A stretch of 64,000 nucleotides of DNA from Dehalobacter sp. (GTDB lineage Bacteria; Bacillota; Desulfitobacteriia; Desulfitobacteriales; Syntrophobotulaceae): contig JAMPIU010000073.1 in assembly GCA_023667845.1 (NCBI GenBank), forward strand, positions 62,001 to 126,000, written 5' to 3'. How positions within the stretch are numbered: position 1 is the first letter of the stretch; every line of letters begins with the position of its first letter. A model generated the notes under the pieces. The model was not told where the DNA came from. It saw only the letters and a list, made by a program, of their open reading frames with translations, and made no database searches. Position numbers and translations under genes: made by a program. Positions 1 through 64,000 of the stretch are shown piece by piece.

Positions 1-226
1 AAGAACGGTTGGAGCTCCCATAGCTTGAAACGGCCATAAAATCATATCTCAACGGAATTCTGATTTGCCGGATCAAATCTGCAAAAAAAGGCACAGCCCC
101 TTTAAAAATACCAATGGTCAGAAGATCCTTGCCAAAATATTCGTTGGTAATCTGTTCACCCAGTTCGGCCACCCTTTTTTTTAGCTGTTTCTCGGTTATC
201 AGCACCTTCGCAATCTTTCTTTCCAT
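1..226 (-). CDS. hpt: Hypoxanthine phosphoribosyltransferase, N-terminal part (cut by window edge)
   Basis: This is the first 75 codons of a purine-salvage enzyme that makes IMP/GMP from hypoxanthine/guanine and PRPP. The visible protein begins MERKIAKVLITEKQLKKRV and contains DLLTIGIFKGAVPFFADLIR followed by DFMAVSSYGSS, the N-terminal hallmarks of bacterial Hpt. The ATG at 224-226 is preceded by a GGAG about eight bases upstream. The PRPP-binding loop lies outside the window, so catalytic residues cannot be checked. Confidence 0.85.
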   Translation of the reverse strand, partial: MERKIAKVLITEKQLKKRVAELGEQITNEYFGKDLLTIGIFKGAVPFFADLIRQIRIPLRYDFMAVSSYGSSNRS

Positions 227-283
227 TTCTACCACTCCATCAAGCTATTACCACTGAATTATATCACAAGTTGAATAGGATAA

Positions 284-339
284 AAAAGAAGGTACTGCAA
301 AAACTGCATACGAACAGCGTTTTTGCAGTACCTTCTTTT
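284..339 (-). terminator. Long perfect hairpin terminator
   Basis: Two perfectly complementary 21-nt arms (284-304 and 319-339) flank a 14-nt loop. On the minus strand the stem is followed by a run of T, so it should end transcription of the gene at 354-1019 before hpt. The arms begin with A tracts and end with T tracts, so it may act in both directions. Confidence 0.8.
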
Positions 340-353
340 ATGAAGCCAGACAT

Positions 354-1019
354 TTACTCTGCCGTTTCAGGCGGCTGGATTGAAATCTTTCTTCCGATAT
401 CCTTAAATTCCAGGATCAGGGTCATCGGTTCTCCGGTTTCTTTGTTTTGCGCTCTCACTTCAACCTGCGTTACAGTTTTGGTGCTTCTGGTGATATAGAG
501 CGTGTACTCAAAACCGGTCCATAGGGTTTCCATCATCTGATTCTGTACACTTGGTTTTAGCGTGCATACCCAGCATTTCTTGCTGTTTAGTTCTTTCTCT
601 CCTTTAAGCATCACCTCACCGATCTCTTTCAACTGCAGACTGGCCAAAGGGTTAAGCTCCACCAGAAAGACTTTTTGGGCAACTGATACATCGCTGAATT
701 TTACCCACGCTTTGCTGAAAGGGTCCTTGTTGTAGAGAACATCACCCACCTTAATCATTTCAACTTTGCTTCCCGCCAGCTGACCCTGAATCTGAATGTT
801 TTCACCGCTCTTATAGCCGGTAATCCTCGTCAGTAACCGCGCTTTGCCATCCACTGTCTGCTGCTGCGTTAAAACATAAGAAAATGAATTGGCTTTGTTC
901 AGGTTTCCCAGGCCCAGGATAACCAGCTGCTGCGGATCGGGCTGACGCATTATGGTAATCATTCCTCCAATGACGAACAAAAAAATGATGATGGAACCAA
1001 CAATAATTTTCTTTTTCAT
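354..1019 (-). CDS. Membrane-anchored extracytoplasmic protein of unknown function
   Basis: A 221-residue protein with a positively charged start (MKKK) and a hydrophobic segment at about residues 5-24, which reads as a signal anchor or uncleaved signal peptide; there is no lipobox cysteine. The rest is soluble, beta-rich in feel, with one C-W-V-C pair near residues 149-152. The layout resembles LolA/LppX-like sorting proteins of Firmicutes that start with a short anchor and monitor envelope lipids, but that is only a resemblance. It is transcribed alone and ends in a strong terminator. I do not recognise the family with confidence. Confidence 0.6.
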   Translation of the reverse strand: MKKKIIVGSIIIFLFVIGGMITIMRQPDPQQLVILGLGNLNKANSFSYVLTQQQTVDGKARLLTRITGYKSGENIQIQGQLAGSKVEMIKVGDVLYNKDPFSKAWVKFSDVSVAQKVFLVELNPLASLQLKEIGEVMLKGEKELNSKKCWVCTLKPSVQNQMMETLWTGFEYTLYITRSTKTVTQVEVRAQNKETGEPMTLILEFKDIGRKISIQPPETAE

Positions 1020-1147
1020 GCCTTGCCCTCCTGGCGGAGTTCTTACTTAATATTATGACCGGCTAAATCAAGGTATTACTGGTAATTCCTGTTTAAGCTG
1101 AATTATTGATTATACGATTGCATATTGGCAAATCCGAAATCAATGAA

Positions 1148-1462
1148 TCAAATGCCGGGAGCCGCCATATCCACACCGGAAATTTGATGTCGGTGGCCGT
1201 TGTCTACGGTCGTGTAGAAATCCCAATTATGCGCATGCCATCCATTCTTCAGCGGAATTGAAACGCTCGAAACAGCTTTGTAATAATGCGTATGTCCATG
1301 CTCATACAAAACGAAATTTTCTGAATGATGAACATGACTATCACCGGTTGGAATAGCTATTCCCGAAATATCCAAGCATTGATGAGAATGCCCGTAATCG
1401 CAGGATGTATGCGTTGAACTTCCATGATTATGGTTTGACGGGCTTTTCGCAGTTTGCACCAT
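1148..1462 (-). CDS. YmaF-family histidine-rich protein
   Basis: A 104-residue protein unusually rich in His, with repeated H-x-H units (NHNHG, YGHSH, SHVHH, HGHTHYY, WHAHN, NGHRH). This spacing is typical of the YmaF family (Bacillus YmaF), whose function is not established; metal binding or a spore/surface role is guessed from the histidines. I chose the ATG at 1460-1462 because a GAGGAGG ribosome site lies about eight bases upstream; an in-frame ATG 18 codons earlier lacks one. It stands alone between non-coding stretches. Confidence 0.75.
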   Translation of the reverse strand: MVQTAKSPSNHNHGSSTHTSCDYGHSHQCLDISGIAIPTGDSHVHHSENFVLYEHGHTHYYKAVSSVSIPLKNGWHAHNWDFYTTVDNGHRHQISGVDMAAPGI

Positions 1463-1853
1463 AAAAGATAACCTCCTCTTTCGATAAAATATTTTCAGAG
1501 GAGATTTTTTGAGCATATTCTATTCTTCCATTTTTAACCAAATAAGTATTTAAGGTGCCCTCCCGCTTTTTAATATGACTAAATTAGTAGGCCAAGTTCC
1601 TCTGCAAAGTTTTTTTGCGAGGAAAGATTATTTGGCCATTCCTGACCTGTCCCCGAAAACAACGAAGATACCCAAAGACGTTCACCGAACTCTCTAAAAA
1701 GACCATCCATCTCGGGCAGTCTACTTAATTCTTAAGACAAACATTTTAAGTCTAAACTTGTATAACTAGCATATATACTACTACAAATATATTTAGAATA
1801 ATAAATTTCTAAAGGTAAAGCAACCAATTCTTCTTGAGAGGAGGAATTGGACT
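1463..1853. other. Non-coding stretch with a nested inverted repeat
   Basis: No convincing gene is seen in these 391 bases. At 1590-1637 there is a nested structure: an outer GGCCAA/TTGGCC pair (1590-1595 with 1632-1637) encloses TTCCTC-GCAAA (1597-1608) paired with TTTGC-GAGGAA (1614-1624). It lacks a T run, so it is not an ordinary terminator. The last 100 bases are AT-rich and probably hold the promoter of the small toxin gene that follows. Confidence 0.5.
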
Positions 1854-1955
1854 ATGACAAAACTCTATCAGACAATGATGATCATTTTTGGTTCCTGTTC
1901 CCTTCTTGTAAGCCTGATCGCTTTGATTATCCAAATAATTAAACTATGTATCTAA
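1854..1955 (+). CDS. Putative holin-like toxin (type I TA candidate)
   Basis: A 33-codon gene starting at the ATG 1854-1856 with a strong AGAGGAGG site about nine bases upstream. The peptide begins MTKLYQTMMIIFGSCS and is a single hydrophobic helix ending in a short basic tail (QIIKLCI). This agrees with the Hol_Tox family of putative holin-like toxins (about 30-35 residues, pattern Y-x5-I-x-FG-x-F, then LIALI and IIK). Such peptides are usually controlled by an antisense RNA and act at the membrane. The flanking inverted repeat (1814-1826/2035-2047) and two stacked terminators support a small structured mRNA. No antisense promoter could be firmly identified. Confidence 0.65.
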   Translation: MTKLYQTMMIIFGSCSLLVSLIALIIQIIKLCI

Positions 1956-1983
1956 TTAAAAACTTGCCTAGATCTAGCCTTAT

Positions 1984-2025
1984 GTGTAAAAAGTAGCCGC
2001 CTACAAATCAAACTACTTTTTACAC
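1984..2025. terminator. Bidirectional terminator-like hairpin after the toxin gene
   Basis: GTGTAAAAAGTAG (1984-1996) pairs perfectly with CTACTTTTTACAC (2013-2025). The A tract pairs with the T tract, so either strand reads as GTAG...CTAC followed by five T. Shared terminators of this kind are usual between a type I toxin mRNA and a converging antitoxin RNA. Confidence 0.6.
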
Positions 2026-2049
2026 CAAGCAATATGGTTGCTTTACCCA

Positions 2050-2079
2050 TCTATAGGGAAAATTCCTTATAGATTTTTT
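2050..2079 (+). terminator. Intrinsic terminator
   Basis: An 11-bp stem (2050-2060 with 2063-2073, one G-U pair, two-base loop as drawn) is followed by six T at 2074-2079. It is the second terminator downstream of the toxin gene on the plus strand. Confidence 0.75.
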
Positions 2080-2130
2080 GTTCACAATTTTATTTTATGA
2101 GACTGATTAACCATTTATGATAAGGCATAA

Positions 2131-2177
2131 AAAGAAAGAGGCCTCCCAAAAGTTCAGCAAACTAATGAGAAACCTCT
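2131..2177 (-). terminator. groESL operon terminator
   Basis: On the minus strand, AGAGGTTTCTCA (2177-2166) pairs over 12 positions, with three G-U pairs, with TGGGAGGCCTCT (2148-2137) and is followed by TTTCTTTTT. It lies about 130 bases past the groEL stop and is the first good terminator for the operon. Confidence 0.7.
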
Positions 2178-2309
2178 AACCGAAAGATTTATTTTACTCC
2201 CGTATTATCTCAGGAGAACATTTTTATCCTCCCAATGTTAGCAAATTGTTGGCACAAGTTATATTCGTATCCCTAACGCCTTGATATTCCAAAGCATCTT
2301 GGCGTTTTC

Positions 2310-3944
<1,635 letters not shown>

Positions 3945-4016
3945 CTAAATGTTCCTCCTTAATTCTATCAAAAAATACTTTTGAATGTTATCTGATAAGT
4001 AATACTAGGCTGTTAC

Positions 4017-4301
4017 TTAACTAATGACTGCCTGAATATCGGTTTCTCTTAAAATCAAATATTCGTTTCCGTCATATTTAACTTCCGTGCCGGCATATTT
4101 AGAATAAATCACGCGGTCGCCGACGTTAACTTCCATTGGGATTCTTTCACCTTTTTCAACTTTTCCAGGACCTACGGCAATCACTTCACCTTCCTGAGGC
4201 TTTTCTTTTGCGGTGTCGGGCATAATGATCCCGCTCTTAGTTCTTTCCTCAGACGGAACCGCTTTAATAATTACCCTGTCAGCCAACGGTTTGAGTTTCA
4301 T
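4017..4301 (-). CDS. groES: Co-chaperonin GroES
   Basis: The 94-residue lid of the GroEL ring. It shows [13 protein letters not shown] at the start, the mobile loop with [14 protein letters not shown], and the conserved [16 protein letters not shown] segment. It starts at the ATG 4299-4301 after a GGAGG site, 72 bases ahead of groEL, and is transcribed from a promoter overlapped by CIRCE. Confidence 0.98.
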
Positions 4302-4352
4302 AAAATAATTTCCCTCCTTGAAACCTTTATATTTTTATATTTCGCTTTATTG

Positions 4353-4379
4353 TTAGCACTCAATCAAGATGAGTGCTAA
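4353..4379 (-). promoter_or_regulatory. CIRCE element (HrcA operator)
   Basis: An exact consensus: TTAGCACTC, nine bases, GAGTGCTAA, about 50 bases upstream of groES and just downstream of the -10 box. This is the binding site of the HrcA heat-shock repressor. hrcA itself is not in the window. Confidence 0.97.
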
Positions 4380-4391
4380 TACCTAGGTATA

Positions 4392-4420
4392 ATAATATGC
4401 AACGTCTGGTAGTATTGCAA
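4392..4420 (-). promoter_or_regulatory. groESL sigma-A promoter
   Basis: On the minus strand TTGCAA (4420-4415), a 17-base spacer and TATTAT (4397-4392) form a housekeeping promoter. The predicted start falls at about 4385, so CIRCE covers the first transcribed bases, as in other Firmicutes. Confidence 0.8.
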
Positions 4421-4563
4421 CCCCATCCACGCATAACTACGGACGATTAGAATTGATTATCACTTATTTTCTTCATCAATCTTTAAATTGCTATAACGCT
4501 TAATAAATACGTTATATAGAATAACCGTAATTTTCCTTATTTATTCATTACTGTTAGCAGATT

Positions 4564-4899
4564 TTAATCAAGAAAATTTTCTCCGGTACGGATCCGGCGG
4601 AAGTCCTCAACAGCGGTCACCCAGATGACGCCGTCGCCAAATTTACCAGTTAGGGCATTCTCCCTGATGGTTTCCTGAACGCTTTCACTTTCCGGATCAT
4701 TGACAATGATTTCGAGTTTGACTTTGGGCAGCAGCCGGACGGATACTTCCGTTCCGCGGTAAACCTCGGTGATATTCCCTTTCTGCCTTCCCCAGCCAAG
4801 TACCTGAGATACGGTAATCCCGCTGATTCCCAAATTACTGAGCGCCTTTTCCACTTGGTCAAGTTTATTGCTGCGAATTACTGCCTCAATCTTTTTCAT
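4564..4899 (-). CDS. PII-family signalling protein without the uridylylation tyrosine
   Basis: A 111-residue PII protein, the trimeric sensor of ATP/ADP and 2-oxoglutarate that controls nitrogen targets by direct contact. MKKIEAVIRSNKLDQVEKAL, GRQKG at 37-41, LPKVKLEIIV and GKFGDGVIWV are family signatures. In the T-loop the YRG tyrosine is present (Tyr47), but the residue aligned with the uridylylated Tyr51 of E. coli GlnB is Val52, so control by uridylylation is not expected. It follows mobA by 18 bases on the same strand and has a GAGG ribosome site. Its partner is not visible; no amtB, nif or glnA gene is adjacent. Confidence 0.88.
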   Translation of the reverse strand: MKKIEAVIRSNKLDQVEKALSNLGISGITVSQVLGWGRQKGNITEVYRGTEVSVRLLPKVKLEIIVNDPESESVQETIRENALTGKFGDGVIWVTAVEDFRRIRTGENFLD

Positions 4900-4917
4900 T
4901 CCAACCTCCCCAAAGCA

Positions 4918-5535
4918 TTATTGGATTTTTTGTAAAATGAGTTCCCACTCCTGAGGCGTATTGACATTCAGAAAACTTTCCTCGATCATTTCCTTCAGCA
5001 TGCTGCCTTTCATCTCCTCAGAAATATTCACGATCTTATGCCTGCATTCATCAGCAATATCAAAGAGACGCAGTTTGTCCTCTTTAATCTGTTTCTCGAC
5101 AACTTTAAGCACATTTTTGTGGTAAAAGGCGTGCAGAGGATGTAGTCTGTCCCGAACATACGGGAAAACCAACTTATAATCCTCAATCCGTTCATAAATA
5201 TAGAAAATGGCTTCACTGTTTAAGAACGGCATATCACAGGCAGCCACGAAGACATAGTCATACTTAGCCACCGGAAGGATGGAATACAGCCCGCCCATCG
5301 GCCCTTTACCTTTAATCCGGTCGGCAACCGTCTGATAACCGTATCCCGAATATTGTTCAGGCTCCCTGCAGCTGATCAGGACCTCACTACAAATACTGTC
5401 CAGTACTTCCAGATTTCTTTCCAGAAGCGGTTTTCCGCCTATCTCAAGGAATGCCTTATTCCGGCCCATTCTTTTGCTTTCTCCTCCGGCAAAGAGCACT
5501 CCTGTGATCTCCAGCTTTTTCTTTTCCACGCCCAT
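4918..5535 (-). CDS. mobA: Molybdenum cofactor guanylyltransferase MobA
   Basis: A 205-residue nucleotidyltransferase that joins GMP to molybdopterin to make MGD, the form used by the DMSO-reductase-family enzymes in this window. The N-terminal nucleotide-binding motif LFAGGESKRMGRNK (about 14-27) and the metal-binding ACDMPFL (about 98-104) match MobA. The start is the ATG at 5533-5535 with a weak AAGG site; GTG two codons in is an alternative. It is separated from the main Moco operon by 25 kb and co-directional with the PII gene. Confidence 0.88.
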   Translation of the reverse strand: MGVEKKKLEITGVLFAGGESKRMGRNKAFLEIGGKPLLERNLEVLDSICSEVLISCREPEQYSGYGYQTVADRIKGKGPMGGLYSILPVAKYDYVFVAACDMPFLNSEAIFYIYERIEDYKLVFPYVRDRLHPLHAFYHKNVLKVVEKQIKEDKLRLFDIADECRHKIVNISEEMKGSMLKEMIEESFLNVNTPQEWELILQKIQ

Positions 5536-5736
5536 CTACCTTCAAACATATTTAGACGTTACTATTTAGACATTCCCTGCGAAATACCTTCTAATACTTG
5601 TAAACCCTAAAATAATTATAATGGTATATCAGGTACTAAGTCTGTACTTAATAATCTACCATATTTTCAGTGGAAATTACATAAGTTATTTTCCTCAATA
5701 AAGCTGGAAGATCTTAAAAATTAACTATTTTATGTC

Positions 5737-8202
5737 TTAGAAAAATAGATTCAAGTTTGATTCCTCAGACTTGGCAAGCATTGTGGCAACGCCGCCGATT
5801 TCTACGCCATCGATCAGTTCTTCCTTTTTGATTCCCATCACATCCATCGACATGGAGCAGGCTACGATCTTAATACCCATCTTCATCGCATTATGCAGCA
5901 GTTCTTCCAAACTATCAACATTTTTCTTTTTCATGACGTACTTGATCATTCTAGCACCCATGCCACCCATATTCATATTGGAGATAGGCAGTTTTCTTGG
6001 TCCGCGGGGCATCATGATGCCAAAGGCTTTCTCCAGAGAATCCTTGCTTACCTTAGGTGCGTCATATTTCTTAAGAATATTCAGCCCCCAGAATGTGAAG
6101 AACATCGTCACTTCTTTACCCATGGATGCCGCGCCGGTCGCAATGATAAATGAGGCAAGGGCCTTATCCATATTCTGCTCGAATACAATCAGCGTCGCGC
6201 CCTTGGGTTTTTCCTCCACCGCAACGTTTACGTTTACCTGCGGCTGGTCGGTAGGCTTCATGCTTCCTTTGCGCAGATAGGCTTTCAGATAATCCCCATT
6301 TAATTCTGTTTTAAGCAGTGTATTGCCGGTCTTACTGCACCAGGCCTCAATATCCCTCGCAAAGCCGGGATCCGTAACCAAGATTTCCAGGACCTGGCCT
6401 TCTTCTAGGATTTTCATATTTTCAAATACCTGTTTGATCGGTCCGGGACACTGTAGACCACAACAGTCGATCACTTTATTCGCTCTGATTTTGGCTTCCG
6501 GGGATTCGGTAAAAGCTTTTCCGGTATCATCAACTTTTACCGCTCCTTTATCCTTCTTTTCAACCGCCCAGTAAACACTGGCATACGTCCGGAAACCTCC
6601 GTCAAGGTTGATCGGGTCATAACCATGCTGTTGAAGGATTCTAGCCGCAATATATCCCCTGAGGCCAATCTGGCACGTCAGGTAAACCGGCTTATCTTTC
6701 GGCAACTCCCCAAGCCTCTTTCTGAGCTCCGGAAGCGGGATATTGATTGACTCGTTGATCTTGCCCAGTTCTACTTCTTCAGGCTGCCTGACGTCAACCA
6801 AAATGTTTCCAGCAGCGACAATATTGTCGATTTCATGGTATTGAACAGTCTTGACCATATGATCCAGCAAATTGGCCGCAGCATACCCAATCATATTGAC
6901 CGGGTCTTTCCCGGAGGAATATGGCGGTGCATAGGCCAGTTCCAGATCCTGCAGGTCATAAACCGTTAAATTGCCTTTGATAGCCGTCGCGATCACATCA
7001 ATTCTCTTTTCTGCACCCTTGCGCCCGACGGCCTGCGCACCAAGTATTTTGCCGTCTTCAGTAAAGACCATCTTCATATCGAGCACTGTCGAACCCGGAT
7101 AGTATCCGGCATGGGAATTCGGGTGAATATGAATGACCCTATACGGTATTCCCATTTTAGCTGCTGTTTTTTCATTGATACCTGTAGAAGCGGCCGTTAA
7201 ATCAAATACTTTGGCAACTGAAGTTCCTAAAGTCCCGCGGTAAGGCTTACGGCTGCCATACAAATTATCGGCTAGAAGCCTACCCTGCCTGTTTGCCGGC
7301 CACGCCAGCGGTATATTTGTGGGAAGTCCTGTAACATAGTTTTTGACTTCAATTGCATCACCGATTGCATAAATATTTTCATCACTGGTCTGTAGATATT
7401 CATTAACCCGGATAGCTCCTCTTTCGCCGATCTCCAGACCGGCCTGAACGGCGAGCATGCTTTCCGGACGAACGCCGATAGCCATTACGATTAGATCTGC
7501 TTCAATCTCCTGGCTGCTCTGAAGATAGACCTTTGATCTTTCCAGCTTCACGACACTGTCCTTCAGAATCAGCCTGACACCTTTTTCGCGGAGATGCGTG
7601 TGCAGAAGGCTCGCCATTTCATAATCCAGTGAGGGTTGCACCTGATCAGTGGCTTCAACCAGATAGACGTCAAGGTTACGTTCTTTCAGATTTTCGGCCA
7701 TTTCAAGGCCGATAAATCCGCCGCCTATAACGACCGCTGTTTTAGCCTGGTTTTGATCAATATAACTGTCAATGGCTTCGGCATCGGGAATTGTTCGAAG
7801 CGAGAATACCCTCGGGTTGTCGGTGATGCCCTCAATCCCTGGAACGATAGGACTTGCTCCGGGCGAAAGAATGAGTAGATCATAGCTTTCCTCATAGACG
7901 ACACCTGTGGCGAGGTTTTTTACCTGAATCTTTTTATCCTGCCGGTTAATCGCGGTTACTTCTGATTTTATCCGGATGTCCAGATTGAATCTGTTGGTCA
8001 TTCCTTTAACGGTCTGGACAAGAAGTTTATCCCATCCTTTGATCGCGCCTCCAATATAATAGGGCAGTCCGCAATTCGCAAAAGAAATATGTTCGCCTCT
8101 TTCGAATATAACGATTTCCGATTCTTCATCAAGTCTTCTTAATCTTGCAGCAGTGGTTGCTCCTCCAGCGACCCCACCGACAATCACAATTCTTTTATGC
8201 AT
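5737..8202 (-). CDS. CoA-disulfide-reductase-like flavoprotein fused to rhodanese, TusA and DsrE domains
   Basis: An 821-residue cytoplasmic fusion for handling sulfane sulfur. Residues about 1-450 are a pyridine-nucleotide disulfide oxidoreductase: FAD motif VIVGGVAGGATTAARLRR, the single redox cysteine in SFANCGLPYYIGG (Cys44) typical of CoA-disulfide/persulfide reductases, and a second dinucleotide fold with AVVIGGGFIGLEMAE. About 455-555 is a rhodanese with active-site CQIGLRG. About 590-665 is a TusA sulfur carrier with the CPGPI motif. The C-terminal 150 residues are DsrE-like (FIIATGAASMGKEVTMFFTFWG and a late conserved Cys in CSMSMDVMG). The domain order suggests persulfide moves from rhodanese to TusA to DsrE while the flavoprotein reduces it. 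An ArsR-type gene lies 86 bases upstream. The start follows GGAGGAGG. Confidence 0.93.
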   Translation of the reverse strand: MHKRIVIVGGVAGGATTAARLRRLDEESEIVIFERGEHISFANCGLPYYIGGAIKGWDKLLVQTVKGMTNRFNLDIRIKSEVTAINRQDKKIQVKNLATGVVYEESYDLLILSPGASPIVPGIEGITDNPRVFSLRTIPDAEAIDSYIDQNQAKTAVVIGGGFIGLEMAENLKERNLDVYLVEATDQVQPSLDYEMASLLHTHLREKGVRLILKDSVVKLERSKVYLQSSQEIEADLIVMAIGVRPESMLAVQAGLEIGERGAIRVNEYLQTSDENIYAIGDAIEVKNYVTGLPTNIPLAWPANRQGRLLADNLYGSRKPYRGTLGTSVAKVFDLTAASTGINEKTAAKMGIPYRVIHIHPNSHAGYYPGSTVLDMKMVFTEDGKILGAQAVGRKGAEKRIDVIATAIKGNLTVYDLQDLELAYAPPYSSGKDPVNMIGYAAANLLDHMVKTVQYHEIDNIVAAGNILVDVRQPEEVELGKINESINIPLPELRKRLGELPKDKPVYLTCQIGLRGYIAARILQQHGYDPINLDGGFRTYASVYWAVEKKDKGAVKVDDTGKAFTESPEAKIRANKVIDCCGLQCPGPIKQVFENMKILEEGQVLEILVTDPGFARDIEAWCSKTGNTLLKTELNGDYLKAYLRKGSMKPTDQPQVNVNVAVEEKPKGATLIVFEQNMDKALASFIIATGAASMGKEVTMFFTFWGLNILKKYDAPKVSKDSLEKAFGIMMPRGPRKLPISNMNMGGMGARMIKYVMKKKNVDSLEELLHNAMKMGIKIVACSMSMDVMGIKKEELIDGVEIGGVATMLAKSEESNLNLFF

Positions 8203-8288
8203 TAGATAACGACCTCCTCCACCCTATATTATTATTGTTTATTTTTTTAGTTTTATTGCTTAATAATTCAAATTAAAAATATTTAGTA

Positions 8289-8579
8289 TTATTCGGAAAA
8301 CATCAGGTGGATCAACTTTTTCACTAATAGATTCTGAACCGAGTAAAAGACCTCGAGTCCTTCGCGTCTACCCCTTATAATTCCCTTATTTCTCAACGCA
8401 GATAAGTGCTGAGAAATTGTCGACTGCGGAATACTCAGACAATTCTGCATGCTCATTACATTGCTTTCCCCATTTTCCATCAGGCCTTTGACAATGCAAA
8501 GCCGGACAGGGTGGGAAAGTACTTTTAATATATCCGCCTTTTCTTCGAAATAAACCGGATTATCCTTATAAGTCAACAA
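8289..8579 (-). CDS. ArsR-family regulator with two cysteines (thiol/persulfide sensor candidate)
   Basis: A 96-residue winged-helix repressor with the ArsR core: ILKVLSHPVRLCIVKGL, then IPQSTISQHLSALRNKGIIRGRREGLEVFYSV. Cysteines occur only in VRLCIVKG and MQNCLSIPQ, on helices flanking the recognition helix; no CxC metal motif is visible. I prefer the TTG start at 8577-8579, six bases after GGAGGGG; the in-frame ATG at 8592-8594 overlaps that ribosome site. It precedes the sulfur-transfer fusion in the same direction, so control of that gene by a sulfide or persulfide signal is a reasonable inference. Confidence 0.82.
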   Translation of the reverse strand: MLTYKDNPVYFEEKADILKVLSHPVRLCIVKGLMENGESNVMSMQNCLSIPQSTISQHLSALRNKGIIRGRREGLEVFYSVQNLLVKKLIHLMFSE

Positions 8580-8760
8580 GCAAATCCCCTCCATATTCTT
8601 ATATTTGTATATTAGGATATATCAATATATTTGTCAATTCTATCATTACCGTTATTCATTCTTTTCTTTCCTCTATCCGTAAATTCTATTTTTGAGATGC
8701 TAAAAAACCACACCTCCTACTGAAGATGCGGGGCGAATCATCATAAACGGGTCTGCTTCC

Positions 8761-9600
8761 CTATCCGAAACAGCTTATTCCTATGCAGCCTGCGCCAGCA
8801 TGGGTTCCAATCACAGGGCCCAGCGAAAATATCATAATTTCTTTTGGCGCATATTCTTTGAGAATGATCTGTTTAAATTCCTCCAGACTCTCAGGTGCTG
8901 CAGCCTGCGCAATACAAATTCTCTTATTATTTAAATCCACATGGTTGTTTTTTAGGTTCTCCAGAATCCAAAAGAAGGCTTTCTTTCTTCCTCTGGCTTT
9001 TCCTACGACAATGACGGCTCCGTCTTTAATAGAAATAATTGGCTTAATACCCAGGATACTGCCGGCAAATGCACTGGTCGCTGATAGTCTTCCGCCTTTT
9101 TTCAGATTCTCTAGATTGTCAATAACGCCATAGAATTGAACCTGATCTTTCAGAATCTCAATGGTTCTAACAATATCCTCCGCACTTTTACCTGCAGCAG
9201 CCATCTCGGCTGCCTCAACGACCAATAGTCCAAGTCCGAAAGTAGCGCTATTAGAGTCGATTACATAGATTCTGCCCTTATTCATGATCTCCCTGGCCAT
9301 TACAGCGGAATTATACGTTCCGCTCAGCTTGGAAGAAATAAAAATACCGATGATTTCATCGCCTTGGTCTACGTGTTTGGTAAATTCCGCGACAAACTCA
9401 CCCGGATTCACCTGGGCTGTCGTCGGCAGTTCTTTATGCCTTGCCATTTTGGCGTAAAACTCTTCGTTGGTAATATCAACGCCGTCTCTATATTCCTCTT
9501 CCCCAAACAGGACTTTCAACGACACGACAGTAATGTTATATTTCTCTATCAAATAGCCGGGGAGATCACTTGTACTGTCCGTAATAATCCTAACTGACAT
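8761..9600 (-). CDS. DegV family protein (fatty-acid binding)
   Basis: A 279-residue DegV protein. The family binds a long-chain fatty acid between two domains; some members (FakB) hand it to a fatty-acid kinase. VRIITDSTSDLP at the start, PTTAQVNPGEF (about 60-70), the SSKLSGTYNSA segment near residue 90 and a GPVIGTHAGAG end are diagnostic. The ATG at 9598-9600 has GGGAGG nine bases upstream. It lies 36 bases after a FabT-like regulator gene, so the pair may be one transcript linking fatty-acid sensing and uptake. Confidence 0.92.
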   Translation of the reverse strand: MSVRIITDSTSDLPGYLIEKYNITVVSLKVLFGEEEYRDGVDITNEEFYAKMARHKELPTTAQVNPGEFVAEFTKHVDQGDEIIGIFISSKLSGTYNSAVMAREIMNKGRIYVIDSNSATFGLGLLVVEAAEMAAAGKSAEDIVRTIEILKDQVQFYGVIDNLENLKKGGRLSATSAFAGSILGIKPIISIKDGAVIVVGKARGRKKAFFWILENLKNNHVDLNNKRICIAQAAAPESLEEFKQIILKEYAPKEIMIFSLGPVIGTHAGAGCIGISCFG

Positions 9601-9636
9601 TCTTTCCAACCTCCCGTGTCTGTGCAGCTTGCTCTG

Positions 9637-10095
9637 TTATTTTTCTCTTCTTTTCAAATTGTACTTGACCTTAAAATACCCGTTAATATTTTCGAGAGCC
9701 GAGACAAGTACTTCCATTTCCTCATCCGAAAGTCGGGAAATGGTTGTTTGGATCATTTCATCATGAAACCCGGCATGATGCTTATAAGCCTGTACACCTT
9801 TGTCGGTAAGAGAAACTAGCACAATCCGTCGGTCATCATCACTTCTGATCCGGTTTACATAGCCTTTCTGCACAAGGTTGTTAGCCGAGAAGGTCAGAGT
9901 CCCAATCGTAATGTCCAAGTCTCTGGCTACAGAAGACATGTTGCGCTTAGTGAGGCCAATTGCTTCAATCACATGTATTTCTGTGATAGAGAGGTCGCTG
10001 AATTCATTCTCCTTAAGGGACAGTTCTTCGATTTGGAGAATGTTGTTGAATAGTTTTACCAGGAGTTCATTTAAAGTCCCATAAAGATTATTCAT
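9637..10095 (-). CDS. MarR-family regulator resembling FabT
   Basis: A 152-residue MarR-type winged-helix repressor. The N-terminal half (LLVKLFNNILQIEELSLK, FSDLSITEIHVIEAIG) reads like FabT, the acyl-ACP-responsive repressor of fatty-acid synthesis in streptococci, and the wing has RSDDDRRIVLVSLTDKG. Its promoter (TTGACA-17-TATAGT, 10179-10151) is followed by a perfect FabT-like palindrome at 10124-10138, which argues for autoregulation. The downstream neighbour is a fatty-acid-binding DegV protein. No fab genes are in the window, so the FabT name rests on sequence feel, operator and context. Confidence 0.8.
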   Translation of the reverse strand: MNNLYGTLNELLVKLFNNILQIEELSLKENEFSDLSITEIHVIEAIGLTKRNMSSVARDLDITIGTLTFSANNLVQKGYVNRIRSDDDRRIVLVSLTDKGVQAYKHHAGFHDEMIQTTISRLSDEEMEVLVSALENINGYFKVKYNLKRREK

Positions 10096-10123
10096 AAAGC
10101 ACCACTTACCATCATACTTCTTT

Positions 10124-10138
10124 GTTTGACGCTCAAAC
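10124..10138. promoter_or_regulatory. FabT-box-like operator
   Basis: GTTTGACGCTCAAAC is a perfect inverted repeat (GTTTGA, CGC, TCAAAC), close to the TTTGA-N3-TCAAA core of FabT sites. It lies a few bases downstream of the predicted transcription start of the adjacent FabT-like gene, where a bound repressor would block elongation or initiation. Confidence 0.65.
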
Positions 10139-10150
10139 TAAATTAGTTTT

Positions 10151-10179
10151 ACTATATGTCAGGCCAATGTTTTTGTCAA
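10151..10179 (-). promoter_or_regulatory. Sigma-A promoter of the FabT-like gene
   Basis: On the minus strand a consensus -35 TTGACA (10179-10174), a 17-base spacer and TATAGT (10156-10151). The start is predicted at about 10144. Confidence 0.75.
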
Positions 10180-10315
10180 TTCGAAATATATTTTTTAGGA
10201 AGATTTTTTAGAAAAATACCATAAAACCCCTTGGATCATGAACATACCTCAGACAAGCCGAATAATATAAAAAGACAAGTCGATGCTGTGACACAAGAAG
10301 AAAGGGGACCATACA

Positions 10316-10513
10316 ATGCTTCAACAGGTTATCCGTACGCAGGAAGTAGATTCGTCAGAGTCTTTCCCTGTCCTCAGATTGATCGGCGCAATTGCTGCCG
10401 CTGGTCTGGGGTTATTTTTAGCTGCCTGGCCTTCAATCGTTAACCCAATCGCGATTCTGTCCGGTCTGATCTTGCTGCTTCTCGGAGTCGTCATTTTCCG
10501 TTTGAGTTTCTAA
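10316..10513 (+). CDS. Small two-helix membrane protein
   Basis: A 65-residue protein with AAAGGGG about seven bases ahead of its ATG. After a polar N-terminus (MLQQVIRTQEVDSSESF) come two hydrophobic stretches, about residues 20-38 and 45-62, with a WPS-x-VNP turn between them. It is followed 108 bases later by another small membrane protein, with an imperfect hairpin between them. The family is not recognised. Confidence 0.55.
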   Translation: MLQQVIRTQEVDSSESFPVLRLIGAIAAAGLGLFLAAWPSIVNPIAILSGLILLLLGVVIFRLSF

Positions 10514-10621
10514 AGGGATATGCAGTTTGCGGCTGTCCAAATATTTTTGGGGCAGCCCATGTTCCTCTTATCTTATTAAAGCCCTTTGGGCCCTATCTTC
10601 ATCTTAAGAGGAGGAATTTCA

Positions 10622-10906
10622 ATGTCATTACTTTTTGATCAACGGTTGGGCGGCTGTTGCTGTAATCGTTACCCTTTCCCCCCTGAACCACCTTTGCCCC
10701 CTATTCCGCCTATTCCACCACATCCACCTGTTCCACCGATTCCGCCAATCCCCCCACCGCCTGTTATTGGTTTTATCCCGGGATTGATAGCCGGAGTTGT
10801 TTTAGCAAGTTTATTCCTTATTATTAACTTTTTTATCTTTTCTCCGGTATTAATCATCGCCTTCGTCATCTTGCTTATTGCATTGATCATTTTAGCCCTC
10901 AGATAA
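10622..10906 (+). CDS. Small membrane protein with a polyproline (PPI/PPV) tract
   Basis: A 94-residue protein starting at ATG 10622 after GAGGAGG. Residues about 12-14 are three cysteines; about 18-47 are a proline ladder of PPx units (PPEPPLPPIPPIPPHPP and onward), followed by two transmembrane helices (about 51-70 and 73-93) and a very short basic end. Consecutive prolines of this density would stall ribosomes and call for EF-P. The strong ribosome site and a following terminator support a real gene. Function unknown; the proline arm could be an extended spacer on one side of the membrane. Confidence 0.6.
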   Translation: MSLLFDQRLGGCCCNRYPFPPEPPLPPIPPIPPHPPVPPIPPIPPPPVIGFIPGLIAGVVLASLFLIINFFIFSPVLIIAFVILLIALIILALR

Positions 10907-10952
10907 GCGCAGTTTCGGAATAGGGAACACAAACAGCAGCGTCTGGTCTTAC

Positions 10953-10985
10953 GGAGGATTCCTTGCCAGGAACCCTCCTCTTTTA
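10953..10985 (+). terminator. Intrinsic terminator of the proline-rich membrane protein gene
   Basis: GGAGG-A-TTCC (10953-10962) pairs with GGAA-C-CCTCC (10969-10978) and is followed by TCTTTTA. Confidence 0.75.
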
Positions 10986-11074
10986 ATATACACAAACCAT
11001 GCCAAAGAAAGGACATTTTAAAAAGCGCCGGATTTGCAAGCAATTCAATAAATGCCGGTCCATTCGTGGCCGTC

Positions 11075-11115
11075 AAAAAACTCTGGTATGTACGTCAGGT
11101 ACAAAACCAGAGTTT
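11075..11115 (-). terminator. Intrinsic terminator of the protease gene
   Basis: Ten-bp perfect stem AAACTCTGGT (11078-11087) with ACCAGAGTTT (11106-11115); on the minus strand it runs into six T. Confidence 0.8.
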
Positions 11116-11126
11116 GAATAACTGCA

Positions 11127-12212
11127 CTAGAACTTTACTTGAAGTGTTTCGAGAACCTGATTGATCGGATTAATAATTGTACTTTGATTTGAGCCGGCAA
11201 ATAGCAGACCTACAGCCCTGTTTCTGTGATCTACAACCAATGATCCGCTGTCTCCCAGTTCAGACATTTTGGAAGCAATGATCTGTTTTTCAAATAACAG
11301 AATTCTACCTTCTCCATAATTGACTTTTACTGTTGAATTAATTGCTCTGATTTTGCCAATCGTTAGTCCTGTAGTTCTCCCTGATTTTTTTACCGTCATG
11401 CCGGGTGCGGCCTCAGTCACACCCGTAACTTTACCGATCTCCAATATTCCTGGGCTCACAGCGGCGGCACTTACCGGTTTGGCCACAGCGCAGTCCACGC
11501 AATTCGGATTAGGGTAAACATTTAATGCCGCATACCTTGCAAGATAACCGATAGCCTCATTTGAACCATCTATTCCTGCCGGTTGAGTAATTAGATCGTT
11601 GATCGAGGCCCGGGCATTGCGCATCATCGATGTATTGACCAAGACATGATTATTGGATAAGATCAGAGGATGGCTGCTTTTTTGATCATAGACTAACGCT
11701 CCAAAGGTTCCGGCTCCCCCCTGATAATGACCAATACTGACACCCGGGACTGCAGGTCTGACCAAAGAAGTCCTGCTGACCGCCGAAGAACCTCCCCGTT
11801 CTTTAATTAGCCATCTCCATAGACTCAGGAAGTCACCAGCATTTATTCTTTCTTTGGTTGTAGCTTTTGCATTAAAATTGGAAGTCAGGTTTTTGTGCAG
11901 GGTTTTGGGGAAATTTTTCGCGGGATTCCCCACGAGGTTTCGAAGGAAAACAACGAACCCTTGTGCTGCTGCGCGCCTGCCACTGGCTTCATTGTGAGCA
12001 AAAATTTCCCCAATTTCGATTACATCGGTGAGTATATTATTAATCAGATTTGGTACACATTCATTGTCCCTGAGTTCCGAGCGGGGAATCTTTTTCTCGA
12101 CAAAAACAAGTAATGCTTCCGCTCCCGTCGGATGACCATTGGTTTCTTTAATCCCGTTACCAAAGCCTATGACTCCGGGCATTGCCAACATTTCTTGCAG
12201 CTGATCGTTCAT
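11127..12212 (-). CDS. Trypsin-fold serine protease-like protein without signal peptide
   Basis: A 361-residue protein with a complete chymotrypsin-type triad in order: His in LSNNHVLVN (about 190), Asp in NCVDCAVAKP (about 245) and Ser in the GDSGSLVVDH motif (about 330). The N-terminal 150 residues have no obvious catalytic role and begin with a MPGVIGFGNGIKETNG segment that recurs in proteins of this bacterial group. No signal peptide or membrane helix is seen, so a cytoplasmic or unconventional location is likely. The ATG at 12210-12212 has AAAGGTG seven bases upstream; a longer in-frame start lacks one. Substrate unknown. Confidence 0.78.
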   Translation of the reverse strand: MNDQLQEMLAMPGVIGFGNGIKETNGHPTGAEALLVFVEKKIPRSELRDNECVPNLINNILTDVIEIGEIFAHNEASGRRAAAQGFVVFLRNLVGNPAKNFPKTLHKNLTSNFNAKATTKERINAGDFLSLWRWLIKERGGSSAVSRTSLVRPAVPGVSIGHYQGGAGTFGALVYDQKSSHPLILSNNHVLVNTSMMRNARASINDLITQPAGIDGSNEAIGYLARYAALNVYPNPNCVDCAVAKPVSAAAVSPGILEIGKVTGVTEAAPGMTVKKSGRTTGLTIGKIRAINSTVKVNYGEGRILLFEKQIIASKMSELGDSGSLVVDHRNRAVGLLFAGSNQSTIINPINQVLETLQVKF

Positions 12213-12274
12213 TGGACACCTTTCCTTTTTTCCATATCCTATGAGAAAAAAGGACAATCGGTGACAGGCTTCCG

Positions 12275-13111
12275 TTACTTCTCAACAATCTCTGAACTCA
12301 ATCTTGCGTAACGGGCTGCAAGCTGTTCTGTCAGATTACTGCTCAGGATTTCTGTGATCAATGGGTTGACCAGGTTTAACAAATAGATCTTGGTCTTTTT
12401 GATGACAAGGTTTGGATCACGGAATTCTTTTTCTATCAGGCAGTTCTCCGTCAAAAGGTACTGGATAAAATCTTTGACTTCAGAAGCCGTTCTTCCTAGC
12501 TTGGTACTTAAATACGACCGAGCCCTGGTGGAAGCAACATAGGGCAATCTCATCTGCATCTCAGCAATCAATTCGATTCCTGTCGGAAAATCATCAACCG
12601 GCATATACTTGGCAGAATCCTTATTGAGAAGATTAAAGAAAACATCCAGACTTTCACAGTAAGGAATCAGCAAGTGATTGATTTTGTCTTTGACACCGAT
12701 GATTCGGACTTCTTTCCCCCAGGCACGGATTCTTCGGATAATAGGCAGGAAATCGCCATCACTTGTAAATAAAAGAAACAGTTCTGCGGCTTTCGGTCTG
12801 GTCACCAGAATTTCCTGAACCTCCAGCATTAGTTCCGTATCGGCTGCATTTGCACGGATTTCGGTGTTCACATAGTTATTTTTCCCATAGACATGACGCG
12901 TGAAGATGTTTTTCTTTTCAAAGGCAGTTTGGGTCCTCCAGAATTCTTCCTTGTCAAAATTTGCATACAAATAGACGGCTTTTAGATCCACTCCAATATG
13001 ATCCGCATAGTCCTCCAGGAGCTGAATAAACTCCTCGGGCATCAGCCTATAGCCGTATTCGTGAAGGCCTTCCCAGATATTTTCGTAATCAACAAATGCT
13101 ATTGCCTTCAA
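12275..13111 (-). CDS. NYN-domain (LabA/DUF88-like) putative RNase
   Basis: A 278-residue protein whose first 150 residues are a PIN-like NYN nuclease domain: IAFVDYENIWEGL (metal-binding Asp8/Asn11 region), KAAD-type acidic residues in AADTELMLEVQ, and LFTSDGDFLPIIRRIRAWGKEVRIIG. The C-terminal part (about 165-270) is helical and likely a winged-helix or OST-HTH-like RNA-binding segment. Such proteins are thought to cleave or bind RNA. It sits alone, upstream of the protease gene by 62 bases. Confidence 0.8.
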   Translation of the reverse strand: MKAIAFVDYENIWEGLHEYGYRLMPEEFIQLLEDYADHIGVDLKAVYLYANFDKEEFWRTQTAFEKKNIFTRHVYGKNNYVNTEIRANAADTELMLEVQEILVTRPKAAELFLLFTSDGDFLPIIRRIRAWGKEVRIIGVKDKINHLLIPYCESLDVFFNLLNKDSAKYMPVDDFPTGIELIAEMQMRLPYVASTRARSYLSTKLGRTASEVKDFIQYLLTENCLIEKEFRDPNLVIKKTKIYLLNLVNPLITEILSSNLTEQLAARYARLSSEIVEK

Positions 13112-13224
13112 TGAAGATACCCCTTTTGCTCATTGTTCCTCTATCAATATATGTCTGCCTCGGACAAGGAGTGACAGGCTTATGTTTATCAAAAGTCTAT
13201 GATTTTCTTTCTACAAAAAATAAG

Positions 13225-13257
13225 GTCTTCCCTCAGATTTAAACTCTGAAGGAAGAC
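13225..13257. terminator. Bidirectional terminator after fdhA
   Basis: GTCTTCC-C-TCAGA (13225-13237) pairs with TCTGA-A-GGAAGAC (13245-13257); both flanks carry T runs in their own reading direction. On the minus strand it ends the formate dehydrogenase operon. Confidence 0.8.
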
Positions 13258-13356
13258 TTTTTTAGTTGGTGAGAAATTTTGTATTTTTTGCCTTTCATGC
13301 ATATTCTTTAATATTTACCTTGATGATGCAAATAATTAGCAACTGCCCGTATTGTT

Positions 13357-16032
13357 TTACTTCGAAATTCTAACTGCACACACCTTGTATTCGTACGTAC
13401 CCGAGACCTTATCGCAAGCTGCGTTCGTCAAAACGTTGACCGGGGAGTCCACATAGTGGAACGTCATGAAGATCATTCCGGGCGGAACTTTGTCCGTTAC
13501 CCTGACCTTTGTATCCACTTCGCCCCGGCGCGAGGAGACCCTGACCTTCTCACCGTCACAGACATTTAGGTTCCTGGCATCTTCAGGGTTGACCTCGGCG
13601 AATTCTTCTGCCGAATAAGCACTTAACACGTCTGAATAGCGCGTCGAGATGTTATAGTGGCTCAGTTTGCGTCCGGTACTGAGCAGGAAAGGATAATCCT
13701 TATCCGGCAGCTCATCCGAAACTCTGGCTTCAATTGGCATAAACAGCCCATTGCCCCGCGTGCAGCCATCCATATGCAGGATCGGGGTACCCGGATGGGT
13801 TTCACAGGTAACCGGCCACTGCAGGCCATGCGTTCCGAGACGTTCGTGCGAAATACCCGCGTACTGCGGCGCCAGTGAAGAAACTTCATTCATGATGTCT
13901 GCCGTTGAATGATAGTTGAAATCAGAGCCCATTCTGTTGGCAATGGCACTGATAATCTGCCAGTCTGGTTTGGCTCCTTCAGCAGGCTCAACCGCTTTGT
14001 TGACCATTTGCACGCGGCGTTCGGTATTCGTAAATGTTCCGGTTTTTTCCGCGTAGCTCACGCCGGGAAGCACGACATCGGCCAGTTTGGCTGTCTCGGT
14101 AAGGAAGATATCCTGGACAACCAGAAAGTCAAGTGCCTGTAATCCCTTGCGTACATGGTGGGCATCCGCATCCGTTGAAACCGGGTCCTCACCCATGATA
14201 TACATTGCTTTCAGCTTCCCTTTAAGAGAGGCTTCAAACATATCCGGGATCATGTACCCTTTGTTCGGGTTTAAAGGTACTCCCCAGACTTTTTCAAATT
14301 TGTCTCTTGCTTTTTCGTCTTCCACTTTCTGATATCCCGGGAAGAAGTTCGGCAGCGCGCCCATATCACAGGCTCCCTGGACATTGTTTTGTCCCCGCAG
14401 CGGATTGACGCCGGAATTTTCTTTGCCAAGATTGCCGGTCAGCATGGCCAGGTTGGCCAGGGACATCACATTGTCCGTACCGGTGATATGCTCGGTAATG
14501 CCCAGTGTATAGAAGATCTGGGCACTTTCGGCTGTAGCATAGATCTCCGCGGCCTGATAAAGCAGTTCCTCCTGAACCCCGGTAACCCTGCTGACATACT
14601 CGGGCGTATATTTGGGAAGGATCACCTTCAGTCCTTCATATCCTTCCGTTCTTTTTTCAATAAAGGAACGATCTTCCCATCCCTGACTCAGAATGATATG
14701 CATCAGCCCGTTGACCAGCGTGATGTCTGTTCCGGGCCGCAGCCGCATCCAGACTTCGGCAAACCCGGTCAGCTCAATTCCCCTCGGATCGGCTACAATC
14801 AGTCTGCAGCCGTTGAGTACTGCCTGCTTGATCTTGCCGCCGATGACGGGATGGGCTTCAGTCGTATTGGAACCGATCACAAAAATAACCTTGGAATGCG
14901 GTATTTCACCAATTGAGTTCGTCATAGCTCCCGAGCCAAATGAAGTGGCCAGACCGGCCACAGAGGGAGCGTGTCAGGTCCGGGCGCAATGATCGATGTT
15001 ATTGGTCCCGATCACTGCGCGCATCAGTTTTTGCATCAGGTAATTGTCTTCATTGATACAGCGTGCTGAGCTTAAAGCACCCAGCGAATCAGGACCGCTC
15101 TCAGCCTTGATTGCCGTAAATTTCTCTGCGATAAGGTCAAGGGCTTCGTCCCAGTCCGATTCGACCAGTTCACCGTCTTTTCTGATCAGCGGCGCTTGCA
15201 GGCGGTTTGGGCTGTGGATCGTATCATATCCAAACCGTCCTTTCACGCACAGTGCCCTGCCATTGACCGGTGCATCGGAACTGGAGGTTACGCCGATCAC
15301 TTTGCCGTCCTTGACGTTCAGATCAAAATTGCAGCCTGTTCCGCAGTAAGGACACGTGGTCCGAACCTTTTTGATTTCCCAGGGGCGTCCTTTGCCGATC
15401 ATTTGTTTTTCAGTCAGTGCGCCAACCGGACAAACGGCCAGACATGAGCCGCAGAATACACAATCCGAGTCACCATACGGCAGGTTAAAAGCAGGCCCGA
15501 CCTGGGTTTCAAAACCGCGTTTGGAATAATCCAGAACATCATTGACCTGAATCTCGGCGCAAGCCCTCACGCATTTGCCGCATAAAATGCATTTATTCAT
15601 ATCCCGAAAAATGAACGGATTGCTGTCATCCGGGTCAGAGCAGCGTTTCTCTCCCTGAAAAGTATTTCCTTTAACCTGATATTCATAGGCATAACGGGAA
15701 AGATCGCAGTCACCCATCTTTTCGCAGGTTAGGCAGTCAATATCATGGTTCGCTAAAATCAATTCCAGGATAGTTCTGCGGGCTTCCCTAATTTCCGGTG
15801 TTGAAGTCCTTATGACCATCCCCTGTTGTACTTCCATCGTACATGCTGTAGCCAGGTTTCGCATGCCTTCTACTTCGACCATGCACAACCTGCAAGCGCC
15901 CCAGTTGGTCAGTTCGGGAGCATGGCACAGTGTCGGAACAAAAATCCCGTTTTTCCGGCAAGCTTCCAAAATCGTAGATTTTGCTGAGGCCAATACAGTT
16001 TTTCCGTCAATTTGGAGTTGAACCTTTTCCAC
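13357..16032 (-). CDS. fdhA: Selenocysteine formate dehydrogenase catalytic subunit with NuoG-like N-terminus
   Basis: An 891-residue protein read through an in-frame TGA at 14976-14974 (residue 353) as selenocysteine: the context HCART-Sec-HAPSVAGLATSFGSGA is the molybdenum-ligand motif of formate dehydrogenases. The gene therefore spans what a naive reading splits in two. Order: [2Fe-2S] (Cys36, 47, 50, 64), His-Cys3 [4Fe-4S] (His96, Cys100, 103, 109), two [4Fe-4S] (Cys148-158 and Cys191-201), then the molybdopterin domain with its own cluster (Cys227, 230, 234, 262). It oxidises formate or reduces CO2 and passes electrons to the NuoF-like partner 115 bases upstream. It starts with GTG (16032) seven bases after AGGAG. 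No signal peptide, hence cytoplasmic. Confidence 0.95.
14945..14976 (-). promoter_or_regulatory. SECIS element and Sec UGA codon in fdhA
   Basis: The UGA (14976-14974) is followed by 12 bases and then a perfect 6-bp hairpin GTGGCC-GGTCT-GGCCAC (14961-14945). The loop GGTCT and the distance of 18 bases from UGA to the loop equal those of E. coli fdhF as I recall it, so the element should bind SelB. Confidence 0.9.
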
Positions 16033-16147
16033 ACTCTCACTCCTTTTTCACTTTTCATCCAAGCAAACAATACAAATCACTCGACATTCAAATAAACGAA
16101 TACCAGATCAGCCATTCCTAGGCTTATCTGGATAACCATTTGAAATA

Positions 16148-18094
16148 CTAAGCTAAGCTGATTGCATTAAATTTGCATTTTTTCAGACAAGCCCCGCATT
16201 TAATGCATTTCTGCGTATCGATCACATAGGGTGTCTCTTTATCCCCGGTGATGCAGCCGACCGGACAGACTTTGGAACATTGCCCGCAGCGCTTGCATTT
16301 TTCATTGTCGACCGTATATTCCATCAGCGCGGTACAGGCATGTGCCGGACATCGTTTCTCAAAGATATGGGCTTCATATTCGTGACGGAAATAGCGCAGT
16401 GTCGCGAGCAGTGGATTCGGGGCTGTCTGACCAAGACCACACAGTGATGTCCGTTTGATAACCTTGGCCAGATTTTCCAGCGTATTCAGGTCCTCAGCTT
16501 GCCCCTCACCCTTGGTGATCCGGACCAGGATTTCCAGAAGCCGCTTCGTTCCTTCCCGGCAGGGTGTACACTTGCCGCAGGATTCCTTCTGGGTAAAGCT
16601 TAAGAAAAAACGGGCAATATCGACCATACATGTCGTATTATCAAGGATAACCAGTCCACCTGAGCCAACCATTGCTCCTGCGGCGGTCAGATTATCATAA
16701 TCGACTTCAATATCCAGCATTTCCTCGGGCAGACAGCCTCCGGAGGGCCCCCCGATCTGAACAGCCTTAAATTGGTTCCCGTCCTTGATCCCGCCGCCGA
16801 TATCAAAGATGATGTCCCTCAGCGTGATCCCCATCGGCACTTCCACCAGGCCGGTGTTATTGACCTTGCCGGTCAGAGCAAATATCTTGGTGCCTTTGCT
16901 TTTTTCAGTGCCAAATTGCGTATACCAGTCTGTGCCATTCCGTAAAATATACGGTACATTGGCCCAGGTCTCGACGTTGTTAATATTAGTCGGTTTTCCC
17001 CAGAGGCCTTTGACGGCAGGGTAGGGAGGCCTGACCGTCGGCATCCCGCGCTTGCCTTCGATGGAAGCAATCAGGGCCGTCTCCTCGCCACAGACAAAAG
17101 CGCCTGCACCGGCTTTGATCTTTAGTTTGAAGTTAAATCCGGAATTCAGGATGTTATTGCCCAGTAATCCGTTTTCCTCAGCCTGGGCAATCGCGGTTCT
17201 CAGCCTGTCGATCGCGAGCGGATATTCGGCCCGGCAGTAGATATAACCCTCGTCAGCGCCAATCGCGTAAGCGCCGATCAGCATTCCTTCAATCACCGCA
17301 TGCGGGTCTCCTTCAAGAACGCCCCTGTCCATGAATGCACCGGGGTCTCCTTCATCGGCGTTGCAGATCACATATTTTTTCGTGCCCTCTGACTGGCGGC
17401 ATAGACTCCATTTAAGTCCTGTCGGAAAACCTGCACCTCCGCGGCCTCTCAAGCCTGATTTTTTGACTTCCTCCACAACCTCGTCCGGGCTCATGGTTTG
17501 AATCGCTTTGGCCAAACCCTTGTAGCCATCTTTAGCGAGATAATGGCTGATTTCCTCCGGGTCGATCTTGCCGCAGTTATCAAGGATGATCCGTTTCTGT
17601 TTGGCAAATAAATTCACGGTCTCAAAATTTGCCGCGAGTTTCCCCGATACCGGATCCTCGTAAAGAAGTCTTTCAACTTTTTCATCACGTATAATATCTT
17701 TTTCGATGATTTCGGAAATGTCCTCCGCTTTAACCTTCGTATAGAAAGTCTTGTCCGGTTCAATGATCACGGTCGGCCCTTGTTCGCAAAAACCATGACA
17801 GCCCGTAGAGCGGACGTCAGCCGTATGGATGCCTCTTTCAGCCAATCCTTCCCTGAGTAGATCGATTAATGTCTGGGAACCCGAAGAAAAGCAGCCTGTT
17901 CCATTGCAGACCAGAACCTGCTTATTTTTTCTGTCTGGTTCCAGGATCAAAGACATTAGTTTCTGCCTCTGCTGTTTGCAGGAAACATCGTCATGGCACA
18001 ACGGCCCTTCCGTCCTGCATTGAACATAATCGGAACAGGGAGTGGATGCTGTATGATGACATTTTTCACAACACGGGTTCGCTAAAACCTTCAT
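16148..18094 (-). CDS. NuoF/HydB-like NAD-binding subunit of the formate dehydrogenase complex
   Basis: A 648-residue flavin/FeS protein that passes electrons between FdhA and NAD(H), and perhaps ferredoxin. Domains: a Cys-rich leader (seven cysteines in residues 8-39), a thioredoxin-like [2Fe-2S] domain (Cys63, 68, 99, 103), the FMN/NADH-binding core with GLRGRGGAGFPTGLKW and CNADEGDPGAF, the [4Fe-4S] motif ESCGKCTPCREG, and a C-terminal ferredoxin domain with two CxxCxxCxxxC motifs (about 603-645). This layout matches the large subunits of bifurcating HydABC/HylABC enzymes. It is 13 bases downstream of the NuoE-like gene and 115 upstream of fdhA. Confidence 0.92.
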   Translation of the reverse strand: MKVLANPCCEKCHHTASTPCSDYVQCRTEGPLCHDDVSCKQQRQKLMSLILEPDRKNKQVLVCNGTGCFSSGSQTLIDLLREGLAERGIHTADVRSTGCHGFCEQGPTVIIEPDKTFYTKVKAEDISEIIEKDIIRDEKVERLLYEDPVSGKLAANFETVNLFAKQKRIILDNCGKIDPEEISHYLAKDGYKGLAKAIQTMSPDEVVEEVKKSGLRGRGGAGFPTGLKWSLCRQSEGTKKYVICNADEGDPGAFMDRGVLEGDPHAVIEGMLIGAYAIGADEGYIYCRAEYPLAIDRLRTAIAQAEENGLLGNNILNSGFNFKLKIKAGAGAFVCGEETALIASIEGKRGMPTVRPPYPAVKGLWGKPTNINNVETWANVPYILRNGTDWYTQFGTEKSKGTKIFALTGKVNNTGLVEVPMGITLRDIIFDIGGGIKDGNQFKAVQIGGPSGGCLPEEMLDIEVDYDNLTAAGAMVGSGGLVILDNTTCMVDIARFFLSFTQKESCGKCTPCREGTKRLLEILVRITKGEGQAEDLNTLENLAKVIKRTSLCGLGQTAPNPLLATLRYFRHEYEAHIFEKRCPAHACTALMEYTVDNEKCKRCGQCSKVCPVGCITGDKETPYVIDTQKCIKCGACLKKCKFNAISLA

Positions 18095-18107
18095 CGTTTC
18101 CCCTCCC

Positions 18108-18605
18108 TTATTTAAATCTTTTCAGAATATCCGGCACCAGGCCGGAATTCATATTCCCAAAAACCTGACCGTTGATGGTCATGACAGGAGCCAGGCCACA
18201 GGCTCCAATACAAGCAACGGTTTCCAACGTGAATCTTTGATCAGCGGTAGTCTCTCCGGCAACAATTGCGAGTTCACGTTCAATCTCAGAAAGTACTTTC
18301 TGAGCGCCCCTGACGTGACAGGCCGTTCCCATACAAACCCGGATCAAATTACGGCCTGTTGGTTTCAGTCTGAACTGAGCATAGAAAGTAACGACGCCAA
18401 ATACTTTTGCCTCAGGAATCTTCAGTCCTTTGGCAATGGCCCGCATGACGGCCTCAGGAAGATAACCATACACTTCCTGAGCTTCCTGGAGAACCGGAAT
18501 AAGAGCACCATCATGACCCTGATAAGCAGAGAGGATCTCATTCAGCCTGTATTGGTTGGAATCGGCAAATACTGCCTCTTGTTTAGAGTCACAACACTTA
18601 CACAT
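18108..18605 (-). CDS. NuoE-like [2Fe-2S] subunit of the formate dehydrogenase complex
   Basis: A 165-residue thioredoxin-like ferredoxin: VCMGTACHVRGA and ACIGACGLAPVMTING give the four cluster cysteines. The segment EAQEVYGYLPEAVM and FGVVTFYAQFRLKP are typical of NuoE/HydC. The N-terminus adds MCKCCDSK. The ATG at 18603-18605 follows GGAGAG; a longer in-frame start has none. It leads the three-gene formate dehydrogenase unit. Confidence 0.92.
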   Translation of the reverse strand: MCKCCDSKQEAVFADSNQYRLNEILSAYQGHDGALIPVLQEAQEVYGYLPEAVMRAIAKGLKIPEAKVFGVVTFYAQFRLKPTGRNLIRVCMGTACHVRGAQKVLSEIERELAIVAGETTADQRFTLETVACIGACGLAPVMTINGQVFGNMNSGLVPDILKRFK

Positions 18606-18645
18606 ATTCACTCTCCTTAAATTGTCATAATCTTCGCAAATATGA

Positions 18646-19221
18646 TTATGGAACATAGATTACACCATTTTCTGTAAGCAGTAAAGACATTTTAAAATCG
18701 TGATCCTCTGCTGCAATTTTTTCAACCAGCTGGCAATCGTACGCCAAACCGACGATGCAGACGTCTTTCCTTAATTGAGGTAGAAAACGGTCATAAAAGC
18801 CTTTGCCGAAACCAATCCTTTCGCCTTGCCTGTCGAATACGACACCCGGAACCAGAATCAGATCAATTTCTTCTGGGGGTACCGGATGCAAGCGATCAGG
18901 ACGCGGCTCTCTGATCCCAAAAGTCCCTGACTGCACATCATCTTTAACATTTCTGATCTCACACGGAATGATAGTTTCCCCCTGACATAACGGAATGATC
19001 AGCTTTTTTCGTGCTTCGAGCGTTTCTTCGGCAACCCCGGTAGTTTCTGCTTCATCCCAATAATTTAAGTACATCATAATTATCTCAGCGTTCTGATAAG
19101 CTGGCAAAGACATTATATTCCTCTGAATCCGATCATTTTTTTGCCTACGTTCATCAGCTGTCATGACCCTCCTGATTTGAAGAACTTTTTTTCGGAATAA
19201 ATCTTTTTCTTTTTCGTTCAC
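18646..19221 (-). CDS. 5-formyltetrahydrofolate cyclo-ligase
   Basis: A 191-residue enzyme that converts 5-formyl-THF and ATP to methenyl-THF, returning this form to C1 metabolism. Signatures: LRKK-type basic N-terminus with RR, VPGVVFDRQGERIGFGKGFYDRFL (about 130-153) and a final LLTENGVI. The GTG at 19221 is preferred because AGGAGG lies nine bases upstream; an ATG seven codons earlier has no site. It precedes the formate dehydrogenase genes by 40 bases, tying folate C1 chemistry to formate. Confidence 0.9.
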   Translation of the reverse strand: MNEKEKDLFRKKVLQIRRVMTADERRQKNDRIQRNIMSLPAYQNAEIIMMYLNYWDEAETTGVAEETLEARKKLIIPLCQGETIIPCEIRNVKDDVQSGTFGIREPRPDRLHPVPPEEIDLILVPGVVFDRQGERIGFGKGFYDRFLPQLRKDVCIVGLAYDCQLVEKIAAEDHDFKMSLLLTENGVIYVP

Positions 19222-19347
19222 GTTCTGCTTCCTCCTGGTCATATGTCTGCATTATAGAGCAAAATTAATCAAATTTTCGACATTAATCACTTCTAAAATT
19301 GCAATTTCCTAACAATGATGTTCGTTTAGCATTTTTCCCCTAAGAAA

Positions 19348-19560
19348 TTATCCCCATCCGCAGTAGCCAAAGAACAAGTTTTTTCATGGTTTATCCACAT
19401 TATCCACAACCGTTGTGGATAAATATTGCATCCTATGTTTTTCTTATACCTATTCTTTTTTGTCGATTTTTTCACCATAATAAATAAAAAATATAAAGTT
19501 TTTGATAATTTTGATAATTATTAATGAATAATCGAATATAAACTGATGTAACTGCGTCCT
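19348..19560. other. DnaA-box cluster next to an AT-rich tract
   Basis: Three exact TTATCCACA boxes lie within 32 bases: two head to tail (19391-19399, 19400-19408) and one inverted (19414-19422). A variant TTATCCCCA is at 19348-19356. From about 19440 to 19555 the DNA is strongly AT-rich, with GATAATT repeated at 19504-19520. No gene is seen. The layout resembles a DnaA-binding cluster or small unwinding module; dnaA/dnaN are not nearby. Confidence 0.7.
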
Positions 19561-19566
19561 CCAATT

Positions 19567-20586
19567 TTACAGATTTAAGCCAGGAACTGCATTTAACTTC
19601 CATGAAGCATAATCATCATTCATAAAGCGATAATAACCGGCTAGTGCAATCATCGCACCATTGTCGGTACAGTATACCGGCGAAGGATAAACAAAAGAGA
19701 TCCCGCGGTGATCCAGTTCCTGCTGCAGCGCTTGCCGCAAATTGCTGTTTGCTGCAACCCCGCCGGCCAGGGCCAAGGTCTTAACCGGATATTTTTCCAA
19801 GGCCCGGAGGGTTTTCTGCACAAGCACCTCCACAACGGCAGCCTGGAAAGAAGCTGCCAGGTCGGCAGTATTCAAAACTTCGCCCTTCATCCGGGCCCTG
19901 TTTAAGGTATTAAGAACCGAGGACTTTAACCCGCTGAAACTAAAATCAAAGCTCCCGGTCTCCAGCATCGCTTTGGGAAAATCAAAAGCTGCTGCGTTTC
20001 CTTGGAAAGCAGCTTTCTGGATATTCGGACCGCCCGGATATCCAAATCCGAGCGCCCGGGCTACTTTGTCAAAGGCTTCCCCGGCAGCATCATCCCTGGT
20101 TCTGCCGATCACTTCATAGTCTAGATGCCCCCTAAAAATAATCAGATTGGTATGTCCGCCGGATGCCAAAAGCGCCAGCAGCGGGAAACGCAAGCCCGGA
20201 TGCTCCAAGAAATTGGCATAAACATGCCCCTCCAGATGGTTGACGCCGATTAAAGGAATGTCTGCTGCATAGGCCATGGCTTTGGCAGCAGATACTCCCA
20301 CCAGGAGAGACCCTACCAGCCCCGGGCCGTACGTCACTGCAACCGCAGAAAGATCTTTAAATCCCATACCTGCTTGTCCGAGGGCCTCTGCAACTACCTG
20401 GCTGATATGCAGACAGTGTTCCCGTGATGCTATTTCCGGGACAACGCCGCCATACTTTTGATGGGTACCAATCTGAGATGAGATGATGTGACTTTTTAAA
20501 TCCGTACCGTTGGCTAGGACTGCCGCCGACGTCTCATCACAACTCGTTTCAATACCTAAAATTATTACATTCTTGTTATTGTCCAC
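19567..20586 (-). CDS. tsaD: tRNA N6-adenosine threonylcarbamoyltransferase
   Basis: A 339-residue ASKHA-fold enzyme that transfers the threonylcarbamoyl group to A37 of ANN-decoding tRNAs. LGIETSCDETSAAVL, the metal-binding NHLEGH, ASGGHTNLI and LALAGGVAANSNLR are diagnostic. The GTG at 20586 six bases after GGAGG gives the family-length protein. tsaB and tsaE follow upstream in the same cluster, separated from tsaD by rimI. Confidence 0.96.
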   Translation of the reverse strand: MDNNKNVIILGIETSCDETSAAVLANGTDLKSHIISSQIGTHQKYGGVVPEIASREHCLHISQVVAEALGQAGMGFKDLSAVAVTYGPGLVGSLLVGVSAAKAMAYAADIPLIGVNHLEGHVYANFLEHPGLRFPLLALLASGGHTNLIIFRGHLDYEVIGRTRDDAAGEAFDKVARALGFGYPGGPNIQKAAFQGNAAAFDFPKAMLETGSFDFSFSGLKSSVLNTLNRARMKGEVLNTADLAASFQAAVVEVLVQKTLRALEKYPVKTLALAGGVAANSNLRQALQQELDHRGISFVYPSPVYCTDNGAMIALAGYYRFMNDDYASWKLNAVPGLNL

Positions 20587-20618
20587 AATACTCCTCCAAC
20601 GAGACCAGTTAAGTTCTA

Positions 20619-21104
20619 CTAGAGACTGGCCCACATAATCAGTGCATCCTCCTGGTTGTCGGAATAGTACCCTTTGCGTACTCCGGCGGCCTTAAAACCT
20701 AATTTCTCATACAGATTCCGCGCCGCCTGATTAGATACCCGGACTTCCAGTGTAAACCGCAGCACGCCTTTGGCAATCATCTGATAAATCACGTTTTTCA
20801 TCAGGTATTCACCCCAGCCCTTACCGCGGCATCCCGGCCAGATTGCAACATTTGTAATATGGCCCTCTCCCATGACGATCCAAAGCCCTATATAGCCAAT
20901 AACCTTGTGATCCAGTTCTAGGCAAAAATAATTGGCTAAAACATTATTTTTCAGTTCTGATGTAAAGGACTCCGTTGTCCATGGCGTGGCAAACGATACT
21001 TCCTCAATCGCCACAATGGATGGGATATCCTCAAGCTGCATAGGACGAACGATAGCCTCCGCCTCAGGTTCCCTATTCTGTTCGGCCTGACCTCTTTTTA
21101 ACAT
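20619..21104 (-). CDS. rimI: Ribosomal-protein-alanine N-acetyltransferase
   Basis: A 161-residue GNAT enzyme. IVRPMQLEDIPSIVAIEE, the acetyl-CoA loop CRGKGWGEYLM and the RimI-typical LEVRVSNQAARNLYEKLGFK are visible. RimI acetylates the N-terminus of ribosomal protein S18 in E. coli; in Firmicutes it is regularly found between tsaB and tsaD, as here. The ATG at 21102-21104 follows AGGTG. Confidence 0.9.
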   Translation of the reverse strand: MLKRGQAEQNREPEAEAIVRPMQLEDIPSIVAIEEVSFATPWTTESFTSELKNNVLANYFCLELDHKVIGYIGLWIVMGEGHITNVAIWPGCRGKGWGEYLMKNVIYQMIAKGVLRFTLEVRVSNQAARNLYEKLGFKAAGVRKGYYSDNQEDALIMWASL

Positions 21105-21177
21105 TTTTATCACCTGAATATCAGTATTCTTTTTAATGATGTTTCAGAATTATAGTATGTTGAGAATACCAATATGA

Positions 21178-21888
21178 CTACTGCATTGTACCTTGTTTCT
21201 TAAGATAATTGGTTTCAGCTTCTGAGAGACGAATATAAATGGGTTCCAGGGCCTGAAAATTCCCGTCAAAGCATCTTGCCTTCCACTGTTCCCAAACCTC
21301 ACATGCTGCATAGGCTCCTCTGGGCAGGTACTGGTATTCGGACAGCAGAACGGCCTGGCTGCCGAGTTGTTCCTCCAGAAATTTTCTGGCTCCGGTAACC
21401 GCATCCCCAACAAAAAAACAAGGTTTTTGAAGTTCCTTCAACTTCGCTGTGAGCGCCTCCGGCGTAACAGCCTTCGGCCCGTCCAGGCACTCTCTGCCTT
21501 CCCGCCAAATATAGCGGGCATAATACCATTCATTTTTACGGGCGTCAAGGATCACAACGGTTTCTTCCGGCCTGCCCTTTCCGGCCCAGGCTAGCGTATC
21601 CAGCGAAGTAATTCCGACCAAAGGGATATTGAGGACCTGTGCAAGTCCCTGGGCTGTGGCAATTCCGATCCTGATGCCGGTAAACGACCCCGGACCCCGG
21701 ACTGCGCCGATAAAATCAAGATCCACGGGTTTCCAGTCGGCAGCATTCAGCAGCTGATCCAGCATCGGGATCAGTCTTTCAGAATGGGTTTTTCCAGTGT
21801 TCAGAAATCCCTCTCCGACCAGCCTGCCATCCTGACCCAGGGCCAGCGCAGTCATCTTTGTCGTTGTATCGATTGTCAGATATTTCAT
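21178..21888 (-). CDS. tsaB: t6A modification scaffold protein TsaB
   Basis: A 236-residue inactive paralogue of TsaD that bridges TsaD and TsaE. MKYLTIDTTTKMTALAL, HSERLIPMLDQLL and GAVRGPGSFTGIRIGIATAQGLA are signatures. I use the ATG at 21888, which gives the usual MKYL start, although the GAGG site is close; GTG at 21897 is the alternative. Confidence 0.93.
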   Translation of the reverse strand: MKYLTIDTTTKMTALALGQDGRLVGEGFLNTGKTHSERLIPMLDQLLNAADWKPVDLDFIGAVRGPGSFTGIRIGIATAQGLAQVLNIPLVGITSLDTLAWAGKGRPEETVVILDARKNEWYYARYIWREGRECLDGPKAVTPEALTAKLKELQKPCFFVGDAVTGARKFLEEQLGSQAVLLSEYQYLPRGAYAACEVWEQWKARCFDGNFQALEPIYIRLSEAETNYLKKQGTMQ

Positions 21889-21960
21889 AAGCCTCACTGC
21901 TCTTAATTATTTTTTCTTAGGACCACAGATTTATTCTAAAGCTTTTTAGCAAGTATGATG

Positions 21961-22386
21961 TCAAAAATTGAGCATAATTAAACGTGTTTGATCACCGCTT
22001 CCCTGAATTCTGATTTCGAGCCTGTCTTCCGGCAGTAAATCCACAATGATTTCCGGCCATTCCAGCAGACAGACACAGTCATCCCGGAAATAATCGGCAA
22101 CACCAATGATTTCTGCTTCTTCCGGGTAGCGGAGCCTGTATAAATCCATATGAATCAGTTTCAGTCCATCAATTTTGGTACTGTATTCCTGAATTAAGGT
22201 AAATGTCGGACTTGTCATGGTGTCCGTAACCCCGAGCCCTTCACCGAGCCCTTTTGCCAGGACTGTTTTACCCGAGCCCAGATCTCCATAAAGACAAATG
22301 ACCGTGCCTTCCCGGATACTTTGTCCGAGCAGTTTTCCGAGAAGAAAAGTCTCCTCAGAACTTGTCGATTCAATCAGCCGTTCCAT
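21961..22386 (-). CDS. tsaE: t6A modification ATPase TsaE
   Basis: A 141-residue P-loop ATPase with Walker A GDLGSGKTVLAKGLGEGLG, the switch TSPTFTLIQEY and DLYRL. It powers the TsaBDE cycle. The ATG at 22386 has GGGAG eight bases upstream; the amidohydrolase upstream ends at 22404. Confidence 0.94.
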   Translation of the reverse strand: MERLIESTSSEETFLLGKLLGQSIREGTVICLYGDLGSGKTVLAKGLGEGLGVTDTMTSPTFTLIQEYSTKIDGLKLIHMDLYRLRYPEEAEIIGVADYFRDDCVCLLEWPEIIVDLLPEDRLEIRIQGSGDQTRLIMLNF

Positions 22387-22403
22387 ATTTTCACGCTCCC
22401 GTC

Positions 22404-23627
22404 TCACTCGGGCTTTACGATCAGACCATTGATCAATACTGTACGGGGCGTGGCCTCAAAATTGAGCGGCTTGCCCTCCCATACGACAATATCAGCATCT
22501 TTTCCTACTTCCAGAGATCCGACTCTGTCAGCTACTCCGAGTATTTCAGCCGGCCAGATCGTGATTGCTTTCAGCGCATCTTCTTCCTCAAGTCCGTTGC
22601 GGACAGCCATCGCTGCACACAGCGGCAGATGCTCGATAGGGGTGACGGAATGATCAGTGATGATCGCTATTTTAAGTCCTGCTTTGTTCAATACTCCCGG
22701 CGTGCTGAATGTTTTATCTTTAAGCTCTACTTTAGCCCTGTTTGTGAAAGAAGGACCGACAGCCGCTGGATAGCCATACTGCTGAAGAACATCGGCAATT
22801 TTATGCCCTTCAGTACAGTGATCCAGAACAAGGTCCACGTCAAACTCGCGGGCTATACGGATAGCAGTCATGATATCATCTGTCCTGTGGGCATGCGCTC
22901 TGAGCGGTATTTTTTTGTCCAGTACAAGATTGATGGTTTCAAGCCCCAGGTCCCGTTCAGGAAGTTTGTCCAAATCCTTTTGGCCTTGTTCCAATTTCTC
23001 CCGATAGTTTTGAGCATCCACCAACGCCTGCCGGAGCAAGGCTGCAGTTCCCATCCGCGTCATCGGCATTTTTTTCTGTTCTCCGTATACAAATTTGGGG
23101 TTTTCACCAAACGCAATTTTGAGTCCCGCAGGATCTCTCAGGATCATTTCTTCGACCACACGACCCGCCGTTTTGACAACAACACCTGTACCCCCAATGA
23201 CATTTGCACTTCCGGGGCAGGTAAAAGCAGCGGTGACTCCTCCGAGCCGTGCATCCCTGAAGCCTTCATCTTCAGGATGAATTCCGTCAATTGCACGAAG
23301 TTCTGGGGTCAGGGGATCCGTCATTTCATTCAGGTCGTCACCTTCATGCTGATAGATTTCTTCTCCAATCCCGACGTGGCAGTGCGCATCAATGAAACCA
23401 GGCAAAACCCATTTTCCCCTGGCGGACACAATATGTACCGGCTCTTCTGTACTTAGGCCAAACATTTCTCTGAACGCACTTTCTTCGTCTTCATCTGCCT
23501 CCGCAGCCGAATGCTTTATAATTTTTGCAATTTTACTGTCTTTGACCAAAATACTCCCTGTAAATTCAGGCTCTCCGGTCATCGGCTTGATATTTCCGCC
23601 GGCAATAATGATCTGTTGATTGCTCAT
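22404..23627 (-). CDS. Amidohydrolase of the imidazolonepropionase-like group
   Basis: A 407-residue metal hydrolase. The N-terminal beta domain ends in WVLPGFIDAHCHVG with the HxH metal pair; further metal residues occur in LRAHAHRTDD (His) and LDHCTEG (His), and IITDHSVTP carries the catalytic Asp. The C-terminal LEVGKDADIVVWEGKPL is typical. Substrate not predictable; such genes are often called adenosine deaminase or dipeptidase-like without evidence. It is followed 17 bases later by tsaE. Confidence 0.85.
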   Translation of the reverse strand: MSNQQIIIAGGNIKPMTGEPEFTGSILVKDSKIAKIIKHSAAEADEDEESAFREMFGLSTEEPVHIVSARGKWVLPGFIDAHCHVGIGEEIYQHEGDDLNEMTDPLTPELRAIDGIHPEDEGFRDARLGGVTAAFTCPGSANVIGGTGVVVKTAGRVVEEMILRDPAGLKIAFGENPKFVYGEQKKMPMTRMGTAALLRQALVDAQNYREKLEQGQKDLDKLPERDLGLETINLVLDKKIPLRAHAHRTDDIMTAIRIAREFDVDLVLDHCTEGHKIADVLQQYGYPAAVGPSFTNRAKVELKDKTFSTPGVLNKAGLKIAIITDHSVTPIEHLPLCAAMAVRNGLEEEDALKAITIWPAEILGVADRVGSLEVGKDADIVVWEGKPLNFEATPRTVLINGLIVKPE

Positions 23628-23828
23628 ATGAAATATTTCCTCACTTTAAGGTATTATCGTACAAATACATTATAATGGCTATTTAAACGCCTTCACGCTT
23701 CCTGTACCGTCGTCCATGCTGCGCTCACAGCGAAACTGTGGCCCCCAGACTGATTTATAGAGTTTTTTTCAGAAGATCTTCATGCCTGAATGTTACTCTT
23801 TGTATGAAGTTATTTCAAGAATGATTTA

Positions 23829-25967
23829 TTAAATATCCTTCATCGAGAGGCTGACTCGACCTCTGGCGTGATCAATACTGAGGACTCTGACCTTCACGAT
23901 ATCGCCGACCGAGATAACTTCCATCGGATGTCTGACATAACTGTTGCTGAGTTCCGAAATATGAACCAATCCGTCATTCTTGACGCCAATATCGACGAAT
24001 GCGCCAAAGTCAACAATGTTCCTGACCGTCCCTTCCAGACTTATTCCTACCTGCAGATCCTCCAATTTAGTGATATCTTGACGCAGCAGCGGGCGCGGCA
24101 GGTCTTCACGCGGATCCCTCCCCGGTCTCAGCAAAGCCTCGAGAATATCTTTAACAGTCGGTACGCCTGCCTGAAGTTCCTCAGCCAACTCCTCAGCGCT
24201 GAAACCTCCCAACGCAGCGCGCACCTGCTCCGGATTTGTTTTGAGGTTCATCGCTGTTAAATTGGCTTTCTTCAGGATTGCCGAGGCGACATCATAAGAC
24301 TCTGGATGAACCGGTGTGTTTTCCAGACAATTATTTCCATCCGGCAACCGGATAAAACCGGCACATTGTATATAGGTCTGCTCCCCGAGCCGGGATACCT
24401 TCTTCAGTTCTTCCCTGCAACGGAATTTGCCGTTCTTCTCCCTGTAGGAAACAATATTTTTGGCGACTGTATAATTCAATCCGGAGACAAATTTCAGAAT
24501 AGACGGAGAAGCTGTATTCAAGTTGACTCCGACTGTATTGACGCAGGATTCGACGACACCGCCCAGCGAGCTTTCCAAAACCCTAGGCTGGATATCGTGC
24601 TGATACTGACCAACGCCGATTGCTTTCGGTTCAATCTTGACAAGCTCAGCCAAAGGATCCTGCAATCTGCGGGCGATGGATACCGCGCTTCTCAGCGAAA
24701 GATCAAAATCCGGGAATTCTTCTTTGGCCAGTGGCGAAGCCGAATATACCGAAGCCCCTGCCTCGCTGACAATAATGTATTCCAACGGAAGCCCGCTTTC
24801 CCGGATGAATTCGGTGACAAGCTCCTCCGTTTCGCGGGAAGCTGTTCCATTGCCGATTGCAATAATCTGGACGCCATACTGCTCCACCACTTTGGCAATG
24901 AGCTGTTTGGCTTCTTGCTTTTTATTCTGTGGAGGGTTTGGATAGATCACCCCTACCTCTCCAAGCTTTCCTGTATCATCGATCAGCGCCCACTTACAGC
25001 CTGTCCTGTAACCGGGATCGAGCCCCATGATCACTTTATCTCTTACCGGCGGCTGCAGCAGAAGCTGCCGCAAGTTGGCGGAAAACACTTTGACAGCTTG
25101 TTCTCCTGCCCTGCTGGTAATCTCGGCCCGGATCTCCCTTTCGATTGATGGGTAGATCAGCCGCTTATAGCTATCCTGCAAGGCCTCTTTCATCAACTCC
25201 TGGCAGGGGCCCCCCTGCAGGTATTTCTTTTCCAGTAATTGCAGAATCTTATCCGCTTCAATCTCAAGCCCTACGGAAAGGAATTCTTCCTTTTCTCCTC
25301 TGTTCAAAGCCAGAACCCGGTGCGGCGGAATTTTACGGACAGGTTCCTTATATTCATAGTACATCTCATACGGCGAACGCTCTTCTTTTTTTGCCTTGGC
25401 TGTGATTTCTGCCCATTCATAGATCCTGGTCCGGACTAGTTTTCTTGTTTCCGCATCATCGGAAACGTTCTCGGCAATTATATCCTGGGCCCCGCTCAAG
25501 GCCTCAGCAGCATCATGGACACCCAAATCGGGATTAAGATACTTAGCGGCCTCTTCCTGCAGGCTTCCTTCGGCAGGCTGGTTGAATAACCAATCCGCCA
25601 GAGGCTCCAAACCCTTTTCTCTGGCTATCGAGGCCCTGGTTCTTTTTTTCTGCTTGTACGGCCGGTACAAGTCTTCGACTTCCTGCAGTTTGGCGGCAGC
25701 TTCTATTTTGGATCTCAAACCGTCATCTAGCTTGCCCTGTTCGTTAATCAAGCGAATGACTTCCTCTTTTCTGAGCTCCAGGTTCCTGATATATTCCAGC
25801 CGATCTGCCATGGTTCTGAGTACAGTTTCATCCAATTCTCCGGTTGCTTCTTTGCGGTAGCGTGCAATAAACGGAATGGTATTCCCCTGGTCCAGGAGCT
25901 TTACCGTTTCCCCGACCTGCCAGGTTTTCAATCCTAACTCCCTCGAAATGACGCTAATAAAGTCCAT
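23829..25967 (-). CDS. tex: Tex-like S1 RNA-binding protein
   Basis: A 712-residue Tex/YqgF-fold protein involved in transcription. Order: helical N-terminal region, RuvC-like YqgF domain with MGLDPGYRTGCKWA (about 328-341), helix-hairpin-helix pairs (SSLGGVVESCVNTVGVNLNT onward) and a C-terminal S1 domain (about 633-705, GTVRNIVDFGAFVDIGVKNDGLVHISELS). I set the start at the ATG 25965-25967 (MDFISVISRELGLK), seven bases after GGAGG; an apparent 53-codon extension reads through a palindromic repeat and is not coding. Confidence 0.93.
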   Translation of the reverse strand: MDFISVISRELGLKTWQVGETVKLLDQGNTIPFIARYRKEATGELDETVLRTMADRLEYIRNLELRKEEVIRLINEQGKLDDGLRSKIEAAAKLQEVEDLYRPYKQKKRTRASIAREKGLEPLADWLFNQPAEGSLQEEAAKYLNPDLGVHDAAEALSGAQDIIAENVSDDAETRKLVRTRIYEWAEITAKAKKEERSPYEMYYEYKEPVRKIPPHRVLALNRGEKEEFLSVGLEIEADKILQLLEKKYLQGGPCQELMKEALQDSYKRLIYPSIEREIRAEITSRAGEQAVKVFSANLRQLLLQPPVRDKVIMGLDPGYRTGCKWALIDDTGKLGEVGVIYPNPPQNKKQEAKQLIAKVVEQYGVQIIAIGNGTASRETEELVTEFIRESGLPLEYIIVSEAGASVYSASPLAKEEFPDFDLSLRSAVSIARRLQDPLAELVKIEPKAIGVGQYQHDIQPRVLESSLGGVVESCVNTVGVNLNTASPSILKFVSGLNYTVAKNIVSYREKNGKFRCREELKKVSRLGEQTYIQCAGFIRLPDGNNCLENTPVHPESYDVASAILKKANLTAMNLKTNPEQVRAALGGFSAEELAEELQAGVPTVKDILEALLRPGRDPREDLPRPLLRQDITKLEDLQVGISLEGTVRNIVDFGAFVDIGVKNDGLVHISELSNSYVRHPMEVISVGDIVKVRVLSIDHARGRVSLSMKDI

Positions 25968-25988
25968 TATGTTTTTTCCTCCAATCAT

Positions 25989-26050
25989 GGGAACATGGGG
26001 ACGTTTCTTTTGCCCCTTCGAGGGGATAAAAGAAACGTCCCCATGTCTCC
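25989..26050. repeat. REP-like long palindrome
   Basis: Perfect 19-nt arms (25993-26011 and 26028-26046) flank an inner CCCCT-TCG-AGGGG hairpin (26013-26025), with further GGGA/TCCC pairing outside. It lies between endoA and tex and is unlike a terminator, having no T run. It looks like a mobile palindrome of the REP/BIME type. Confidence 0.7.
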
Positions 26051-26139
26051 CCTCCGTATAAAAAACAGCGTCAGGTGTTAGAAGCCTGTACGCTGCGTTA
26101 TTCCGTACTATGTAATTTGGCCTCATCCATTGAAATCCT

Positions 26140-26490
26140 TCAGATCTCTGTCAGCCCAAGGCTTATTTCAATAGCTTCATCAACCCTGAGCATTACTTCC
26201 TCATCGAGCACTGCGACTTTTTCCTTCAAACGGCTCTTATCGATCGTTCTGATTTGTTCAGTCAAAATAACAGAATCTCTTTCCAAACCACTTCGTTTCG
26301 CTTTGACTTCCACATGGGTCGGCAGTTTGGCTTTTGAAATCTGGGATGTAATCGCTGCGATAATTGTTGTCGGGCTATACTGGTTTCCAATATCATTCTG
26401 AATAACCAAGACCGGCCTGGTGCCGCCTTGTTCAGAACCTACAACGGGGTTTAGTTCCGCATAAAAAATCTCCCCGCGTTTAATACTCAT
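26140..26490 (-). CDS. endoA: EndoA/MazF mRNA interferase toxin
   Basis: A 116-residue MazF-family RNase that cuts single-stranded [44 protein letters not shown] and [14 protein letters not shown] match Bacillus EndoA (NdoA). The ATG at 26488-26490 overlaps the end of the antitoxin gene by 11 bases, the usual arrangement for coupled translation. Confidence 0.95.
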
Positions 26491-26767
26491 ACCCGACACT
26501 CCAAGCTAGTTTCCCTTCATAACGCATGGTTGCCTCTTCTTCAGCCTGGCATAAATCTACTGCCATCGACAGGTTGATTTGAGCCATTTCAACATATCCC
26601 TGCCGCATCTGCTCTCGTATTCCTGCTTTTCGCCGTTCAATCAATACACTGTAAACAGCTTCTTTGATAAAATCACTCCGGTTTAACTTCTCTGACGATA
26701 CGATTTCGTCTACTTCCTCAATAATGCTTTCCGGCAAACATACAACAATACGCCTAGTCTCTGCCAA
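26480..26767 (-). CDS. EndoAI-type ribbon-helix-helix antitoxin
   Basis: A 95-residue antitoxin. The N-terminus [17 protein letters not shown] and [15 protein letters not shown] form a ribbon-helix-helix DNA-binding domain; the acidic C-terminal half would wrap the toxin. The TTG at 26767 lies six bases after GGGGGTG and gives the family-typical length; an upstream in-frame ATG is possible. Confidence 0.88.
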
Positions 26768-26926
26768 GCAAGGCACCCCCTTCATGGCCACGGAAGGCCC
26801 CATTAAGCAATCCTATTTTATTATAGCGACTCACCCTCTAAAGTGTCAACGAAGACACGGCCGGGTACAAGCAATATTCAATCATTCTTTCTGATTTTCA
26901 GCATGTAATTTTTTCCTATTGGAATC

Positions 26927-27727
26927 CTATTTAGATCCGGTTATGGATCCTGCCGTAAGAAAACGCTCTATAACCGCATGATGTGCTGCTTTTTCCAGAG
27001 AGTCTTCTAGCATTTGAAGCTGATAAGCCGGATCCTTTCTTCTTGTCGCCAGACCCAGCAGCAGGTCGGCAATATGGGGATTTTTAGGCAGCAACGGTCC
27101 ATGAAGGTAAGTTCCAAAAACATTTTTATACCGTACACCCTCCTGTAAATCCTCTCCGTTATTGCCATAACCCCTCAGCACTCTTCCCAAGGAATTCAGC
27201 TCTGGTCCAAGATAGGTCTTCCCGGAATGGTTCTCAAATCCGACCATGGTATTGTGCACCCCAACTTCATCGGACTGCCGGGAAATGTTTTCTGACATGG
27301 AACCCAAAAGCTCAGATGACATTTCAACAATGGCATTGCCGATCAGTCGTTTATTTCCAGCAATAGTATAGAAGTCCAGTATGCCTAGTCCCGAAATTTT
27401 CTCCCCGTCTCCGGTCTGATAATACTGCCCCAAAAGCTGGTAACCGCCGCAAATGGTCAACATGACAAGTCCATCGTCGATCGCTGCTTTAAGCTCTGAG
27501 GATCTTGTGCTTAAATCCTGAACCAAAAGGCTTTGCTCCCGGTCTGAGCCGCCCCCTAGAAAAAGAATATCCGCCTCGGAAAAATTCATTTCTTCCCCCA
27601 AAGATATTCTGCGTATCTCGACATCAATGCCGCGCCACCTGCATCTGGCAGCCAGCGCTAGAACATTTCCTCTGTCGCCGTATAAATCAAGCAAATCCGG
27701 ATAAAGATGAAAAATGGTGAGCTTCAT
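26927..27727 (-). CDS. gatD: Lipid II isoglutaminyl synthase, glutaminase subunit GatD
   Basis: A 266-residue CobB/CobQ-like glutamine amidotransferase. The nucleophile lies in LTICGGYQLLGQ (Cys about 94) and the catalytic His in GTYLHGPLLPKNP. With MurT it amidates D-Glu of lipid II. It overlaps murT by four bases (ATGA). Confidence 0.94.
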   Translation of the reverse strand: MKLTIFHLYPDLLDLYGDRGNVLALAARCRWRGIDVEIRRISLGEEMNFSEADILFLGGGSDREQSLLVQDLSTRSSELKAAIDDGLVMLTICGGYQLLGQYYQTGDGEKISGLGILDFYTIAGNKRLIGNAIVEMSSELLGSMSENISRQSDEVGVHNTMVGFENHSGKTYLGPELNSLGRVLRGYGNNGEDLQEGVRYKNVFGTYLHGPLLPKNPHIADLLLGLATRRKDPAYQLQMLEDSLEKAAHHAVIERFLTAGSITGSK

Positions 27728-29151
27728 ATATTTACCGCCTTACGCTGTTTTTCTCCGGTTTTTCTTCTCACCAGAATATCCCGCATCGGGAAAAGGGCAG
27801 TGTAGGTTGGCAGAATAAATACGGCTTCTCCCTCTGCTATGCTTGCAGCCGCCTCAACCGCTGACACCGTGTTGGCGCTTGGCTGTTCCAGCATCTCCAC
27901 CGCTTTTTCCAGAGAATGTTCCATTGTAATTCTGTCTTCCTTAATTCCGGCATACTTCAGTCGCAAAGCCATGTCCTCAGCTCTTAAACCGGAGCATATG
28001 ATTTGTTTCACGTCATCCTGACGCAAAGCCAAAATTTCAAAGTCGACATCCCATAACCAAGATATATCCCGGCCATCGGCCGCCAGATCGTTAATCGCAA
28101 TCAGCAAGCGGACAGACCGAGGCAGTTCTGCAATGGTATGGATGACCTGATTAAAACCTGTTGGATTTTTCACCAGGGTCAACGTTGCCTCACATCCGGG
28201 AAGCGAAAACTGTTCCATTCGCCCGGCATCGGAAACATACCGGTTCAGTCCGGCACCAATATCCTCTCTGGATATCTGCAGACGGTCCGCAGCACAGAAA
28301 GCTGCCAGTGCGTTATACAGATTATAATACCCTTGCAAAGGTACCTGATAGACGCGGTCGTCATGGTCATCATCTATCCTGAACGAGATCTCCCTGCTTT
28401 CCACTTTGACTTCTTTCGTTTCAATATAAGGATCAGGCCGGCTGAAACCGCAGCCAGGACACCTATAGTACCCTAACTGACCGTAATGAAACAGCGTGTA
28501 AGACAATTCCTGACCACAGTGCGAACAGTATCGTCCTTCCCGCGTTTCCGTGCTGTCGGCAGAGCTTGTGGGCAGTGTGCTTACCCCAAAGTAAAATACA
28601 CCTTTCCGGCCGGTTCCGATCTGAGCAACTAGCGGATCATCCGCATTCAGCACCAGTTCTGTTGCGGCAGGCAGCGACTCTTTTACCAGCTTGATCGTCG
28701 TATCCAATTCGCCATACCTATCCAACTGATCCCGAAAGAAATTCGTAATCACAGCAAGTCGTGGAGTCAGCTGCCTGCATAGCCCCGGCAGTGTAGCCTC
28801 ATCCACTTCGAGCAGCAGGACAGAAGCTTGCGGCATGCCGGCAAATGTAGTATTCTGCAGTAATACTCCTGTAATCCCCGTAAGCATATTGGCCCCTTCC
28901 CGGTTAAAAGCAATCTTTTTTCCGGCTGTCTTCAGGATGGAAGCGAGTAGGTTGTTCGTTGTCGTTTTGCCGTTGGTCCCCGTAATAATCACCGCGCCTT
29001 CCGCAAAACTGGAAGCCAAAAGGCCAATAATATTGGGGCAAATCTTAAGCGCAATAAATCCAGGGAAGGTTGTGCCTTTCTTCCCCAAAAGCCGCATCAA
29101 TATCAATACGATTTTTCCTGTCCAAAGCGCCAGGTAGAAACGGATTTTCAT
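27724..29151 (-). CDS. murT: Lipid II isoglutaminyl synthase, Mur-ligase-like subunit MurT
   Basis: A 475-residue Mur-ligase-like ATPase: P-loop VIITGTNGKTTTNNLLASIL (about 51-70), a zinc ribbon with CSHCGQ and YRCPGCGFSRP (about 205-235) and a C-terminal MurT domain. The ATG at 29149-29151 follows AAGGAG; an in-frame ATG 13 codons earlier is weaker. Transcribed with gatD, divergently from the carbonic anhydrase gene. Confidence 0.94.
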   Translation of the reverse strand: MKIRFYLALWTGKIVLILMRLLGKKGTTFPGFIALKICPNIIGLLASSFAEGAVIITGTNGKTTTNNLLASILKTAGKKIAFNREGANMLTGITGVLLQNTTFAGMPQASVLLLEVDEATLPGLCRQLTPRLAVITNFFRDQLDRYGELDTTIKLVKESLPAATELVLNADDPLVAQIGTGRKGVFYFGVSTLPTSSADSTETREGRYCSHCGQELSYTLFHYGQLGYYRCPGCGFSRPDPYIETKEVKVESREISFRIDDDHDDRVYQVPLQGYYNLYNALAAFCAADRLQISREDIGAGLNRYVSDAGRMEQFSLPGCEATLTLVKNPTGFNQVIHTIAELPRSVRLLIAINDLAADGRDISWLWDVDFEILALRQDDVKQIICSGLRAEDMALRLKYAGIKEDRITMEHSLEKAVEMLEQPSANTVSAVEAAASIAEGEAVFILPTYTALFPMRDILVRRKTGEKQRKAVNI

Positions 29152-29395
29152 CAGGAGCTGCTCCTTATTTTTTAGTTGTTGTAACAACATACTTCTTTGT
29201 TATTTCCAAACATTCTTAAACATCCCTATTAATATAACCTAACTTACACCTAAAATAAACAGCAACTTAAGGGCTTGCTTGTTTTTCAAGAAAATTTGAC
29301 TGGTGCCAAGCTTTTAGCGGCAGGCCCTTCTCGACAAAAGCTGTCCTGGAATCTATAATATTTTTAAAGATAAAAAGCAGGGAGCAAGCAATCCT

Positions 29396-29902
29396 ATGAT
29401 CATTCCCTATCGGGGCGTTAGGCCGTCGGTGGCAGAAACTGTCTATGTGGCGGACGGCGCAAAAATCATTGGCAGCGTAACCATCGGGGACCACGCAAGT
29501 ATCTGGTTCAATTGTGTTCTGCGCGGAGATATTGCCCCGATTACCATCGGTCAAAGAACAAACATTCAGGACTTAAGTGTTATCCATGTGAATACCGATC
29601 TGCCGACACTTATTGAAGATGAGGTTTCTGTCGGCCATGGTTGTATCCTCCACAGTTGTACGATTCGTAAAGGCTCTCTGATCGGGATGGGTGCAATCAT
29701 CATGAACGAAGCTGTCATTGGTGAAAATTCGATTGTGGGCGCTGGCTCCCTGGTCCCGGAAAGAAAGATATTTCCTCCAAAATCACTGATTCTTGGCTCT
29801 CCCGCCAGGGTAATCAGAGAAATTACCCCGGAAGAATTGATATCCATTCGCCAAATAGCAGAGAGGTACGTGGCCAAAGGCCAGGAATATCTTTTTCAAT
29901 GA
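29396..29902 (+). CDS. Gamma-class carbonic anhydrase-like hexapeptide protein
   Basis: A 168-residue left-handed beta-helix protein with repeated hexapeptides (IIGSVTIGDHASIWFN, APITIGQRTNIQD). Zinc-ligand histidines are in SVIHVNTD, SVGHGC and ILHSC, the Cam/YrdA spacing. It may hydrate CO2, consistent with the C1 metabolism here, though many family members are inactive in assays. Single gene, divergent from murT. Confidence 0.88.
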   Translation: MIIPYRGVRPSVAETVYVADGAKIIGSVTIGDHASIWFNCVLRGDIAPITIGQRTNIQDLSVIHVNTDLPTLIEDEVSVGHGCILHSCTIRKGSLIGMGAIIMNEAVIGENSIVGAGSLVPERKIFPPKSLILGSPARVIREITPEELISIRQIAERYVAKGQEYLFQ

Positions 29903-29931
29903 TACCCGATATAGTTATTGTCTTTGCCGTA

Positions 29932-29971
29932 AAAAAAAGATAGCTGAAATACTTTATCAACTATCTTTTTT
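29932..29971. terminator. Bidirectional terminator between convergent genes
   Basis: A tract plus GATAG-C-TGA (29939-29947) pairs with TCA-A-CTATC (29957-29965) plus T tract. It ends both the carbonic anhydrase gene and the Moco operon. Confidence 0.8.
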
Positions 29972-30029
29972 ATCTGTTTTTTTGTAAGCGTAATGCCCGG
30001 TTAGTTGTATACCGATAGCTAAAAATGGT

Positions 30030-30470
30030 TTACTGTTTCACGACCACAATACTGTCCCCCGGTTTAATCCATCCCGGAGACAGGACTTTGGTAAAAATCC
30101 CCTCACGCGGCATCACGCAGTCCCCGGCAAGCCGTTTAATGGCGCATCCGCTGTTATGGCATTGTTTGCCGATCTGGGTCACTTCCATCAGCGTCTCACC
30201 GATTTTAAGCTTTGTACCAATGGGAAGCTCATACAGAATAATGCCTTCGGTCGTGAGGTTTTCCGCAAATCTACCGTTATCCAGCCCGGTGAGTCCGGCC
30301 TGTTTTAATTTTTCAACACTTTCTGTCCCAAGCAAGCTGACCTGTCTGTGCCAGTTGGCAGCATGCGCATCCCCTACTAAACCATGATCCACTTTAAAAT
30401 AGCCTTTTTCAATTTCTTGCTTCGGAACCCCTGTTGTTTCACTAATATTGACAGCAATTATTTTTGGCAT
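30030..30470 (-). CDS. MOSC-domain protein
   Basis: A 146-residue MOSC protein. Family features: VDHGLVGDAHAANWHRQVSLL (about 27-47), GRFAENLTTEGI (about 66-77) and the single conserved cysteine region GKQCHNSGCAIK. MOSC proteins handle sulfur for Moco or reduce substrates with bound cofactor. As last gene of the Moco operon it probably acts on the cofactor or its sulfido ligand; the exact reaction is unknown. Confidence 0.88.
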   Translation of the reverse strand: MPKIIAVNISETTGVPKQEIEKGYFKVDHGLVGDAHAANWHRQVSLLGTESVEKLKQAGLTGLDNGRFAENLTTEGIILYELPIGTKLKIGETLMEVTQIGKQCHNSGCAIKRLAGDCVMPREGIFTKVLSPGWIKPGDSIVVVKQ

Positions 30471-30486
30471 TCGGGTACCCCTTCCT

Positions 30487-30984
30487 TTAAGACAAATATT
30501 TCTCGACGATAAGATCCGCTACAGCTTGATAATCGTTGATATCGATCACCGGAACCGGAACTGCAAGATCATTGATATCCGTGATAACACCAATTAAATT
30601 CTCCAAAGGTGAAACAATAGCGGTGCCTACTTCTCTTCGTACAACTTCAAACCGTGGTCTTTGGGACATTTTGAATCCTTCAACCAGGATGATATCGATG
30701 TCTTCAATCATCGCAATCACATCTTCAATATCTTTCTTCATCTCGGTTTTCTGAATGATAGCATATTGGTCTGGCCCGATAATCGCCGTAGATCTTGCAC
30801 CTGCCTCGGCAAACCGCCAACTGTCTTTACCTGGTTGATCGATATTGAAGCGGTGAGCATCGCTCTTGATCACACCGACCTTGAAGCCGCGTTCCGTCAT
30901 TTCTCTGATGAGCTTTTCCAAGAAAGTTGTCTTTCCGGTACCTGATTTCGCAGCAACAAAACATATGACTGGAACATCATTCAC
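30487..30984 (-). CDS. mobB: Molybdopterin-guanine dinucleotide adaptor MobB
   Basis: A 165-residue GTPase-like protein with P-loop CFVAAKSGTGKTTFLEKLI, the VGVIKSDAHRFNID segment and IILVEGFKMSQRPRFEV. It assists MobA in cofactor guanylation. The GTG at 30984, six bases after GGGGAG, gives the family start; a longer in-frame reading overlaps mogA. Confidence 0.92.
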   Translation of the reverse strand: MNDVPVICFVAAKSGTGKTTFLEKLIREMTERGFKVGVIKSDAHRFNIDQPGKDSWRFAEAGARSTAIIGPDQYAIIQKTEMKKDIEDVIAMIEDIDIILVEGFKMSQRPRFEVVRREVGTAIVSPLENLIGVITDINDLAVPVPVIDINDYQAVADLIVEKYLS

Positions 30985-31010
30985 AGTGCTCTCCCCCTGT
31001 CTGTTGTTTG

Positions 31011-31505
31011 TTAAATTGGCTGCGCACACTCTTCGGCAGTCCCTTTTAGAATTTCTATACCGTGCTCCAACGACTGCAGAGCAACAGTCAGACATTCTTT
31101 AACACCTTTAGGGCTTCCCGGTAAATTGATAATCACGGTTTTGCCTCTGATCCCGGCGGCCGCTCTGGAAAGCATCGCTCTGGGCGTGACCTTCAGGCTC
31201 TCCAGTCTCATCGCCTCGGGAATTCCCGGAGTGAGCCTTTCGACGACAGCCAGCGTAGCTTCCGGGGTCACATCCCTCGGTGAAAACCCAGTTCCTCCGG
31301 TCGTGAATATCACATCAACTTTGCATTCGTCGGCATATTCAATCAGCTTGGCTTCAATGATCTTCTGTTCATCCGGAACAATTTCCAGAATCCTAACTTC
31401 CCAGCCGATCTCTTCAACCATATTTTTAATGACCTGCCCGCTTAAGTCCTCGCGTTCTCCTCTGGATCCTTTGTCACTGGCTGTGATAACACCTACAGTG
31501 ATCAT
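31011..31505 (-). CDS. mogA: Molybdopterin adenylyltransferase (MogA/MoaB family)
   Basis: A 164-residue protein that adenylates molybdopterin before metal insertion. VGVITASDKGSRGEREDLSG, FTTGGTGFSPRDVTPEAT and the INLPGSPKGVKE loop are diagnostic. It lies between moaC and mobB in the operon. Confidence 0.93.
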   Translation of the reverse strand: MITVGVITASDKGSRGEREDLSGQVIKNMVEEIGWEVRILEIVPDEQKIIEAKLIEYADECKVDVIFTTGGTGFSPRDVTPEATLAVVERLTPGIPEAMRLESLKVTPRAMLSRAAAGIRGKTVIINLPGSPKGVKECLTVALQSLEHGIEILKGTAEECAQPI

Positions 31506-31615
31506 CGTCTTTCACCTCTTTAAAGTTTTTTGAATAGTACGTCTGTCATTTTTGTTCTGGATATCTTGTTCATTTCTTGTTCATAATTTGTTATTTATTA
31601 AGTCTCTTAAATATT

Positions 31616-32104
31616 TTATTTTGTTTTATCCGACCGGACATAATTGCCGCTTTTGCCGCCGGACTTGCTGACCAGACAGATATCCCCGATCGCCATATCC
31701 TTTTCTGCGGCCTTGCACATGTCATAGATGGTAAGCGCTGCGACAGAAACTCCCGTAAGGGCTTCCATTTCGACGCCGGTCTGGCCGGAGTTATTAACTG
31801 TTACCTGAATTTCAATCTTGCTTTCCTGGTCGTTGATTTTAAAAGAAACATCTATTCCCGACAACAGCAGCGGGTGGCACATCGGAATAATATCAGAAGT
31901 CTTTTTGGCACCCATGATACCTGCAACCTGCGACACCGCCAGTACATCCCCTTTAGCCATGAGCCCCTCCTTGACTAGCGTCAGGGTTTCAGGCTTCATC
32001 CGGATCTCGCCGCGTGCTACCGCCACGCGAGCGGTTTCAGCCTTTCCGCTTACGTCAACCATTCTGGACCTTCCCTCTTCATTGAAATGTGTCAGTTCAC
32101 TCAT
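31616..32104 (-). CDS. moaC: Cyclic pyranopterin monophosphate synthase MoaC
   Basis: A 162-residue protein. MVDVSGKAETARVAVA, the IPMCHPLLLSGIDVSF segment and EMEALTGVSVAALTIYDMCKA are MoaC hallmarks, including catalytic His/Lys regions. It acts after MoaA in the first step of Moco synthesis. Start ATG 32102-32104, nine bases after GGGTGA; eight bases downstream of moaA. Confidence 0.96.
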   Translation of the reverse strand: MSELTHFNEEGRSRMVDVSGKAETARVAVARGEIRMKPETLTLVKEGLMAKGDVLAVSQVAGIMGAKKTSDIIPMCHPLLLSGIDVSFKINDQESKIEIQVTVNNSGQTGVEMEALTGVSVAALTIYDMCKAAEKDMAIGDICLVSKSGGKSGNYVRSDKTK

Positions 32105-32112
32105 GTTATTTT

Positions 32113-33075
32113 TCACCCGCCTATTTCATGCATATTTCTTATTACCGGCTGATAATCACTGCTCTGGATACAATGCCGGGTAGGTTTTGCCATGATTCCA
32201 TCCATCAGAAACTTCTCAAGTCCGTTTTCACCGTAATTTCGAATATCGATCTCGACATTGGAATGAAGACATGGTTTCAATTTGCCGTCGGGCGTAATCC
32301 TGATTCGGTTACAGTAATTGCAGAAATGGCTGCTTAACGGGCTGATCAGACCAACCTTGCCTTTGCTGTTCGGAAGTTTGTAGAGACGCGCTACGCTGCC
32401 ATGTCTTTTAAACGGCAACGGGATCAACATCGGTACTCTTTTCAGTATTTCTTCGTTGGACAAGAAATGCTCCTGGCCCCACGCTCCGGCTTCCCCGATC
32501 GGCATAAGCTCAATAAAACGAACTTCGATATCATGATCCATCGTCATCGCGACAAAATCTTCGATTTCATTGTCGTTGAATCCGCCAATAAGAACGACAT
32601 TGATCTTTAATGGGAATAGTTTTGCTTCTTTTGCCGCCCTGATCCCTTCCAGAACATCCTGGACATTACCGGAGCGGGTAATTTCCTTATATTTTGCCGG
32701 ATCCATGCTGTCAATACTAATATTGACCCGCGTCAACCCAGCCTTTTTCAGGTCATCCGCATATTTTTCCAGAAGCAGCCCGTTAGTCGTGAGTCCCAGT
32801 TCCTTGAGTCCTTTGTTTTTCAGCAAGGCAATATTTTGGACCAGATCCATGATCCCTCTCCTTACCAATGGCTCTCCGCCAGTGAGCCTGATCTTGGTGA
32901 TTCCGAGTTTAACGGCTGTCTCGGCAATTTTCTCCATAGTTTCCAGGCTTAAGATATCGCAGCGTTCTTTTTTCTCAATACCTTCTTCCGGCATACAGTA
33001 CGTACATTTTAAATTGCATAAATCCGTTACAGATATTCTTAAATAATTGATATCCCTGCCATATGCATCGATCAT
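32113..33075 (-). CDS. moaA: GTP 3',8-cyclase MoaA
   Basis: A 320-residue radical SAM enzyme that cyclises GTP. The first cluster is CNLKCTYCMPEEG (about 24-36); the second, substrate-binding cluster uses FCNYCNRIRITPDGKLKPC (about 250-268). The protein ends in Gly-Gly, the conserved C-terminal tail needed for activity. The ATG at 33075 has GGGGAG upstream. Confidence 0.96.
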   Translation of the reverse strand: MIDAYGRDINYLRISVTDLCNLKCTYCMPEEGIEKKERCDILSLETMEKIAETAVKLGITKIRLTGGEPLVRRGIMDLVQNIALLKNKGLKELGLTTNGLLLEKYADDLKKAGLTRVNISIDSMDPAKYKEITRSGNVQDVLEGIRAAKEAKLFPLKINVVLIGGFNDNEIEDFVAMTMDHDIEVRFIELMPIGEAGAWGQEHFLSNEEILKRVPMLIPLPFKRHGSVARLYKLPNSKGKVGLISPLSSHFCNYCNRIRITPDGKLKPCLHSNVEIDIRNYGENGLEKFLMDGIMAKPTRHCIQSSDYQPVIRNMHEIGG

Positions 33076-33127
33076 TATCTCAACTCCCCACTTTACACTC
33101 GTATACCCGTACACTGGATGAAAATTC

Positions 33128-34147
33128 TTATCTGCAGAAATAGCAGTTTGGATATTGACACATCTGGCAGTTCAAACATAAACCGCCTTCCCCCATGCGG
33201 ATAAAATCATTTTTGTTCAGTGTCTCTCCAGCAAAGATCTTCGGGAGTACCGCATCCAGGACAGTCGTCTTGTAATAGGCGGCAGCTCCGGGTACGCCTA
33301 AGATAGGTATCCCATTCAGATAAGCCAGCATAAACATATTGCCGGGCTGAACAGGAACACCATAAGTTACAACATCTGCACCGGTACTCCTGATCGCCCC
33401 AGGAGTAAGATCATCGGGATCTACGGACATCCCCCCGGTCATAATAATCATGTCGGCTTTTTGCTCCATATAACCTGTGATCTTCGCTTGAATCAATTCC
33501 AATTCATCAGGGCAATATTCCTGACCGATGATTTCCGCGCCAAAATACTCAAGTTTTTTCCTGATCACAGGCCCAAATTTATCTTTGATCCTTCCTTTAT
33601 ACACTTCACTTCCGGTAATCACAATCCCAACCCTGAGCTTTTTATACGGCTCAACATGAAATACCGGACCATAAAGGGTGCATAATTCTTCTACTTTGCA
33701 AATATTTTCTTCTTTGGTAACAAGCGGTATAATCCTGGTTGCTGCAACTTTCTGATTAACTTCAACCTTGAAATTATTCGGTAGGGACGGTATCGTAACA
33801 TGTTCAATCGAATTGATTTCGTGCAGCAATGAGCTTTTGATCCTCAGCAAACCTTTTTGAGTCGAAATCAACGTAGTTTTACCTTCCTGAGGTTCCGAAA
33901 AACTGATGTTCTGACCCATGACAGCTTGTGCCATTCTGATCGCAGCATCGTCTTCATGGATTTCATCGGCATTTTCTTCCCAGACGTAGATGTGCTCTTT
34001 ACCAAGACTCAACAGTTCCTCGATATCTTCCTGCTTGATCACATGATTTCTTTTAAAAGCGGGGCCTTTGAATTCCCCAGGAATCACTTTGGTTATATCG
34101 TGGCAAAGGGTCATTCCAACTGCATCCTGGACTGCTATTTTTTTCAT
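33128..34147 (-). CDS. Molybdopterin-binding MoeA/CinA-like protein with Cys-rich tail
   Basis: A 339-residue MoCF-fold protein distinct from moeA next door. MTLCHDITKVIPGEFKGPAFKRNHVI opens it; the MPT-binding signature ADMIIMTGGMSVDPDDLTPGAIRSTGA and GVPGAAAYYKTTVLDAVLPKIF are in the C-terminal half. The last 25 residues hold five cysteines in CLNCQMCQYPNCYFC, suggesting an FeS cluster or metal site. Such proteins occur beside moeA in anaerobes; role in Moco handling inferred. Confidence 0.85.
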   Translation of the reverse strand: MKKIAVQDAVGMTLCHDITKVIPGEFKGPAFKRNHVIKQEDIEELLSLGKEHIYVWEENADEIHEDDAAIRMAQAVMGQNISFSEPQEGKTTLISTQKGLLRIKSSLLHEINSIEHVTIPSLPNNFKVEVNQKVAATRIIPLVTKEENICKVEELCTLYGPVFHVEPYKKLRVGIVITGSEVYKGRIKDKFGPVIRKKLEYFGAEIIGQEYCPDELELIQAKITGYMEQKADMIIMTGGMSVDPDDLTPGAIRSTGADVVTYGVPVQPGNMFMLAYLNGIPILGVPGAAAYYKTTVLDAVLPKIFAGETLNKNDFIRMGEGGLCLNCQMCQYPNCYFCR

Positions 34148-34236
34148 TTTTATTCATCTCCTTAGGCCATAAAATCGTATAACAGCTTCTTATTTGATTC
34201 CCATTCTTATTGAATTCCAACTTTTTCATTTTGCTT

Positions 34237-35454
34237 CTATTCAATGATATAAGCGGTTAATTTTTCACCGGCTTTGACTGGTCCGCTCTTTTCCGGAATT
34301 TCCGCCAGGATATCACAGCCGAGCATGGAGCGCAGCACACCATTGCCTTGTTCTCCGGTCGATTCCATGATGACCATACCATTCTCGTAAAGCATTCTGC
34401 CGCGTAAAAATCTTCGGCGAGGACTTGATTTTCGGAAATCCTTCTTCAGGGTCACTTCAATCTTTCGATAACAATAATCCCTTCTGCCAGTCATTTTTTT
34501 AATGTAGGGGACAGCCATCAGCTGAAAAGTTACCATTGCTGCGGCCGGATTGCCTGACAAGCCGATCAGCATCTTCCCGTCCTTCACTGCGGCTAGACAC
34601 GGTGAGCCCGGTTTAATCTCAATTTTCCAGAAAAGTGTTTCGGCGCCAAGATAATCGGCTGCATGCCGGATCACGTCATAGTCTCCCACCGATACGCCTC
34701 CAGTCGTCAGTACCAATTCGGCCTGCTTCCAAGCCTCTTCAACCAGGGCTGCAACATCTTCTTTCTTGTCTTTGCAGATCCCCATCACGACAGGCTCTAC
34801 ACCAAGTGAACGGAGATAGCCTTGGAGTGTATAGCTGTTGCTGTTTCGGATCTTACCGGGAGCTAGAGGCTCCGTTACATCACGCAGTTCGTCTCCGGTA
34901 GAGATAATCGCAATTTTTGGACGTTTATAAACCAGCACTTCCGCAATACCGAGGGAGGCCATCAGCCCCATCAGCGGTGCCGTAACAACGGTTCCCTCAG
35001 CCGCTATCAGATCACCTACAGCAATATCTTCACCCGCAGGCACGATATCTTCACCGTGCATGAAGGCCTTTGAAACAGATATCTTGCTACCCTGAACTTC
35101 TACCTCTTCAAATTTGACAACTGCATCCGCGCCTTCAGGGATCGGAGCTCCTGTCAAAATTTTAATTGCCTGACCCTTGCTGACAGCGTTTTGGGCCGTA
35201 TAACCTGCCGGCACTTCTTCAATCACCTCAAAGGTGACCGGATTAGCTTCGCTGGCTTCCGCAGTATCTTCGGCCCTGAAAACAAAACCGTCATAAGGTG
35301 AACGCGAAAACGGCGGAATGTTTTCCCTGGCAACAATATCCTCTGCCAGCACTCTACCAAGGGTATCCGCTAAATGATTATTCTCCTTTTCGGTCAAAGG
35401 ACAATAATCAAATATCAAACTTTGGGCTTCTTCCAACGAAATATTTTTTTGCAT
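34237..35454 (-). CDS. moeA: Molybdopterin molybdenumtransferase MoeA
   Basis: A 405-residue protein that inserts molybdate into adenylated molybdopterin. ENIPPFSRSPYDGFVFRAED, LTGAPIPEGADAVVKFEEV, ISTGDELRD, TTGGVSVGDYDVIR and GLSGNPAAAMVTF are all MoeA motifs. First gene of the Moco operon, with a GGAGG site and an intrinsic terminator 27 bases upstream of its ATG, which suggests conditional expression. Confidence 0.95.
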   Translation of the reverse strand: MQKNISLEEAQSLIFDYCPLTEKENNHLADTLGRVLAEDIVARENIPPFSRSPYDGFVFRAEDTAEASEANPVTFEVIEEVPAGYTAQNAVSKGQAIKILTGAPIPEGADAVVKFEEVEVQGSKISVSKAFMHGEDIVPAGEDIAVGDLIAAEGTVVTAPLMGLMASLGIAEVLVYKRPKIAIISTGDELRDVTEPLAPGKIRNSNSYTLQGYLRSLGVEPVVMGICKDKKEDVAALVEEAWKQAELVLTTGGVSVGDYDVIRHAADYLGAETLFWKIEIKPGSPCLAAVKDGKMLIGLSGNPAAAMVTFQLMAVPYIKKMTGRRDYCYRKIEVTLKKDFRKSSPRRRFLRGRMLYENGMVIMESTGEQGNGVLRSMLGCDILAEIPEKSGPVKAGEKLTAYIIE

Positions 35455-35475
35455 GCATATCCTCCTTATTAATCA

Positions 35476-35502
35476 CAAAAATCCTGCACGGACATGCAGG
35501 AT
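35476..35502 (-). terminator. Intrinsic terminator in the moeA leader (attenuator candidate)
   Basis: On the minus strand ATCCTGCA-TGTCCG-TGCAGGAT (35502-35481) is followed by TTTTTG, directly upstream of the moeA ribosome site. Being placed in the leader of the operon, it may be part of a riboswitch or attenuation switch. Confidence 0.7.
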
Positions 35503-35800
35503 AAAGATTTTTGGCTTGGCAAACAAACCAATTCTTTTCACATCTCCTTCGCAATACAGCAAGTAATAGAATTTCTTCTACTACTCCGTGGACTTTGTCC
35601 AGACCTTGCATCCATAGCAGCATTGCAACTTTAGGATCCAAGGCTCGGAGAAAAATATTCTTATGTTGTGATCTGCCGACTCCTTTGCTTATATTCCCTT
35701 GCTGAAGGGGTTACCCTACTAGGTGAACACTCCTAGTAGGGTTATATAAAGGGAAGGAACACACCCAAGGGTAATGGCACGGTAAGATAGATTATACTTA
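35503..35800 (-). ncRNA. Candidate structured leader RNA of the Moco operon
   Basis: Reading the minus strand, AAGGGAA/TTCCCTT arms (35755-35749 and 35700-35694 in complementary sense) close around an 11-bp perfect hairpin (35742-35713). Further down, CTCCG and CGGAG (about 35654-35650 and 35591-35587) enclose TTGCA/TGCAA and GGAC-AAA-GTCC helices. The chain ends in the terminator at 35476-35502 before moeA. The place and the fit to a Moco operon suggest a Moco- or tungsten-cofactor riboswitch, but I cannot match it to the known Moco consensus. A reading frame of about 70 codons crosses the region without an ATG/ribosome site and runs through the terminator, so I do not call it a gene. Confidence 0.45.
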
Positions 35801-36038
35801 TCATACTTGTTCCTTATTCAATAATCAATACAAAATATGTGCCAGTTTCAGATTAGATTCGCTTGTCGTCGTGAATAATCGGTCAAACCTTGAAAAATGC
35901 CAGTCTTGTTATCACCGAGCATATTTTTATTCCGTTCAGCAATGCTGTCATTTCTCAAAACGAGTCATATTTTGAATTGAATAAAAATTTTCAAAACAGG
36001 AATTGGCATGCGTTTTATTTGTTGTTTCACTTGTTATT

Positions 36039-38240
36039 TTACACCCGTTGTACCCGGCAGTTCAAGCCATTATATGTCCAAGTTCCAACCAAAGGATCAG
36101 AAGTTTCAAAGTCACCATTGGTCAGGACATTCGCGTTACTAATCCATAATCCTCCCAGAGTAGGCTCAGATGTTGGCATTTCCGGATACCACCAGCCATA
36201 TTCTAGGCTAACGACATCATTGCACATCTCCGAAATTTTCAAAGTAAATTCAGCTTTCCCGCGTTCTGTTTCAACCCGCACCCGGCAGCCGTCATCCAAG
36301 CCGAGGCTTTTAGCCGTGGCTGCGCTTATTTCTGCGAGTGGTTCAGGATGAACAGCCCGGAACTGGTCGAACTGGTGAAAGCTCGATGCATAAAAAGGCT
36401 GAAAACGGGCCCCGGTGACCAGCCCTAACGGGAATTCGGCATTCGGCTTTGGTGTCGGCTTCGGAACCGGCAGTTGGTCCGCCCCGATTTCTTTCAGGAA
36501 TTCACTGCATAATTCCACTTTGCCGCTAATGGTGGCAAAGCCTCTGGGCTTTCCTGTCTCCGGATCCGTCTCCGCATACTTGTAATACGAATTTGGCTGG
36601 TCGTACAGACCGGTACAGCAGTATTCCTCCCACGTAATGCCCGCCGGTGCTAGAGAGGCCTCCTGGGCGTCGCGATATGTTTCCCACGGCCATTCCTGGG
36701 GGTCCTGCCCGAGGCGCTGGCCGAGTTCCTTCCAAAAGTAAAAGTCGGCACGCCGTTCATAATAAGGTTCAACGGCCTGATCGCCACCATAAGCAATGTT
36801 TGCTGTGCCGGCTTTGGTCTCGATCAAGGGACGCTCCAGGACACCGGCCCCCGGCAGGATATAGTCTGCCAGCATCGAAGTTGGTGTTTGGAATAACTCC
36901 AGAACAATTAAAAGGTCCAGACTTTTCAAGGCTTCATAAATCAGATGCGTATCCGCCTGTGTCAGAAGGGGGTTAGACGCCATGACGATCAGGGATCTCA
37001 CCGGATAAGGCTTCCCTGTCAACATCGCCTTCCAGACCAAGTTCGGATGGGTTGAGGTTAGGTAGCGCATCGGCAGCCTTTTCTGATGCTTCATGGTCAG
37101 CTTGCGTACTGAGGCATAGCCTGTGTAGGCCTGCAGACGCAGTTTGTCCTTGGCAATATATTTCGGAGCGAGTGTCCCAGCAAAGCGCTCACTCAGCTCT
37201 AGATCAAGTTCGGGAATAAAGTCCGGCATTTCGCTGATATGAGAAGCCCCGGGACGGTCTACATTCCCGGTGATTGCGCGCAGGATGGACAGGGCCCTGT
37301 GAGTCGGAACGCTATTCGGTCCAAGCTGGTCAATTCCACGGCCGCTGTGTAACGTTGCCGGACCGCCGGATGCATAAAGACGAGCCACTTCGCTGACCAT
37401 ATCTGCCGAAATGCCGGTAATGCTTTCGACGTAGCCGGGTGAATACGGAAGCAGGTGTTCGGCAAGCTGTTCGAAGCCGTGACACCATGTTTCAACAAAT
37501 TGCTTATCATATAATTTCTCAGCGATAATCTCATGAAGAATCCCCAGGGCAAGGACCGCGTCTGTTCCCGGACGGACGGCCAGCCAGTGCGTGGCTTTCT
37601 GCGCAGACAAGGTTCTTCTCGGATCCACCACAATCAGCGGTTTTCCTGTAAGGCTGAATTCTTTGATTGTCCGCCACAATAAATTGTTGTCTGACTCGGC
37701 CGGATTTACTCCCCAAAGGATCAGACAAGATGTTTCTTCGGGACTCAGTTCCATATCGATCGGCCAGCCATACGTCAGCGTGTTGATCCAGATTCCCGGA
37801 TTCCAGCATATCTGACCAATGCCGATGTTATTCGGACTGCCAAACAGGCTCATAAAACGATGCAAAGGCCAGTAGGTCGTATGAGGGCCGCCGATGCTCG
37901 TCGCAAGCACTTCAGGACCGTACTTTTCTTTCAGCAACTTCAGCTTTACAGCAATTTCATCGAGAGCCTGATCCCAGGATATCCGCTCCCACTGTCCGCT
38001 GCCGCGTTCCCCAACCCTTTTCAGCGGATAGTTAATCCGTTGGGGATGATCCATCACTTCAGGAGCCATCCGCCAGCGCCTGCAGCCGTGTTGAATGGTC
38101 TCGTCTCCAGGAAAACGGGTAGGGTCAGGTCTTACTTCCGTAACTTTTCCATTTTCAACCGTTGCGATCAAACCGCACTGGTATCCGCAGAACCGGCAGT
38201 TCGTTTGGACCTCTTTTATTCCTACACAGTTTTTTTGCAT
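36039..38240 (-). CDS. Molybdopterin oxidoreductase, acetylene-hydratase-like branch, stand-alone
   Basis: A 733-residue DMSO-reductase-family protein without Tat signal. [4Fe-4S] ligands Cys15, 18, 22 and 53; putative metal ligand Cys145 in GQICWNPG. DHPQRINYPLKRVG and WERISWDQALDEIA, DPRRTLSAQKATHWLAVRPGTD, and a C-terminal MGD-binding domain (SGKVELCSEFLKEIG onward) are all as in acetylene hydratase and relatives. The catalytic Asp that follows the second cluster Cys in acetylene hydratase is Gly19 here, so hydration of acetylene is unlikely. No dedicated FeS or membrane partner adjoins it; it is 92 bases after a radical SAM gene. Substrate unknown. Confidence 0.85.
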   Translation of the reverse strand: MQKNCVGIKEVQTNCRFCGYQCGLIATVENGKVTEVRPDPTRFPGDETIQHGCRRWRMAPEVMDHPQRINYPLKRVGERGSGQWERISWDQALDEIAVKLKLLKEKYGPEVLATSIGGPHTTYWPLHRFMSLFGSPNNIGIGQICWNPGIWINTLTYGWPIDMELSPEETSCLILWGVNPAESDNNLLWRTIKEFSLTGKPLIVVDPRRTLSAQKATHWLAVRPGTDAVLALGILHEIIAEKLYDKQFVETWCHGFEQLAEHLLPYSPGYVESITGISADMVSEVARLYASGGPATLHSGRGIDQLGPNSVPTHRALSILRAITGNVDRPGASHISEMPDFIPELDLELSERFAGTLAPKYIAKDKLRLQAYTGYASVRKLTMKHQKRLPMRYLTSTHPNLVWKAMLTGKPYPVRSLIVMASNPLLTQADTHLIYEALKSLDLLIVLELFQTPTSMLADYILPGAGVLERPLIETKAGTANIAYGGDQAVEPYYERRADFYFWKELGQRLGQDPQEWPWETYRDAQEASLAPAGITWEEYCCTGLYDQPNSYYKYAETDPETGKPRGFATISGKVELCSEFLKEIGADQLPVPKPTPKPNAEFPLGLVTGARFQPFYASSFHQFDQFRAVHPEPLAEISAATAKSLGLDDGCRVRVETERGKAEFTLKISEMCNDVVSLEYGWWYPEMPTSEPTLGGLWISNANVLTNGDFETSDPLVGTWTYNGLNCRVQRV

Positions 38241-38332
38241 AAAAATTCCTCTGTCTTTAAAATATATTATCTGTACATCGGTATTACTGTTCTATCTGTC
38301 TAAAAGACCCTATGTTTTTTATATTCGATGTC

Positions 38333-39625
38333 TTAAATTTTACTCAGTCTCTTCCCATCCATATTCGTCAGTTGGTAGGAGCAGAATGGCACCAAACATC
38401 CATCTTTACGAGCTACAGTCATGCTGCATTCCTGTAACCTCTTCAGATCCAGGCTGAACCCATCCATATAATTCATGATCACAACGGTCAAACCGAACCC
38501 TAGATCCGGATATTTCCTGAAAGCGATATCCCCCAATACCGACCCCTGCGGGCTGTCCGGGTCGAACGCCTCGATATATTCCTCCCGCGTGATCTTTCGT
38601 GTGAACGGCAGAAATTTCCCCTGATCCTCAATGATATACGTTGCTGAAGAGCACAACGGGTGGGAACACCCTAAAGGCAAAAAGTCATAAACCTTAATGA
38701 GACCGTTGCTTTGTTCCTCAATCATAAAAATCACGTCCCCCATGGTCAGCCGTTTCTGCATCACGACATCAAAACGGCCCGAACCAAAAGCAGGCTGATA
38801 AGCAAGACCGGCGATCACATCCCTGTTCTGCAGCGCGAAATTCAACACATCGCCCATTTGATTCTGGTTGATGCCTTCTATCACGGTCATTGCGAGTACA
38901 ACCTGAACGCCGGCTTTCCGGCAATTTTCAATCGCCTGTAATTTAATGTACAACAGGTTTTCACCCCTGATTTGTTCATATACTTCGCCGGTTAATCCGT
39001 CGAACTGCATATAAATACCGCTGATCCCGGCTTCGGCAAGATTAATGATATAGTCGGGGTTTTGGGCAATCACAACGCCATTCGTATTCACTTCAATATA
39101 ATCAAAACCAATTCTTCTTCCCATCCGGACAATCTCAGGCAAATTTTTACAGATGGTCGGCTCACCACCGGTCAGCTGAATACTGGTTTGGGGGCCTGAC
39201 TGTTTCAGAATCGCTTTATACTTATCTTCTATCATCTGAAGGTCAAAGTCATTTTGAGTTACACCCTTAGCGGCTTCGGCAGCCATAAAGCAAACCGGGC
39301 AGCGCAGGTTGCAGCGTTCGGTCACTTCGATCTCTGCCAAGGTACAATGGCGAAGATGGGAAGCACACAGACCGCAGTCATTCGGACAGCCTTCTCTGAC
39401 CTGTCTCGGTAATTGCGGTTTTTTCAGAGGAAGCCGGAAATCGTTCATCCAACGATAGTGATCAACATCCGGCCAAAGATACGTGATGACCGGTCCATGA
39501 TCAGGGCAGCTCTTTTCCAGATAGACGGCCCTGTCCCGAACGACGACTTCGGCATAAACAACCTTGAGGCAGACCGGGCAGACGCTTTTGGTATGGTCCA
39601 AGACAGCGGGATCATTTTTCTGCAT
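38333..39625 (-). CDS. TrsS-like radical SAM protein
   Basis: A 430-residue radical SAM enzyme. The N-terminus has a CPVC pair (Cys16/19) and CPDHGP; then GCPNDCGLCASHLRHC (extra cysteine cluster) and the SAM-cluster motif CNLRCPVC (about 104-111), followed by QLTGGEPTI. This order matches the TrsS / MJ0619 group of radical SAM proteins, in which the first CPVC cysteine can be selenocysteine in relatives; here it is Cys. It lies between two molybdoenzyme genes, so it may modify a cofactor or partner, but that is inference. Confidence 0.82.
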   Translation of the reverse strand: MQKNDPAVLDHTKSVCPVCLKVVYAEVVVRDRAVYLEKSCPDHGPVITYLWPDVDHYRWMNDFRLPLKKPQLPRQVREGCPNDCGLCASHLRHCTLAEIEVTERCNLRCPVCFMAAEAAKGVTQNDFDLQMIEDKYKAILKQSGPQTSIQLTGGEPTICKNLPEIVRMGRRIGFDYIEVNTNGVVIAQNPDYIINLAEAGISGIYMQFDGLTGEVYEQIRGENLLYIKLQAIENCRKAGVQVVLAMTVIEGINQNQMGDVLNFALQNRDVIAGLAYQPAFGSGRFDVVMQKRLTMGDVIFMIEEQSNGLIKVYDFLPLGCSHPLCSSATYIIEDQGKFLPFTRKITREEYIEAFDPDSPQGSVLGDIAFRKYPDLGFGLTVVIMNYMDGFSLDLKRLQECSMTVARKDGCLVPFCSYQLTNMDGKRLSKI

Positions 39626-39875
39626 GGCTCAATCTCCTTAACTATTTCATTTCGACTGGTACATTGCGAAACCGCTCGTCATTATTCCTGATCACCGGGT
39701 AATTCGCTTTCTTTCATTGAATACTTTCATTAAACTTGGTTTTCTATGCAGCATATCTAGATCAATTATAACCATAAAAATATGAACGTAGGAGGATAAA
39801 AGTACGAATAAATCTACTAACATCAAAAAGTAGAAAAGTCTTTGATCGCAAAGCATTAAGCAAAAGGTGGTAATG

Positions 39876-39918
39876 TAAATATAAACGTTAACGTTAAAAA
39901 CGTTAACGTTTATATTTA
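39876..39918. repeat. Perfect 20-bp palindrome with three-base loop
   Basis: Arms 39876-39895 and 39899-39918 are exactly complementary around AAA. Each arm ends in AACGTTAACGTT, itself a palindrome, so the site is nested. It lies 22 bases past the stop of the NrfD-like gene and has no T run. It may be a terminator/processing hairpin or an operator for the radical SAM gene. The rest of 39626-39940 shows nothing else. Confidence 0.6.
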
Positions 39919-39940
39919 TTAGAAACGGATTCCTATAAGC

Positions 39941-40876
39941 TTACCCTTTTAAAATTTTCATGAAATCTTCGTCGCCATGAGGCAGTTTTGCTCTATATTT
40001 CTGTTCTCCTGGCAGCCAGGTACGATCCTGCCCGCTGTATATGACCAGATTACGCATAATCACGCCGCCGAGCAGCACGCATAGAGTACCGATCGCTTTG
40101 AACGTGTCTGCAGCAACAAAGTAGTCAGCAAGCAACAGCAGGACAAGTGGTACTGCACTGCCGATGAAGAGGATGCCGCCCTTGAAGGCTGTGGCATAAT
40201 TGCCGCTGGTCCATCTTCTCGCCGTAATAGCTTCTCTTTCGGTCGTACCGCTGATTTTGATCCAGATATAGCCAATCCATAGAATCAGCTGCAGGGCCAG
40301 TAGAGCAGCCGCGAGCCAGGGCATCACATTGATCGCAGCCGAATCAGCTGCAGGAAGGAACAGGTCGATTAAGATGTGGCCGGCGAGTCCGGTTACCAGG
40401 GAAGAGATCAGGAACAAGCCCATGATCCCGGCTCCAGTCCAGAAAGGACGCGCTTTGTGACGTGCCAGCAGAACGCCGGGGTAGGTTGCCACAACCAAAC
40501 CTACGATTAAGCAAACAACAGCAAAGAACTTACGGACAGCAACCGCTCCGGTCCAGGGAAGAGCATCAAGCCCGAAGGAAGCGAGGATAATCCCGGCACC
40601 GATACAGAAAAGCATATTCCAGGCACCGAAAGTCAGGATCGCTTTCGGATTAAAGAATACCCGCCAGCCCTGAAAAGGTCTGCCTAGCTCAAGTACCAGC
40701 AGTCCGGCACCGATAGCAACACACACCGGGGCAAGAAAATTGCCCAGAACCGAGGTCGTGCCTTCACCAACTAATAAATCTGCAAGTGCAGCAATGACGA
40801 GCATGCCTCCGCCCATTCCGGCGAAAAAGAAGTCGACTGCCAGCATCCAACCCCAACCATCATGTTTGTGACTCAT
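39941..40876 (-). CDS. NrfD/DmsC-like membrane anchor subunit
   Basis: A 311-residue integral membrane protein with about eight hydrophobic helices, beginning WGWMLAVDFFFAGMGGGMLVIA, the NrfD/PsrC hallmark. LELGRPFQGWRVFFNPKAILTFGAW is the conserved loop near the quinone site. It anchors the molybdoenzyme and exchanges electrons with menaquinone. Overlaps the FeS-subunit gene by four bases. Confidence 0.9.
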   Translation of the reverse strand: MSHKHDGWGWMLAVDFFFAGMGGGMLVIAALADLLVGEGTTSVLGNFLAPVCVAIGAGLLVLELGRPFQGWRVFFNPKAILTFGAWNMLFCIGAGIILASFGLDALPWTGAVAVRKFFAVVCLIVGLVVATYPGVLLARHKARPFWTGAGIMGLFLISSLVTGLAGHILIDLFLPAADSAAINVMPWLAAALLALQLILWIGYIWIKISGTTEREAITARRWTSGNYATAFKGGILFIGSAVPLVLLLLADYFVAADTFKAIGTLCVLLGGVIMRNLVIYSGQDRTWLPGEQKYRAKLPHGDEDFMKILKG

Positions 40877-41436
40877 CGAATCTGCGCCTCCAATCCAAGA
40901 ATGTAAAATACGTAAGGTTCAGTGCCAAGCTCTCCAAGCAGCCGAACAACATGATTGCCGTTCACGAGCTTGGAAACTTCACCATTTGGATCGTCCAGAT
41001 CACCGAAAACACGGGCTTTCTGATGACAGGTTTGAACACAGCGCGGAACATTGCCTTTATCCACCCGGTCCATACAGAAATCACATTTCTGAACCGTTCC
41101 TTTTTCATGGTTAGGAACACGCGCCCCATACGGGCAAGCCATAACACAAGCTTTGCAGCTGACGCATTTCTTTTCTTCGACAAAAACGATCCCGTCGTCA
41201 CGGCGCTGGGAAGCACCAGTGGGGCAGGCATCGACACAGGGAGTATTTTCACAATGCATACAGATCAAGGGAATATGAACCATGTGCAGATCCGGGAATA
41301 CACCGGTCGGACCAACGGTCGTCACCGGATTGTACATCATGTCGACAGGAAGATTATTGTGAGTTCTGCAAGCTACCGTACAGGACTGACATCCTATACA
41401 AGCGCGTGTATCCATAACCATTGCATAGCGTGCCAT
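40873..41436 (-). CDS. DmsB/NrfC-like four-cluster ferredoxin subunit
   Basis: A 187-residue electron-transfer subunit with four cysteine groups: CIGCQSCTVAC (from residue 13), CMHCENTPCVDACPTGA, CVSCKACVMACPYGA, and CDFCMDRVDKGNVPRCVQTC. It wires the molybdenum subunit to the membrane anchor. Starts two bases after the A-subunit stop, with GGAGGG upstream. Confidence 0.95.
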   Translation of the reverse strand: MARYAMVMDTRACIGCQSCTVACRTHNNLPVDMMYNPVTTVGPTGVFPDLHMVHIPLICMHCENTPCVDACPTGASQRRDDGIVFVEEKKCVSCKACVMACPYGARVPNHEKGTVQKCDFCMDRVDKGNVPRCVQTCHQKARVFGDLDDPNGEVSKLVNGNHVVRLLGELGTEPYVFYILGLEAQIR

Positions 41437-41438
41437 AG

Positions 41439-43670
41439 TTATTTTCCCTCCTTTCCATCAACCTTGTAAATCTTGCATAACAAGCCTCTGTTGGCCCAAG
41501 TACCGCTGATCGGGTCACAGTCCTCATCCCGGGTGCTTGTCAATACGTTGGTATTCGATTCCATACATCCGCCAAGTACAGGCTCATTGATTTCTCTTTC
41601 CGGGAACCACCAGCCGCGCTCGGTAACAATGACTTTTGGGGAAACGGCCTGAGTTACATCGGCTCTTTGTTTAATTCTACCGCGTTGCGTTTCAATCCAA
41701 ACCCAATCATTCTCCTTGATGCCATACTCTTTTGCTGTTTTCGGGTTAATTTGGAAATGAGGTTCATGATTAATATAACGGACACTGCGGAGATTGAAAT
41801 GTTCTGAATGGTGAAAAGGCATAAAGCCATAGCCGGTCGTTAAGACCAACGGATACTCCTTGGCCAATTCCGGGTGATCAATCTCATTTTCAACCGGTCC
41901 AACGTATTCGGGCATTGGCGGATAGCCAAGATCCTTCAGGGTACTTGAGTAAAGCTCGACTTTCCCGGACGGAGTTGCAAAACCCTGATTGAGATATTTC
42001 TGATATTGTCTTTCCGGGAAATGGAACCGGTACCATTCAACAAATTCATCATAATTTTCAGTACCATAACCAAGAGGTTCAATTTTAGCAAAGTAAGCAT
42101 CTTCAACGGTTTCCCACGGCCAATGCTCACCTTGTCCCATGGCGACACCAAGGTCTTTCCAGAAATTATAGTCATTGCGACGTTCGTACATCGGTTGAAT
42201 AGCGCGCTGCGATGCAAGAAGAAAGTCCGTACAGCCGTAGCTGCTGGTGATGGTTGGACGCTCCAAGGCACCGGCAATCGGCAGGACATAATCGGAAAGC
42301 GCGGCGGTCGGCGTCATCCAGTACTCGCAGGTGACCATAAATTCTACTTTTCTAAGCGCTTCCAGCACAACTTTGCTCTCACCGAAGGAATTGACCGGAT
42401 TGGTAGCAGATACCAAAAGCGCTTTCACCGGATACGGGTCGCCGGAAATGATCGCCCGGAAGACCGAAGGTGGATGAGCCTCGCACATCCATTCGGCGGT
42501 AGGCGCCTTTCCCCAGATTTTTTTAGTTGCTTCAGCAATTTTGCTGTATCCAGGCCAGGTAAGGAGTTTAAACTTGTCGGAACCGATTTGTTTGGCTTTC
42601 TGTTCTTCCGGCAGGAATTCATTGCCTTCCATCTCTTCGTCAGTGATGTATTCACGGCTTGGTCCGGTCAGAAGGTCGGATCCCGGTACATCAAGATTGC
42701 CGGTAACTGCGCGGAGAAGTGCACGGGCATGTATCGCTGCACCGCTCACTCTTCCCAGCTGATCCACGCACGGACCCCATTGAATGTTGCCGGGCGTGTT
42801 CATCGCATACATTCTGGCACTTTCTCTGATCTGATCTGCGGTGAGCCAGGTCAACGGCGCGGCCCATTCCGGTGTAAACTGTTCAACATGCGCAAACAGC
42901 TCGCCGAAACCAACACAGCAGTTCTCGACAAAATCAGCATTATACAGACCCTCATAGAGAATGACATTCAACCAGGCCAAAATAAGGGCCAGGTCGGAAC
43001 CCGGACGCAAAGGCAGCCACATGTCGCATTTGGCGGCTGTTTCCGTAAATCTTGGATCAATGACCATAATTTTTAGGCCTTTTTCTCTGAACTCGGTCAG
43101 ATGGTGCATTTCCGGCAAACTTGAGACTCCTGGGTTCTGTCCCCAGAGCACCAGACATCGGCTGGCACCCAAATCAATTTCAAACGGGCTCCAGCCACAA
43201 ATTGCGGTCTCAATCATAAAGGTTGGAATCCAGCAGAGGTGTGAATTATGAAAACCGTTCGGGCTGCCGAAGAGATTCATGAAACGACGGCGGGCCCAGT
43301 CATCCGTACGCTGCGTGCCGCCGGCTGTCGCTACGGCTTCTGAACCAAATTCATCACGGATGGCAGCAAGTTTTGCTGCAATTTCACTAATTGCCTGATC
43401 CCAGGGAATCTGTTCCCATTTCCCTTCGCCCTTCTTACCAACTCTTTTCAGAGGGTAATTGATGCGGTCAGGGTGATCAAGGTGCAGTAAGGCGATATTT
43501 CCGCGGCAGCATAATCCGCCGGTATTGGTTGGAAACTCAGGATCGCCTTCAATTGCTATTACTTTGCCATCTTTGACGTACGCCAGTACGCCGCAGTTCT
43601 GGTGACAAAAGTAGCAGCATGACTTCTTTACCACAATACCTTCTTGTTCCAAATCAACATTTCTGTTCAT
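41439..43670 (-). CDS. Molybdopterin oxidoreductase catalytic subunit, acetylene-hydratase-like branch, membrane-linked
   Basis: A 743-residue paralogue of the enzyme at 36039-38240. Cluster ligands Cys19, 22, 26 and Cys54 or 55; metal-ligand Cys146 in SHLCWIPTF. It has the family segments DRINYPLKRVGKKGEGKWEQ and DPRFTETAAKCDMWLPLRPG and the C-terminal SGKVELYSSTLKDLGYPP. The position of the acetylene-hydratase catalytic Asp is His23. No Tat signal, so with its FeS and NrfD partners it would face the cytoplasm. Leads a three-gene operon; a sigma-54-like promoter lies 240 bases upstream. Substrate unknown. Confidence 0.87.
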   Translation of the reverse strand: MNRNVDLEQEGIVVKKSCCYFCHQNCGVLAYVKDGKVIAIEGDPEFPTNTGGLCCRGNIALLHLDHPDRINYPLKRVGKKGEGKWEQIPWDQAISEIAAKLAAIRDEFGSEAVATAGGTQRTDDWARRRFMNLFGSPNGFHNSHLCWIPTFMIETAICGWSPFEIDLGASRCLVLWGQNPGVSSLPEMHHLTEFREKGLKIMVIDPRFTETAAKCDMWLPLRPGSDLALILAWLNVILYEGLYNADFVENCCVGFGELFAHVEQFTPEWAAPLTWLTADQIRESARMYAMNTPGNIQWGPCVDQLGRVSGAAIHARALLRAVTGNLDVPGSDLLTGPSREYITDEEMEGNEFLPEEQKAKQIGSDKFKLLTWPGYSKIAEATKKIWGKAPTAEWMCEAHPPSVFRAIISGDPYPVKALLVSATNPVNSFGESKVVLEALRKVEFMVTCEYWMTPTAALSDYVLPIAGALERPTITSSYGCTDFLLASQRAIQPMYERRNDYNFWKDLGVAMGQGEHWPWETVEDAYFAKIEPLGYGTENYDEFVEWYRFHFPERQYQKYLNQGFATPSGKVELYSSTLKDLGYPPMPEYVGPVENEIDHPELAKEYPLVLTTGYGFMPFHHSEHFNLRSVRYINHEPHFQINPKTAKEYGIKENDWVWIETQRGRIKQRADVTQAVSPKVIVTERGWWFPEREINEPVLGGCMESNTNVLTSTRDEDCDPISGTWANRGLLCKIYKVDGKEGK

Positions 43671-44198
43671 CTGTTGCCTCCAGATTTTTAAATTTAAATA
43701 AATTATTTTATTTTAGACCCTATAGTCTGATGTTAAAAATCCACTCTGCCATATTCCCATTTTTTTCATTTAATAAATAGAATTGCTTATAAATGATTGC
43801 TTAAGAATATTCGCACATCTGCGGAAACATGTTTTGGCAGTTCCCTGTCTACGATTTCCCTCCTCTTAGTCTATACTCTCCATTCAAACAACCAATATCA
43901 GAATATTACATTGCAAGATTTATGCCAGATGGAGCATATGCTAAAATGGCTTAAACCAAGAATTTTTCAGCCCGTCGAGGATAAATGTTTTTCCAAAATG
44001 AAAAAATTTTTCTTTTTTAATTCTTTAAGTTGAAAAACGCACCAGATAATGCATATAACATTTGGGCAAAATACCATCAGGAGACCAAATCAATAATATT
44101 CAATTTACAAAAAAAATTAAGGAAATCGGAGTAGAAGGGGAATATACAATTATGATATACTATACTGCATATTATTCTATTTCGGGGTGAAACTAGCG
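43671..44198. other. Regulatory gap between the molybdoenzyme operon and rex
   Basis: No gene is supported in this divergent 528-base stretch. Near the left end AGACCCTAT (43715-43723) also occurs upstream of the other molybdoenzyme (38305-38313). The right third is AT-rich and probably contains the rex promoter, but no clear -35/-10 pair stands out. Confidence 0.5.
43912..43927 (-). promoter_or_regulatory. Candidate sigma-54 promoter of the membrane-linked molybdoenzyme operon
   Basis: On the minus strand TGGCATAAATCTTGCA has the -24 GG and -12 GC dinucleotides at the correct spacing (consensus TGGCAC-N5-TTGCA). The leader would be about 230 bases. rpoN is encoded at 53067-54452. Confidence 0.45.
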
Positions 44199-44858
44199 AT
44201 GGACGAAAAGAAACTATCCAGTCAGGTTGTAAAACGTTTGCCCAGATATTACCGGTATCTTTCAACGCTGCTGCAATTGGGAATCAGCAGGATTTCCTCT
44301 AAAGATTTGGGCAACCGAATGGGTCTGACCTCTTCTCAGGTAAGACAGGACTTTTTTTGTTTTGGCGGCAACGGCCTACAGGGATATGGTTATGATGTCA
44401 GCTTTCTGCATCAGGAAATACACAAACTACTTGGACTGCAGCATTCTCATAACATGATCATTATAGGGGCCGGAAGTTTGGGCCATGCTTTGGCTAAACA
44501 CACGAATTTTGAAAAAAGCGGGTTTAGACTTGCCGGGATCTTCGATGTCAAGCCTGAACTGATCGGCGAAAAAATCAGGAACGTTGAGGTCCAGCCCGTG
44601 GATGACCTGCCGAATTTTTTAAGCAAAAACTCTGTGGATATTGCGGTTTTGACCGTTCCGGAAAATTGTGCGGGTGAAGTCGCCAGGTTGGTTACTGATT
44701 TGGGCGTTAAATCTTTATGGAATTTCTCTCCGGTCGAACTGATGATGCCGGAAGATATTATTGTGGAAAATACCCATATGATTGACTGTCTGATGGTGCT
44801 TGGATATAACCTTCAGGAAAAGTCTCTGAGGGAAGAGTCTCTGAAAGAAACACCATAA
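44199..44858 (+). CDS. rex: Redox-sensing transcriptional repressor Rex
   Basis: A 219-residue NADH/NAD-responsive repressor. The winged helix has RLPRYYRYLSTLL and ISSKDLGNRMGLTSSQVRQDF; the Rossmann domain begins MIIIGAGSLGHALA and includes a C-terminal swapped helix. NADH releases it from operators. The start ATG 44199 lies nine bases after GGGGTG. The hydrogenase operon 336 bases downstream has a near-perfect Rex site. Confidence 0.95.
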   Translation: MDEKKLSSQVVKRLPRYYRYLSTLLQLGISRISSKDLGNRMGLTSSQVRQDFFCFGGNGLQGYGYDVSFLHQEIHKLLGLQHSHNMIIIGAGSLGHALAKHTNFEKSGFRLAGIFDVKPELIGEKIRNVEVQPVDDLPNFLSKNSVDIAVLTVPENCAGEVARLVTDLGVKSLWNFSPVELMMPEDIIVENTHMIDCLMVLGYNLQEKSLREESLKETP

Positions 44859-44964
44859 ACAGCAATTATTGTTGAATAGATCATAAAGCAATCAACAATT
44901 AGGCGAACAAATAGACATATAAAAATAGAATAATCGATTCAAAAAAATAACAAATAGTCCTGAT

Positions 44965-45000
44965 AATCTCCCTGTTAAAACTGAACCGGGAGATTTCTAT
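44965..45000 (+). terminator. rex terminator
   Basis: AATCTCCC (44965-44972) pairs with GGGAGATT (44988-44995), with inner GTT/AAC pairing, then a T-rich tail. Confidence 0.7.
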
Positions 45001-45003
45001 TTA

Positions 45004-45021
45004 TTGTTAAATAATTAACAG
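45004..45021. promoter_or_regulatory. Rex operator of the hydrogenase operon
   Basis: TTGTTAAATAATTAACAG matches the clostridial Rex consensus TTGTTAA-N4-TTAACAA at all but the last base. A second half-site TTGTTAA with an imperfect partner is at 45024-45042. It lies between rex and the hydrogenase genes. Confidence 0.8.
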
Positions 45022-45107
45022 CATTGTTAAATATATTAATAACTTTGCTAGCAATGTCTATTATTTTGCATTGTTATTCTGTTATTTTGTCAAATAAATA
45101 ACTATTC

Positions 45108-45136
45108 TTGATTTACATTTTGCCCCATATTACACT
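45108..45136 (+). promoter_or_regulatory. Possible promoter of the hydrogenase operon
   Basis: TTGATT (45108-45113), 17 bases, TACACT (45131-45136). The predicted start is about 50 bases before the first gene. The Rex site lies about 120 bases upstream of it, so another promoter overlapping the operator cannot be excluded. Confidence 0.4.
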
Positions 45137-45193
45137 AAAGCAAGCACAGGTAAACTTTCCTGCAGAAAGGTTACAGAAAGGCAGTGTGATCAA

Positions 45194-45673
45194 ATGACGG
45201 CAATCAAAGAAGTTGTCAACCGGTTTGGAAAAGAAGAAGCCTTGTTGCTTCAAGTAATTTTAGCCGTTCAGGATGCCGACCCCCAGAATCATCTGAGTGA
45301 AGAAGCCGTAAATGAAATTTCCCGGGAAATGAATATCTCCCGAAGCAGGGTTTATTCCACGGCATCTTTCTATAGTGAGATCTCCCTGAAACCGAGGGGC
45401 ATGCACATTATCCGGATATGTACCAACGCGCCCTGTGAAAATGCCAACAAAGCTTCCATCCTCGCTGCAATTAAACAGGAACTCGGGATTAAGATCGGAC
45501 AAACAACAACGGACGGGCTTTTTTCTCTGGAAAGCGTCAATTGCCTTGGTGCCTGCTATATGTCTCCGGCCATCAAAATTGATGATGCGGTCTATGGTGA
45601 CCTGACTCCGGAAGCTGCGGTCGCCATTATCCGTAATTTAAGAAAGGAATATCAGAATGAACAAAATGCTTGA
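45194..45673 (+). CDS. NuoE-like [2Fe-2S] subunit of [FeFe]-hydrogenase
   Basis: A 159-residue thioredoxin-like ferredoxin. Cluster cysteines in RICTNAPCENA and NCLGACYMSPAIKID. VYSTASFYSEISLKPRGMHII is the family core. First of three overlapping hydrogenase genes; its 3' end overlaps the next gene by 17 bases. Confidence 0.9.
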   Translation: MTAIKEVVNRFGKEEALLLQVILAVQDADPQNHLSEEAVNEISREMNISRSRVYSTASFYSEISLKPRGMHIIRICTNAPCENANKASILAAIKQELGIKIGQTTTDGLFSLESVNCLGACYMSPAIKIDDAVYGDLTPEAAVAIIRNLRKEYQNEQNA

Positions 45674-46943
45674 TGACGATCAGATTTTTAATATTTCTCC
45701 GGGCAGGCATGTCGACTTGGACCATCATTGTCAAAACGGCGGATATTCCGCGTTAGCCAAAGCCCTGGCCCAGGGTCCTGAAACTTCCCTGAAAGAAATA
45801 TCGGATGCCGGACTGCGCGGCAGGGGCGGAGCTGCTTTCCCTACTGCTGAAAAAATAAAAATGCTACGGGCCAACACGGAAAAACTGCGTTATATCATTT
45901 GCAATGCCGACGAAGGTGAACCAGGCACCTTTAAGGACCGGTTCATTATGACGCATATCCCTTTTCAACTGCTGGAAGGCATCACCATCGCGGCGTTTAT
46001 GGCCGGAGCTTCTGAAGGTTATATCTACGTTCGGCACGAATATCCTGAAGCACAGAAAATCCTGCGCGAAAGCATCGAAGAAGCCGAGCGCCGCGGGTTC
46101 CTTGGAGAAAATATTCTTGGCAGCGGTTTCAGCTTGTCTTTAAAGCTATTTTCCGGTGCCGGAAGCTATCTTTGCGGTGAGGAAACCGCTTTAATCTCCT
46201 CCATCGAGGGCAAAAAAGGCCGTCCGCGTCTGAAACCCCCTTACCCGACCCAAGCCGGTCTCTGGCAAAAACCGACGTTGATCAACAATGTTGAAACGCT
46301 TGCCAATATCCCCAAAATCATTGAAAAAAGTGCATCCTGGTATCGTTCTTTTGGTACACCGGACAGTCCCGGAACCAAGTTGATTTCGCTTTCCGGCGAT
46401 GTCCAAAACCGCGGTTTATTTGAAGTACCATTCGGAATAACCTTCGCTGAAATCATCAGTGAATATGGCGGCGGAGCAAAGACCGGAAAAGCCATAAAAG
46501 CTGTAAACATTGGCGGTGCTTCCGGTGTTCTGATACCGCCTGAAATGCTTTTTACCCCGCTGGAATATCTGGCCTGTTCCAAGACCGGGATTACGATCGG
46601 ATCAGGGGCTATCTTTGTTTTGGACGACACCCGTTCGATCTTGTCAAACGTTCAAAACCGGCTGCGCTTCTTTCTACATGAAAGCTGCGGCAAATGCACG
46701 CCCTGCCGGGAAGGACTGCGTCAGGCCAATCTGATCCTTGACAGACTGCTCGCCGGAGAAGCCGTGCGTCAGGATGTTAGTACGCTGGAGCGGTATACCC
46801 GGGCGATTCAAGAAGCTTCCTTTTGCGGTCTCGGCCAAGCAGCCGGCAACAGCCTTCGTTCCTCCCTGGCCTATTACCGGGATGAATATCTTGCTTCCTG
46901 CCGTGATAACAAACCATCATTCATTGAGGAGGAGACCGCCTGA
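45657..46943 (+). CDS. NuoF-like NADH subunit of [FeFe]-hydrogenase
   Basis: A 428-residue FMN/NADH-binding subunit: GLRGRGGAAFPTAEK, CNADEGEPGTFKDRFIM, GAGSYLCGEETALISSIEG and the [4Fe-4S] motif ESCGKCTPCREG. Unlike the formate dehydrogenase counterpart at 16148-18094 it lacks both the N-terminal [2Fe-2S] domain and the C-terminal two-cluster ferredoxin domain, a layout associated with NADH-dependent rather than bifurcating enzymes. Its TGA overlaps the ATG of the next gene. Confidence 0.92.
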   Translation: MNKMLDDDQIFNISPGRHVDLDHHCQNGGYSALAKALAQGPETSLKEISDAGLRGRGGAAFPTAEKIKMLRANTEKLRYIICNADEGEPGTFKDRFIMTHIPFQLLEGITIAAFMAGASEGYIYVRHEYPEAQKILRESIEEAERRGFLGENILGSGFSLSLKLFSGAGSYLCGEETALISSIEGKKGRPRLKPPYPTQAGLWQKPTLINNVETLANIPKIIEKSASWYRSFGTPDSPGTKLISLSGDVQNRGLFEVPFGITFAEIISEYGGGAKTGKAIKAVNIGGASGVLIPPEMLFTPLEYLACSKTGITIGSGAIFVLDDTRSILSNVQNRLRFFLHESCGKCTPCREGLRQANLILDRLLAGEAVRQDVSTLERYTRAIQEASFCGLGQAAGNSLRSSLAYYRDEYLASCRDNKPSFIEEETA

Positions 46944-48661
46944 TGCAAAACATTAATATTACGCTAAACGGTAAGGTAACGGCAGTTGCATCTGAAATCA
47001 CTATTTTAGAGGCAGCCAGACAACAGGGCATTGATCTTCCAACCCTTTGCCATCATCCTGATCAGCGCGTCAAGGCAAATTGCCGGATTTGTGTGGTCGA
47101 GGTAGAAGGCATAAAAAACCTCGTGCCTTCCTGTTCCACCAGGGTAACAGCCGGAATGAACATCACGACGAATTCTCCGAGAGTCAGAGAAACCGTACGA
47201 ACGATTCTGGAATTAATTTTTGCTGACCATCCGCAGGAATGTCTGACCTGTATCCGTAACGGTAACTGTGAACTCAGACAAATCGCAGCCAAATTCGGAG
47301 TCAGGGATATCCAAGGAGAAAAAAGAAAACACAGTTTCTCTCAGGATTTCTCAACCCCTTCGCTGGTGAGAAATCCGGATAAATGCATCAAATGTGGTCG
47401 ATGTGCAGAAGCCTGCCACTATATTCAGAACGTTGGAATCCTCTATAGTCATAACCGCAGTACGGAAATTAGCATTTCACCGGAATACGGTAAACAGCTG
47501 GCTGATGTTGCCTGTGTGCTGTGCGGACAGTGTGCTTTGGTTTGTCCGGTAGGTGCAATTCATGAAAGGGATGATACAGACCGCGTCTGGGAAGCTCTTG
47601 CAGATCCCCAAAAACATGTCGTCGTTCAGGTCGCTCCGGCCGTCCGGGTATCACTAGCTGAGGAATTTGGATTCCCATCAGGCGAAATCGCGACAGGGAA
47701 ACTTATTTCTGCTTTACGCAGTCTGGGATTTGACCGGGTTTTCGATACAGACTTCTCAGCAGATCTCACCATCATGGAAGAAGGCCATGAATTACTAGAT
47801 CGGATAGCAAACGGCGGCGTCCTGCCGATGATTACTTCCTGCAGTCCCGGCTGGATCAAATATATGGAACATTACTATCCGGAATTGATACCACATCTGT
47901 CGACCTGCAAATCTCCCCAGCAAATGTTTGGGGCCCTGGCCAAAACGTACTATGCTCAGACCAGTGGCCTTGAAGCCAAGGATATAATTGTCGTCTCCGT
48001 GATGCCCTGTACCGCTAAAAAATTTGAAGCCGAACGCCCAGAAATGAATGCAAGCGGCAGCCAGGATGTAGATATTGTCCTCACGACCCGTGAACTTGGC
48101 AGAATGCTGCAGCACGAGGGAATTGATTTTCGGATGCTCCCTGAAGCTGAATTTGATTCACCTCTCGGCATATCAACAGGTGCAGCCGCTATTTTTGGAG
48201 CAACCGGCGGGGTTATGGAAGCAGCCCTACGTACCGTGTATGAAGTTGTCACAGGTAAAACCCTGACTGACTTAAACTTTACAGCCGTGCGCGGAATGGC
48301 CGGCGTAAAAAAAGCTTCGGTTGATCTTGCCGGAACGGAAGTAAAAGCGGGGATTGCCCACGGGCTTGCTAACGCCAAAAAAATTCTGGAAATGATCAAA
48401 GCAGGGCAGGCTGATTATACATTCATCGAGGTCATGTGCTGTCCCGGAGGATGTATCGGCGGCGGAGGCCAGCCTTACGGCACGACCAATGAGATCAGAG
48501 CCAGACGGATTCAAGCCCTGTACCAGGTCGATGAAAACATGCCGCTACGCAAGTCGCATGAAAATCCGGCAGTACAGGAACTCTATCAGGACTTTCTGCT
48601 TGAGCCCCTCGGAGAATTATCCCACAGGCTTTTGCACACCCAATATTGCAGCCGCAGCTAA
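46943..48661 (+). CDS. [FeFe]-hydrogenase catalytic subunit
   Basis: A 572-residue hydrogenase. N-terminal [2Fe-2S] (Cys36, 47, 50, 64), His-Cys3 cluster (His96, Cys100, 103, 109), two [4Fe-4S] (Cys148-158; Cys191-201) and the H-cluster domain with TSCSPGWIK (Cys300), MPCTAKKFE (Cys356) and CCPGGCIGGGGQP (Cys499/500/503). Produces or takes up H2 with NADH via its partners. Groups with NuoG-like M3 hydrogenases. No signal peptide. No maturases (HydEFG) in the window. Confidence 0.95.
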   Translation: MQNINITLNGKVTAVASEITILEAARQQGIDLPTLCHHPDQRVKANCRICVVEVEGIKNLVPSCSTRVTAGMNITTNSPRVRETVRTILELIFADHPQECLTCIRNGNCELRQIAAKFGVRDIQGEKRKHSFSQDFSTPSLVRNPDKCIKCGRCAEACHYIQNVGILYSHNRSTEISISPEYGKQLADVACVLCGQCALVCPVGAIHERDDTDRVWEALADPQKHVVVQVAPAVRVSLAEEFGFPSGEIATGKLISALRSLGFDRVFDTDFSADLTIMEEGHELLDRIANGGVLPMITSCSPGWIKYMEHYYPELIPHLSTCKSPQQMFGALAKTYYAQTSGLEAKDIIVVSVMPCTAKKFEAERPEMNASGSQDVDIVLTTRELGRMLQHEGIDFRMLPEAEFDSPLGISTGAAAIFGATGGVMEAALRTVYEVVTGKTLTDLNFTAVRGMAGVKKASVDLAGTEVKAGIAHGLANAKKILEMIKAGQADYTFIEVMCCPGGCIGGGGQPYGTTNEIRARRIQALYQVDENMPLRKSHENPAVQELYQDFLLEPLGELSHRLLHTQYCSRS

Positions 48662-48816
48662 AAAGTGATGCCCAAGCAAAAGCACCTCGTCCATGAACAC
48701 CCTTTTCTGGAATATACCTTCCCCTTGAACACTCCTTCCAATGGACACTCTTTATCTTAATATACCTTCTCTGAACACACCTTCACCTGAATGACCTGTT
48801 CAAATATCATACGAGA

Positions 48817-48853
48817 TTAAGGGGGCGCAACTTATTCTGTTGCGCCCCCTTAA
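48817..48853. terminator. Strong GC-rich hairpin between convergent genes
   Basis: A perfect 15-bp stem (48817-48831 with 48839-48853) with a 7-base loop, core GGGGGCGCAAC/GTTGCGCCCCC. No T run follows on either side, but its place between the hydrogenase and ene-reductase genes suggests termination in both directions. Confidence 0.6.
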
Positions 48854-48881
48854 CTTGCGCTTTCATGCAAAATGGGTGTAA

Positions 48882-49949
48882 TTAAACACCCACTGTTTCT
48901 TCGTCTTTATATTGATTAATCTCCCGCCAGGCATTCCTTGCCCAGTCAGGATCATTCAGCAGGGACCGGCCGACTCCGATCAGATCTGTCGTGTTTTCCT
49001 GAATGAGCATTACCGCATTCCGAGCGTTTTTGATTCCGCCTGTCACTAAAACAGGGATTCCGGCCACCGGTTTTAAGGCCTCAGCCATATACGCAAAAAA
49101 TCCTTCCGGGCCGCTTTTCAGATATCCGCAGATCCCACCCGACAAATCCAGACAGTCGATCCCGGCTTCAACCAGAAGCGGAACTGCCCTGATACTATCC
49201 TGAAGGGTATTGCCACCGGGCAGGCGGTCATCGGCTCCAAGTCTGTAGAACACGGGCATTTCTGGGCCAAGAGCTTCCCGGACTGCCCGAATCACTTCAC
49301 AGGAAAAACGCAGGCGGTTTTCCAAAAAACCCCCGTACTCGTCCGTACGATGGTTGGTGAGCGGGGAATAAAACTGATTCAGCAGGTAACCATGGGCACC
49401 GTGGATCTCCACGAAATCAAATCCGGCTTTTTTGACCCGACAGGCAGCTTCAGCGAACTTTTCGACCAACCGGCTGATTTCACCGGTACTGAGTTCCCGT
49501 GGCAAATCATTTGGATCGGGTGTCTTTTTCCAGCGGCTGAGGTCGGGACAAAATACCGCGGACGGCCCAACCGGGGCATCCATTGCCCTCGCCCCTGCAT
49601 GCGTGATTTGAATTCCGACCGGAACACCTTCCTGATGCAGTTCATTGACCAGAAGCTGAAGCCCCGGAACCAGAAAGTCATCGTAGATGCCCAATTGCCG
49701 AGGATGGGATTTCCCCTGTGGCTCAATATAAGAATGCTCGACGATCACCAGTCCGATCCCGGCTCTGCTGCTCCCGGCAGGTCTTTTTTCCGTCTCTGGA
49801 CAGCTTCGGGCTCTTAGCAGATAATGCTGGATTTGCCCTTCGGTCACTTCACCTTTTGATGTAGCTTTGTCCAGCGCCATCGGCGGCATGACCAGCCTGT
49901 TGCTCATAGCCATTCCTTTAATTTTAAGCGAGGAGAACAGTCCACTCAT
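48882..49949 (-). CDS. Old-yellow-enzyme-like NADH:flavin oxidoreductase
   Basis: A 355-residue FMN TIM-barrel enzyme. SLKIKGMAMSNRLVMPPMAL opens the barrel; QITHAGARA, the substrate-binding IHGAHGYLLNQFYSPLTNHR and TGGIKNARNA for phosphate binding are present. It lacks the C-terminal FeS/FAD extension of 2,4-dienoyl-CoA reductase. Probably reduces activated double bonds. First ATG with GGGGAA upstream; 11 bases after the metallo-hydrolase gene. Confidence 0.9.
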   Translation of the reverse strand: MSGLFSSLKIKGMAMSNRLVMPPMALDKATSKGEVTEGQIQHYLLRARSCPETEKRPAGSSRAGIGLVIVEHSYIEPQGKSHPRQLGIYDDFLVPGLQLLVNELHQEGVPVGIQITHAGARAMDAPVGPSAVFCPDLSRWKKTPDPNDLPRELSTGEISRLVEKFAEAACRVKKAGFDFVEIHGAHGYLLNQFYSPLTNHRTDEYGGFLENRLRFSCEVIRAVREALGPEMPVFYRLGADDRLPGGNTLQDSIRAVPLLVEAGIDCLDLSGGICGYLKSGPEGFFAYMAEALKPVAGIPVLVTGGIKNARNAVMLIQENTTDLIGVGRSLLNDPDWARNAWREINQYKDEETVGV

Positions 49950-49960
49950 ATTCGTTCCCC

Positions 49961-50752
49961 CTATAAATTCAGATCGATCGTCATCCCGTCATAGGCTAAA
50001 GAAACACCCGGATGATTTCTGAGCTGGTTTTCCAATTCAGTCACCGTAACCGGTTCGCTGTAGTGCATGGCCAGGTGGGTAAGTATTGTCTGTTTGGCCT
50101 CGACATCCCTGCCGAGTTTGATCGCCTCTTTAATAGACATATGGCTGTGGGGATACCAGTTATCTCCGTGGAACGTCGCATCACAGATCAGATAATCCGT
50201 TCCTTTGATCCTGGCGGCTGTTGAATCGGGCAACCCGGAAGTATCGGTGAAATAAGCCGCCTTTCGCCCGGACTCCAGAACAAATCCCGCTGTCAGCGTG
50301 CTGTGTCTGGCCGGCAGCGGCGTCAGCGTCAGGTTTTCAAACTGGTACTTTTCTTCAAACTGCCACAGCGAGACCTCAAACACATCACGTAAAAACGGGT
50401 AGGCTGCCTGGAATTCTGCAACCGCTTCCGGAGGCAAATACAGCTTGACAGCTTCCTGCCTGTGTAACTTCACATAAAACTCCAGGTCTCCTAACCCGCC
50501 AAAATGGTCATAATGCCAATGGCTCATAAACACATAATCAATTTCCTTTATTTTCTCCCTGACCAGCTGACTCCTGAGATCTGCTGAAGCGTCAATGAGT
50601 ATGGTTTCCCGGCCGGTCCGGATTACTGCTCCGCTGCGCGTTCTGGCCAACCGGGGATTTTCCTCGGCTTCCCTGCAGGCGATACAGTCGCAATAATAGG
50701 AAGGGACTCCGGGTCCCGCTCCGGTACCCAATATTTTAAACTCTACTGTCAT
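49961..50752 (-). CDS. PhnP-like metallo-beta-lactamase-fold hydrolase
   Basis: A 263-residue MBL-fold protein. SHWHYDHFGG is the HxHxDH metal motif; CDCIACREAEENP near residue 21 is the extra Cys site typical of PhnP-type phosphodiesterases. Later metal ligands are DATFHGD and LTHLAMH. Likely hydrolyses a cyclic phosphate or related ester. The ATG at 50752 follows GAGGT; a longer reading overlaps the upstream gene. Confidence 0.85.
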   Translation of the reverse strand: MTVEFKILGTGAGPGVPSYYCDCIACREAEENPRLARTRSGAVIRTGRETILIDASADLRSQLVREKIKEIDYVFMSHWHYDHFGGLGDLEFYVKLHRQEAVKLYLPPEAVAEFQAAYPFLRDVFEVSLWQFEEKYQFENLTLTPLPARHSTLTAGFVLESGRKAAYFTDTSGLPDSTAARIKGTDYLICDATFHGDNWYPHSHMSIKEAIKLGRDVEAKQTILTHLAMHYSEPVTVTELENQLRNHPGVSLAYDGMTIDLNL

Positions 50753-50766
50753 GTGGAATACCTCAT

Positions 50767-51732
50767 TTAAATATAAGATATTTGAATCGCCTTTTGCGGG
50801 CATTGGCCTGAACATGTATAGCACAAACTGCATAATTCAGGATGAACAGCTTCTAAAAACTTGCCATTGGAAGTTTCTTTGATTTCGAGCACACTGGCCG
50901 GACAAAAAGCCGCACACAAACCACAGCCGGTGCATTGTTTTTCATCGATAAAAATTCGGATTGAAGAAGCCCCTTCTCCCTTTTGAGGATCACCGCGCAG
51001 CGAACCAATCTTATCCATCACCGGATGAATGTATATTTTTCTTCTCTCTTCCGGAATGCTTTTCTGACCCAGTTTTTGAAGTGCCAGGACAATGGGCTCC
51101 AGCATTTTGGCCGGTACGGACAAATACAGTTCAAAATCATCAATTTCACTTGACGCCCGCGCCCCGTAGCAGCCAAAAGAAATATTCATTTCTCCTGTTT
51201 TCATCGGCTGGATAACCAAATCCGCACAGGTGGAGTTAAAGCCGGAAGTCTTAAAGTTCTGGCGTTCGCCGTTGCTGTAAGTCTGCGCACAACAGAGCCA
51301 CATGGCCTGCTCGGGATATAGGGTGAAGATCACAACGTCCGGCTCAAATGTCGCTTGGTCCAGAGGTGCAAGCAGGGTGGCTTCATAACTATAGGGCTTA
51401 AACTCGGGTCTGGAGGCAATCATTTTCTGCGCCGTTTCCAGAGTGGGCATTTTCTTAAAAAGCAGATATAATTCGCCGGATTTAAGTTTCGGCGACATTT
51501 CCACAAGTCCCAGAATGCCTGAGCCATCGGGACAAGCATGGCTCCGCGGCGGCATATATAAACTGTGGCCTCTGCGCGCAACAATCACAGACTGACAGTG
51601 GCGCAAAGGAACGTTCGGCTCAATCGTCTCGGGCGGACGTTCTTCGTCCGGTCTCATCATCCGTACGGCCACCGGATCCCAGCGAAGGCCCAATACTTCT
51701 TTTAATACTTTGGTCATTTCCTGGTAATTCAA
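50767..51732 (-). CDS. DUF169 protein fused to a two-cluster ferredoxin domain
   Basis: A 321-residue protein. Residues about 1-235 form a DUF169 domain (LRWDPVAVRM, RHCQSVIVARRGHSLYMP, a GCYGARASSEI turn); about 260-315 is a ferredoxin with CTGCGLCAAFCPASVL and CSLCYTCSGQCPQKAI. The start is TTG (51732) with AAGGG upstream. DUF169 has no known reaction; the ferredoxin end makes a redox role likely, with the neighbouring FeS oxidoreductase a possible partner. Confidence 0.85.
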   Translation of the reverse strand: MNYQEMTKVLKEVLGLRWDPVAVRMMRPDEERPPETIEPNVPLRHCQSVIVARRGHSLYMPPRSHACPDGSGILGLVEMSPKLKSGELYLLFKKMPTLETAQKMIASRPEFKPYSYEATLLAPLDQATFEPDVVIFTLYPEQAMWLCCAQTYSNGERQNFKTSGFNSTCADLVIQPMKTGEMNISFGCYGARASSEIDDFELYLSVPAKMLEPIVLALQKLGQKSIPEERRKIYIHPVMDKIGSLRGDPQKGEGASSIRIFIDEKQCTGCGLCAAFCPASVLEIKETSNGKFLEAVHPELCSLCYTCSGQCPQKAIQISYI

Positions 51733-51807
51733 ATCTTATACCCTTTTCACTTTCCTGATTTTCTAGTATTTATACAGCTCGCTAACGCGATTCATTCTTT
51801 CATCTAA

Positions 51808-51843
51808 AAAACATCATATATGCTCAAAACATCATATATGCTC
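51808..51843. repeat. Two abutting 18-nt direct repeats
   Basis: AAAACATCATATATGCTC occurs twice without a gap (51808-51825, 51826-51843), in the 133-base gap ahead of the DUF169 gene. Could be an operator pair or a recent tandem duplication. Confidence 0.7.
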
Positions 51844-51865
51844 TGGTATGTTTTTTTATTTCGGT

Positions 51866-53020
51866 TTAGTCTTCAGCCATAATCTTTTCCCAGTATTTTT
51901 CACCCTGCGGGCCTTCAAATATCTCATTCGATTTGGTTTTGACATCGGAGAAATCCTGGTCCAAATCAAGCAAAAGGTTTAGGACGTGCTGAATCCTCAT
52001 GCTTCCATTGCCGGATTCCTTCGCAAAATTCAGGACACAGGCGAGACAATAACCGGCAAGCACCTGGGCACCGGAATTTTTGGCTTCCTCCAGGCGTTTT
52101 CTTTTCAGGTTTTCCGAAAGGTCAGGCCGGAAGAAATGACTGACATGGCCCCCGCTTCCGCAGCAATTAGACAAATTCCGGCTATGTTCCATTTCTACAA
52201 GCTTAAAGCCCTTTGTCACCAATGCTTCTCTGACCTGTCCGGCTAATATTCCGTCATATCGGTCCGGGCAGGCGTCATGCAAAGTGACGGTGATTTCGCT
52301 GTTTTGGGCTTTCTTACTGTCGTCCTTAAACGCCTCGGAATCTGCCAATGCTTCATAAATCGTCAGCAGCCGAATATCGGTATCCTTTAGGAACTCCCGC
52401 AGCGTATAATAACAGTTCGGGCAAATCATGATGATTGACTTGACCTTAAGGGCCTGAAACTTTAACTTGATTTGTTGAACAAATTGTTCCCCGCGATCCG
52501 GTAAACCCAACTGGTAAAGGGACAGTCCGCAGCAGTCTGGAAGAATGGTCAGCCCTTTAAATTGTTTCAACAGTTCAGCAAATGAAGCTCTCACCAACTC
52601 CGGAGAATAGGTAATCATGCTACATCCCGGAAAGAATACAACAGAGGCTTCCTCCCGAGGAGCTAAATCATCATAACGAATGCCCTTAATCTCCCGGTAC
52701 AGACTCATTGGCGTTGTTTTGCGATCCGGAAACAAGTAGCGATAGTCATTAATCGTCATTTGTTTTTTTTCTACCGCATCCGTTCTTTTTTCTGCAAACA
52801 TGTCCAGCATGCTAACTGATACCGGACAAACAGCCTCACACAAACCACAAAGGGAACAGGAATAGGCCTCTTCTACTGAAGGACCTCTCTCTGCAATCGC
52901 AACCGGATCTTCACCGATTCCCTGAAGAAACTCACACCCGGAAACACACTGCATGCAGTCAATACAATTTTCCGTAATACGTTGACACGCCTGCTGCAAT
53001 TTATGATCTGCTATATTCAT
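51866..53020 (-). CDS. CCG-domain FeS oxidoreductase (GlpC/HdrD-like)
   Basis: A 384-residue protein with an N-terminal two-cluster ferredoxin domain (CIDCMQCVSGC near residue 19 and CSLCGLCEAVC near 55) and two C-terminal CCG motifs: PDCCGLSL (about 175) and SNCCGSGGH (about 300), with matching upstream CPNC and HDACPD segments. Such proteins pass electrons to or from quinones or disulfides. It precedes the DUF169-ferredoxin gene in the same direction, so the two may form a redox unit. Confidence 0.88.
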   Translation of the reverse strand: MNIADHKLQQACQRITENCIDCMQCVSGCEFLQGIGEDPVAIAERGPSVEEAYSCSLCGLCEAVCPVSVSMLDMFAEKRTDAVEKKQMTINDYRYLFPDRKTTPMSLYREIKGIRYDDLAPREEASVVFFPGCSMITYSPELVRASFAELLKQFKGLTILPDCCGLSLYQLGLPDRGEQFVQQIKLKFQALKVKSIIMICPNCYYTLREFLKDTDIRLLTIYEALADSEAFKDDSKKAQNSEITVTLHDACPDRYDGILAGQVREALVTKGFKLVEMEHSRNLSNCCGSGGHVSHFFRPDLSENLKRKRLEEAKNSGAQVLAGYCLACVLNFAKESGNGSMRIQHVLNLLLDLDQDFSDVKTKSNEIFEGPQGEKYWEKIMAED

Positions 53021-53066
53021 CTGTTTTCCCCATCTCTTGCTTTAGCAATCATATGATTTGGGCAAA

Positions 53067-54452
53067 TTAATATCTTTTACGATATAAATTTGTCGGTATC
53101 CCCATACTCTGACGATACTTGTTGACAGTTCTCCGGGAGATCCTTATCCCTTTGCTCACAAGCATGTCCATGATATCCTGGTCGCTTAATGGTTCTTTCG
53201 GGTCTTCTTTATTGATGATATCCTGGATCAAGTGTTTGACACTTTTCGAGCTCACTTTGTCGCAGTCATAAGAACCCACACCGGAGTTAAAGAAATATTT
53301 TAAAGCAAACAGTCCGCGTGGTGTCTGAACGTATTTGTTGCAGGCGACCCGGCTTACCGTAGATTCATGGATGTTAACCAAGTCCGCAACCTGACTCATG
53401 GTCAATGGCTTCAGATATTCAATGCCATTGTCGAAAAATTCTCTTTGAATATCAACAATGCTTTGTACAACTTTGTAAATATTCAGTCTTCTTTGTTCAA
53501 TTCCGCGGATGAGTCCCAAAGCGGAATCAAACTTTTCTTCAAGGTATTTTCTTACATCATCAGATAACGCATTCGAATTACGGAGAATATCCACATACGT
53601 TTGATTGAATCTCAAATAGTTAAAATCAAGGTCGTTCACTATAACCATATAATCGTTCTGGTCTCTCATAATCGTAACATCAGGCCAGATAAATGGATTT
53701 CTATCAGGGGCAAACTGCAGTCCGGGTTTGGGATCAAGCGTCCTAATAAGATCATATACTTCCTGGACCTGCTTCACAGACACGGAGAGCGCATTGGCTA
53801 TTCTCGTCATTTTTTTATCGGCAAGCTCCTGGAAGTAGTTCTGAATGATCCTCTCCGCAAGCTCGCTGCCCTTACCGTTTGCTCTCATTTGCAGAAGCAG
53901 GCACTCCTGAAGATTACGGGCGCCTACGCCGGTAGGATAGAAAGTATAAATGACCCTTAGGACCTCTTCTACTCTCTTAACGGCAACATTCAATTTTTTG
54001 CCGATATATTCCAGGTCTGTTGTTAAATAGCCGTTCCGGTCAATGCTTCCTATCAGATAGTTGCCAATGATAATATTCGTAGGGTTCTTGATCTCCAGAT
54101 TTAATTGAAATTCAAGCTGTTCATATAAACTTGGACGGTGAGACAGATATTGCTCATATCCGGTATTATTTTCATTCTTCTCACTCCAGATATGTCCAAT
54201 ATTACTGTCGCGGCCAAAATGTTCAATCAGGTCGTCCATATTGACCCGGGTCGTCGTCTTACTGGCAACCTCATTGGTTTCAGCTGCAACAGGTTCATCG
54301 TCCAGAAAAGGATTCTCTTCAATTTTTTTGGTGATATACTCGTTAAGTTCCAGAGTCGACATCTGCAATACAGAAATTGCCTGGCGCAGTTCAGTGGTCA
54401 TGAACAATCTTTGTTGCTGTTCAAGAAATACATCTTGGCGTATCTGCCTCAT
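53067..54452 (-). CDS. rpoN: RNA polymerase sigma-54 factor
   Basis: A 461-residue sigma factor. Region I is Gln/Leu-rich (LEQQQRLFMTTELRQAISVLQMS); the central core binds polymerase; an HTH (MSQVADLVNIHESTVSR, about 352-368) reads the -12 box; the RpoN box ISRRTVNKYRQSMGIP near the end reads the -24 box. It needs AAA+ activators, none of which is encoded here. Confidence 0.96.
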   Translation of the reverse strand: MRQIRQDVFLEQQQRLFMTTELRQAISVLQMSTLELNEYITKKIEENPFLDDEPVAAETNEVASKTTTRVNMDDLIEHFGRDSNIGHIWSEKNENNTGYEQYLSHRPSLYEQLEFQLNLEIKNPTNIIIGNYLIGSIDRNGYLTTDLEYIGKKLNVAVKRVEEVLRVIYTFYPTGVGARNLQECLLLQMRANGKGSELAERIIQNYFQELADKKMTRIANALSVSVKQVQEVYDLIRTLDPKPGLQFAPDRNPFIWPDVTIMRDQNDYMVIVNDLDFNYLRFNQTYVDILRNSNALSDDVRKYLEEKFDSALGLIRGIEQRRLNIYKVVQSIVDIQREFFDNGIEYLKPLTMSQVADLVNIHESTVSRVACNKYVQTPRGLFALKYFFNSGVGSYDCDKVSSKSVKHLIQDIINKEDPKEPLSDQDIMDMLVSKGIRISRRTVNKYRQSMGIPTNLYRKRY

Positions 54453-54486
54453 ATTTTTCTTCCACCTTCTGGATCAAACTAAAATA

Positions 54487-55323
54487 TTATACCGATTCTC
54501 TGACTGACGGCATTGTAACCGACTGTAACCCTACGTCATTTAAGAACTTAACCGTACGTTTTGGAACAATCATTGAATCATCATACTTGGCAGCCAGTTC
54601 GATCGCCCGGACAACAGGCATTGCACTGGCCAGATCTATAGGAATATCCACATCCGGCACCTGCTCAACCATGCCAAAAGGTACATCCTCATTCTCTGCC
54701 TTGGCGACCAAAACATCGAGTGCCGTGATGCCATCGATATTATAAAAGACGGAATCAAAACCAAATGACGTCGTACAGGTCAAACCAATAATGGAGAATC
54801 CGCCTTCCTGGCAGGAACCTTCCACAATTGCAGCTCCAATCGAAGGTGCTGTCGGAATGACTTCCGCAACCTTCATCCCGAATTCACTCTGGCTTAAGCT
54901 TTCCAGTCTGTCTAAAGCATCCCTTAATATATGGGGCTGAAGCGACGGCAAATCACCTCCAACAATCAGGAGCGCATCTGAGAGTCTGTCTGCCGCACCT
55001 GACTTAAGCAGGAAATCTGTCGCATACTGCATGCATTCATTAAAGGATCCGCCGTTGTCACTGAATACACCGGCAATCTTTTGCGGGTAGCTTACTTTTG
55101 TCAATAAGGAATCCAGATAAGATCTATCACCGTTTTTGTTGTAGCAAATCCAAATATCAATATCATCCAGGCTAAGTGCTACGTCAATCACGTCGAGCAT
55201 ACAGGCTTCGTACAGAGCATTTGCTTCCTCAGGGGTCAAAATACCCCCGCGTGCTTCCGTCAAACGGGTTTTAACTTCACCAATTTTAGGTACCTTAGTA
55301 AATACAATAATTGCCTTTTTCAT
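54487..55323 (-). CDS. DUF2064 (TIGR04282-type) glycosyltransferase-like protein, copy 1
   Basis: A 278-residue protein of the rSAM/selenodomain-associated transferase 1 group. VFTKVPKIGEVKTRLTE (about 7-23) is the family nucleotide-binding signature; LLIVGGDLPSLQPHIL (about 117-132) holds the metal-binding Asp. It ends VPKRTVKFLNDVGLQSVTMP. A clear paralogue is at 56749-57576. Overlaps the preceding GNAT gene by four bases. Real substrate unknown. Confidence 0.85.
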   Translation of the reverse strand: MKKAIIVFTKVPKIGEVKTRLTEARGGILTPEEANALYEACMLDVIDVALSLDDIDIWICYNKNGDRSYLDSLLTKVSYPQKIAGVFSDNGGSFNECMQYATDFLLKSGAADRLSDALLIVGGDLPSLQPHILRDALDRLESLSQSEFGMKVAEVIPTAPSIGAAIVEGSCQEGGFSIIGLTCTTSFGFDSVFYNIDGITALDVLVAKAENEDVPFGMVEQVPDVDIPIDLASAMPVVRAIELAAKYDDSMIVPKRTVKFLNDVGLQSVTMPSVRESV

Positions 55324-55799
55324 TTTGAGTTCCCTCCAAAATAAATCATCGGGACCGGTTTGCAGTCATCTAGGATCGGACAGCTATCACATTGGTCTCT
55401 AAAAGTTTTAGGTATTTCAGAGAAACTGCATGCTTCAAAACCATAAGAATAATAAAAACCTGAAGCGGCTCCTCTGGCTACAGTCGTAATTTCAAATCTT
55501 GTTCCCGGCAAATGTTTTGAAAGAGGATTTTTACAGCATAACCAGGGGGCCTTGATCATTTCGGAGAGGAGAAAACCTCCAAGTCCATAATTGCGATTTT
55601 CCGATTTTACACCTAACACTTCAAGGTAGAATTTGTAATCCTCATATTCATCAATCTTTCCGCCAGCCAAAACCTGATCATTTTCTTTGACAATCACATG
55701 TTCATCAATTTCTCCGGAAATATCCATTCCATATTCCCAAAGAATTTCTCTCAGATTTTCCTCATCGCTTTGTTCAGCGAATATCATACGGAATTCCAT
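55320..55799 (-). CDS. GNAT-family acetyltransferase-like protein with Cys-rich end
   Basis: A 159-residue GNAT protein: VLGVKSENRNYGLGGFLLSEM is the acetyl-CoA loop region and GAASGFYYSYGFEACSF the typical strand-helix end. The C-terminus QCDSCPILDDCKPVPMIYFGG carries three to four cysteines, unusual for GNATs. The ATG at 55799 follows GGAG; coupled to the DUF2064 gene by a four-base overlap. Confidence 0.78.
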   Translation of the reverse strand: MEFRMIFAEQSDEENLREILWEYGMDISGEIDEHVIVKENDQVLAGGKIDEYEDYKFYLEVLGVKSENRNYGLGGFLLSEMIKAPWLCCKNPLSKHLPGTRFEITTVARGAASGFYYSYGFEACSFSEIPKTFRDQCDSCPILDDCKPVPMIYFGGNSK

Positions 55800-55953
55800 A
55801 GCTACTCCATTTCCAGCATTCCTTCTGCGATCAAACAATTACAGAAATTGAAATGCTTTGTTCCTCCTTTCACATAAAAAACGGGATTTACTCAGGTAAT
55901 TCATCCATTGAATATCATGTTGCATCTATATGATACATCAATTTGACACTTAC

Positions 55954-55969
55954 GGCAAGATTCATGCCA
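55954..55969 (-). promoter_or_regulatory. Candidate sigma-54 promoter of the GNAT-DUF2064 operon
   Basis: On the minus strand TGGCATGAATCTTGCC (with a T before it) fits YTGGCACGrNNNTTGCW apart from two positions and keeps the -24/-12 spacing. It lies about 155 bases upstream of the GNAT gene. Confidence 0.45.
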
Positions 55970-56047
55970 ATCGATGCCCAAGTTCAAGTATACAATTTAT
56001 TTTTCATTTTCCGCCAATATTAACGGTTCGCAGATTTGTTCCAGAAA

Positions 56048-56713
56048 TTAATGATTTTCTGTTTCCTCCACTAAAGTTTTAAAAAACAACTCCATAAATT
56101 TGATCCTTTTTCTGGCAATTTCTTTTGCTTCTTCCGTATACAGCCTGTCCGGTATTTTCCTTAATTTAAGCTCAAATTCCAGGTTGGTCGTATGCTTGGA
56201 GGCATTTTTGATTCTGCCGTTCTCACCAATATTTTCTTTCTGATATTCTTCCACAGAAACTTTACTGTATAATCTTTCCCCATGCTGGCCCGCAAGCATG
56301 AAAGAACGGGCAATCCCGACCGCTCCGATAATATCAAGCTTGTCGGCATCGAAGAGGATTTTGGCTTCGATGCTCTCCGGTTGATGGCCGGTTCTGAACC
56401 GGTGTGCTAAAATGCAGTCTGTGATCTTCTGCCTCAAGTCCGGATTATAATCCAGGTCTTGAAGAATTTTCTCGGCCATTTCCGCACCCAATACGGCATG
56501 GTCGATCTCTCCGGAATTATCCTCATCCTCTTTGGCTCTGGCAATATCATGAAGCAGGACCGCCGGAATCAATACCTCCATATCGACATCATCCCGCTGC
56601 CCGGCCAGAACCAAACAAAGATGATAGACCCGCATGACATGATCCAGATCGTGTGCTGCATAAGACAATTCTTTTTCTACAATATCCTGCAGAACCTGAT
56701 ACCGTTTTCCCAT
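56048..56713 (-). CDS. HD-domain phosphohydrolase
   Basis: A 221-residue metal-dependent phosphohydrolase of the YedJ type. AAHDLDHVMRVYHLC, LLHDIARAKEDED (the HD pair), CILAHRFR and ILFDADKLDIIGAVGIAR (second Asp) are in the usual order. Substrate unknown, probably a nucleotide. Lies between two DUF2064 genes. Confidence 0.9.
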   Translation of the reverse strand: MGKRYQVLQDIVEKELSYAAHDLDHVMRVYHLCLVLAGQRDDVDMEVLIPAVLLHDIARAKEDEDNSGEIDHAVLGAEMAEKILQDLDYNPDLRQKITDCILAHRFRTGHQPESIEAKILFDADKLDIIGAVGIARSFMLAGQHGERLYSKVSVEEYQKENIGENGRIKNASKHTTNLEFELKLRKIPDRLYTEEAKEIARKRIKFMELFFKTLVEETENH

Positions 56714-56748
56714 CAGTATATTCTATGCCTCCCTGTCCTAGACTAATC

Positions 56749-57576
56749 CTACTTTGGCACAACAGCTACCGTCTGAATTCCCATTTCCTGCAGGTATTTC
56801 ACCGTTCTCTTTGGAGAAACGATTTCCGGATCGTATTGCTCTGCCAGCTGCAGGGTATTCAGAATCGGAATGAGACTGCCTAGATCAGTTGGTATATCTA
56901 CATCAGGAACCATTTCCACAATACTGATTGGAATCGTGTTTTCCGCAGCCTTAAATGCTATCATATCCAGCGCTGTAACGCCTTCCATATTATAAAACAC
57001 GCCGTCAAACGTAAACGGTGTGGTGTATGTATAGCCAATCAAGTTAAAACCGCCTTCCTGATCGATGGACTCGATCATAGCAGCGCCAACTTCCGACTTT
57101 GTTTCTCCGACCTGCTTCGCATATACAAAAGCCTGCGGGCTGGAAGACAACACTTCAAGTTTTTTTGCTGCCGCTTTAATGGTAAGCGGCTGAATAGAAG
57201 GCACATCACCGCCGATGATAATGGCGCTGTCAGCAAGCCTTTGATCGCTGCCATCTTTAAAGATATAGTCAAACGCATACTGCATGCCCCTGTCAAAAGT
57301 GCTTCCTTCGTCGGGAAATATTCCTTGGACAGCCTGCGGATCGCTGAGAGAACTCAGGATGCTTTCAAAATAGTCCCTATCCCCGGTCTGGTTATAGCAA
57401 ATATACAAATCTCCGCTTCCCGAAGCGATACAGCTGTCAAGTACATCGAGAAGACTCGCCTCATAAAAGTTCTTTGCTTCCTCCGGCGAAAATATCCCCC
57501 CGCAGGCTTCTGTAAGCCTGGTTTTGGTTTCTCCTGCTTTAGGTACCTTCGTAAATACTACGATTGCATTTTTCAA
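56749..57576 (-). CDS. DUF2064 (TIGR04282-type) glycosyltransferase-like protein, copy 2
   Basis: A 275-residue paralogue of 54487-55323 with the same motifs: VFTKVPKAGETKTRLTEACGG, IIIGGDVPSIQPLTI, GAAMIESIDQEGGFNLIGYT and a conserved SPKRTVKYLQEMGIQTV end. The start is TTG (57576) after AGGAGG, eight bases; upstream in-frame ATG lacks a site. It precedes the HD gene by 35 bases. Confidence 0.85.
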   Translation of the reverse strand: MKNAIVVFTKVPKAGETKTRLTEACGGIFSPEEAKNFYEASLLDVLDSCIASGSGDLYICYNQTGDRDYFESILSSLSDPQAVQGIFPDEGSTFDRGMQYAFDYIFKDGSDQRLADSAIIIGGDVPSIQPLTIKAAAKKLEVLSSSPQAFVYAKQVGETKSEVGAAMIESIDQEGGFNLIGYTYTTPFTFDGVFYNMEGVTALDMIAFKAAENTIPISIVEMVPDVDIPTDLGSLIPILNTLQLAEQYDPEIVSPKRTVKYLQEMGIQTVAVVPK

Positions 57577-57871
57577 TGTGCTTTCCTCCTGTATCTTGTT
57601 CTTACATTTCGAGTAGCTCAAACCCTGTCATAGGATCATTTTTTTCTCTCTGCCAAAAGCAGCGTGCCTATGCAGGACCGGTTTCCCTTGTTCGTTTCGA
57701 AACAAAGTTCCTATGGCATGTAACATTCCGGGTTGTCAGTGATTGCAGTAAACGTTTCAAATTAAGGCGTACAAGTACTTCATATCATTATAACATACAG
57801 ACAAAAATGCCAGTCTTCAAAAGAGTTTCTTTTATAACCAGGTTAGAAAACAGTTTATTTGACTTAATTAC

Positions 57872-57918
57872 TTAAGTATTTTATAATTTAGTTAAGTATT
57901 TAGTTAATTAAAAATACT
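57872..57918. promoter_or_regulatory. Repeated operator-like sequence ahead of the ArsR gene
   Basis: TTAAGTATTT occurs at 57872-57881 and 57892-57901, 20 bases (two helical turns) apart; AGTATTT (57895-57901) and AAATACT (57912-57918) also form an inverted pair. Likely autoregulatory site for the adjoining regulator. The rest of 57577-57871 shows no gene. Confidence 0.5.
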
Positions 57919-57928
57919 CGGAGGATAT

Positions 57929-58297
57929 ATGGAGCAAATTGTGCAGGTATTCAAAGCGCTTTCTGACGAAACAAGACTGCAGATCTTGCTTATCCTGTCT
58001 AAAAGAAGCATTTGTGCCAAAGGAATTGCGAGACATCTTCAAATTTCCGAAGCAGCGGTGTCTCAACATATTAAAATATTAAAGGAAGCCGGCCTTCTGA
58101 TTGGCGAGAAAACAGGCTACTTCGTACAATACAATTTGCAGCAATCTGTTTTTGAAGATATGATTGGATTCATTGAGCAGATATCAGGCACCCACACCTC
58201 GGGCCACTATAAAGATGTTTTCAGCGTCCCATTCAATTGTCAATATGCTTGCAAGGCCCAGCGTGAAAAGTGCTGTGAGCGTTCAAGCAATGAATAA
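57929..58297 (+). CDS. ArsR-family regulator with Cys-rich C-terminus
   Basis: A 122-residue winged-helix protein: VFKALSDETRLQILLILSKRSICAKGIARHL, ISEAAVSQHIKILKEAGLLIGEKTGYFVQYNL. The end has CQYACKAQREKCCER, four cysteines that could hold a metal or FeS cluster. It is 22 bases upstream of a NifX-like gene and likely controls it together with itself. Confidence 0.85.
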   Translation: MEQIVQVFKALSDETRLQILLILSKRSICAKGIARHLQISEAAVSQHIKILKEAGLLIGEKTGYFVQYNLQQSVFEDMIGFIEQISGTHTSGHYKDVFSVPFNCQYACKAQREKCCERSSNE

Positions 58298-58319
58298 ACC
58301 GCAGAGAAGGAGCTTAAAC

Positions 58320-58685
58320 ATGAAAATTTGTATCCCTGTAAAAGAAGACAAAGGACTTGAGAGTATCCCCTATGATCATTTTGGCTCAGCCCCATTTTTT
58401 CTGATCTACGACCTGGATAAAGAAGAGATGAAAGTCATCGGCAACGGAGACTCTCATCATGAGCACGGGATGTGCCAGCCTTTGAAGGCATTAGGTGGAG
58501 AACAGGTGGACGCGATTCTGGTTGGCGGAATCGGTGCAGGCGCCCTAATGAAACTCAATGCGCAAGGGGTGCGTGCTTTTCGGGTTGATAATACCACCGT
58601 TTCGGCTAACATCCAGCTCTTCCTGGATAACCAGCTTCCGGAATTCTCTGCCATGAACAGCTGCAGCCATCACGGATGCCACTAA
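58320..58685 (+). CDS. NifX/NifB-like dinitrogenase iron-molybdenum cofactor family protein
   Basis: A 121-residue protein with the RNase-H-like NifX fold: MKICIPVKEDKGLESIPYDHFG, FFLIYD, VDAILVGGIGAGALMKLNAQGVRAF. It ends in a Cys/His tail (CSHHGCH). Such small stand-alone members bind FeS or FeMo clusters; there are no nif structural genes here. ATG 58320 after AAGGAG. Confidence 0.88.
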   Translation: MKICIPVKEDKGLESIPYDHFGSAPFFLIYDLDKEEMKVIGNGDSHHEHGMCQPLKALGGEQVDAILVGGIGAGALMKLNAQGVRAFRVDNTTVSANIQLFLDNQLPEFSAMNSCSHHGCH

Positions 58686-58703
58686 CCTTGATAGATATTT
58701 TCT

Positions 58704-58744
58704 AGCCCTGAGGGAAAGAAATGACCCCGAAGGGCTACTTTTTT
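58704..58744 (+). terminator. Intrinsic terminator of the NifX-like gene
   Basis: AGCCCT (58704-58709) pairs with AGGGCT (58731-58736), with inner GGG/CCC pairing, followed by six T. Confidence 0.75.
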
Positions 58745-58763
58745 ATCTTGTCAGTATCAAATT

Positions 58764-61370
58764 CTATTTAAAGAAACATACCGCTTTTTGTTTCCCGACA
58801 TCAGCAATAATCTCCAGAGCTTTATGCGTTCCTTTATTGACATCATATACTTTAATGATTTCTCCAAGGGAGGCGCTTAGCGGTAGCAGCTCAGGAAGCA
58901 AATTTTGAAAGTGGTTTAATAATTTTGTCTGAAGGACTCCTCCCCTGCCTTCCGGGAAAAGCGCCACATAAAAGATATCACTTTCAATGAGATCCTGAAA
59001 GAAATGGGTTCCATAAGATATTTCTGGGGTGAACCCTCCCTCTTTGACTGCAATTTCACCGAGCACGGTGATATTATTAATTTCGGAAAAATAAACAGGC
59101 ACGCCGAGCGAAGGTGTACTGGTTCCCCATCGTCCAGGGCCGAGCAGCAGCACGGTCATGTTTTCTTTCTCAATCTGGCTGTTCAATTTGCCGATACATC
59201 TGGCTACCCTGTATTTTTCGAGGTCACTTAGCCTGCTGTAGGTTTCAGGCTCGACATAAATGATTCGCTGAATACCGTAATGGATATTCCCGCCCATAAA
59301 AGTATTATGGCTTTGAAAGAATGTTTTTTGAAAATCAATATGTTTCGGGAACACCACCTTACTTTTAAGACCTTTTGCGGGCAGCGGTCTGCACTGCAGG
59401 AGATTGATCTGATAATGATCCAAATCTTTAAAATTAACGGTAAATTCGATGTCCACCGGATACGCGTAGAATTTTTCCAGGCATTTAAGCATTTTCTGAA
59501 TGACCCCGACGAAAGTAGAATCGGACAGAAATTGATCAAAATTAATAATCCAGGCCTGCCGGTCTTGCTGGCCTATTTCTTTCATCACTTTTTCTGCAGT
59601 ATAGTCTCTCTGCGCGAAATAATGCAGTTTGGGATCGTCAATTTCGTTTAAAAGATCGTTAAACGCGATACCAATCATGCTGTTTTTGGTTACCATCAGC
59701 GCATCAATATTTCTTTGGGCATATTGCCTGTAATCATCAAAATCCGTTAAAGGTGATGACAAAGGTTCATCAATCGCTATAATTCTGGCATAGTCACCCG
59801 CCGTACGGTTTACAGCCCGAGTGCCTAGACCTACAACTACCCGCAGCATGCCCGCTTTCGGAGACATTTTCTCATCCCAGACATAGATATTGTTTGAGTA
59901 GCCGACCCCAGCAAGATCCGGGAAAAAATATTCCTTACGATAAGAACCCGATACGCGTTGAACAAGCAAAGCCATCTGCTCATCCTGGTCGGCTATTCCT
60001 CGTTTCAAACGGTACATCAGCGCGTCGTCGCTCATCGTGCTGGCAAAGACTTGTTTCACAGCGTTTTCAAATTCAAGATAGCGATGTTCGAGCGTACCTT
60101 GGTTCGTACAAAAAACACTTTCATATTTTCCAGCAAAAGAATTGCCAAATCCATCTTCCAAAAGGCTGCTGGAGCGGACAATGATCGGTGATTGTCCAAA
60201 GTACTCCAGGACCCGCAAAAAATGGTTTTTGACATTCTCTGGAAAAATACCGCTAAGTATTTTGCTTTTAATGACTCTGGCCAGAGAAAAATATTTTTCA
60301 GGTTTTCTCTGCTCCATCCTAAGTTTCCAGAGACCATTTTTTACAAGATAAGTGTAAAAGACATCGGAACCAATGTAGAACGAATCATGGGGTTCCAAAA
60401 TTTTTTTATAATCAAAATTTTTATCTTCAAGTAAAATTTTTCTGGCCAGAAGCATTCCGACTGCTTTACCACCGATAAATCCCGATCCAATTAAACTTGA
60501 CTTAATCTGAAGTAGATCTTCCAGGGTAAAGACCTTCGTCAGCAACTCAAGGAATCTTTCATCACGACTTAAAACCATCCGGCAGAGCTTTTCTACCAGG
60601 TTTTTTTCCTCAGCAGACGGCATACGACTGAATTTTACCTTTTCATAGGTGTCTGACGCTTTCAAAAACATCCGGTCCCAATAATCCAAATGCCTTCGCG
60701 GAGCATCAAACACATTCAGGGACATATCCGCAAACAGCTTTGAAGCATCGCTGCTGCTTGTTAACGGAATAAAATCCTGCGCCTGCTTAATATGCGGGAG
60801 AAACATCGTCGGTGAGTACCTGTCGATCACCTTGACCGGATGGATATAGGTCTGTCCCCTGACATTATAGATATTCATCAATACCTGAGTCGTTTCCCGA
60901 ATCGCCGAAATCGTCTCATACGAATTCATATTTTTATAAATTGCAAAGAAAGCCACCGTTTTCAGTTCATATAAATACGGACAGGTAATCTGGAAAAAGT
61001 TTCCGATCATAAGATCCGTTGCCCAGGTGTACAAAAGATCGGACAGACAATCAAAAACGTAAAAGGCCTCTTCTCCCTCAGCTGCAATGATCTGGTGGAC
61101 CTGCGTGGAAAAAGCTTCGAAACCGTGTTCGGCGTCGATATGGTACACTTTAACATTTTCATTGTCGTCAATAATTGGAGAATGACGCGCAAACCGCATA
61201 TAGATCACTTTTCTGCCCTCGTCCAGACTCGTTCTGACAAAAGGCAGCACAAAGGATTCATAATCTGCGATATTGTCAACCTGCAGAACAACATTATCGC
61301 CAATCCTGAGATGGTCGATGATCTCATCGAGCCCCGGCAGGCCGGATCTTATTTTCTTACGCTGATCCAT
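58764..61370 (-). CDS. KaiC-like domain fused to PEP/pyruvate-binding (PPDK_N) domain
   Basis: An 868-residue cytoplasmic protein. Residues about 1-230 look like a RecA/KaiC-type domain (SGLPGLDEIIDHLRIGDNVVLQV, a FYVFDCLSDLL strand like Walker B) but the Walker A GxxxxGKT is absent. About 300-680 is an ATP-grasp PPDK_N domain: GFIGGKAVGMLLARKIL, IIVRSSSLLEDGFGNSFAGKYESVF, and a late QCRPLPAKG. The phosphohistidine and PEP-synthase C-terminal domains are missing, so it is not PEP synthase. Possibly a signalling or phosphotransfer protein; role unknown. Confidence 0.8.
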   Translation of the reverse strand: MDQRKKIRSGLPGLDEIIDHLRIGDNVVLQVDNIADYESFVLPFVRTSLDEGRKVIYMRFARHSPIIDDNENVKVYHIDAEHGFEAFSTQVHQIIAAEGEEAFYVFDCLSDLLYTWATDLMIGNFFQITCPYLYELKTVAFFAIYKNMNSYETISAIRETTQVLMNIYNVRGQTYIHPVKVIDRYSPTMFLPHIKQAQDFIPLTSSSDASKLFADMSLNVFDAPRRHLDYWDRMFLKASDTYEKVKFSRMPSAEEKNLVEKLCRMVLSRDERFLELLTKVFTLEDLLQIKSSLIGSGFIGGKAVGMLLARKILLEDKNFDYKKILEPHDSFYIGSDVFYTYLVKNGLWKLRMEQRKPEKYFSLARVIKSKILSGIFPENVKNHFLRVLEYFGQSPIIVRSSSLLEDGFGNSFAGKYESVFCTNQGTLEHRYLEFENAVKQVFASTMSDDALMYRLKRGIADQDEQMALLVQRVSGSYRKEYFFPDLAGVGYSNNIYVWDEKMSPKAGMLRVVVGLGTRAVNRTAGDYARIIAIDEPLSSPLTDFDDYRQYAQRNIDALMVTKNSMIGIAFNDLLNEIDDPKLHYFAQRDYTAEKVMKEIGQQDRQAWIINFDQFLSDSTFVGVIQKMLKCLEKFYAYPVDIEFTVNFKDLDHYQINLLQCRPLPAKGLKSKVVFPKHIDFQKTFFQSHNTFMGGNIHYGIQRIIYVEPETYSRLSDLEKYRVARCIGKLNSQIEKENMTVLLLGPGRWGTSTPSLGVPVYFSEINNITVLGEIAVKEGGFTPEISYGTHFFQDLIESDIFYVALFPEGRGGVLQTKLLNHFQNLLPELLPLSASLGEIIKVYDVNKGTHKALEIIADVGKQKAVCFFK

Positions 61371-61483
61371 TACACATCATTCCTTACGCCAATTTAGCTA
61401 TCATTTTATTCTTAAAAAATTAGTAGTTGTCAGCATAGTTAACACTCAAATCTATACATGCAAAAAGCCAATAACCGATACGC

Positions 61484-61524
61484 AAAAACCAAGCAATGAA
61501 TCCTGGCATCTATCCATTACTTGG
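61484..61524 (-). terminator. gltBD operon terminator
   Basis: On the minus strand CCAAGTAATG (61524-61515) pairs with CATTGCTTGG (61498-61489, one G-T pair) and runs into TTTTTG. Confidence 0.75.
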
Positions 61525-61563
61525 CTTTACTATGCGGTATGATAAAGCATAACGGTAGATGCC

Positions 61564-61603
61564 GTGTAATATCATGTTATCACATCCGGCATGAACATTA
61601 CAC
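61564..61603. repeat. Inverted repeat after gltD
   Basis: GTGTAAT (61564-61570) pairs with ATTACAC (61597-61603) with inner CATG/CATG pairing. It lies just past the gltD stop and is a second hairpin before the T-rich terminator. Confidence 0.5.
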
Positions 61604-61624
61604 TCTGTTTATCATAACAAGTGG

Positions 61625-63109
61625 CTAGATAATTATACTTTTGCCCATCAAATATTTGTCCACTTCTCTAGCTGCCAGCTTTCCTTCCTGGAAAGCCCAG
61701 ACAACCAGACTCTGACCTCTGCGCATGTCGCCAGCAGCAAAAACTCTGTCAACATTCGTCTCAAAAAACGCATATTCCGCTTTGACATTGCTGCGGGCAT
61801 CCCGCTCCAGCTTAAGCTCTGTGGGGATATTGTCTTCAGGCCCTAAAAAGCCCATGGCCAGCAGGATCAGGTCCGCTTCCCATACCTTTTCACTTCCGGG
61901 AGTCACCTGTGGAACCATTCTGCCGGCAGCGTCTTTGACCCAGGTAAGGTTGACTGTATGAACTTCCTTGACCTCACCGTTCTCATTGCCCACAATCTTT
62001 GTGGTGGAAATGCAATAATTCCTCGGATCCTTGCCATAGAGATAGATTGCTTCTTCCTGTCCATAATCTACTTTCAGTTTTTTCGGCCATTCCGGCCAGG
62101 GGTTCGCAGCTTCAATACGATGAGCAGGTGGCTCAGGCAGAATTTCAAACTGGAAAACACTTTTGCAGCCATGTCGGATTGCCGTGGCCACACAGTCCGT
62201 CCCCGTATCCCCGCCGCCAATGATGATGACATTCTTACCCTTGGCACTAATAAAACTCTCATCCTTTAGGTTGGAATTCAATAAACTTTTGGTGGTCGCT
62301 TTTAGGAAGTCTACGGCATAATAAACCCCTTTCAGATCTTTGCCTTCCACATCCAGCCCCCGGGGCTTGGTAGCTCCTGTGCACAGCACAACGGCATCAT
62401 AGTTGTCTACGAGCTCTTGGGCCTTCATATATTTGCCGACTTCGGTATTCAGAACAAATTCTATCCCGGATGCCTTCAGTACATCAAGCCGTCTTTCAAT
62501 AAATCGTTTATCAAGCTTCATGTTGGGGATCCCATACATCAAAAGTCCCCCCGCCCGGTCATCCCGCTCATACACCGTGACCTCATGGCCGACGGCATTC
62601 AGATAATAGGCCGCAGACAGTCCGGACGGGCCCGAACCGACAACAGCGACTTTCTTGCCGGTGGCTTTGGCCTTCTTAGGATTTACCCATCCTTCGGCAA
62701 ACGCTTTCTCGATAATCTCATATTCAATGCTGTTAATAGTCACAGCGTCCATGATATAGCCTTCGGTACAAGCCCCTTCACAAGGTGCAGGGCAAACCCT
62801 TGAGGTAAATTCCGGGAACGGCGTTGTTCTACTCAGCCGCTTGTACGCTTCCCGCCATTGTCCTTTATAGACAAGCTCATTCCATTCTGGAATTAAATTG
62901 TGCAGCGGGCAACCTGAAGCGGCGCCGTTCAAGAGCACACCGCCGTGGCAGAAAGGTACACCGCAGTCCATGCAGCGCGCGCCCTGCGTCCGGACAATCT
63001 CAGGATCCTGGGGAAGCTTGACTTCATTGTAGTCTTTGATCCGTTCTTCAGGCTTCCTTTTCTTCGGATCGATTCTGTTATACTCTAAAAATCCTGTTGC
63101 TTTTCCCAT
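61625..63109 (-). CDS. gltD: Glutamate synthase small subunit
   Basis: A 494-residue flavoprotein that supplies NAD(P)H electrons to GltB. N-terminal FeS cysteines in GARCMDCGVPFCHGG and CPLHNLIPEW, and VCPAPCEGAC; FAD motif VAVVGSGPSGLSAAYYL (about 149-165); NADPH fold VIIIGGGDTGTDCVATA (about 290-306); end MRRGQSLVVWAFQEGKLAAREVDKYL. Follows gltB by two bases. Confidence 0.96.
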   Translation of the reverse strand: MGKATGFLEYNRIDPKKRKPEERIKDYNEVKLPQDPEIVRTQGARCMDCGVPFCHGGVLLNGAASGCPLHNLIPEWNELVYKGQWREAYKRLSRTTPFPEFTSRVCPAPCEGACTEGYIMDAVTINSIEYEIIEKAFAEGWVNPKKAKATGKKVAVVGSGPSGLSAAYYLNAVGHEVTVYERDDRAGGLLMYGIPNMKLDKRFIERRLDVLKASGIEFVLNTEVGKYMKAQELVDNYDAVVLCTGATKPRGLDVEGKDLKGVYYAVDFLKATTKSLLNSNLKDESFISAKGKNVIIIGGGDTGTDCVATAIRHGCKSVFQFEILPEPPAHRIEAANPWPEWPKKLKVDYGQEEAIYLYGKDPRNYCISTTKIVGNENGEVKEVHTVNLTWVKDAAGRMVPQVTPGSEKVWEADLILLAMGFLGPEDNIPTELKLERDARSNVKAEYAFFETNVDRVFAAGDMRRGQSLVVWAFQEGKLAAREVDKYLMGKSIII

Positions 63110-63111
63110 GA

Positions 63112-64000
63112 TCAGACCTTCCCTTCAAAGGCCGCCGTCAGGGCTTCTTCACCGCTTAAGCCAGCCTTGTGAGCTCTATCAATATTTTCCATCATCTTTT
63201 TATAATCTTTGGGTATGATCTTCGTAAATCTTGCTGCGTAATCCGCCCAATTGTCCAGTACTTTTCGGCCTAGGGGGCTTCCCGTATGCGCCACATGTTT
63301 ACGAATCATTTCCCTGATTTCTTTCAGTTCCTTTTCCGAAGTGATTTTTTCCATAAGAATCAGAGACTTGTTGCAGTATATTTCCTCAAAATCCAGGATA
63401 TAGGCAACACCGCCAGACATACCCGCAGCAAAGTTCCGTCCTGTCTTACCCAGGATCACAACTTTTCCTCCGGTCATATATTCACAGCCATGGTCGCCGA
63501 CACCTTCAACAACCGCATTGACGCCGCTGTTCCGGACACAGAATCTTTCGCCGGCGATTCCGTTGATATAGGCTTCACCCGAAGTTGCGCCGTAGAAGGC
63601 AACATTGCCGATTAGAATATTCTTTGCTGGTTCAAAATCCGAAGTTTTTGGCGGATAGACCATGATTTTGCCACCCGAAAGGCCTTTGCCAATATAGTCA
63701 TTAGCATCACCCTCAAGTTCCAAGGACATGCCCTTGGGTGCGAACGCACCAAAGCTTTGACCTGCAGAACCAACAAAAGTCAGCTTAATGGTATCCTCAG
63801 GAAGCCCCTCTTCCCCGAAACGCTTGGTTATTTCACTGCCGACAATGGTTCCAACCACGCGGTCCACATTGTTGATCTTCAGTTTGGCCCGGATTGATTT
63901 TTTGTGTTCCAGGGCCGGTTTGCACATTCTTAAAAGCTTGCGCATATCCAGGGATTCTTCCAGTCCATGGTTTTGCTGCTGTGACTTAAATCTGCCGACA
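63112..64000 (-). CDS. gltB: Glutamate synthase large subunit, C-terminal part (cut by window edge)
   Basis: The last 295 codons of the large subunit. The frame stays open to the window edge ([18 protein letters not shown] precedes the first internal ATG), so that ATG is not the start. The visible part is the GXGXG beta-helix domain ([62 protein letters not shown]). The glutaminase and FMN domains are outside. Confidence 0.93.

Follow-up and report, generated by a model that had tools for sequence, protein, structure and literature searches.

About ten genes kept together by anaerobes of at least four phyla point to an undescribed metabolic pathway

Why should two acetylene-hydratase-like molybdoenzymes, here called A1 and A2, be encoded in one gene set with a radical SAM protein (rSAM)? 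We analysed a window of 64,000 nucleotides from Dehalobacter sp. (contig JAMPIU010000073.1), the term window standing for that whole stretch of DNA, in which a sequence-only reading had described two DMSO-family proteins with FeS and NrfD partners, a radical SAM protein and an operon for molybdenum cofactor (Moco) synthesis. The five genes were confirmed on the minus strand, where they are transcribed in the order A1, B, C, rSAM, A2 (Table 1), and the residues given for them were right. The A1, B and C genes overlap or almost touch, and a gap of 315 bases separates C from rSAM. The Fe4S4, molybdopterin and dinucleotide-binding domains typical of the bis-MGD (DMSO reductase) superfamily are found in both A proteins above the Pfam cut-off, and the best PDB match of each is acetylene hydratase (2e7z), at 439.8 bits for A1 and 346.9 bits for A2. 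B had been read as a four-cluster FeS subunit, for which its 16 Cys suffice, and C is of the NrfD type by Pfam; an A subunit, a four-cluster B and an NrfD-type C encoded together represent the architecture of an NrfD-linked complex iron-sulfur molybdoenzyme. Polysulfide/thiosulfate reductase (PsrABC, 2vpw) shares this architecture but differs in that A1 has no Tat signal and matches acetylene hydratase far better (439.8 versus 240.2 bits). That neither A protein has a Tat signal had been noted before and agrees with N-termini that lack both twin arginines and a hydrophobic stretch; no Tat signal was seen in window A1 or in the A1 orthologs. The Coriobacteriia orthologs of A1 (L081-L137) are about 870-970 aa long, compared with 743 aa for window A1.

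Table 1. Genes of the A1/A2/rSAM set, of its second half and of Moco synthesis, with positions in the window
Feature	Position	Strand	Remarks
A1	41439..43670	-	acetylene-hydratase-like bis-MGD oxidoreductase, 743 aa, CYFCHxNC motif, without Tat signal
B	40873..41436	-	ferredoxin-like subunit, 16 Cys (four 4Fe-4S clusters)
C	39941..40876	-	NrfD-type membrane subunit with putative quinone site; several hydrophobic segments
rSAM	38333..39625	-	radical SAM protein, Tes/TrsS type, four metal-site motifs
A2	36039..38240	-	second acetylene-hydratase-like bis-MGD oxidoreductase, 733 aa, CxxCGYxC motif
Old-yellow-enzyme (OYE) family flavoprotein	48882..49949	-	recurs in some Bacillota cassettes
MBL-fold hydrolase (PhnP/GPMC-like)	49961..50833	-	adjoins A1 in Coriobacteriia and Desulfobacterota-type loci
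DUF169 protein with C-terminal ferredoxin domain	50767..51732	-	ferredoxin domain N-terminal in other phyla
CCG-domain dicluster FeS protein	51866..53020	-	recurring partner
DUF2064/CofC-like nucleotidyltransferase	54487..55323	-	KTRL and GGDxP motifs intact
GNAT acetyltransferase-like protein	55320..55838	-	weakly conserved partner
Second DUF2064 nucleotidyltransferase-like protein	56749..57621	-	within the region of the partner set
MoeA (Moco synthesis)	34237..35454	-	profile match; near the cassette in relatives too
MoeA-like molybdopterin-binding protein	33128..34147	-	relatives also adjoin true TrsS/aldehyde oxidoreductase cassettes
MoaA (GTP 3',8-cyclase)	32113..33114	-	profile match
MoaC	31616..32116	-	profile match
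Mog-like molybdopterin adenylyltransferase	31011..31505	-	named from reading of sequence; conserved in relatives
MobB-like	30487..31095	-	named from reading of sequence; conserved in relatives
MOSC-domain protein	30030..30470	-	named from reading of sequence; conserved in relatives
MobA-like guanylyltransferase	4918..5535	-	best NCBIfam matches are MobA, below cut-off

The acetylene hydratase of Pelobacter acetylenicus is the nearest solved relative of A1 and A2, with which it has in common a single N-terminal 4Fe-4S cluster, a Cys as Mo/W ligand, a length of about 730 aa and the lack of a Tat signal. Its residues Asp13, which we take to be catalytic, Lys48 and Trp179, together with Cys141 as the presumed Mo/W ligand, were located in A1 and A2 by alignment with 2e7z, from which the numbering was also derived (offset 3). 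Cys141 is kept in both proteins, whereas the other three are changed: at the place of Asp13 A1 has His23 and A2 has Gly19, Lys48 is Arg in both, and Trp179 gives way to other residues. A1 and A2 further differ from acetylene hydratase in belonging to a multi-gene system. The lack of an Asp after the second cluster Cys had thus been read correctly, but it is not the distinctive loss it was held to be. The position is occupied by His in nearly all other proteins of the family that were examined, among them the likely catechol dehydroxylases for ellagic acid from Ellagibacter and Gordonibacter sp. 28C, so that the contrast between A1 and Asp13 is less telling. Judged by these alignments, it is acetylene hydratase that stands out, A1 having the usual residue, and only the Gly-Tyr of A2, which is invariant among A2 orthologs, is unusual. 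The dehydroxylase (Eadh) genes of these two organisms were picked by a neighbouring PF04909 decarboxylase gene, such a gene lying beside ellagic-acid dehydroxylase genes (PMC12771579).

In two trees the A1 orthologs form one clade and the A2 orthologs another, each at 100/100; both clades span Bacillota, Coriobacteriia and Desulfobacterota-type genomes, and that of A2 also includes Chloroflexota. The partner of acetylene hydratase, at 100/100, is a protein of Gordonibacter, a further 100/100 clade holds the catechol dehydroxylases, and A1 and A2 lie outside both. The trees do not settle how A1, A2 and acetylene hydratase branch relative to one another. The sequence-only reading had proposed a phylogeny as a check on its view of the two proteins, and that view is not refuted, as neither groups with an enzyme of known substrate. 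Gordonibacter-type catechol dehydroxylases (for example Eadh1-3) do resemble A1 and A2 in being cytoplasmic bis-MGD proteins of the wider acetylene hydratase group, and A1 in having His at the Asp13 position; they differ in sequence (about 28-31% identity), in their small FeS partner of about 110 aa and in being flanked by MFS and LuxR genes. Beside the catechol dehydroxylases inspected, no radical SAM gene was seen.

Two further observations concern these families. The protein that pairs with acetylene hydratase, G151:C32:126466-128493 (L166) of the gut organism Gordonibacter sp. 28C, keeps Asp13, Lys48 and Trp179 and is by its sequence a candidate for a true acetylene hydratase. On contig C95 of the genome from which the window comes, a Bacillota genome, a tandem pair of genes (L060:1048-3345 and 4247-6496) encodes members of the catechol dehydroxylase clade, and behind each of them comes a small ferredoxin-like protein, about 110 aa long. 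The same contig encodes two 894-aa molybdoproteins (L059:13554-16238 and L060:17020-19704) with identical match scores, which seem to stem from a recent duplication.

In named genomes 80 A2 loci were found by scanning, 49 of them with enough flank. The rSAM gene lies beside A2 in 49/49 of these full-flank loci, which come from several phyla, and other partners recur there as well (A1 in 43, the DUF2064 gene in 41, CCG in 38, DUF169 in 35 and MBL in 28). The A1-B-C-rSAM-A2 block is kept in about a dozen relatives from two orders, and more complete gene sets are found in other phyla. This supports the view of the radical SAM gene as a true partner of the A proteins, and the linkage to it, which had been proposed as a check, is strongly conserved. 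Of the earlier description of one A protein with B and C and one alone, the A1-B-C part holds, whereas A2 is not alone but regularly near the rSAM gene.

Among 151 related genomes a close rSAM ortholog was found in 15, all of which have A1 and 14 of which have A2; in the single one without A2 the contig ends there. This co-occurrence gives a Fisher p < 1e-18, the counts and the test being without kinship correction. DUF169 is present in 14 of the 15. Only two further genomes have A1 (71%; 55 and 52%) without a close rSAM or A2, and both of them have DUF169. One of the two, G150, is a single contig, and A1 can probably work without its presumed core. In five genomes whose A1 is not near A2 it is found elsewhere in the same genome at 68-74% identity, and six genomes in which no rSAM was seen near A2 likewise have it elsewhere. 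The exceptions among the genomes tested are two of the Desulfobacteria type, in which a close ortholog of A1 was looked for and not found and an unrelated A-B-C set occupies the place of A1-B-C (L080:3897-7320 and L084:3829-7048), with the rest of the cassette kept. In the Ellagibacter family the rSAM gene occurs in 62 of 138 genomes, and the cassette rSAM is usually single copy. Genes in high-GC loci were called by ORF, codon bias and similarity.

The MBL, DUF169, CCG, DUF2064 and GNAT genes that adjoin A1, A2 and rSAM in other phyla are also present in the window, but there the partner set (48882-57621) is split from the A1-A2 half by Rex and, on the plus strand, an operon for an NADH-linked [FeFe] hydrogenase, whose genes were named from reading of the sequence. 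The system first described was therefore only half of it, these recurring partners having been missed. The ferredoxin domain of the DUF169 protein swaps ends, being C-terminal here and N-terminal elsewhere, which supports a fixed partnership. No function can be drawn from the fold of DUF169, for which all Foldseek matches had an E of 0.26 or more and the Z values of VIA-align did not exceed 4.2. Neighbouring genes for an APH kinase, an ABC transporter, a nucleoside hydrolase and the OYE flavoprotein were considered as hints to a substrate and set aside, since they recur only in part of the Bacillota.

The radical SAM protein had been called TrsS-like. It does match TrsS (NF045646), but at 400.7 bits against a cut-off of 490, and its match to Tes (NF045702) is likewise below the cut-off (341.6 against 450 bits); by the curated cut-offs it is neither Tes nor TrsS. 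Its metal sites are a rubredoxin-like CX2CX20CX2H, an N-terminal C3H cluster site, a CX3CX2C and three C-terminal cluster Cys. With the metal-site ligands of Tes as reference (PMC9433317), all Tes metal-site residues are kept in 12/12 cassette rSAM orthologs, and a model of the protein (mean pLDDT 73.6) matches the Tes structure 7tol with a Foldseek E of 1.5e-32. It thus resembles Tes (GDGT-MAS, MJ0619) in fold, in the rubredoxin-like site and in the N- and C-terminal auxiliary cluster ligands, and differs in being shorter (430 aa) and outside a lipid gene context. From TrsS it is set apart by 26 positions that are invariant in cassette rSAM proteins and never shared by any of the three TrsS proteins compared, and by the lack of the CC motif of the latter. 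A pterin-methylating role, suggested by the Pfam name HMPTM, was dropped because MJ0619 has been reassigned to lipids (PMC9433317).

A complete TrsS/aldehyde oxidoreductase cassette is present elsewhere in the same genome (contig C144, L058:850-15282), and the true TrsS in it scores 631.7 bits. Such cassettes (NF045646 with NF045668, NF045663 and NF045665) have, like the A1/A2 cassette, a Tes-type rSAM, a CCG dicluster protein, an NTP transferase and a MoeA-like protein beside a molybdoenzyme, which however belongs to the xanthine oxidase family and not to the bis-MGD enzymes. In the A1/A2 cassette we saw no counterpart of their methyltransferase, CoA ligase and XdhC-like components. Given a true TrsS cassette in the same genome, the A1/A2 system is best seen as its bis-MGD counterpart. 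Downstream of A2 follow the genes for MoeA, a MoeA-like protein, MoaA and MoaC, and then Mog-, MobB- and MOSC-type genes. We had considered DUF2064 as a replacement for MobA, an idea given up with the finding of a MobA-like protein in the window.

That the gene set encodes one undescribed cytoplasmic multi-enzyme pathway is the reading we tentatively put forward, at somewhat less than an even chance. It is supported by the conserved linkage, the genome co-occurrence, the retention of the Tes metal sites and the intact nucleotide-binding motifs of DUF2064. The earlier suggestion of an apparently undescribed, cytoplasmic and probably quinone-linked system is supported, and a literature search, covering open-access papers, found no description of the A1/A2/rSAM combination. 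Against a pathway speak the two genomes with A1 but no core, the two Desulfobacteria-type loci in which A1-B-C is replaced, and a gene content that also resembles a cofactor-maturation set. The main rival is the maturation of a molybdenum cofactor, in which rSAM, DUF2064, CCG, DUF169 and MBL would modify the Mo/W cofactor or a residue of A1/A2, and only A1/A2 would have an external substrate. The TrsS cassette of the same genome is built alike, round a molybdopterin aldehyde oxidoreductase with a dicluster protein, an XdhC-type maturation factor, a MocA-like NTP transferase and a MoeA-like protein, and Moco genes adjoin the A1/A2 cassette in many relatives. We nevertheless consider this rather unlikely, as there is a separate MobA-like protein, the substrates of Tes are lipid chains and a role in pterin synthesis proposed earlier for MJ0619 could not be corroborated (PMC9433317); the occurrence of A1 and DUF169 without a close rSAM or A2 in the one-contig genome G150 argues mildly in the same direction.

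More doubtful is anaerobic respiration, with A1-B-C using quinol to reduce or dehydroxylate an organic acceptor from outside and A2 and rSAM as further steps of the same catabolism. The kinship to catechol dehydroxylases, the NrfD subunit and the frequency of the rSAM gene in the Ellagibacter family are consistent with it, but A1 and A2 stand outside the dehydroxylase clade, and dehydroxylase-like genes occur in many copies per genome as opposed to the usually single cassette rSAM. An MFS transporter and a LuxR regulator are typical of dehydroxylase clusters (PMC12771579) and are not recurrent neighbours of the cassette. A cluster for growth on acetylene, with A1 or A2 acting as acetylene hydratase, is very improbable: although no PDB entry matches either protein better than 2e7z, the three residues Asp13, Lys48 and Trp179 are changed in both, and the Gordonibacter protein that keeps them groups with 2e7z where A1 and A2 do not. 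Finally, the hydrogenase operon between the two halves in the window might suggest chance neighbours without a common function, a notion contradicted by the unbroken linkage over several phyla and the co-occurrence in genomes, and to which we give practically no credence.

Within the pathway reading, A2 and rSAM would form a catalytic core acting on a small molecule. The radical SAM protein may abstract H from an unreactive C-H bond, using its C-terminal auxiliary cluster as in Tes, and at the Mo/W site of A2 a water-derived or hydroxyl group might be added or removed, or electrons transferred. The CCG protein and the ferredoxin of DUF169 could carry low-potential electrons to A2 or rSAM, DUF2064 could activate a phosphorylated intermediate with an NTP, and A1-B-C would exchange electrons with menaquinone on the cytoplasmic side and so couple the pathway to the quinone pool. 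As to the net result, we lean to a small molecule, cofactor-like or hydrophobic, being made or remodelled. The fuller proposal, a new anaerobic pathway of at least four phyla, gut Eggerthellaceae included, in which a Tes-type rSAM and two new Mo/W clades make or remodel a cofactor or lipid-like metabolite and exchange electrons with the quinone pool, is possible, with about one chance in three in its favour.

Acetylene-hydratase-type molybdoenzymes and Tes-type radical SAM proteins, so far handled apart, are here joined in one widespread and usually single-copy set. Should the set prove to serve a pathway for a new cofactor or lipid, a conserved but unexplained trait of anaerobes from gut and sediment would be accounted for. 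Its function is testable, the set being present in Gordonibacter and Desulfosporosinus, and a native expression system has been reported for Gordonibacter (PMC12771579).

Elsewhere in the window, the gene for a formate dehydrogenase alpha subunit (13357-16032, minus strand) contains one in-frame TGA (14976-14974, context HCART*HAPSV). It falls near the place of the active-site selenocysteine, and the genome probably uses selenocysteine.
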